A DNA stretch of 24,436 nt from Clostridium sp. AM49-4BH (lineage in GTDB: Bacteria > Bacillota > Clostridia > Lachnospirales > Lachnospiraceae): positions 1 to 24,436 of the forward strand of contig NZ_QUFB01000045.1 in assembly GCF_003478335.1 (NCBI RefSeq). The letters are read 5' to 3'. The position numbers and the translations under genes are program-made. Shown here piece after piece: positions 1 through 24,436 of this stretch (the first letter of the stretch is position 1; the number at the start of each line of letters is the position of its first letter). The notes under the pieces were generated by a model. It saw nothing but the letters and a program-made list of their open reading frames with translations, searched no databases and was not told the DNA's origin.

Positions 1-146
1 ACGTAGCGCATCGTAGCGAAAGCGTCCCGTCCAAAAATGGATGATACCTTGCTAAACCGGGACATCTCAGACAATCCTTCAGGCATGTATTCATCAGAGA
101 CTTAACAAAATAAGAAATCACTTGAAAACTCTGCGTTCTGCAGCAA

Positions 147-176
147 TTGCTTTAGTATTTTTGATGGCAGGATAAT
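147..176 (+). promoter_or_regulatory. Candidate vegetative promoter upstream of the response regulator operon
   Basis: TTGCTT (147-152) is separated by 18 bases from GATAAT (171-176). The match to sigma-70/SigA consensus is only moderate, and it would give an untranslated leader of about 200 bases. A chance match in AT-rich DNA is quite possible. Confidence 0.25.
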
Positions 177-310
177 TTACCTTGTTGGCTGCAAAATAGC
201 TATTAGTTTTGTGGCATAATAAGCAATATGTGGTTTGGGCAGTATCTTCCGGGGTGGGGAGTTTGAGTAGTAAAATGATGAAGTGAAAAGCTTTGCGGGG
301 ATGCGATAAG

Positions 311-340
311 TTGTAAGATTTTCGTAAAGACTTGCAATGG
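311..340 (+). promoter_or_regulatory. Candidate operator: tandem half-sites for an OmpR/VanR-type regulator
   Basis: TTGTAAG at 311 and TCGTAAA at 322 are related direct repeats spaced exactly 11 bases apart, with a weaker third copy (TGCAATG) at 333. Tandem half-sites with about one helical turn of spacing are typical of OmpR-family regulators. The element lies just upstream of an extended -10-like TGATATTCT (348-356) that lacks a good -35, as expected for an activator-dependent promoter. Autoregulation by the adjacent response regulator is inferred. Confidence 0.35.
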
Positions 341-385
341 ATGGTTGTGATATTCTGTAAATGGTAAAAGCAGGAGGTGGAATGC

Positions 386-1081
386 GTGGAAAAAGCGAAT
401 ATACTTGTGGTGGATGATGATAAAGAAATTGCAGAATTGGTTGGCATTCACTTACGCGAAGAGGGATATGAGGTATATAAAGCATATAGTGGCAAAGAGG
501 CATTGGAAATCTTCAAACAGGAACGTATAGACCTTGTTATATTAGATGTCATGATGCCGGTTATGGATGGAAATCAGGTATGCAGTAAGATCCGAGATAC
601 AAGCGCTGTGCCGATCATAATGCTCAGTGCGAAAGACGCGGAGATGGATATGGTGTCCAGTTTGTATCAGGGCGCTGATGACTATGTGACAAAGCCGTTT
701 CGGCCGATGGAGCTGATGGCTCGTGTGAAATCTCAGCTTCGAAGATTCCAAAGTCTGGGGGGCGGCGAGCAGGAAAATGCAGGTGTCATTGATCTGCCCA
801 ACTTATGGATGGACAAAAGGACGAGAACCGTGAAAGTGTATGACCGTGAGGTTAAGCTGACGCCGATAGAATTTGATCTGCTTTATCTGTTAGCATCACA
901 TCCGGGACAGGTATTTGCGACAGATGATATTTTTGAGAAAGTCTGGAAAGAGAAAAGCTTTGAAATGAGTAACACAGTCATGGTACATATTCGAAGGCTG
1001 CGCGGAAAGGTTGAGATCGATCCGCGCAACGCCCAGATCATAAAGACGGTATGGGGAGTGGGGTATAAAATTGATGGGTAA
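386..1081 (+). CDS. OmpR/VanR-family DNA-binding response regulator
   Basis: This is the response regulator of a two-component system, acting in the cytoplasm as a transcription factor. The N-terminal receiver domain (about residues 3-115) begins ANILVVDDDKE with the acidic pair, has the phosphoacceptor Asp in LVILDVMMPVMDG, the switch Ser in PIIMLSAKDAE and the conserved Lys in DDYVTKPF. The C-terminal winged-helix domain (about residues 130-230) has the family pattern LTPIEFDLLYLLASHPGQVF, then HIRRLRGKVE and WGVGYKI. The start chosen is GTG at 386, because AGGAGG at 372-377 sits 8 bases upstream. The longer in-frame GTG at 377 overlaps that site, and the ATG at 382 is out of frame. At 231 residues it has the usual family length. 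It overlaps the kinase gene by 8 bases, so the two are co-translated. The role is inferred to be control of the operon that follows. Confidence 0.93.
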   Translation: MEKANILVVDDDKEIAELVGIHLREEGYEVYKAYSGKEALEIFKQERIDLVILDVMMPVMDGNQVCSKIRDTSAVPIIMLSAKDAEMDMVSSLYQGADDYVTKPFRPMELMARVKSQLRRFQSLGGGEQENAGVIDLPNLWMDKRTRTVKVYDREVKLTPIEFDLLYLLASHPGQVFATDDIFEKVWKEKSFEMSNTVMVHIRRLRGKVEIDPRNAQIIKTVWGVGYKIDG

Positions 1082-2267
1082 AAAATTCAAAAGCATACGC
1101 ACAGAGATCATAGTGTATTGTTTTTTCAGTGTTATCCTTGCGATGATCACAGACATAGTGTTAGGTGGATTGATCTATACTGTTTCTTCTACGTTAGGCA
1201 AGAAGCAGTACGACAAAGTGCCTGTTTCGCCACCAACGGGGAGAGGGGTACGGTTCAGCAGACATGGGGATGATCTGGGGATGAGCTCGAGTTGGCTGCC
1301 GAGGCATTTGAGCCGCGATACGCTGGTTAGTTTTATGCTTGTCACCGTTATTGCAACGATCTGTTTTTTTATCATTTACTTTTTGCTGTTTATTAAACGG
1401 ATCGTCAAAGACATGACATATATTTCGGATCGGATCATCGATATTGCCGATGGAAAAAGTGACGAAAAGATCATCATAGAGAGACAGGATGAGATAGGAG
1501 AGATAGCCGGCAGGATCAATGAGATGACAGCGCAGATCAATCAATTGATCAAATCGGAGAGGGATGCTTTGCAAAGCAACAAGGATCTGATCGCCTGTGT
1601 AGCACATGATTTAAGGACACCGATCACATCGGTGAAAGGATATTTGGATCTGGCTTTAGATACCAAGCATTATGATCTGGAGCAAAGACAGAAATATGTG
1701 CGTATAGCACAGACCAAGGCGAATCGTTTGGAATATCTGATACACGATCTGTTTAACTATACGAAACTTACGAGTGGAGAGATCACACTACACCGCAGTA
1801 AGATCGATCTGGTGCAGCTCGTGGAACAGATGGTGGAAGAGTTCTATCCGTTATTTCAGGAAGAGGAGCTTGAGTGCACAACGAAATACAATATTTCCTA
1901 TCTGGAAATGAATATGGATGGAGAATTGATCGCGCGAGCCGTACAGAATCTGCTCAGCAATGCGATCAAATATGGCAAAGATGGTAAACACGTATATGTG
2001 GAATTGGAATGTTTAGAGCAGGAAGTTCAAATTCGCGTTACCAATTACGGCTTAGTCATACCGGAAGAAAGTATCAAGCATTTGTTTGATAAATTTTACC
2101 GGGTAGAACGGTCGAGAAATGTTAAGACCGGTGGTACCGGACTTGGATTAAACATTGCGCAGGAAATTGTTCATTTGCATGGAGGCAGGATTCAGGTAAC
2201 AAGCGGAGCAAGTGGCACATGTTTTACCATCGCTTTGCCGTTACATAAAGAAGAGGAGGAAGAGTGA
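1074..2267 (+). CDS. VanS-type membrane sensor histidine kinase
   Basis: This is the partner kinase of the preceding regulator. From the TTG at 1071 it has two membrane segments (about residues 13-40 and 86-108) flanking an external loop of only about 45 residues that is rich in Arg, Lys and Pro. A HAMP-like linker follows (about 108-165). The dimerisation/phosphoacceptor domain has the H-box VAHDLRTPITSVKGYL (His near 179). The ATPase domain has the N-box LLSNAIKY (about 294-301), an F-box-like LFDKFYRVERSRN and the G2 box GGTGLGL (about 354-360). The G1 region reads NYGLVIP, the diverged form seen in VanS-like kinases. ATG 1074 is preferred over TTG 1071, and both overlap the regulator gene. 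The tail is acidic (KEEEEE) and its codons supply a Shine-Dalgarno sequence for the next gene. The signal sensed is unknown. The very small external loop suggests sensing at or in the membrane rather than of a soluble ligand. Confidence 0.93.
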   Translation: MGKKFKSIRTEIIVYCFFSVILAMITDIVLGGLIYTVSSTLGKKQYDKVPVSPPTGRGVRFSRHGDDLGMSSSWLPRHLSRDTLVSFMLVTVIATICFFIIYFLLFIKRIVKDMTYISDRIIDIADGKSDEKIIIERQDEIGEIAGRINEMTAQINQLIKSERDALQSNKDLIACVAHDLRTPITSVKGYLDLALDTKHYDLEQRQKYVRIAQTKANRLEYLIHDLFNYTKLTSGEITLHRSKIDLVQLVEQMVEEFYPLFQEEELECTTKYNISYLEMNMDGELIARAVQNLLSNAIKYGKDGKHVYVELECLEQEVQIRVTNYGLVIPEESIKHLFDKFYRVERSRNVKTGGTGLGLNIAQEIVHLHGGRIQVTSGASGTCFTIALPLHKEEEEE

Positions 2268-2282
2268 TTGAGAGGTAATGAA

Positions 2283-5126
2283 ATGATGAAAGAAAAGCAG
2301 ACTTCCGGTATGGAATGGATGTACTCTATACTGAATGGTGCGAGTATTGCCATGCTGGTGGCAGTATTAGCGGCCATTGGGATCATGACTTGTATGGCTT
2401 TTGCCAGTCATGCAGATGCCAAAGCCAAGTCTTCCACTAACAATTCAATAGGAGAAGTTAGTTTTCGGGCGGGTGACATCAAGATTGATGCGACACTTGG
2501 CGGAACGGGAGGTGTTGTCGCACCAAACCGTTATGTCCCGATCAAGGCAACGTTGACCAACAAGGGAGATAATTTCAAAGGTTCTGTTAAAGTAATCTCG
2601 GGAGCAGTCAGTGGCACTTCGGTAGCATTTACAAAATCTGTATCAATTGCTGCAGGAGAGACAATTCAGATCAAAAGTTTTTTTACGTTGCCGGTGAGCG
2701 GTTCTACAGTACGAGTAGCGTTATATGACAAAGATGATGACATGATTTCATCTCAGACAGCATATTTGCAGATGGCATTAACAACGACTGACGAAAAGCA
2801 GATGGCGGTTTTGTCAGATGATATTAATAAGATAGGATATTTGCAGAGTGCAAATTTTGCTGTAGAAGAAATAAATGTTGCGGATGTTCCGGAAGACGTT
2901 CGATTACTGGAATCATTGGATGTATTAGTGATCAATAATGTAGATACGCAAAGCTTTTCGGCAAAACAGGTTACGGCGCTCCAACAATGGGTTTCCAATG
3001 GCGGACTTTTGGTGCTTGGCACCGGTGCTCAGGCAGAAAAAAGTTTGAAAGTTTTTTCTGGGAAATTGCTAAACGGTACGATTGGTGACGCGCGCTCGAT
3101 ACAGACAAATTTATCCTATGCGAAGGTGGATCAGGCAGAGAAACTGGCGCTGCTCAAAGAAGAACTGCGCAAAGAAAAATTAGATAAAGTAAAAACATTT
3201 TTGCGCGAACATTTGCCGCAAACTATGTATCGTGATTATGCACAAGACATTCAGGGCTTAGATTATTCGGATGATTGGGGAGGTACGATCTTTTCAAAAG
3301 GTTCGGAAATATACAAACAGCTGAAGAAAGAATATAGCGATGACGATTTGGAGAAGAAATTTCAAGTTACCATAAGCAAGAAAGAAGAAGAGAAGATACG
3401 GAAATCTCTTGTTTCTGATAAGTTAACCGTTGATATTACATCTTTAACGCTTGATAAAGCAGAGACATTGGTAGAACAGGATGGGGAGGCACTGGTTTCC
3501 AAAATATCTTATGGAAATGGTTCCGTGATCGTATCGGAATTTGACCTCGCACTTGATAACAAACAGTGGTCTAATTATGGTTCTGTTATCCGTAAGATCA
3601 TTAGCGACAATTGTACCACGACAGAAAATCATTTCTTTGACCAAAATGTCAATACATATTATTTGGATGATAGTTTGCAGGCTGGACTGAAATATAATGA
3701 GGTTGATGTGTTGCCCAATATTACCTTATACGCGATTCTGTTGATCGTGTACGTAGTATTGATCGGACCGGTTGGCTATACGATACTGCGTCGCAAGGAT
3801 AAGCGGCAGTTGCTGTGGGTGATCATACCTGTGTCCGCTGTGTTCTGTTCTGTATTGATCTATCTGATCGGAACCGGAACCAGAATCCAAAAGCCGTTTA
3901 TCAATTATTTATCACAGCTTGAAATTGGAGCAGAGGGGACGCATGATACGTTAAACACCGCCTTTTCGGTGACGAGCCCGAATAATAGAGATTATCAGAT
4001 CGTAGTAGAAGGCAGCAAAAATATTGACCCGTATTACAACAGTAATCAGGTCTATTATGATTCTAGTGCAGAGCAGGATAAAACGTATAGTTATGCAATC
4101 GAGTATAACTCAGATGAAACCGTATTGCACATGGAAAATCAGGCATCGTTCCAAAGCTCTAATCTCAAAAACAGTCAGACGGTAAAGCAGAAAGGACGTA
4201 TGGCGTTTACGAACATACAGATCGGAGAGTCTAAAGTATCCGGTGTGGTAACCAACAATACAGGGTATGATCTGGAAGACTGTATGATCGTTAATCATGG
4301 AGATATCATTGTATTAGGCAGCTTAAAAGCCGGTGAAAGTATATCTCTTGACCGTATCTCACCGAGCAAATACTTAAAATATGCGGATATCGGTTCTGAT
4401 TGGGAAGAGATGGTTACGCAGGCAGTGGGTGCAAATAACAATGGATATACAGAAGATGTGCAGTCTCAGCGAAGACAAAGCTTGCTGAAATATTACGGTC
4501 ATTTCTTCACTTCAGGAGAGACAGGAAGATCAACGACATATTTTTATGGTTTTACAAAAGATCAGCAAAAGACGTCGTTTACCAATATGTTTGATCTGAA
4601 TCTGTATGGAGAAATGGCAGTATCACAGGAAATTGACTTTAAGGATATGCTTGCAGAGGGGACGACAAATTATGGCGTATTGTCAGACTATATTGCAGAA
4701 TATAATGATTATCAGACCGATGGGAAATTGGTGCTGCAATCAAATGCTTCTGCGTCCTCTTCGAGCTATGCTCAGAGTATTAATGTTACTTATAACATCA
4801 AAAAGTTACTGGGTGAAGGGAAAAAATTAGGACTGCAGTATACGTATCTGGATAATTCGGAGATTACGATCTACAGCAATTATAGTGGTTCGGATATGAC
4901 GATCAATACGAATCTGTTTATGGGATCAGCATATATTTATAATCCGAAGAAGGACCGTTATGTTAAGTTCCTGACAGCCGGAAGTGAAACAACGTTAGAC
5001 AGTCTGGATCAATACGCTGACTCAGAGGGAAATGTCAAGATTCGATATGACGTAAAAGCGGATAGTGGTCTGGATGGAATGTATAACAATATTGCACTTC
5101 CGAAATTGCACATTATAGGCAGATAG
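2283..5126 (+). CDS. Large membrane-anchored surface protein with a GATase-like domain, function unknown
   Basis: The protein has about 950 residues and I do not recognise a characterised family. It has an N-terminal hydrophobic segment (about residues 16-41) with a possible signal peptidase site (AFASHA). The outer region follows: a beta-rich part (about 60-165), then an alpha/beta segment (about 168-270, including LDVLVINNVD and NGGLLVLGTGA) resembling class-I glutamine-amidotransferase-like folds but with no catalytic Cys visible. Two membrane helices lie near 477-500 and 509-530, joined by a basic loop LRRKDKRQ that should be cytoplasmic, so the C-terminal ~410 residues should also be outside. 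ATG 2283 (AGAGG at 2271-2275) was chosen. TTG 2268, directly after the kinase stop and 8 bases from AGGAGG (2254-2259), is a serious alternative that adds 5 residues. It lies 15 bases before the ABC ATPase gene. Such a partner could be an auxiliary extracytoplasmic component of the transporter, loosely like GldG; this is inference. Confidence 0.75.
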   Translation: MMKEKQTSGMEWMYSILNGASIAMLVAVLAAIGIMTCMAFASHADAKAKSSTNNSIGEVSFRAGDIKIDATLGGTGGVVAPNRYVPIKATLTNKGDNFKGSVKVISGAVSGTSVAFTKSVSIAAGETIQIKSFFTLPVSGSTVRVALYDKDDDMISSQTAYLQMALTTTDEKQMAVLSDDINKIGYLQSANFAVEEINVADVPEDVRLLESLDVLVINNVDTQSFSAKQVTALQQWVSNGGLLVLGTGAQAEKSLKVFSGKLLNGTIGDARSIQTNLSYAKVDQAEKLALLKEELRKEKLDKVKTFLREHLPQTMYRDYAQDIQGLDYSDDWGGTIFSKGSEIYKQLKKEYSDDDLEKKFQVTISKKEEEKIRKSLVSDKLTVDITSLTLDKAETLVEQDGEALVSKISYGNGSVIVSEFDLALDNKQWSNYGSVIRKIISDNCTTTENHFFDQNVNTYYLDDSLQAGLKYNEVDVLPNITLYAILLIVYVVLIGPVGYTILRRKDKRQLLWVIIPVSAVFCSVLIYLIGTGTRIQKPFINYLSQLEIGAEGTHDTLNTAFSVTSPNNRDYQIVVEGSKNIDPYYNSNQVYYDSSAEQDKTYSYAIEYNSDETVLHMENQASFQSSNLKNSQTVKQKGRMAFTNIQIGESKVSGVVTNNTGYDLEDCMIVNHGDIIVLGSLKAGESISLDRISPSKYLKYADIGSDWEEMVTQAVGANNNGYTEDVQSQRRQSLLKYYGHFFTSGETGRSTTYFYGFTKDQQKTSFTNMFDLNLYGEMAVSQEIDFKDMLAEGTTNYGVLSDYIAEYNDYQTDGKLVLQSNASASSSSYAQSINVTYNIKKLLGEGKKLGLQYTYLDNSEITIYSNYSGSDMTINTNLFMGSAYIYNPKKDRYVKFLTAGSETTLDSLDQYADSEGNVKIRYDVKADSGLDGMYNNIALPKLHIIGR

Positions 5127-5141
5127 AGAGGAGAGGGTGAC

Positions 5142-6077
5142 ATGGTAGAAATCAAAGGATTAAATAAATTCTATGGTAAATTTATTGCATTAAATAATTT
5201 GGATCTGCATATTGACAAAGGGGAGTTATTTGGATTTGTCGGACCAAATGGTGCAGGGAAAACGACGACCATGAAGATCTTATCAGGTCTGCTGAAAGCA
5301 TCCGGCGGGGAAGTTTACGTTGCAGGGATCGATGCGATCCGCCAAAGTACAGAACTCAAAGCGATGATTGGCTATATGCCGGATTTCTTTGGTGTATATG
5401 ACAATCTCAAGGCGATCGAATATATGGAATTCTATGCATCCATTTATGGCATGTATGGAAAACAGGCGACATCCTATTGCATGGAATTGATGGATCTCGT
5501 GCATCTATCGGATAAGGCAAATTTTTACGTGGACAGCTTATCGCGTGGCATGAAACAACGATTATGTCTTGCAAGAAGTTTGGTGCACAATCCGCAGTTG
5601 CTTATTTTGGATGAGCCGGCTTCCGGTTTGGACCCGCGAGCACGATTTGAGATGAAAGGAATACTCAAGAATCTACATGAAATTGATAAGACGATCATTA
5701 TTAGCTCACATATTTTGTCGGAGCTGGCAGAAATGTGTACCACGATCGGGATTATTGATCACGGACAGATGATGGTAAAAGGAACAGTCGATGAGATCAT
5801 GACCCGGTTAAATACCTCCAATCCACTGCAGATCCGTATTGTAGAAGGAATGGATCAGGCGGTGAAGATCCTCAAGGAGAATCCGACAGTTGTTAATTTG
5901 TCTGTGGATGCCAACATGCTGCTTGTTGGATTTAAGGGAAATGAAGAAGAGGAAGCAGCACTGCTGGCTTCGTTGATACAGAATGACGTGCGGGTATCGT
6001 CCTTTGTTCGGGATACAGGTAATTTGGAAGAAGTGTTTATGCGTGTCACTGGAAACAAGGAGGTGTTGTCGGCATGA
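5142..6077 (+). CDS. ABC transporter ATP-binding protein (ABC-2 exporter type)
   Basis: This is the cytoplasmic ATPase that powers the adjacent permease. The nucleotide-binding domain is complete: Walker A GPNGAGKTT (residues 34-42), a Q-loop-like region in IGYMPDFFGVYDNL (where Pro-Asp replaces the usual Gln stretch), signature LSRGMKQRL (133-141), Walker B LLILDEPASGLDP (153-165) and H-loop ISSHIL (His 190). The C-terminal ~90 residues form the accessory domain usual in the CcmA/NatA/GldA-like branch of exporters. The gene has GAGGAGAGGG upstream of ATG 5142 and its stop overlaps the permease start (ATGA at 6074-6077), so the two are translationally coupled. At 311 residues it has the normal length. 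The substrate cannot be read from the sequence; export of, or an envelope role linked to, the surface proteins of this operon is inferred. Confidence 0.93.
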   Translation: MVEIKGLNKFYGKFIALNNLDLHIDKGELFGFVGPNGAGKTTTMKILSGLLKASGGEVYVAGIDAIRQSTELKAMIGYMPDFFGVYDNLKAIEYMEFYASIYGMYGKQATSYCMELMDLVHLSDKANFYVDSLSRGMKQRLCLARSLVHNPQLLILDEPASGLDPRARFEMKGILKNLHEIDKTIIISSHILSELAEMCTTIGIIDHGQMMVKGTVDEIMTRLNTSNPLQIRIVEGMDQAVKILKENPTVVNLSVDANMLLVGFKGNEEEEAALLASLIQNDVRVSSFVRDTGNLEEVFMRVTGNKEVLSA

Positions 6078-7051
6078 GTAAATGGAAAAAGAAGTTATAT
6101 AATCCGGTATATATAAAAGAAACAAAGCTGCGTGTGCGCAACATTAAGTTTGCTCTGACAATCTTGTTTTACAATCTGATCTTGATCGGGATCGCAGTAT
6201 TTGGATTTGAAGTATTGTTTAATTCCGGTATGAACGATTATGTAAATTATGGAACGGCGATCGGTTTATATGTTGCACTGGTCGTGCTCGAATCTGTTAT
6301 GGTGGGATTTCTTGTACCATCTTTTACGGCTGGAAGCATTGCAGGAGAGCGTGAAAAGCAGACATTAGAAATTTTGCTTACGACAACTATGAAACCGTCA
6401 GAAATCGTTTGGGGAAAACTGATGGCATCCATCAGTATGGTGTTGTTATTGGTGGTTTCCAGTTTGCCGGTGATTTCCATTGTATTCACCATTGGTGGTC
6501 TTGCCTTAGTTGATCTGTTGCAGTTCGTTGTATTGGTATTCGTTGCGGCATTACTAATGGGAAGTATCGGCGTTTGGGCATCTACGGCAATTAAGAAAAC
6601 AGTTCCGGCAACTGTATTTACCTTTGCGGGGATTGTTGTACTGTGTGGTGTGACTGCTATTTTGGATGGAGTTATATACATTATTGGAAATATTATTGAA
6701 ATGAATGTTAATCATGTGTCCGGTCTGGCTGCCAGCAGCGCAACGCTGCATCTTGGACCGGCGTTATTGATCCTGTTGATCAATCCGGTTGTAACTTTAA
6801 TCGAAATGTTGATGTGTCAGTTTAGAGGACATGGACTCATTGTTACACTGGAACGGACATTTGGGGGCGGTATCCCGGATATTGTTGTAGATCATTGGTT
6901 TGTGATCAGCTTGATCTGTCAGTTGGTTTTGACGTTTTTCATTATGAAGCTTGCAGCAAAGTTATTGGATCCATTGCGTGTGAAGAAGAGCAGGAAGAAA
7001 GGAAAAAAGCATGAATCAGCAGTCGGGGATGGAAGCGGACAAAGAGATTGA
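6074..7051 (+). CDS. ABC-2 type transporter permease
   Basis: This is an integral membrane subunit of the ABC transporter encoded immediately upstream. About six hydrophobic segments can be seen: near residues 26-49, 59-84, 115-140, 145-170, 180-210 and 285-307, with another hydrophobic stretch near 230-255. The cytoplasmic motif GEREKQTLEILLTTTMKPSE (about 95-114), typical of ABC-2/NatB/GldF-like permeases, lies between the second and third segments. The C-terminus is strongly basic. The gene starts inside the ATPase stop codon, and its 3' end overlaps the next reading frame by 41 bases, so it is firmly embedded in the operon. At 325 residues with one permease gene and no other membrane subunit nearby, it probably forms a homodimer. 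The substrate is unknown. Confidence 0.9.
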   Translation: MSKWKKKLYNPVYIKETKLRVRNIKFALTILFYNLILIGIAVFGFEVLFNSGMNDYVNYGTAIGLYVALVVLESVMVGFLVPSFTAGSIAGEREKQTLEILLTTTMKPSEIVWGKLMASISMVLLLVVSSLPVISIVFTIGGLALVDLLQFVVLVFVAALLMGSIGVWASTAIKKTVPATVFTFAGIVVLCGVTAILDGVIYIIGNIIEMNVNHVSGLAASSATLHLGPALLILLINPVVTLIEMLMCQFRGHGLIVTLERTFGGGIPDIVVDHWFVISLICQLVLTFFIMKLAAKLLDPLRVKKSRKKGKKHESAVGDGSGQRD

Positions 7052-8591
7052 TCGTTTTCTGCAAAAAGTAAAAAAACGTGATATGCGTCAGAAATCGATT
7101 TTACTGTTGGGAATGTATGCACTGGTTGGAAGCATTCTTGGCTTTTTGGTACAGTGCGTGGCGATCTGGTATCCGTTTTATAATTGTGTGCCCACAAGTG
7201 CCGCAGTGTTTTTGGGATCGATCGCAGTCGGGGGCGTACATTTGTTTCTATGCCGCACAACGACAAGACGTGCAGCAAGATTAGCGGACAATATGGGAAT
7301 GCAGGAGCGTGTATCGACGAGCATCGAAGGCAGAGGAAGTACCGATGAACTTCGTATCCTGCAGAGAATAGATACGAGAGATCAGCTTCGGAATATCTCT
7401 TTGGAGAAGACAATGCCGTATTATATTCCATGGAAGAGATATGTTAGTCTGGGGGTCTTTTTGCTGATGGGATTCATCTGCTTGTTTATTCCGTCAGAGG
7501 CAAAGGATGTCGCGAAGCAGAAACATGAATTTGTCAAGAAAGTTGAGAAAGAGCAGGAGAAGATCGCGAAAGCAAAGAAGGTTCTTGATAAGGAAATGGC
7601 AAAGGGCAAAATAAGTAAAGAATCCCGCAAAAAGCTGGAGGAGTCCATAAAAACAGCCCAAAAAGATATGAAGCAGGCAAGATCTGTCGATGAAGTGACT
7701 GCTGCCCAAAAGCGTTTGGAGACAAAACTTCTTCGAGATGTTCCGGAGAACATTAGCAAAGAGGCCGCAGACAGTTTACGGCCTTTTGTGGACGGCAAAA
7801 ATTTACAGGCACTTTCGAAATATCAGAAGCAGCTTGCAGATCTGGCCGGTAAGCAGAAAGCCGTTGCGGCAGTGAGTGATGAATTAAAAGAATTGGGAGA
7901 GCAGTTAAGCGAGTCTAAGATGAAAGAGCTTATGCAGCAGCTCAATGAAAAGGCACAAAGTGGAGCGTTGACACAGCAAGACATTTCGGAAGTACTGCGA
8001 AATCTTGATAATGCCAGTGCTTCCTATACGCGGAGTGCCCTGTTACAGGATCAGACAGATTCCAATGCAGCGACACAGAATCAAAATACACAGGCACAGG
8101 GGAATACTTCGAATCAGAATGCTTCACAGAATGCCGATGGACAACAGGGAAACAGTTCCAAAAAACTGTCCGGTAATGGTGCTAAAGGTACTCAAAATGA
8201 TGGTCAAAGTGGATCAGGCAGTCAGGCAGGTTCCGGTAAAAATGCCGGCAGTGGGAATGGTGGCAGCCAAGGTAAAAACGGTAACAAAGTTGGAAGTGGA
8301 TGGAACACCGGTGGTAAAAACGGACTGGAACGAAAAGGTGCGTCGGACAGCGCAGAACAAGTCTGGGTTCCGGAGGATAATGGGAAAGATGGCAATTTGA
8401 CGGGCAGCAAGAATGGAGAATCCGGTAATCGCACAAAGTCTAACAACCTGCCTGCGAAACGCGGAACCAAACAGGAAATCGGGGCAGTATCCGGACAATA
8501 TAAACAAAAAGCATATTCCAAATTGAAGAAGCAGAAAATACCACAATCCAAGGAGGATATGGTTAAAAAGTATTTCAGCGATCTAGAGTAA
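7011..8591 (+). CDS. Membrane protein with Lys/Glu-rich coiled coil and Gly/Asn/Ser-rich tail, function unknown
   Basis: The protein has 526 residues. Two membrane helices lie near residues 28-54 and 62-80 and a third near 143-160, so the long remainder should be on one side of the membrane. Residues ~165-330 are highly charged and heptad-like (KVEKEQEKIAKAKKVLDKEM, and more), predicting coiled coils. Residues ~345-480 are low complexity, dominated by Gly, Asn, Ser, Gln and Lys. The last 30 residues (QYKQKAYSKLKKQKIPQSKE then MVKKYFSDLE) recall the conserved 'Y...A...L...IP...V..YF..L' ending I know from membrane proteins encoded beside MoxR genes. The start ATG 7011 has AGGAAGAAAGG upstream and overlaps the permease gene by 41 bases; ATG 7029 is an alternative. 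It directly precedes moxR, so a scaffold or partner for the MoxR/VWA machinery is a reasonable inference. Confidence 0.75.
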   Translation: MNQQSGMEADKEIDRFLQKVKKRDMRQKSILLLGMYALVGSILGFLVQCVAIWYPFYNCVPTSAAVFLGSIAVGGVHLFLCRTTTRRAARLADNMGMQERVSTSIEGRGSTDELRILQRIDTRDQLRNISLEKTMPYYIPWKRYVSLGVFLLMGFICLFIPSEAKDVAKQKHEFVKKVEKEQEKIAKAKKVLDKEMAKGKISKESRKKLEESIKTAQKDMKQARSVDEVTAAQKRLETKLLRDVPENISKEAADSLRPFVDGKNLQALSKYQKQLADLAGKQKAVAAVSDELKELGEQLSESKMKELMQQLNEKAQSGALTQQDISEVLRNLDNASASYTRSALLQDQTDSNAATQNQNTQAQGNTSNQNASQNADGQQGNSSKKLSGNGAKGTQNDGQSGSGSQAGSGKNAGSGNGGSQGKNGNKVGSGWNTGGKNGLERKGASDSAEQVWVPEDNGKDGNLTGSKNGESGNRTKSNNLPAKRGTKQEIGAVSGQYKQKAYSKLKKQKIPQSKEDMVKKYFSDLE

Positions 8592-8603
8592 GGAGGGGCA
8601 TTG

Positions 8604-9590
8604 ATGCAGGTAGAGGATATCAAAGAATATAGTACCAAGATCAAACGTACAGAGGAAGAAATTGCCAAGGGGATCATCGGTCAGAGAAGCGTGATCCATC
8701 ACATTTTGCTGGCAATATTGGCAGACGGCAATGTGTTATTAGAGGGTGTTCCGGGACTTGGTAAAACACAGTTGGTGAAGACGTTAGCAAAAGTTATGGA
8801 TCTTAATTTCTCGCGTATACAGTTTACGCCGGATCTAATGCCGACCGATATTACCGGTACCAATCTGATCATAAAAGAAGGAGATCGAAATCGGTTTCAA
8901 TTTGAAAAAGGACCTGTGTTTGCAAACTTGGTCTTAGCGGACGAGATCAACCGTGCAACACCGAAGACACAGTCCGCATTGTTAGAAGCGATGCAGGAAA
9001 AAACAGTAACAGTTGGAAATCATACGTATGAACTCCCAAAACCTTATATGGTTCTTGCAACGCAGAATCCGATTGAAAATGAAGGTACCTATCCGCTTCC
9101 GGAGGCACAGTTGGATCGTTTTTTATTTAAGTTATTGATCGAGTTCCCGTCTCTTGAGGAACTAAAGCAGATCATGCATCTGACGGTAGAAGGACAGCAG
9201 GAACAGATCCAGCAGGTGCTTACTGCAGGAGATCTGATGGAAATGCGTCAGGTGGTTCGTGATATACCGGTGTCGGCAGCAGTGGAGGAATATGCGCTGG
9301 CATTGGTGATCGGAACACATCCGGACAGTGAGTATGCGGTGAAAGAAGTTAAGCAATATGTATTAGAGGGAGCCAGTCCGCGTGCGGCACAGGCGATTCT
9401 GCTGACGGCTAAGGCAAGGGCGTTGTTAGATGGCCGTTACAATGTTTCTTTCGATGATATTGATGATGTGGCAAAGGCGGCACTGAGGCACCGGTTGGCA
9501 TTAAACTTTGATGCGCTGTCGGAAAATATAGTGGCAGACACGATCATTGCAGCATTGCAGGAGGCACTCAATGGAAGAAAAACTGTTTGA
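8604..9590 (+). CDS. MoxR-family AAA+ ATPase
   Basis: This is a cytoplasmic AAA+ ATPase, thought in this family to act as a chaperone or remodeller together with VWA-domain proteins. Walker A is GVPGLGKT (residues 48-55), Walker B is LVLADE (109-114) followed by INRATPKTQSALLEAMQE, sensor 1 lies in LATQNPIENEGTYPLPEAQL (Asn 155), with DRF at 171-173, and the C-terminal lid helix region carries SPRAAQAILLTAKARALLDG. At 328 residues it has the usual length. ATG 8604 was chosen because AGGAGG at 8591-8596 is 7 bases upstream; the TTG at 8601 is too close. The next gene starts 20 bases before this one ends. MoxR followed by DUF58 and VWA genes is the standard order in MoxR operons, which supports the identification strongly. 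Confidence 0.95.
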   Translation: MQVEDIKEYSTKIKRTEEEIAKGIIGQRSVIHHILLAILADGNVLLEGVPGLGKTQLVKTLAKVMDLNFSRIQFTPDLMPTDITGTNLIIKEGDRNRFQFEKGPVFANLVLADEINRATPKTQSALLEAMQEKTVTVGNHTYELPKPYMVLATQNPIENEGTYPLPEAQLDRFLFKLLIEFPSLEELKQIMHLTVEGQQEQIQQVLTAGDLMEMRQVVRDIPVSAAVEEYALALVIGTHPDSEYAVKEVKQYVLEGASPRAAQAILLTAKARALLDGRYNVSFDDIDDVAKAALRHRLALNFDALSENIVADTIIAALQEALNGRKTV

Positions 9591-10470
9591 TGGTGATTTT
9601 TTTCGAAGCTTGAAACGGATCAGCCTTTGGAGTGAAAATCGCTTAAATGGAGGCAGAGGCGGCAGCAGAAAATCTACTGCCAAAGGCAGCAGTGTGGAAT
9701 TTTCTGATTTTCGAGAGTATATGCCGGGAGACGATATACGTCGTATTGACTGGAACGCCTATGGAAGAAGTGAAAAATTATTTATTAAGCTTTTCATGCA
9801 GGAACAGGAAGGAATGTACACTGTCGTTTTAGACACAAGCCGATCCATGAAGGCAGACATGACAGAGAAATATAAACTTGCGGCGAGATTAGCAGGAATG
9901 TTTGGGCATCTGGCATTACAGTCACAAGACCGGGTCCGTCTGGTATCGGTTCAGGACGGTATGGCACAGATTGAAAAATCTCTGACCGGGATGCAGAGCA
10001 GAAACTTATTTTTGGATCAAGTGGCAAGACAGCGATTTGATGGGGTGACAGATCTGTGGCAGTCGGTACGCCATATTCCATTTCCGCGAAAAGGGACTGT
10101 TATTTTGCTGTCCGATTTTATGGACAGAGATACCAATGGCGGACATATGGAGACAATACATCAGACACTTCGTTATTTGAAATTTTGTAAACAGGACATA
10201 TTGATCCTGCAGATTTTAGATAAAGAAGAACGGAAACCACAGTTGGATGGAACGGTCAAACTGATCGATTGTGAGACAGAGCAGGATCTGACAGTAACCA
10301 TGACCTCGTGGCTGCGCAAGCAGTATGACAACAGACTTACTGCGTTTCAAAAAGGACTGGAGAGTGCGGCCAAAAAGTATCAGGCGCATTTTATGCAGGT
10401 GTATACGGACACGTCCTTAGAAAAGATAATTTATGACGGCATGAGAGCCGGCGTTTTTGAACAGGTATAA
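9571..10470 (+). CDS. DUF58 domain protein (VWA-like, MoxR partner)
   Basis: The protein has 299 residues and carries the DUF58 hallmark EFSDFREYMPGDDIRRIDWN (about 43-62), followed by AYGRSEKLFIKLFMQEQE. A VWA-like segment then has a metal-site motif DTSRSM (Asp 88, Ser 90, Ser 92), and later VILLSDFMDRD. No membrane segment is visible, so it should be cytoplasmic. The start ATG 9571 has AGGAGG at 9559-9564, 6 bases upstream; the upstream in-frame ATG at 9547 has no such site. It overlaps moxR by 20 bases. DUF58 proteins almost always accompany MoxR ATPases; the biochemical role is not established. Here it links the ATPase to the giant VWA protein 29 bases downstream. Confidence 0.93.
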   Translation: MEEKLFDGDFFRSLKRISLWSENRLNGGRGGSRKSTAKGSSVEFSDFREYMPGDDIRRIDWNAYGRSEKLFIKLFMQEQEGMYTVVLDTSRSMKADMTEKYKLAARLAGMFGHLALQSQDRVRLVSVQDGMAQIEKSLTGMQSRNLFLDQVARQRFDGVTDLWQSVRHIPFPRKGTVILLSDFMDRDTNGGHMETIHQTLRYLKFCKQDILILQILDKEERKPQLDGTVKLIDCETEQDLTVTMTSWLRKQYDNRLTAFQKGLESAAKKYQAHFMQVYTDTSLEKIIYDGMRAGVFEQV

Positions 10471-10499
10471 GATAACCCGGATATAGAGGAGGGGATACG

Positions 10500-13400
10500 A
10501 TGGGATTTGAACATTTATGGCCATTATTATTTCTTGCATTTGTGCCGGGTATTGTTTTGCTCTATTTACTGAAGCAGAAGGTACAGACCAAGAAAGTGCC
10601 GGCATTAAATTTGTGGCAGGAAGCTTTTGAATCTGTACAGGCATCGACTCCATGGGAGAAATTTCGTAATCATTTGTTAATGTATCTACAGATTGCTGTT
10701 TTGCTTTTGCTTGTTTTTGCCATGCTTATGCCGTACATCAAACGGAAGGGCGGCGAGACGGATCACGTTGTTTTGTGTATCGACACCAGTGGAAGCATGA
10801 ATGGCCGATATAAACAGGACAGTACCAAATTAGAAGAAGCGAAAAAGCAGGCACTCACCTACGTGGATCAGTTAGATCCGGGAACGAAAGTCACCGTAGT
10901 TACAGGGGCACAGACAGCGCAGCTTTTAGTGACAGATTCGACAGATACCGGCAGCATCAAGAAAACAATACGAGGTATTGGCGAAACAGACATTGCCGGG
11001 AGCTTAGAGGCCTCTTTACAGATTGTAACACCGCTTGTGAAACAGTGGCATAACTATAAAGTGATCGGGTTTACCGATAGTGATGCTGATGTAGGAAAGT
11101 TAAATGCGGATATTATTGCGTTGACCGATCAGGAAGGGACGACGAATGTCGGTTTAAGCTGGTTGTCCCATCAGACGGATGCAGAACATAAAATAACAAC
11201 ACAGGCCGGTATTATAAATTACGGAGAGAAAGATTTTAAGACAGATGTAGAACTGTATTTGGGCGACACGTTATTTGATGCGCAGACCGTATCGCTACAG
11301 GCGGGGCAGAGTAAGACGATCACCTTCCAGACGACAACGAACAGTCATTTCCGGAAACTGACAGCAAGCAAGGGGTATTTGAAAGCTCATATTGTAGCAG
11401 AGGACGGCAATTCACACGATAATACGGTCTATGAAATGATTGAAAGACAGAAGAAAAAGACGGTATTATTGGTATCCAAACAAAACAGTTTTATGGAACG
11501 GGCATTGTCTCTGGAAGATTCTATAACTGTAGAACAAACAACTCGGACAAAAAACATAAATCCGGACAAGGCATATGATTTCATCGTATACGATGGAGTT
11601 ATGCCGACGAAATGGTATCATAATGAGAATGTGATATTACTCGCACCATCGGATAAGGTGGTGATCGGAAAGCAGACTTTAGTTCGTAAAGTACAGACAT
11701 TCAAAAATGGATCAATTACGTTTCCGCAAAGTAATATTACACAGGATCTGGAGGCGTTTACGGTCAGTGCAGCCAAAGGATTTCGCTACGCACTTCCGTC
11801 GTGGGCATATTCTTTTGCCGGGGAAGGAAATCAGTGTGTTGGCTATCTTGGAAAGCTTCAAGATCGCGTTGTTGCGGTGCTTGGTTTCGATCTGCACAAT
11901 TCGGACCTTCCTCTGCAAATGGAATTTCCGGTGTTAGTACAGGGGATTTTGGCGCAGGCAGAGCAGACGATGTCTTTTGATGCAGCATCGTACGAGCCGG
12001 GAGATACGGTCACCCTGCAGCTTGGCAGTGGTAAGCGGGCATCTATCCGCTGGCAAGATCCGGCAGGACAGACAGTTGCTGATCAAAATGCACAGGGGCA
12101 GGCAGTATATACCGATACGAGGATGGCCGGTCTATACCATATGACGGTAACGGACACAAAGAGATCCACCAAATATTTTGCGGTGACATTTCCTAAGAAG
12201 GAATCTAAGTGCACGAATCGGGTACACATCACACAAAATGGCAGAAAACAGACTGTGACAACGGAAAATGTCAGCAAACTGTATGGCAAGAGGATGCTTG
12301 TAAGACCACTGATCCTTATTGTGTTGTTATTGCTGTGTGTGGAATGGATCGTATATAGACGTCGAACAAATTCAACGAATCGATTTAATAAAGTATCCAC
12401 AATCGCATGCCGTATTCTATTATTTGCCGGATTGACCGCCGCATTTATCGGAATATCTATGTCCCATATTTCGGACAGTACAACGACCGTTTTTGTGGTA
12501 GATGTGTCGCAGAGTTTTGCTGGAAAACGCAGTGAAATGGTGCAGCAGATAAGAGATGAACTTAAGAAGCTGCCGTCAAAAGATCGTGCCGGAGTAGTTG
12601 CTTTTGGAGGAGATGCGAATGTAGAACAGTTCGTGTCGGATACGGTGAAGTTTACAGAACTTAATTCGGTCCGGGTAGAAACGGAAACCAATATTGAAAA
12701 AGGACTTCAGACAGCAATGTCCCTTTTCTCGGACAGCGACGGAAAGCGCATTGTTTTACTAACAGACGGCAGACAAAATAGTGGCGATGTGCGTAAAATG
12801 AGCAGCAGCTTACAGGCAGGAAATGTGGAATTACAGGTGTTACAACAGGATTGTACTCCGGACAAGGAAGTTTGGTTATCGGACATGACCGTACCGGAAC
12901 AGATTACACCGGGAGAGCGTTTTACCGTAGAGATCGAAGTAACCAGTAATGTTGCGACTAATGCTGTTCTGCAATTATATAATGACACGAAGCTTCGCAG
13001 ACAGGAGCATGTCACTATACAAAAAGGAACCAATCATTTTACCTTTCAGGATCAGCGAAAACAGACGGGATTTACCAATTACCGGGCGGTGATCGTTCCG
13101 GAGAAAGATACGATACAGGCTAATAATGAGTATGTTGCTTATACGAAAGCGACCGAGCAAAAAAAGGTGCTGCTCATCGAAGGAAAAAGCGGAGAAAGTA
13201 AGCAATTTCAAAAGGTTTTGCAGGCAGCTGGCATCAATTATGACGTAGTGACGCCATCTTTCGCCCCGGATACGCTTAAAAAGATGCGGGAATATAGCTC
13301 TATTTTACTGGAAAATGTATATGCAGACAATCTAAAGAGCGGATTTATGGATCATATCACCACCTATGTCAAGGATTATGCCGGAGGGTTGATCGCGATC

Positions 13401-15068
13401 GGTGGAGATCAAAGTTTTGCGCTTGGTGCATATCGGGATACTGCCTTAGAAAAGGTGCTTCCGGTCAATATGGAGATCAAGGGCGACAAGGACTCGCCAA
13501 AACTTGCGATGACGTTAGTGATCGACCATTCCGGAAGTATGACGGATGCGTCCGACGGAGGCAAAAGTAAGTTAGAGTATGCGAAAGAAGCGGCCGCAGC
13601 TGCGGTCAATAACCTTCGCAGTACAGATATCGTTGGTATAGAATCATTTGACGATGGCTATCATTGGCAGGTTAAACCGATCCGGCTTACAGACCGTGAT
13701 GATGTCCTAAGCAAGATATATGGCATTAAAGATGGCGGCGGCACCAGTATTTATCCTGCATTGAAAGAGGCTTATGAGCAAATGACCAAGGTGAGCACAA
13801 ATGATGCGCAGATCAAACATATCGTTTTGCTGACTGATGGACAGGATACGTACCATGGGTATGACGATCTGCTTAAGGACATGAATGATAATAAGATAAC
13901 CTTATCGACAGTAGCGGTAGGGTCGGATGCCGACGTAAATATTCTGCGCACCTTAGCAGACAAAGGAAAGGGGCGCTTTTATCAAACGAATGCGGGCACC
14001 GGACTGAGCAGGATCTTTGCTCAGGAAGTATTTTTGTCGCAGGGAGAATATTTGGTCAACAAGACTTTTACACCGGTCATAACGGCGAACAGTGACATAT
14101 TAGAGCAGCTCAGAGAAGGTGGTTTCCCGGAGATGCTTGGATATATAGGAACGACATTGAAGTCGAATGCGACAGCAGTATTGATGGATGATAAAAAGGA
14201 AAGTCCGATCTTAGCAACGTGGCAGTATGGCTTGGGGACAACAGCGGCATTTACTACAGATGTAGTAAACGAGTGGACAGCTAATTATGCACAGTGGGAG
14301 GATTATCCGGCGTTTTGGCGCGGATTGATCAACCAGACGATAGGGGAACAGAATCATCAGGGCATTACCGTAACGGCACGGCAGGAGGGGAGTGCCGGTT
14401 TGATCGAGTATACCAATGCAAAAGTTAGTGGTGACGATCAAGTTACCGCAGTTTATGATGATGCGGATGGGAAAACGAATACTGTGACGTTACATTCTGT
14501 TTCCGGCAGCCGTTATGAGGGTGAGATTCCGCTTTCTGATGTAGGTGTCTACCAGATCAATGTCCGCCGCAGTAATGGAAAGAAAATACTAGATAACACC
14601 AATACGCAGTTGACGATGCAATATTCTGCCGAATATCGTTATGACACGACAGATACGGCATTGAATGAATTGATCGCGTCGGTATCAGGACGTTCGATCA
14701 ATTCATTAGAGGGCTGTTTTGATACGACACCACAGCGGAATGCCGCAAAGCGTGATCTGACGTTATATCTGCTGATGGCAATGACAATTCTTTGGTTCTT
14801 GGATATATGGAATCGGCGTATGCCGGATCTGCTGCCGACAGCATTGCGTAGATTAGGAAATCTTCGTTCGAAAGCAGTGGATACCATATTGTCTGCGGTT
14901 GACACGCCACAGGAGGAGTCTGCTGTCAAAACAAAGCAAAAGAAGATAACGAGACCAAAGAAACAAAAGAAACCAAAACAGCAGAAACAACAGGCGTCAC
15001 AGGCTATGCTTGATATTAGCAGCTTGAAGAAGGGGCTGCAGGATATGTATGATGACACACAAAAATAA
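10500..15068 (+). CDS. Giant BatA-like membrane protein with three VWA domains
   Basis: The protein has 1522 residues and looks like two proteins joined end to end. The N-terminal half is BatA-like: two membrane helices (about 5-24 and 58-78) with the typical PALNLW and PWEKFRNHLLMYLQ, then VWA domain 1 with metal site DTSGSM (from Asp 95), then beta-rich sequence to ~590. Two more membrane helices follow (about 600-620 and 635-657), then VWA domain 2 with the diverged site DVSQS (Asp 668), a beta domain, a class-I amidotransferase-like segment (about 888-997) without an obvious catalytic Cys, and VWA domain 3 with DHSGSM (Asp 1009) and VLLTDGQDTYHG. A last helix (about 1419-1440) leads to a Lys/Gln-rich tail of ~80 residues, probably cytoplasmic. 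GAGGAGGGG lies upstream of ATG 10500. It is the likely surface effector of the MoxR/DUF58 pair; the substrate is unknown. Confidence 0.88.
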   Translation: MGFEHLWPLLFLAFVPGIVLLYLLKQKVQTKKVPALNLWQEAFESVQASTPWEKFRNHLLMYLQIAVLLLLVFAMLMPYIKRKGGETDHVVLCIDTSGSMNGRYKQDSTKLEEAKKQALTYVDQLDPGTKVTVVTGAQTAQLLVTDSTDTGSIKKTIRGIGETDIAGSLEASLQIVTPLVKQWHNYKVIGFTDSDADVGKLNADIIALTDQEGTTNVGLSWLSHQTDAEHKITTQAGIINYGEKDFKTDVELYLGDTLFDAQTVSLQAGQSKTITFQTTTNSHFRKLTASKGYLKAHIVAEDGNSHDNTVYEMIERQKKKTVLLVSKQNSFMERALSLEDSITVEQTTRTKNINPDKAYDFIVYDGVMPTKWYHNENVILLAPSDKVVIGKQTLVRKVQTFKNGSITFPQSNITQDLEAFTVSAAKGFRYALPSWAYSFAGEGNQCVGYLGKLQDRVVAVLGFDLHNSDLPLQMEFPVLVQGILAQAEQTMSFDAASYEPGDTVTLQLGSGKRASIRWQDPAGQTVADQNAQGQAVYTDTRMAGLYHMTVTDTKRSTKYFAVTFPKKESKCTNRVHITQNGRKQTVTTENVSKLYGKRMLVRPLILIVLLLLCVEWIVYRRRTNSTNRFNKVSTIACRILLFAGLTAAFIGISMSHISDSTTTVFVVDVSQSFAGKRSEMVQQIRDELKKLPSKDRAGVVAFGGDANVEQFVSDTVKFTELNSVRVETETNIEKGLQTAMSLFSDSDGKRIVLLTDGRQNSGDVRKMSSSLQAGNVELQVLQQDCTPDKEVWLSDMTVPEQITPGERFTVEIEVTSNVATNAVLQLYNDTKLRRQEHVTIQKGTNHFTFQDQRKQTGFTNYRAVIVPEKDTIQANNEYVAYTKATEQKKVLLIEGKSGESKQFQKVLQAAGINYDVVTPSFAPDTLKKMREYSSILLENVYADNLKSGFMDHITTYVKDYAGGLIAIGGDQSFALGAYRDTALEKVLPVNMEIKGDKDSPKLAMTLVIDHSGSMTDASDGGKSKLEYAKEAAAAAVNNLRSTDIVGIESFDDGYHWQVKPIRLTDRDDVLSKIYGIKDGGGTSIYPALKEAYEQMTKVSTNDAQIKHIVLLTDGQDTYHGYDDLLKDMNDNKITLSTVAVGSDADVNILRTLADKGKGRFYQTNAGTGLSRIFAQEVFLSQGEYLVNKTFTPVITANSDILEQLREGGFPEMLGYIGTTLKSNATAVLMDDKKESPILATWQYGLGTTAAFTTDVVNEWTANYAQWEDYPAFWRGLINQTIGEQNHQGITVTARQEGSAGLIEYTNAKVSGDDQVTAVYDDADGKTNTVTLHSVSGSRYEGEIPLSDVGVYQINVRRSNGKKILDNTNTQLTMQYSAEYRYDTTDTALNELIASVSGRSINSLEGCFDTTPQRNAAKRDLTLYLLMAMTILWFLDIWNRRMPDLLPTALRRLGNLRSKAVDTILSAVDTPQEESAVKTKQKKITRPKKQKKPKQQKQQASQAMLDISSLKKGLQDMYDDTQK

Positions 15069-15069
15069 G

Positions 15070-15098
15070 TTGCAATATTTTGTCAATACGAATACAAT
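15070..15098 (+). promoter_or_regulatory. Candidate promoter of proB
   Basis: TTGCAA (15070-15075) is followed after 17 bases by TACAAT (15093-15098), directly after the stop of the VWA gene. No hairpin terminator is visible between the two genes, so read-through from the operon into proB is also possible. Confidence 0.5.
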
Positions 15099-15134
15099 AA
15101 AAAGCATGAAAATCCAAATGTTATGGAGGGCAAA

Positions 15135-15923
15135 ATGATACCGATTAGTGAGAGAAAACGGATTGTCGTCAAGGTGGGAACCTCGACATTAACACATCGT
15201 ACCGGAAGATTAAACATACGGCGCGTGGAGCAGCTCGTCAAGACACTTGCCGATCTGCAAAATGCAGGGCACGAGGTGATCTTGGTTTCCAGCGGTGCGA
15301 TTGGTCTTGGTATGGGTAAGCTTGGCTTGATGGACCGACCTAAAGACACACCTGGGAAACAGGCTTGTGCCGCAGTAGGGCAATGTGAGCTAATGTATTT
15401 ATATGACAACTTGTTTTCTGAATACAGTATAACGGTGGCACAGCTATTGTTGACGAAATATATATTGTTAGAGGATCGCCGTAAAAATGTGGAAAATGCG
15501 TTGGAACGTTTGATCTCACAGGGAGTGATCCCGGTTGTCAATGAAAATGATACGGTTGCCATTGATGAGTTGGAGTTGGAAATGGGCGAGAATGATTCGT
15601 TGGCAGCTGTCGTGGCAACGATCGCCAATGCAGATCTTCTTATCATCATGTCAGACATAGATGGACTGTATGACAGTGACCCGCGTCAAAATCCGGATGC
15701 CAAGATGATCCCGGTTGTTCGAGAGATCAGTGAAGATATTCATGCGGTTGCAGGCGGCGCCGGAACAAAATTTGGCACTGGCGGCATGGCAACGAAGATT
15801 CATGCTGTGGAAATTGCATACGAATCCGATATTGATGTTGTGTTGATGAACGGGCAGCACCCTAAGAAATTGTACGAGCTTTTTGAAGACAAGCCGGTTG
15901 GCACTTTATTTCATAAAGGGTAA
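15135..15923 (+). CDS. proB: Glutamate 5-kinase
   Basis: This enzyme phosphorylates L-glutamate to L-glutamyl 5-phosphate, the first step of proline synthesis, in the cytoplasm. The amino-acid-kinase fold is complete: KVGTSTLTH (residues 13-21), SSGAIGLGMGKLG (52-64), VVNENDTVAIDEL (134-146), ENDSLAAVVAT (152-162), MSDIDGLYDSDPR (172-184) and GTGGMATK (214-221). At 262 residues it is the short form and lacks the C-terminal PUA domain found in longer homologues. ATG 15135 is preferred because GGAGGG at 15125-15130 precedes it; the ATG at 15123 overlaps that site. proA, its usual partner, is not in this window, so the gene stands alone with its own candidate promoter and a terminator. Confidence 0.95.
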   Translation: MIPISERKRIVVKVGTSTLTHRTGRLNIRRVEQLVKTLADLQNAGHEVILVSSGAIGLGMGKLGLMDRPKDTPGKQACAAVGQCELMYLYDNLFSEYSITVAQLLLTKYILLEDRRKNVENALERLISQGVIPVVNENDTVAIDELELEMGENDSLAAVVATIANADLLIIMSDIDGLYDSDPRQNPDAKMIPVVREISEDIHAVAGGAGTKFGTGGMATKIHAVEIAYESDIDVVLMNGQHPKKLYELFEDKPVGTLFHKG

Positions 15924-15977
15924 AGAGTCATAAGCCTATTTTTGCGACAGAGATAGATCATCATAAAAATTAAAATC

Positions 15978-16012
15978 AAAACCGCTGGAGCGTTATCCGT
16001 TCCAGCGGTTTT
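15978..16012. terminator. Bidirectional rho-independent terminator
   Basis: A 13-base stem (15980-15992 with 15998-16010, one G-T pair, loop TTATC) is extended by A-T pairs at each end. An A-run precedes it and a short T-run follows, so it can stop transcription of proB on the plus strand and of the convergent RelA/SpoT-like gene on the minus strand. On the minus strand the T-rich tract (TTTT, TTTT, TTTTT) is longer. Confidence 0.85.
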
Positions 16013-16033
16013 GCAGTTGTAAGAATAACAGTA

Positions 16034-17896
16034 TTAGTGACTAACATTGTCGTCCTTGATCACCTGTACGAGTTTATGGCGAAATGCTTTCTCTGAAATA
16101 TTATTATCGTGGAAAGCAAAACGGTTAAAGTCAAATTCCGCATGACATACATCATCTTTGGTGAATATATCCGGTGTACGCTTCTGCTCCTCCGGCCAAA
16201 AGATAACGATACAGCCATAAGGTTCCCTGATATTCGCATCCATCTTGTCTGCAAATGGTGTGGCAAGGCTTTGATCGATCATGACTACATGAGCGTATTG
16301 ACCTACAACTTTTGCAAGTCTCGTTCCATTGATCGTAAAGGTATTCATATCATAGCCATCCGTAAACTCACTGCCTTCCGCAGAAGACTGTGTATTTTGC
16401 TGGACGATGGCGATCAGTGGCAGGTGGCGATTTGGATCTTTTACCAGTTCGCAGTAAGAAGTAAAATCTTCCGGCGTAGTTATAAATTGTGCCTTTGTGC
16501 CAAGTCTGACAACGTCAACGAAACCTACCTTTGAAGAAAGATCATTCATGAAAGATGGTTTGCTAAAACTGATCTGGTGCGAAGCACCGTGTGGCATATC
16601 GCGAGATGTCATATGATAAAAATGAAGTTTGCCATCACTCAACATAGCAACAGAAGAATGAATATGCCATAATGTACCGATCTGTTTGCTGTCTATGTGA
16701 TTTAACTTCATGGAAAATGTCATATCTTCCGGTCGATAATCAATCTTTAATTGGTAGCCTGGCAGTTTGTTCTGATAAGAGCATAGTTCCTCAGGCATAT
16801 CTTCAAAAACAGGATTCAACTTAAAACGAGCCCATTTATAAATGATATTTGATGCGTTTGTAAATTCGGACGCAAGTGATCTGACTTCTTTATGCAATAA
16901 ATAGGTTTCCAGATGGAACAATACCGCAGAATCCAGTCTTGCAAAGTGAGAACGCGAACGCATTTTCTCATCACGGATAATAGGAAGTTTGTCACAGATG
17001 GCTGCGATCTCCTCATTATGGATCTTACTGTCATTCAAAAGCTTGACGATCAGGTTATAACTAGGCTGTGGCGCATCCAGTTTGAGCAGTTCGCGGATCA
17101 GATCCTTGCGTTTGCATTTGAAAAACTGTTTTGCAATCTCCTTGTCCCGGTCAAACAGTTCTAAAATTGCAGGATCAAGTTCGCTGTTATCATCCATATG
17201 GATTCGGAATTTGCTTTTTAGCATCAATTCCCAGTTGGCATTTTTGTAATGGTTATAAGAGAGTTGTTCAAATAACTGGACAAGTGACCAGTCACTTAGT
17301 TCCAAGTTGGCGAGGATGCAGTTCAAAATGCGAGACAATTCTTCGCTGCCACGCCAAAATTCATTGTCTGACAGGAGACTTTTGTAACGCATATCATGTT
17401 CAATCTCGTGCCATCCCTCAAAAAATACGGTACGAAATTGAATTTCAAAGGTTGTATCAATAGGCAGCGTCCACATGTCCTTTTTGTAGACTTTGAAATA
17501 TTCCGATGGGAAACGGAATACACCGTTGATCTTGGTTGCCTTAAATTCATTGGCAGTGGCATTGGTGCGAGACCAATGGTCTAACATCTGAAAGGTACTC
17601 TCCATAATATCACGGCAGATGCTAAGATCATCATAATAATACAAAACGACGCGTATGCCGATCAAATCCTGTAGTTTTTTGGGATTTTGTTCGGTCCCGT
17701 ATTGACGTCTGATCAGTTTGTTGGCAATAGAATCTGTCGATTTCACTCTGGAAAAAATACGAAAATATAAACCGCATGAACGAAATATTTCCTGTACGGC
17801 ATCCGTCAGATGTTCACAAAATTCTGTTAATTTATCAAAATCGATTTCTTGTTCGATCTGTTGTTGTAGTAACACTTTCTTTTCGTCATCCCTCAT
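16034..17896 (-). CDS. RelA/SpoT-domain protein with a long unrecognised C-terminal region
   Basis: The protein has 620 residues. The N-terminal ~200 show the nucleotidyltransferase domain of alarmone synthetases: SRVKSTDSIANKLIRR (about 49-64, carrying the ATP-binding Arg/Lys), LQDLIGIRVVLYY (about 75-87, with the metal-binding Asp 77) and FEIQFRTVFFEGWHEIEHDM (150-169, with catalytic-type Glu 151), then RYKS. The segment that normally reads GYRSYH/GYQSIH, which holds the guanine-stacking Tyr, is instead NGVFRFPSEYFKV, so substrate use may differ. Residues ~230-370 are mostly helical and charged. The last third (about 370-590) contains LPLIAIVQQ, GQYAHVVMID and PYGCIVIFWPEE, which I recognise only loosely. 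There is no membrane segment and no HD hydrolase domain. ATG 17896 has GGAGGA 6 bases upstream, and a promoter lies at 17921-17951. A small alarmone synthetase or a toxin-like pyrophosphotransferase with a regulatory or sensing C-terminus is inferred. Confidence 0.8.
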   Translation of the reverse strand: MRDDEKKVLLQQQIEQEIDFDKLTEFCEHLTDAVQEIFRSCGLYFRIFSRVKSTDSIANKLIRRQYGTEQNPKKLQDLIGIRVVLYYYDDLSICRDIMESTFQMLDHWSRTNATANEFKATKINGVFRFPSEYFKVYKKDMWTLPIDTTFEIQFRTVFFEGWHEIEHDMRYKSLLSDNEFWRGSEELSRILNCILANLELSDWSLVQLFEQLSYNHYKNANWELMLKSKFRIHMDDNSELDPAILELFDRDKEIAKQFFKCKRKDLIRELLKLDAPQPSYNLIVKLLNDSKIHNEEIAAICDKLPIIRDEKMRSRSHFARLDSAVLFHLETYLLHKEVRSLASEFTNASNIIYKWARFKLNPVFEDMPEELCSYQNKLPGYQLKIDYRPEDMTFSMKLNHIDSKQIGTLWHIHSSVAMLSDGKLHFYHMTSRDMPHGASHQISFSKPSFMNDLSSKVGFVDVVRLGTKAQFITTPEDFTSYCELVKDPNRHLPLIAIVQQNTQSSAEGSEFTDGYDMNTFTINGTRLAKVVGQYAHVVMIDQSLATPFADKMDANIREPYGCIVIFWPEEQKRTPDIFTKDDVCHAEFDFNRFAFHDNNISEKAFRHKLVQVIKDDNVSH

Positions 17897-17920
17897 TCAC
17901 ATTCCTCCAAAATACATTAT

Positions 17921-17951
17921 ATTATATCATACATTAATTAGCCTCTTTCAA
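17921..17951 (-). promoter_or_regulatory. Promoter of the RelA/SpoT-domain gene
   Basis: Read on the minus strand, TTGAAA (17951-17946) is followed by a 19-base spacer and a perfect TATAAT (17926-17921) preceded by TGA, an extended -10. The start codon lies 25 bases downstream of the -10. The spacer is longer than ideal, which the extended -10 may compensate. Confidence 0.6.
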
Positions 17952-17958
17952 ACTCGCA

Positions 17959-18019
17959 AATTCGCTGTTTCAGAGCTTATTCGCTTGTTTCACAAGCTTA
18001 TTTGCTCGTTAATGAGCCC
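17959..18019. repeat. Three tandem ~20-base units, each able to form a small hairpin
   Basis: Three related units lie head to tail: 17959-17978 (ATTCGCTGTTTCAGAGCTT core), 17979-17999 (ATTCGCTTGTTTCACAAGCTT-like) and 18000-18019 (ATTTGCTCGTTAATGAGC core). Each begins ATTYGC and contains a short self-complementary part, for example GCTTGT/ACAAGC in the second and GCTC/GAGC in the third. They continue into the hairpin block at 18026-18151. Confidence 0.7.
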
Positions 18020-18025
18020 AGTGTG

Positions 18026-18151
18026 TTCATTATATCACAAATTCGCAACGCAAGGGAGCTTGTTCACTTGCGCAGAATTTGTGAACGACAAAATCATAAA
18101 GCGCAATGCGCGGCAGATGCGTAGCATCTGGATTTTGGAGTCATTATATCA
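18026..18151. repeat. Hairpin-rich palindromic element bounded by an 11-base direct repeat
   Basis: The block contains an imperfect inverted repeat (TCACAAATTC...GCAAG at 18035-18054 with CTTGCGCAGAATTTGTGA at 18067-18084), then GCGC-AAT-GCGC (18101-18111) and CAGATGC-GTA-GCATCTG (18114-18130). TCATTATATCA occurs at both ends (18027-18037 and 18141-18151), like a target duplication. There is no coding potential. With the tandem units next to it, this accounts for most of the 414-base gene-free gap 17897-18310. It looks like a dispersed intergenic palindromic element, but only one copy is in the window. Confidence 0.65.
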
Positions 18152-18171
18152 TATTCCTGTATCCGCGTGTA

Positions 18172-18199
18172 TTGTTTTTTGGACGTGTTCTGTTATAAT
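18172..18199 (+). promoter_or_regulatory. Promoter of the YcxB-tsaE-tsaB operon
   Basis: TTGTTT (18172-18177) is followed by a 16-base spacer and TATAAT (18194-18199), with the extended -10 element TGT in front (18191-18193). The first gene of the operon begins about 110 bases downstream. Confidence 0.6.
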
Positions 18200-18310
18200 A
18201 AGATGGCGAATGCTTTTTTTACAATTGATAGGAAATTGCTGTTATATTGCGTGGCAAAAGCAAAGCGCTGGCTTTGTCTTTTCAGCAAGTTGAAAGGAAT
18301 GAGATATCAT

Positions 18311-18850
18311 ATGAAAGAATTAGAGTTTAACATTGATCTTACGACAGGTGAATTATATCGATTTTCGATGCGTCATACGTATTGCAGCGTGTCCGGCGCA
18401 GTTGGCGTATTGATCAGCCTTGGCAGCTGGGTGATCTGTGCGACACGTTATCAGACGTTGGATCGCACGGCGTTTATCGCACTGATCATTATTGGCTGTC
18501 TGTTCACCATTGTGCAGCCGGTCATGTTATATCAGAAGGCTTGGAAGCAAAAGAAACAGAATGAGGCGATCAATGCGGTACTACACTATTGTATATCTGA
18601 GGACGGCATTATTGTGTCGCAGGGGCAGCAGGAGGCAAAAGTGCACTGGTATGAAATTCGCAAGACGGTGAAGACAAAATCAGCACTTTACTTATACATG
18701 TCACAGGTTCGAGCGTTTATTTTTCCAAAGGAACAGTTAGCGGACTGCTATGATGAGGTATGTGCTCTGGTGGAGGAGCGAAGAGCTGCCTATAAGGATT
18801 ATGAACCGACACAGGAGGAACAGATCGATGACACAAAGCATGGAGAGTAA
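18311..18850 (+). CDS. YcxB-like membrane protein
   Basis: The protein has 179 residues. An N-terminal segment (MKELEFNIDLTTGELYRFSM) leads to two membrane helices (about residues 28-47 and 56-77), then a soluble C-terminal domain with CISEDGIIVSQGQQEAKVHW, YEIRKTVKTKSALYLYMSQ and AFIFPKEQL. This pattern matches the YcxB-like C-terminal domain family, whose function is unknown. ATG 18311 gives the natural family N-terminus. The in-frame ATG 18299 adds four residues but sits directly on GAAAGG. Neither start has ideal spacing. The final 23 bases overlap tsaE, so it is co-transcribed with the tRNA modification genes, although no functional link is evident. Confidence 0.75.
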   Translation: MKELEFNIDLTTGELYRFSMRHTYCSVSGAVGVLISLGSWVICATRYQTLDRTAFIALIIIGCLFTIVQPVMLYQKAWKQKKQNEAINAVLHYCISEDGIIVSQGQQEAKVHWYEIRKTVKTKSALYLYMSQVRAFIFPKEQLADCYDEVCALVEERRAAYKDYEPTQEEQIDDTKHGE

Positions 18851-19274
18851 TTCGGAGAAAGAGACATGGGAGATCGGCAACAGGATCGCGCAACAGTGTG
18901 AGGCGGGAACGATCGTATTACTGCATGGAGATCTTGGCGTTGGTAAAACGGTTTTTACCAAAGGGTTTGCGGCAGGATTGGGCGTGGAAGAACCGGTGAA
19001 CAGTCCGACTTTTACGATCATACAGATTTATGAAAGCGGACGTCTTCCGTTATATCATTTTGATGTATACCGCATAGCCGATGTAGAGGAAATGGATGAG
19101 ATCGGTTATGAAGATTACTTTTTTGGCGATGGCGTATGCTTGATCGAGTGGGCAGAGCTTATTCGTGACATTTTGCCGGAACAATGCGTTGAGGTTACCA
19201 TCACCAAAGAGTTGGATAAAGGGTTTGATTTCCGACGCATACAGGTGACGGGCATAGAAGGAGGTTTGCAGTGA
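18828..19274 (+). CDS. tsaE: tRNA threonylcarbamoyladenosine biosynthesis ATPase TsaE
   Basis: TsaE is the small ATPase of the bacterial t6A complex (TsaB-TsaD-TsaE), which modifies A37 of tRNAs that read ANN codons. Visible motifs are Walker A GDLGVGKT (residues 34-41), NSPTF (58-62), HFDVYR (77-82) and LIEWAE (105-110), all family signatures. At 148 residues it has normal length. ATG 18828 has AGGAGG at 18813-18818, 9 bases upstream; longer in-frame starts lie deep inside the preceding gene. Its stop overlaps the GTG start of tsaB. Confidence 0.95.
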   Translation: MTQSMESNSEKETWEIGNRIAQQCEAGTIVLLHGDLGVGKTVFTKGFAAGLGVEEPVNSPTFTIIQIYESGRLPLYHFDVYRIADVEEMDEIGYEDYFFGDGVCLIEWAELIRDILPEQCVEVTITKELDKGFDFRRIQVTGIEGGLQ

Positions 19275-19999
19275 AATTATTAGCAATAGAAAGTTCGGGA
19301 TTGGTGGCATCAGCCGCAGTGTTTGCAGATGACACGATAGTAGCAGAATTTACAGTCAATAATAAGCAGACACATTCGCAGACCTTACTGCCAATGATCG
19401 ACCAAGTAGTTACGATGTCCGGTATCGACCTCAAAGAAATCGATGCCATAGCAACAACCTCTGGTCCCGGTTCTTTTACCGGACTCAGGATCGGGGCTGC
19501 GACAGCTAAGGGGTTAGGGCTGGCGCTACACAAACCGATCGTTCCGATCACAACATTGGAGGCACTGGCATTTCGACTGGCAGGCAGAGAGGGAAATATC
19601 TGTCCGATGATGGATGCGAGACGTAATCAGGTTTATGCAGGAGTTTACCGTGTCGGGGATATGTTATTGGAGTGCGTGACCGGACAAAAAGCAGTTTCCA
19701 TTGAAGACTATATTGCGGAGTTAAATGATCTGGGGGATCCTGTTACCGTTTTGGGAGATGGCGTTCCGGCGCACCGCGAGGCATTACAACAGGGACTTAA
19801 CGTAGCGTGGCAGGAAGCACCGGCTCATATGAACAGACAGAGTGCTGCTTCGGTAGCTGTTTTAGGTGCACGTTATTATGACGAAGGAAAGATAGTATCT
19901 GCCGAAGCGTTCCGGCCGGATTATCTTCGTAAATCACAAGCGGAGCGTGAGCGAGAAGCAAGGCTTGCCGCAGGAGAAAAGCATGACAGGGATGAATAG
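19271..19999 (+). CDS. tsaB: tRNA threonylcarbamoyladenosine biosynthesis protein TsaB
   Basis: TsaB is the ASKHA-fold partner that dimerises with TsaD for t6A formation. The N-terminus MKLLAIESSGLVASAAVFAD and the segment IATTSGPGSFTGLRIGAATA (about 58-77) are diagnostic, followed by MMDARRNQVYAGVY. The protein has 242 residues. It starts at GTG 19271, inside the tsaE stop codon, with AAGGAGG at 19258-19264. The 3' end overlaps rimI by 17 bases. Confidence 0.95.
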   Translation: MKLLAIESSGLVASAAVFADDTIVAEFTVNNKQTHSQTLLPMIDQVVTMSGIDLKEIDAIATTSGPGSFTGLRIGAATAKGLGLALHKPIVPITTLEALAFRLAGREGNICPMMDARRNQVYAGVYRVGDMLLECVTGQKAVSIEDYIAELNDLGDPVTVLGDGVPAHREALQQGLNVAWQEAPAHMNRQSAASVAVLGARYYDEGKIVSAEAFRPDYLRKSQAEREREARLAAGEKHDRDE

Positions 20000-20447
20000 C
20001 CAAAATAGAATTCGGTACATGACAGACGAGGACGTTGGTGATGTGTGCAGGATCGATGCTGCCAGCTTTGCAAAACCTTGGCAGCAGGAGGAATTTATTA
20101 AAGCTGTTCATAGAGAAGATACGATCTATCTGGTTGCGGATAGCGGATCGGCAATCGTTGGATTTTGTGGATTATGGTGTTCCATGGAAGATGCGGATCT
20201 ATGCCATATTGCCGTAGCGCCGGAGCAGCGTTCCCAAGGTATTGCGACACAATTATTAGGTATGGCAATAACAGAGTGCGAACATCGTGGTGTGAAACGT
20301 ATTCTATTGGAGGTGCGGGCTTCCAATACAGCAGCAATACACTGTTATCATCAAATGGGTTTTGTGCAGATCGGAATAAGAAAGAAATATTATTCGCAGC
20401 CGAAAGAGGATGCGCTGCTATTAGAACATCAAATCACAAACAATTGA
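19983..20447 (+). CDS. rimI: Ribosomal protein S18 alanine N-acetyltransferase RimI-like GNAT
   Basis: This is a GNAT acetyltransferase that by family acetylates the N-terminal Ala of ribosomal protein S18. The acetyl-CoA loop is IAVAPEQRSQGIATQLL (about 76-92). The C-terminal pattern LLEVRASNTAAIHCYHQMGF is the RimI signature, followed by KYY. At 154 residues it has normal length. ATG 19983 has CAGGAG 6 bases upstream and overlaps tsaB by 17 bases. Location right after tsaB is the classic arrangement, which separates it from other GNATs; the substrate is inferred from that. Confidence 0.88.
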   Translation: MTGMNSQNRIRYMTDEDVGDVCRIDAASFAKPWQQEEFIKAVHREDTIYLVADSGSAIVGFCGLWCSMEDADLCHIAVAPEQRSQGIATQLLGMAITECEHRGVKRILLEVRASNTAAIHCYHQMGFVQIGIRKKYYSQPKEDALLLEHQITNN

Positions 20448-20491
20448 TATGTTAGGCGGGATACGGCAGAACAATTGACAGAGATTACCAC

Positions 20492-20520
20492 TGTACATTA
20501 CATTGCGGACACAGTATACT
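20492..20520 (+). promoter_or_regulatory. Weak candidate promoter between rimI and the small CxxC gene
   Basis: TGTACA (20492-20497) is followed after 17 bases by TATACT (20515-20520). A further TATAAT stands at 20569-20574 without a clear -35, and a TTGACA at 20475-20480 lacks a well-placed -10. Any one of these could serve; none is compelling. Confidence 0.25.
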
Positions 20521-20596
20521 GACGTTGTAAAACAGCAGGCACAGTAAATGTAAAAAGGCGGATCAATGTATAATGTAATGAGCAGAAAGGATGAGA

Positions 20597-20803
20597 ATGA
20601 TGTATTGCAACGCATGCGGAAAAAAACTGAAGATGCAACATGATGTGTTGTTAGAAGATGCTTTTGAGGCAAAAAAACAATGGGGATTCTTTTCCAAAAA
20701 AGATATGAAATTGCATTCTTTTGTATTATGCGAAGAGTGCTATGACCGTATTACGGCGCAATTTGTAATTCCACCTGATGTCAGTGAAGTGACGGAATTA
20801 TAA
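20597..20803 (+). CDS. Small CxxC protein, probable zinc ribbon
   Basis: The protein has about 68 residues and two Cys pairs, CNAC near the N-terminus and CEEC at about residue 47, the spacing of a zinc ribbon or treble-clef knuckle. Between them lies a charged stretch with FFSKKDMKLHSFVLCEECYD. No family is recognised beyond this. ATG 20597 follows AGAAAGG at 20584-20590 by 6 bases; ATG 20591 directly abuts that site, and ATG 20600 is also possible. It sits alone between rimI and the RNase Z gene. The function is unknown; nucleic-acid or protein binding is only a guess from the Cys pattern. Confidence 0.7.
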   Translation: MMYCNACGKKLKMQHDVLLEDAFEAKKQWGFFSKKDMKLHSFVLCEECYDRITAQFVIPPDVSEVTEL

Positions 20804-20883
20804 GAATATCGGAGTCTGCGAAAGTGCAGAAATGATCGGAGCAGCCGGATAAGAGACCTTGGAAGATAGGAAGGAAAACAGTA

Positions 20884-21792
20884 ATGTTAGATTTGTGCTT
20901 GTTAGGAACTAGCGGAATGATGCCGCTTCCGGGCAGGGCGTTGACAGCGCTTATGGCTCGATTCGGCGGCAGCAGCCTGCTTATAGACTGCGGAGAGGGG
21001 ACGCAGGTGGCGATCCGTGAAAGAGGATGGAGCTTTCATCCGATCGATACCATCTGCTTTACACATTATCATGGCGATCATATCAGCGGGCTGCCGGGAC
21101 TGCTTTTGTCTATGGGCAATGCAGAGCGCAAAGAGCCGGTGACTCTGATCGGACCACGTGGTCTGCAGAAAGTGGTAGAATCTCTATTAGTGATTGCACA
21201 GGGGTTACCCTTTGAATTGCAATATATCGAATTGACGGACAAAGAGCAGGATTTGGAATGTAATGGATATCATCTGCATGCCTTTCGTGTGAATCACAAT
21301 GTCACCTGTTATGGATATACGATAGAAATTCCGCGTAGTGGGCGCTTTTTTCCGGAGCGTGCCAAAGAGCAGGGGATCCCGGTACAGTATTGGAACCGGC
21401 TTCAGCATGGAGAGACGGTGGAATCGCCGGAGGGCATTTATACACCGGACATGGTGCTTGGTGCCCCTAGAAAGGGACTGAAAGTTACATATTGTACAGA
21501 CACCAGACCAACAGCCGGCCTTACCAAGAATGCTTCCATGTCAGATTTGTTGATCTGCGAAGGAATGTACGGTGACAAAGAAAAGAAAGCTAAAGCGGTA
21601 GAAAATAAGCATATGATGTTTTTGGAGGCTGCACAGATGGCAAAAGAAGCTGAGGTTAAGGAACTTTGGCTGACGCATTACAGCCCATCGTTACTGTATC
21701 CGCAAAATTACATGCGGGAAGTATGCAAGATCTTTCCAAATGCAGTGGCAGGCAAAGATGGAATGAGTTGTACCTTGGAATTTGAGGATTGA
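20884..21792 (+). CDS. rnz: Ribonuclease Z
   Basis: This endonuclease removes 3' trailers from tRNA precursors. It is a metallo-beta-lactamase fold with the core motif FTHYHGDHISGLPGLL (about 59-74, supplying the zinc-binding His and Asp), LIDCGEGTQVAIRE, the further His in RVNHNVTCYGYTIE (138), Asp in YCTDTRPTAGL (206) and His in LWLTHYSP (265). At 302 residues it matches the short bacterial RNase Z. AAGGAAGG precedes ATG 20884. It sits between t6A genes and upstream of two tRNA-Ser genes, consistent with a tRNA-maturation theme. Confidence 0.95.
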   Translation: MLDLCLLGTSGMMPLPGRALTALMARFGGSSLLIDCGEGTQVAIRERGWSFHPIDTICFTHYHGDHISGLPGLLLSMGNAERKEPVTLIGPRGLQKVVESLLVIAQGLPFELQYIELTDKEQDLECNGYHLHAFRVNHNVTCYGYTIEIPRSGRFFPERAKEQGIPVQYWNRLQHGETVESPEGIYTPDMVLGAPRKGLKVTYCTDTRPTAGLTKNASMSDLLICEGMYGDKEKKAKAVENKHMMFLEAAQMAKEAEVKELWLTHYSPSLLYPQNYMREVCKIFPNAVAGKDGMSCTLEFED

Positions 21793-21900
21793 TATTTGAC
21801 GATCACCTGTGTACAATAAAGAAAACAGACTATGGCAACAGATGTGAAGTTTTCGCAGGAGTCGATATAGAGACAACTTCATGGAAATGGAGGAAGCAGC

Positions 21901-22509
21901 ATGAACAAGAAAAAGATTGGCATTACTTTTGTGGCGCTGGTGTGTCTTGCTGTAGTTGTTTTAACGATATTTTATATGATCAGTAACGGCAAGATCAGTG
22001 GGAGCAGAGAAAGTAAAAGCTCGACAACGGAAGTTGATAAGCTGATGAGTAAAGATTTGGATAATGGTTATCCGGAAACGCCAACGGAAGTGTTGAAGTT
22101 ATATTGGAGATATAATAAATGTTTATACAACACAACTCTGACTGATAAAGAATATAACAAATTGTTAAAGCAGCTGCGTAAATTGTATGATGCAGAATTA
22201 CTGGACGTCAAAGACAATGCGTGGGAGAAGATGTATAAGCGCCTGGCAAAGGAACAGAAAAGTTACAAAAAGAAAGAACAAACGATTTCTACATATGTAG
22301 TGCAGCCGGCAGGCAGCATCGAGTACACAACGATCAATAAAAGGGAATGTGCAACGGTCATTACCGGAACTTTGACGAAAGCAAAGCAGAAACGTATGCA
22401 GATATATGAAAAATTTCTCTGCCGCAAGGATGCCAAAGGAAAATGGCGTATCTTGGGTTGGGAGCAGACGACCGACAAAGAGGAAATAGCGACATTAGGA
22501 GATAATTAA
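21901..22509 (+). CDS. Small exported/membrane-anchored protein, DUF6715-like
   Basis: The protein has 202 residues. It starts with a basic N-terminus (MNKKKIG) and one hydrophobic segment (about residues 8-27), followed by a Ser/Lys-rich linker and a soluble domain. This makes it a single-pass or signal-anchored protein facing outward. Features include [47 protein letters not shown] and [19 protein letters not shown] near the end. The pattern matches what I recall as DUF6715, a Lachnospiraceae family of unknown function; I cannot confirm this by search. AATGGAGG lies upstream of ATG 21901. It ends 2 bases before tsaD, so both are probably co-transcribed. Confidence 0.75.
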
Positions 22510-22511
22510 CA

Positions 22512-23531
22512 ATGGAACAGGATGTATTAATATTAGGAATTGAGAGTTCATGCGATGAAACAGCAGCCTCGGTTGTGCGTAATGGCAGAGAGGTACTGTC
22601 GAACGTGATCTCCTCGCAGATAGACATTCATACCTTATATGGTGGTGTGGTGCCGGAGATTGCGTCCAGAAAGCATATAGAACGCATTAACTATGTGATT
22701 GAAGATGCATTAAAGCAGGCCAAAGTTACATTGGAAGACATTACAGCGGTCAGTGTGACCTATGGACCGGGTCTGGTTGGAGCACTTTTGGTAGGAGTTG
22801 GTGCGGCAAAAGCAATCGCCTATGCTGCAGGAAAGCCATTAGTTGGAGTGCACCATATCGAGGGGCATATTGCTGCTAATTACATTGAACACCAAGAACT
22901 AGAGCCACCGTTTCTTTGCCTTGTCGTATCCGGTGGTCATACGCATTTGGTGCAGGTGCATAGTTATACGGAATTTGAGGTGATCGGCTGTACACATGAT
23001 GATGCTGCCGGGGAAGCTTTTGATAAAGTAGCAAGGGCTATCGGATTAGGTTATCCGGGAGGACCGAAGATCGACAAACTTGCCAAGGAAGGAAATCCGC
23101 AGGCAATTGATTTCCCGCGTGCTAAAGTAGATGGATCGGCATTTGACTTTAGTTTTTCCGGCGTGAAGTCGGCGGTGCTTAATTATCTCAATGGATGTGA
23201 AATGAAACAAATAGAAGTGAATCGTGCAGATGTAGCGGCATCGTTTCAACAAGCAGTTGTGGATGTGCTGGTAGAAAGAGGGATTCGTGCAGCAAAGCAG
23301 CTTGGAGAAAACCGTATTGCAGTTGCCGGAGGTGTTGCGTCTAATTCTGCCCTTCGAGCAGCAATGACAGAGAGATGTCAGCAAGAGGGAATAGAGTTGT
23401 GCTATCCATCGCCAATTTTTTGCACAGACAATGCTGCGATGATCGCTGTTCAGGGATATTATGAATACATGGCAGGAACACGCAGTGGTTTGGATTTGAA
23501 TGCCGTTCCAAATCTTAAGATTGGGCAATAA
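22512..23531 (+). CDS. tsaD: tRNA N6-adenosine threonylcarbamoyltransferase TsaD
   Basis: TsaD is the catalytic subunit of the t6A complex and transfers the threonylcarbamoyl group from threonylcarbamoyl-AMP to A37 of tRNA. The ASKHA fold is clear: [13 protein letters not shown] (8-20), [12 protein letters not shown] (44-55), [13 protein letters not shown] (83-95), metal-binding HHIEGH (114-119, His 115 and His 119), [32 protein letters not shown], and [14 protein letters not shown] with [10 protein letters not shown] at the end. At 339 residues it has the usual length. AGGAG lies about 10 bases before ATG 22512. It completes the bacterial set with TsaE and TsaB upstream; TsaC/Sua5 is not in this window. 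Confidence 0.97.
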
Positions 23532-23585
23532 TGATTGCTATTAATTACATTCCGGCAAATATTTCTGAAAAAGGAAAAAAAGTGC

Positions 23586-23615
23586 TTGACGAATGAATGG
23601 TTACAGTGGTATACT
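23586..23615 (+). promoter_or_regulatory. Promoter of the tRNA-Ser genes
   Basis: TTGACG (23586-23591) is followed after 18 bases by TATACT (23610-23615). It is the best promoter match in the stretch between tsaD and the first tRNA and gives a short 5' leader of about 60 bases. Confidence 0.7.
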
Positions 23616-23683
23616 TGCAAAGCAGCGTTTGAGGCAGACGGCTGGAAAGTGAGAACTGCCACACACTGTAACCTTACAAATAT

Positions 23684-23769
23684 GGAGAGATATCGAAGTG
23701 GTCATAACGAGGCGGTCTTGAAAACCGTTTGTCCGCAAGGGCGCGTGGGTTCGAATCCCACTCTCTCCG
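23684..23769 (+). tRNA. tRNA-Ser (anticodon UGA)
   Basis: The acceptor stem GGAGAGA (23684-23690) pairs with TCTCTCC (23762-23768), and the discriminator G is at 23769. The anticodon stem 23712-23716/23724-23728 encloses the loop CTTGAAA with anticodon TGA at 23719-23721. A long variable arm (TTTGTCCGCAAGGGCG) marks it as a class II tRNA, and the T-arm is GTGGGTTCGAATCCCAC. No CCA is encoded, so CCA must be added after transcription. Confidence 0.96.
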
Positions 23770-23811
23770 TTATATAGAATACTGTGTAAGATTTAGCTCG
23801 GATATGAGTCG

Positions 23812-23886
23812 GATTCTATCAAAAGTTCATTATAAAGAATATGAATATTCATGTTCCTTCTAATGGTCTTTTGACCAGATAGAATC
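23812..23886. repeat. Long inverted repeat in the spacer between the two tRNA-Ser genes
   Basis: GATTCTATC (23812-23820) pairs with GATAGAATC (23878-23886), and AAAAG (23821-23825) pairs with CTTTT (23868-23872), leaving a 5-base bulge. The loop holds the perfect 12-base palindrome ATGAATATTCAT (23841-23852). The structure ends one base before the second tRNA. Confidence 0.6.
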
Positions 23887-23887
23887 T

Positions 23888-23976
23888 GGAGAAATACCCA
23901 AGAGGCTGAAGGGGCTCCCCTGGAAAGGGAGTAGGTCGTTAATAGCGGCGCGAGGGTTCAAATCCCTCTTTCTCCG
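23888..23976 (+). tRNA. tRNA-Ser (anticodon GGA)
   Basis: The acceptor stem GGAGAAA (23888-23894) pairs with TTTCTCC (23969-23975), and the discriminator G is at 23976. The anticodon stem CTCCC/GGGAG encloses the loop CTGGAAA with anticodon GGA at 23922-23924. A long variable arm (TAGGTCGTTAATAGCGGCGC) is typical of tRNA-Ser, and the T-arm is GAGGGTTCAAATCCCTC. No CCA is encoded. Confidence 0.96.
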
Positions 23977-23979
23977 TTT

Positions 23980-24009
23980 ACACAGTAGAGATTTCTACTG
24001 TGTTTTTTT
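23980..24009 (+). terminator. Rho-independent terminator of the tRNA-Ser transcript
   Basis: A perfect 10-base stem (ACACAGTAGA at 23980-23989, TCTACTGTGT at 23994-24003) with a 4-base loop is followed directly by a run of seven T (24003-24009). Confidence 0.92.
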
Positions 24010-24121
24010 GCGCTTTTTTGGCGGACATGCGATCATGCATGGTTCGGTAAAATGGCATTTTGCTGAAAGACTTTACAGTCTGTCTGGTGTGTGATTCCTT
24101 GAATGTGAACATCACAGATCA

Positions 24122-24177
24122 GAAAAAGCAAAAAATAAAAAAAAGTTGTTGACAAGCTCTTCGCAGTGTGATAATAT
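24122..24177 (+). promoter_or_regulatory. rRNA operon promoter with A-rich upstream element
   Basis: A perfect -35 TTGACA (24149-24154) is followed after 17 bases by TAATAT (24172-24177), preceded by TGA (extended -10). Bases 24122-24144 are almost all A, like an UP element. This is the expected architecture of a strong rRNA promoter and lies about 240 bases before 16S. Confidence 0.85.
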
Positions 24178-24183
24178 ATATCT

Positions 24184-24419
24184 CGCTGACGCACGAGAGA
24201 GCGAACAGCAAAGACCTGATAAGAGGTCAGAGAAACTTGATAACTGAATAGTAAAACAACCCTGAAAATTCTAAATAAAGGATGAGATGAAAACACATCC
24301 TAAAATAAAGATTTTCAATTCTGATCATTCATAAAACATGCTTTATGAAGATCGCGCGAGACCAAGACGAAAGTCAACGGTAAAAACGGAAGCCAAAGTG
24401 AAAACTAAGGCAGGAACTT
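24184..24419 (+). other. 5' leader of the rRNA operon transcript
   Basis: This stretch between the promoter and 16S has no coding potential. It can form several hairpins: TCTCG/CGAGA (24181-24198) near the presumed start site, GACCT/AGGTC (24213-24228), and a stronger one at 24323-24353. The 24010-24121 stretch before the promoter shows nothing notable. Confidence 0.6.
24323..24353 (+). other. Stable hairpin in the pre-rRNA leader
   Basis: TTCATAAA (24328-24335) pairs perfectly with TTTATGAA (24342-24349) around a 6-base loop. The stem is extended beyond one bulged A by GATC/GATC (24323-24326 with 24350-24353). It lies 67 bases before the 16S start and could be a processing or antitermination-related structure. 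Confidence 0.55.
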
Positions 24420-24436
24420 AAACATGAGAGTTTGAT
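24420..24436 (+). rRNA. rrs: 16S ribosomal RNA, 5' end only (cut by window edge)
   Basis: The window ends with AGAGTTTGAT (24427-24436), the conserved sequence at E. coli positions 8-17 of 16S rRNA. The 5' end is set at about 24420 by that alignment. The promoter and leader just upstream agree with this. Only about 17 bases are present, so the identification rests on the motif and its context. Confidence 0.85.

Follow-up and report, generated by a model that had tools for sequence, protein, structure and literature searches.

A RelA/SpoT-Type Protein with an Altered G-Loop and a HEC-07-Like C-Terminal Half in Lachnospiraceae

Among the known systems closest to the gene analyzed here is CapRel (the fused toxSAS CapRel-SJ46 and CapRel-Ebc), in which, according to the sections of the report available to us, the C-terminus keeps the synthetase in a closed state that ends when a phage capsid protein binds, and a tyrosine in the G-loop is essential for protection against phage (PMC9712102). 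The RelA nucleotidyltransferase domain has also been described as a rarer nucleotide-signaling part of NTP-dependent conflict systems (Kaur et al. 2020, PMC7159879); the accessible part of that paper does not mention the altered loop, the fusion or the NACHT pair described below, and the literature available to us in part contains no description of this clade of RelA/SpoT-type (RSH) proteins, its loop or the fusion. A second point of comparison is HEC-07, which is represented by four PADLOC profiles of 526–557 positions and owes both its name and its status as a candidate defense family to the PADLOC label. Our literature search found no paper mentioning HEC-07 or PDC-S33, another PADLOC candidate, and HEC terms are absent from PMC8565338.

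The gene and its domains

The window, that is, the whole stretch of DNA that was analyzed, is 24,436 nucleotides long and contains an open reading frame (ORF) of 620 aa at positions 16034–17896 of the minus strand that starts with ATG. An earlier note, made from the letters alone, had described it as a RelA/SpoT-type domain joined to a C-terminus of unknown kind that is neither HD, TGS nor ACT. This description agrees with our results: the ORF is confirmed, residues 49–173 match RelA_SpoT (PF04607) with an E value of 1.8e-14 and a score of 54.4 bits (cut-off 27), and outside these residues Pfam lists nothing above cut-off. In contrast to the long RSHs (RelA, SpoT and Rel), the protein thus has no HD, TGS, ACT or zinc-finger domain listed, and unlike RelQ/YjbM and RelP/YwaC it lacks GYxSxH and carries a 400-residue C-terminus that brings its total length to 620 aa. 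The features are as follows.

16034..17896, minus strand: putative RSH effector–sensor fusion gene, 620 aa (ORF; PF04607; 80 loci kept from 135 genome-contig relatives)
17252..17896, minus strand: RelA/SpoT-type synthetase domain with flanking helices, residues 1–215
17507..17548, minus strand: remodeled G-loop EFKATKINGVFRFP, residues 117–130, with Ala120 at the aligned Tyr position (alignments, loop count)
16985..17233, minus strand: helical segment, residues 222–304, which the unfused NACHT-partnered relatives keep as well
16523..16933, minus strand: START/Bet v 1/PRELI-like (helix-grip) domain, residues 322–458 (weak fold match)
16037..16501, minus strand: thioredoxin-like fold without CxxC, residues 466–620
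17904..17908, minus strand: ribosome-binding site GGAGG, 7 nt before the ATG (sequence)
17921..17926, minus strand: possible -10 element TATAAT within TGATATAAT (sequence; absent from the consensus-scan list)
15977..16013, no strand assigned: stem-loop between the fusion gene and the AA_kinase gene (RNA fold -25.3 kcal/mol, z -6.93)

The search with the fusion protein retrieved 1292 proteins at E<=1e-3, including ones that share the RelA_SpoT part alone, and this together with dN/dS values of about 0.03–0.08 rules out a chance ORF. As the earlier note had stated, the gene is convergent to its neighbor, an AA_kinase (proB-like) gene at 15123–15923, and the stem-loop between them is likely a bidirectional terminator shared by both genes. 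Its upstream neighbor is a divergent YcxB gene. Two other statements about the local DNA found weak support. The gene had been credited with its own promoter; TGATATAAT was found upstream of it by inspection of the sequence, and a consensus scan lists no minus-strand promoter directly before it. It had also been placed beside a repeat element, and a repeat search of the stretch at about 17940–18160 found just short imperfect repeats, which makes this a weak case.

Among solved structures, alarmone synthetases of the RelP/RelQ type are nearest by sequence (E about 1e-4), and the protein stays far below the NCBIfam cut-off for YjbM (31.3 versus 320 bits). All of the N-terminal motifs that had been named in the earlier note are found in the translation. 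Residues R50, K52, S56, K60, D77, G80, R82, E151, Q153, W162, and K172 are invariant in a 21-row alignment composed of fusions, NACHT-partnered relatives, neighboring RSHs and four host small alarmone synthetases (SAS), and R50, K52, K60, D77, R82, E151, and Q153 are invariant in a larger alignment of 64 rows as well. From knowledge of the RelA_SpoT family we take these residues to include the ATP-site Arg/Lys, the metal-binding Asp and the catalytic Glu, and their retention suggests that the gene product would be an active enzyme.

Sequence comparison of the C-terminus with Pfam and the PDB gave nothing significant. The predicted structure contains the synthetase domain, a domain that is weakly START/Bet v 1-like and a thioredoxin-like domain without CxxC, in an arrangement that is unreliable (pTM 0.53), for which reason no autoinhibited state is seen in it. 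A redox thioredoxin was rejected because there is no CxxC, the motif being absent beyond residue 440 of the fusion protein and present in only 1 of 64 rows. PDC-S33 (349 positions) was likewise rejected as a name for the family because its matches are weak (22.4 bits, positions 52–168 only).

A firmer match was obtained with HEC-07, which aligns with residues 395–550 at an E value of 2.9e-8 up to profile position 237. A profile of the C-terminal half retrieved a full-length HEC-07 protein of 552 aa from a Lachnospiraceae-family genome (G316) with an E value of 1.9e-33, and the same protein matches PADLOC HEC-07 with an E value of 3e-76. Weaker support came from hhalign with two HEC-07-like proteins (probability 75%, E 2.4e-5), and the predicted structure of two such sequences was set aside (pLDDT 40). 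These sequence matches show homology between the C-terminal module and the N-terminal part of HEC-07. The START/thioredoxin-like module is thus common to both proteins and differs in its position, since in the 552-aa protein it stands at the N-terminus, ahead of a likely coiled coil (by eye) and a further domain; this coiled coil and C-terminal domain of HEC-07 (profile positions about 330–553) are not found in the fusion protein. The occurrence of the module with different partner domains fits a sensor.

The altered G-loop

The absence of GYxSxH, pointed out in the earlier note, extends to all retrieved relatives: the motif is found in none of the 126 fused-family and none of the 120 unfused-family proteins, or 0 of 246 in total, a count in which a few fused-family proteins lack the N-terminal part and at least three (P0121, P0123, and P0126) have no listed RelA_SpoT domain. 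These proteins come from the best 120 each of 1292, 369 and 1984 matching proteins, the last number being that of the search with the unfused form at E<=1e-3, not all of whose hits need be members of the clade. The pattern F-x5-N is present in 236 of the 246 and is missing in nine fused-family proteins and one unfused-family protein, and loop residues F118, K122, N124, G125, and P130 are invariant in the 64-row alignment. Other RSHs encoded in the same and in related genomes retain GYxSxH in 13 of 13 cases read (13 of 21 such places; nine genomes, five of them inside the genus of the nearest relative of the window protein), which makes the fusion a second, different RSH in these genomes.

The position that corresponds to the guanine-stacking tyrosine depends on the alignment. 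Once bridging sequences are added, namely the viral-contig protein L125 (FEYAGVN) and three proteins, L128–L130 (FGYxSxH), that were found by the family profile, keep GYxSxH and look like a neighboring family, F-GYxSxH aligns without gaps to F118-K-A120-T-K122-I-N124, so that the Tyr position is occupied by Ala120 (Pro or Val elsewhere), the Ser by Lys/Arg and the His by Asn124. Profile alignments without the bridges place F118 at the Tyr position in one comparison and also with 5f2v and 5ded, and T121 there with 2be3. We prefer the bridged alignment and consider less likely a simple swap of the stacking Tyr for Phe118, the placement given by most of the unbridged alignments; if F118 does stack, GTP could stay an acceptor. 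No alignment that we made has a Tyr at the G-loop tyrosine position. In each of these alignments the G-loop has given way to another conserved loop, which would be expected for a changed acceptor rather than for decay. We consider an acceptor other than GDP or GTP likely, the foremost candidates being an adenine nucleotide and the 3' adenosine of tRNA.

Distribution, neighborhoods and unfused relatives

Among species-level genomes, 135 stretches encode relatives of the fusion protein and 80 were kept; where their titles are informative, they come from Lachnospiraceae or other Clostridia. Across the bacterial family, the profile of this protein family matched in 31 of 397 genomes (27 matches span the profile and four cover the N-terminal part only). 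The gene is present in all 28 genomes of the genus that contains both L001, the nearest relative of the window, and Butyribacter intestini, although contig ends truncate some copies; in the genus of Blautia glucerasea it occurs in 3 of 64 genomes. In a maximum-likelihood tree of the 64 rows, the SAS stand apart (100/100), the window protein groups with L001 (99/90), and one clade of 24 rows (100/99), lying next to or inside the fusions, unites the NACHT-partnered, gammaproteobacterial and solo forms; this tree was rooted at its midpoint, has a long SAS branch and does not order the architectures. Selection on the family is purifying. Of seven pairs compared, three pairs of relatives have finite dS and dN/dS values of about 0.06, 0.08 and 0.03, one of them with a dS of 2.2 that is near saturation, and in the four pairs that include the window gene synonymous sites are saturated. 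In all seven pairs the dN of the C-terminal half is 1.2–3.3 times that of residues 1–304.

The genomic context of the fused gene in Lachnospiraceae is mostly conserved and mostly unremarkable with respect to defense. YcxB is encoded 2 kb or less away in 22 of 29 close loci (the window, L001–L026, L031, and L046); among the others, L010, L013, and L018 end too close to the gene to show its neighbor and L014, L015, L017, and L019 have other upstream neighbors. This table was built with a simple ORF caller, which yielded no row for L072. Most of twenty neighbors scanned in Pfam look like housekeeping or surface genes, and in Lachnospira eligens the adenosine deaminase gene add ends 3 bp before the homolog. 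This bears out one part of the condition that the earlier note had set for refuting its readings, namely housekeeping contexts together with demonstrated ordinary ppGpp synthesis, and does not by itself refute them. A smaller share of the neighbors match PADLOC: at E<=1e-10, 16 profiles match at most 18 of 146 representatives, mostly as single proteins and with no background rate to set them against. The representatives, one per cluster, lie within three ORFs of the gene at 53 loci, with ORFs of <120 or >900 aa excluded. Matches to RT_UG29, PDC-S03, LmuA, and MzaA might be real defense genes; several others look, by name, like general enzymes (primase-, adenosine deaminase-, and metallo-beta-lactamase-like). 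In the Blautia carriers the RSH gene follows a metallo-beta-lactamase gene closely in two cases and about 3 kb further on in one, and that metallo-beta-lactamase gene matches in 30 of 64 Blautia genomes; the 20 loci read, which were short, included no clean empty site.

Unfused relatives were found on plasmids and viral contigs. A tblastn search of plasmids with the fusion protein returned two records from Lachnospira eligens that carry the fused gene, six Enterobacterales records, and four weaker ones (27–30% identity). The RelA_SpoT proteins of the six Enterobacterales plasmids match residues 27–304 only, at 34–38% identity, and the unfused plasmid RSHs that were read are 288–300 aa long. 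On five plasmids (L112–L115 and L145), the RSH gene directly follows a larger gene, with an overlap of one base or a spacing of 1–2 bases. In L113–L115 this larger gene encodes NA-iREase2 above cut-off together with NACHT (above cut-off in two of the three); in Yersinia hibernica (L112) the start of the partner gene is lost beside an IS1, and on a Y. massiliensis plasmid the partner gene appears to span the start of the record. Conversely, a plasmid tblastn search with the NACHT protein of L114 returned six records, all six of which also carry an unfused RSH; a further five plasmid records, in which the RSH match is partial (42–64% coverage), stand outside this count. The NACHT-partnered RSHs are homologous to residues 27–304 and share the altered loop, and as they are 31–38% identical to the fusion protein this evidence concerns relatives and not the window gene itself. 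The pair, whose NACHT proteins are related to bacterial NLRs, differs from the fusion in consisting of two genes with a NACHT switch, whereas the fusion is one gene without NACHT.

IMG/VR contains eight contigs with an unfused RSH, and these viral contigs are likely prophages. In all seven with at least 39% identity (L118–L124), the start of the RSH gene overlaps the end of an upstream gene by 1–4 bases; the upstream partner is 703–712 aa long, or split into two ORFs in L121. NA-iREase2 was found in all five of these partners scanned in Pfam, and L120 resembles L119. Since L119–L122 share one RSH protein, the seven contigs amount to about four lineages. By eye, the eighth contig (L125, 25% identity) has no such neighbor. 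Over all partners scanned, NA-iREase2 scores above cut-off in eight of nine, and NACHT above cut-off in two, below it in four and unlisted in three. NA-iREase2 is an inactive endonuclease according to Pfam, so that the RSH could be the effector. No fused relative was found in IMG/VR by scans that started from a few short peptide patterns, nor in phage records, which gave three short RelA matches covering 26–30% of the query; the Klebsiella RSH gene had no match in E. coli genomes. Among short forms from Lachnospiraceae, L081 directly follows an ORF with a P-loop motif, and L082 and L083 are solitary, close to genes for ribosomal proteins, all as seen by eye.

Possible function of the fusion

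The earlier note had offered two readings, an alarmone enzyme with an altered substrate or a toxSAS/CapRel-like effector with a built-in sensor. We favor a merger of the two on the strength of the remodeled acceptor loop, the module shared with HEC-07 and the pairing of unfused relatives with NACHT genes; what does not survive is membership in toxSAS/CapRel, because no Tyr is aligned at the essential G-loop position of CapRel. The tree, which groups fusions with NACHT-partnered forms and apart from SAS, and the higher dN of the C-terminal half also count in favor of the merger. In the merged reading, for which we see about an even chance, the fusion would be a self-contained alarm in which residues 1–304 act as the effector and residues 322–620 as a HEC-07-like sensor within one chain. 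On sensing a trigger, the C-terminal half would free the N-terminal enzyme, which would then transfer pyrophosphate from ATP to an acceptor that is likely not a guanine nucleotide. The START/thioredoxin-like module would take over the sensing and gating that NACHT presumably performs in the two-gene systems, firing would be expected to halt growth, and phage may be the threat. The fixation of the gene in the genus of L001 may mean that it was domesticated there as a permanent switch for stress or against phage. A broader proposal, which we hold more tentatively and consider less likely than not, is that these proteins constitute an unrecognized class of RSHs in which the guanine-stacking loop has been replaced by an invariant F-x5-N. 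Such a class would put pyrophosphate on a new acceptor and would serve as a shared immune effector with interchangeable sensors, NACHT on plasmids and prophages and the module shared with HEC-07 in Lachnospiraceae, having become a fixed core gene in one gut genus.

A simple defense reading has several observations against it: the gene is fixed in a genus, YcxB is mostly shared as its neighbor, selection is purifying and the surrounding genes are mostly housekeeping ones, and fixed core genes are unusual for defense. The main rival takes these observations at face value and sees a ligand-regulated alarmone-type synthetase of Lachnospiraceae in which a metabolite bound by the helix-grip/thioredoxin-like half tunes the synthesis of (p)ppGpp or a related nucleotide during stress, with no role in defense. 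That all 28 genomes of the genus carry the gene, at a mostly shared site, agrees with such a housekeeping role, as do the purifying selection, the housekeeping neighbors and the position of add 3 bp before the Lachnospira eligens homolog; helix-grip folds, moreover, often bind small ligands. We nevertheless consider it less likely than the merged reading: other RSHs with an intact GYxSxH exist in this genus, the C-terminal module is common to the candidate defense family HEC-07, on plasmids and viral contigs the unfused sisters are paired with NACHT genes, and the gene is sporadic in Blautia (3 of 64).

The absence of GYxSxH from all 246 relatives could also mean that acceptor binding disappeared along with the G-loop, leaving a catalytically dead or nucleotide-binding regulator to which ATP or an alarmone would bind only as a signal. 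That substitution of the G-loop Tyr of CapRel abolishes phage protection, as stated in the available sections of PMC9712102, is in keeping with this idea. Its probability is low in our view: the aligned metal Asp, catalytic Glu and ATP-site Arg/Lys are invariant in both the 64 and the 21 rows and would be needless in a dead enzyme, and the altered loop is itself invariant in the 64 rows, as a new acceptor site would be. Least probable of all, and by our estimate very unlikely, is a fused toxin–antitoxin of the CapRel kind proper, with the C-terminus as antitoxin and capsid sensor. The likeness is one of layout, an N-terminal RelA/SpoT-type synthetase and a C-terminal regulatory half in one protein. 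CapRel matches residues 2–204 only and is outscored by RelQ/RelP-type SAS; it has a G-loop tyrosine and a C-terminal pseudo-zinc-finger antitoxin domain with YXXY, whereas the fusion has no Tyr at this position in any alignment made and its C-terminus matches START- and thioredoxin-like folds. By analogy, then, the fusion likely works like CapRel without being a CapRel.

If the merged reading is true, RSH immune effectors would extend beyond toxSAS/CapRel to a broad clade, an alarmone-type enzyme would be tied to NLR-like NACHT switches, and a sensor role would be suggested for the HEC-07 module. It would also pose a testable question, namely what is the target of an RSH synthetase without the guanine-stacking tyrosine. 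The fixation of the gene in the genus of Butyribacter intestini would then represent a defense device turned into a core function of the cell.

Neighbourhood of the fused gene

The gene under study joins an RSH synthetase domain to a START/thioredoxin-like C-terminal module. Among the 146 representatives of proteins encoded within three ORFs of this fused gene at 53 loci, single proteins matched the PADLOC profiles (E ≤ 1e-10) RT_UG29 (E = 2.7e-51), PDC-S03 (1.6e-50), LmuA (3.3e-21), and MzaA (3.9e-19). Upstream of the gene in the window (positions 17921-18150), TGATATAATGA or close variants occur in three copies, separated by palindromes and short imperfect repeats; these recurrences are possibly promoters or a repeat element. 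Elsewhere in the window, a long gene run (2268-15068) appears to encode an ABC transporter and a MoxR-type ATPase, along with one DUF58-like protein and two VWA-like proteins.

Related architectures and a NACHT pair

In viral contigs from IMG/VR (L118-L124) and plasmids (L112-L116 and L145), an unfused RSH gene with the altered loop (F-x5-N) forms a two-gene arrangement with an NA-iREase2/NACHT gene, the two overlapping or lying 1-2 bases apart, and we regard this pair as a candidate defence system of its own. The altered-loop RSH domain is joined to a different C-terminus in a 700-aa protein (L084:9270-11369), upstream of whose gene lies an apparent two-component pair. Two Bacillota genomes (L103 and L104) encode coiled-coil-containing proteins of 501-503 aa that resemble HEC-07, the PADLOC candidate defence family sharing the C-terminal module; by eye, their C-terminal end appears HicA-like and the adjoining gene appears to encode a WYL-type regulator.

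Adenosine deaminase as a neighbour

At L117:6888-9776, in a 627-kb Lachnospira eligens record filed as a plasmid, 3 bp separate the end of an adenosine deaminase gene from a full-length homologue downstream. A gene of the same cluster as this deaminase is the upstream neighbour of the RSH gene at three other loci (L051, L052, and L060). This adjacency may point to adenine nucleotides as substrate or product.
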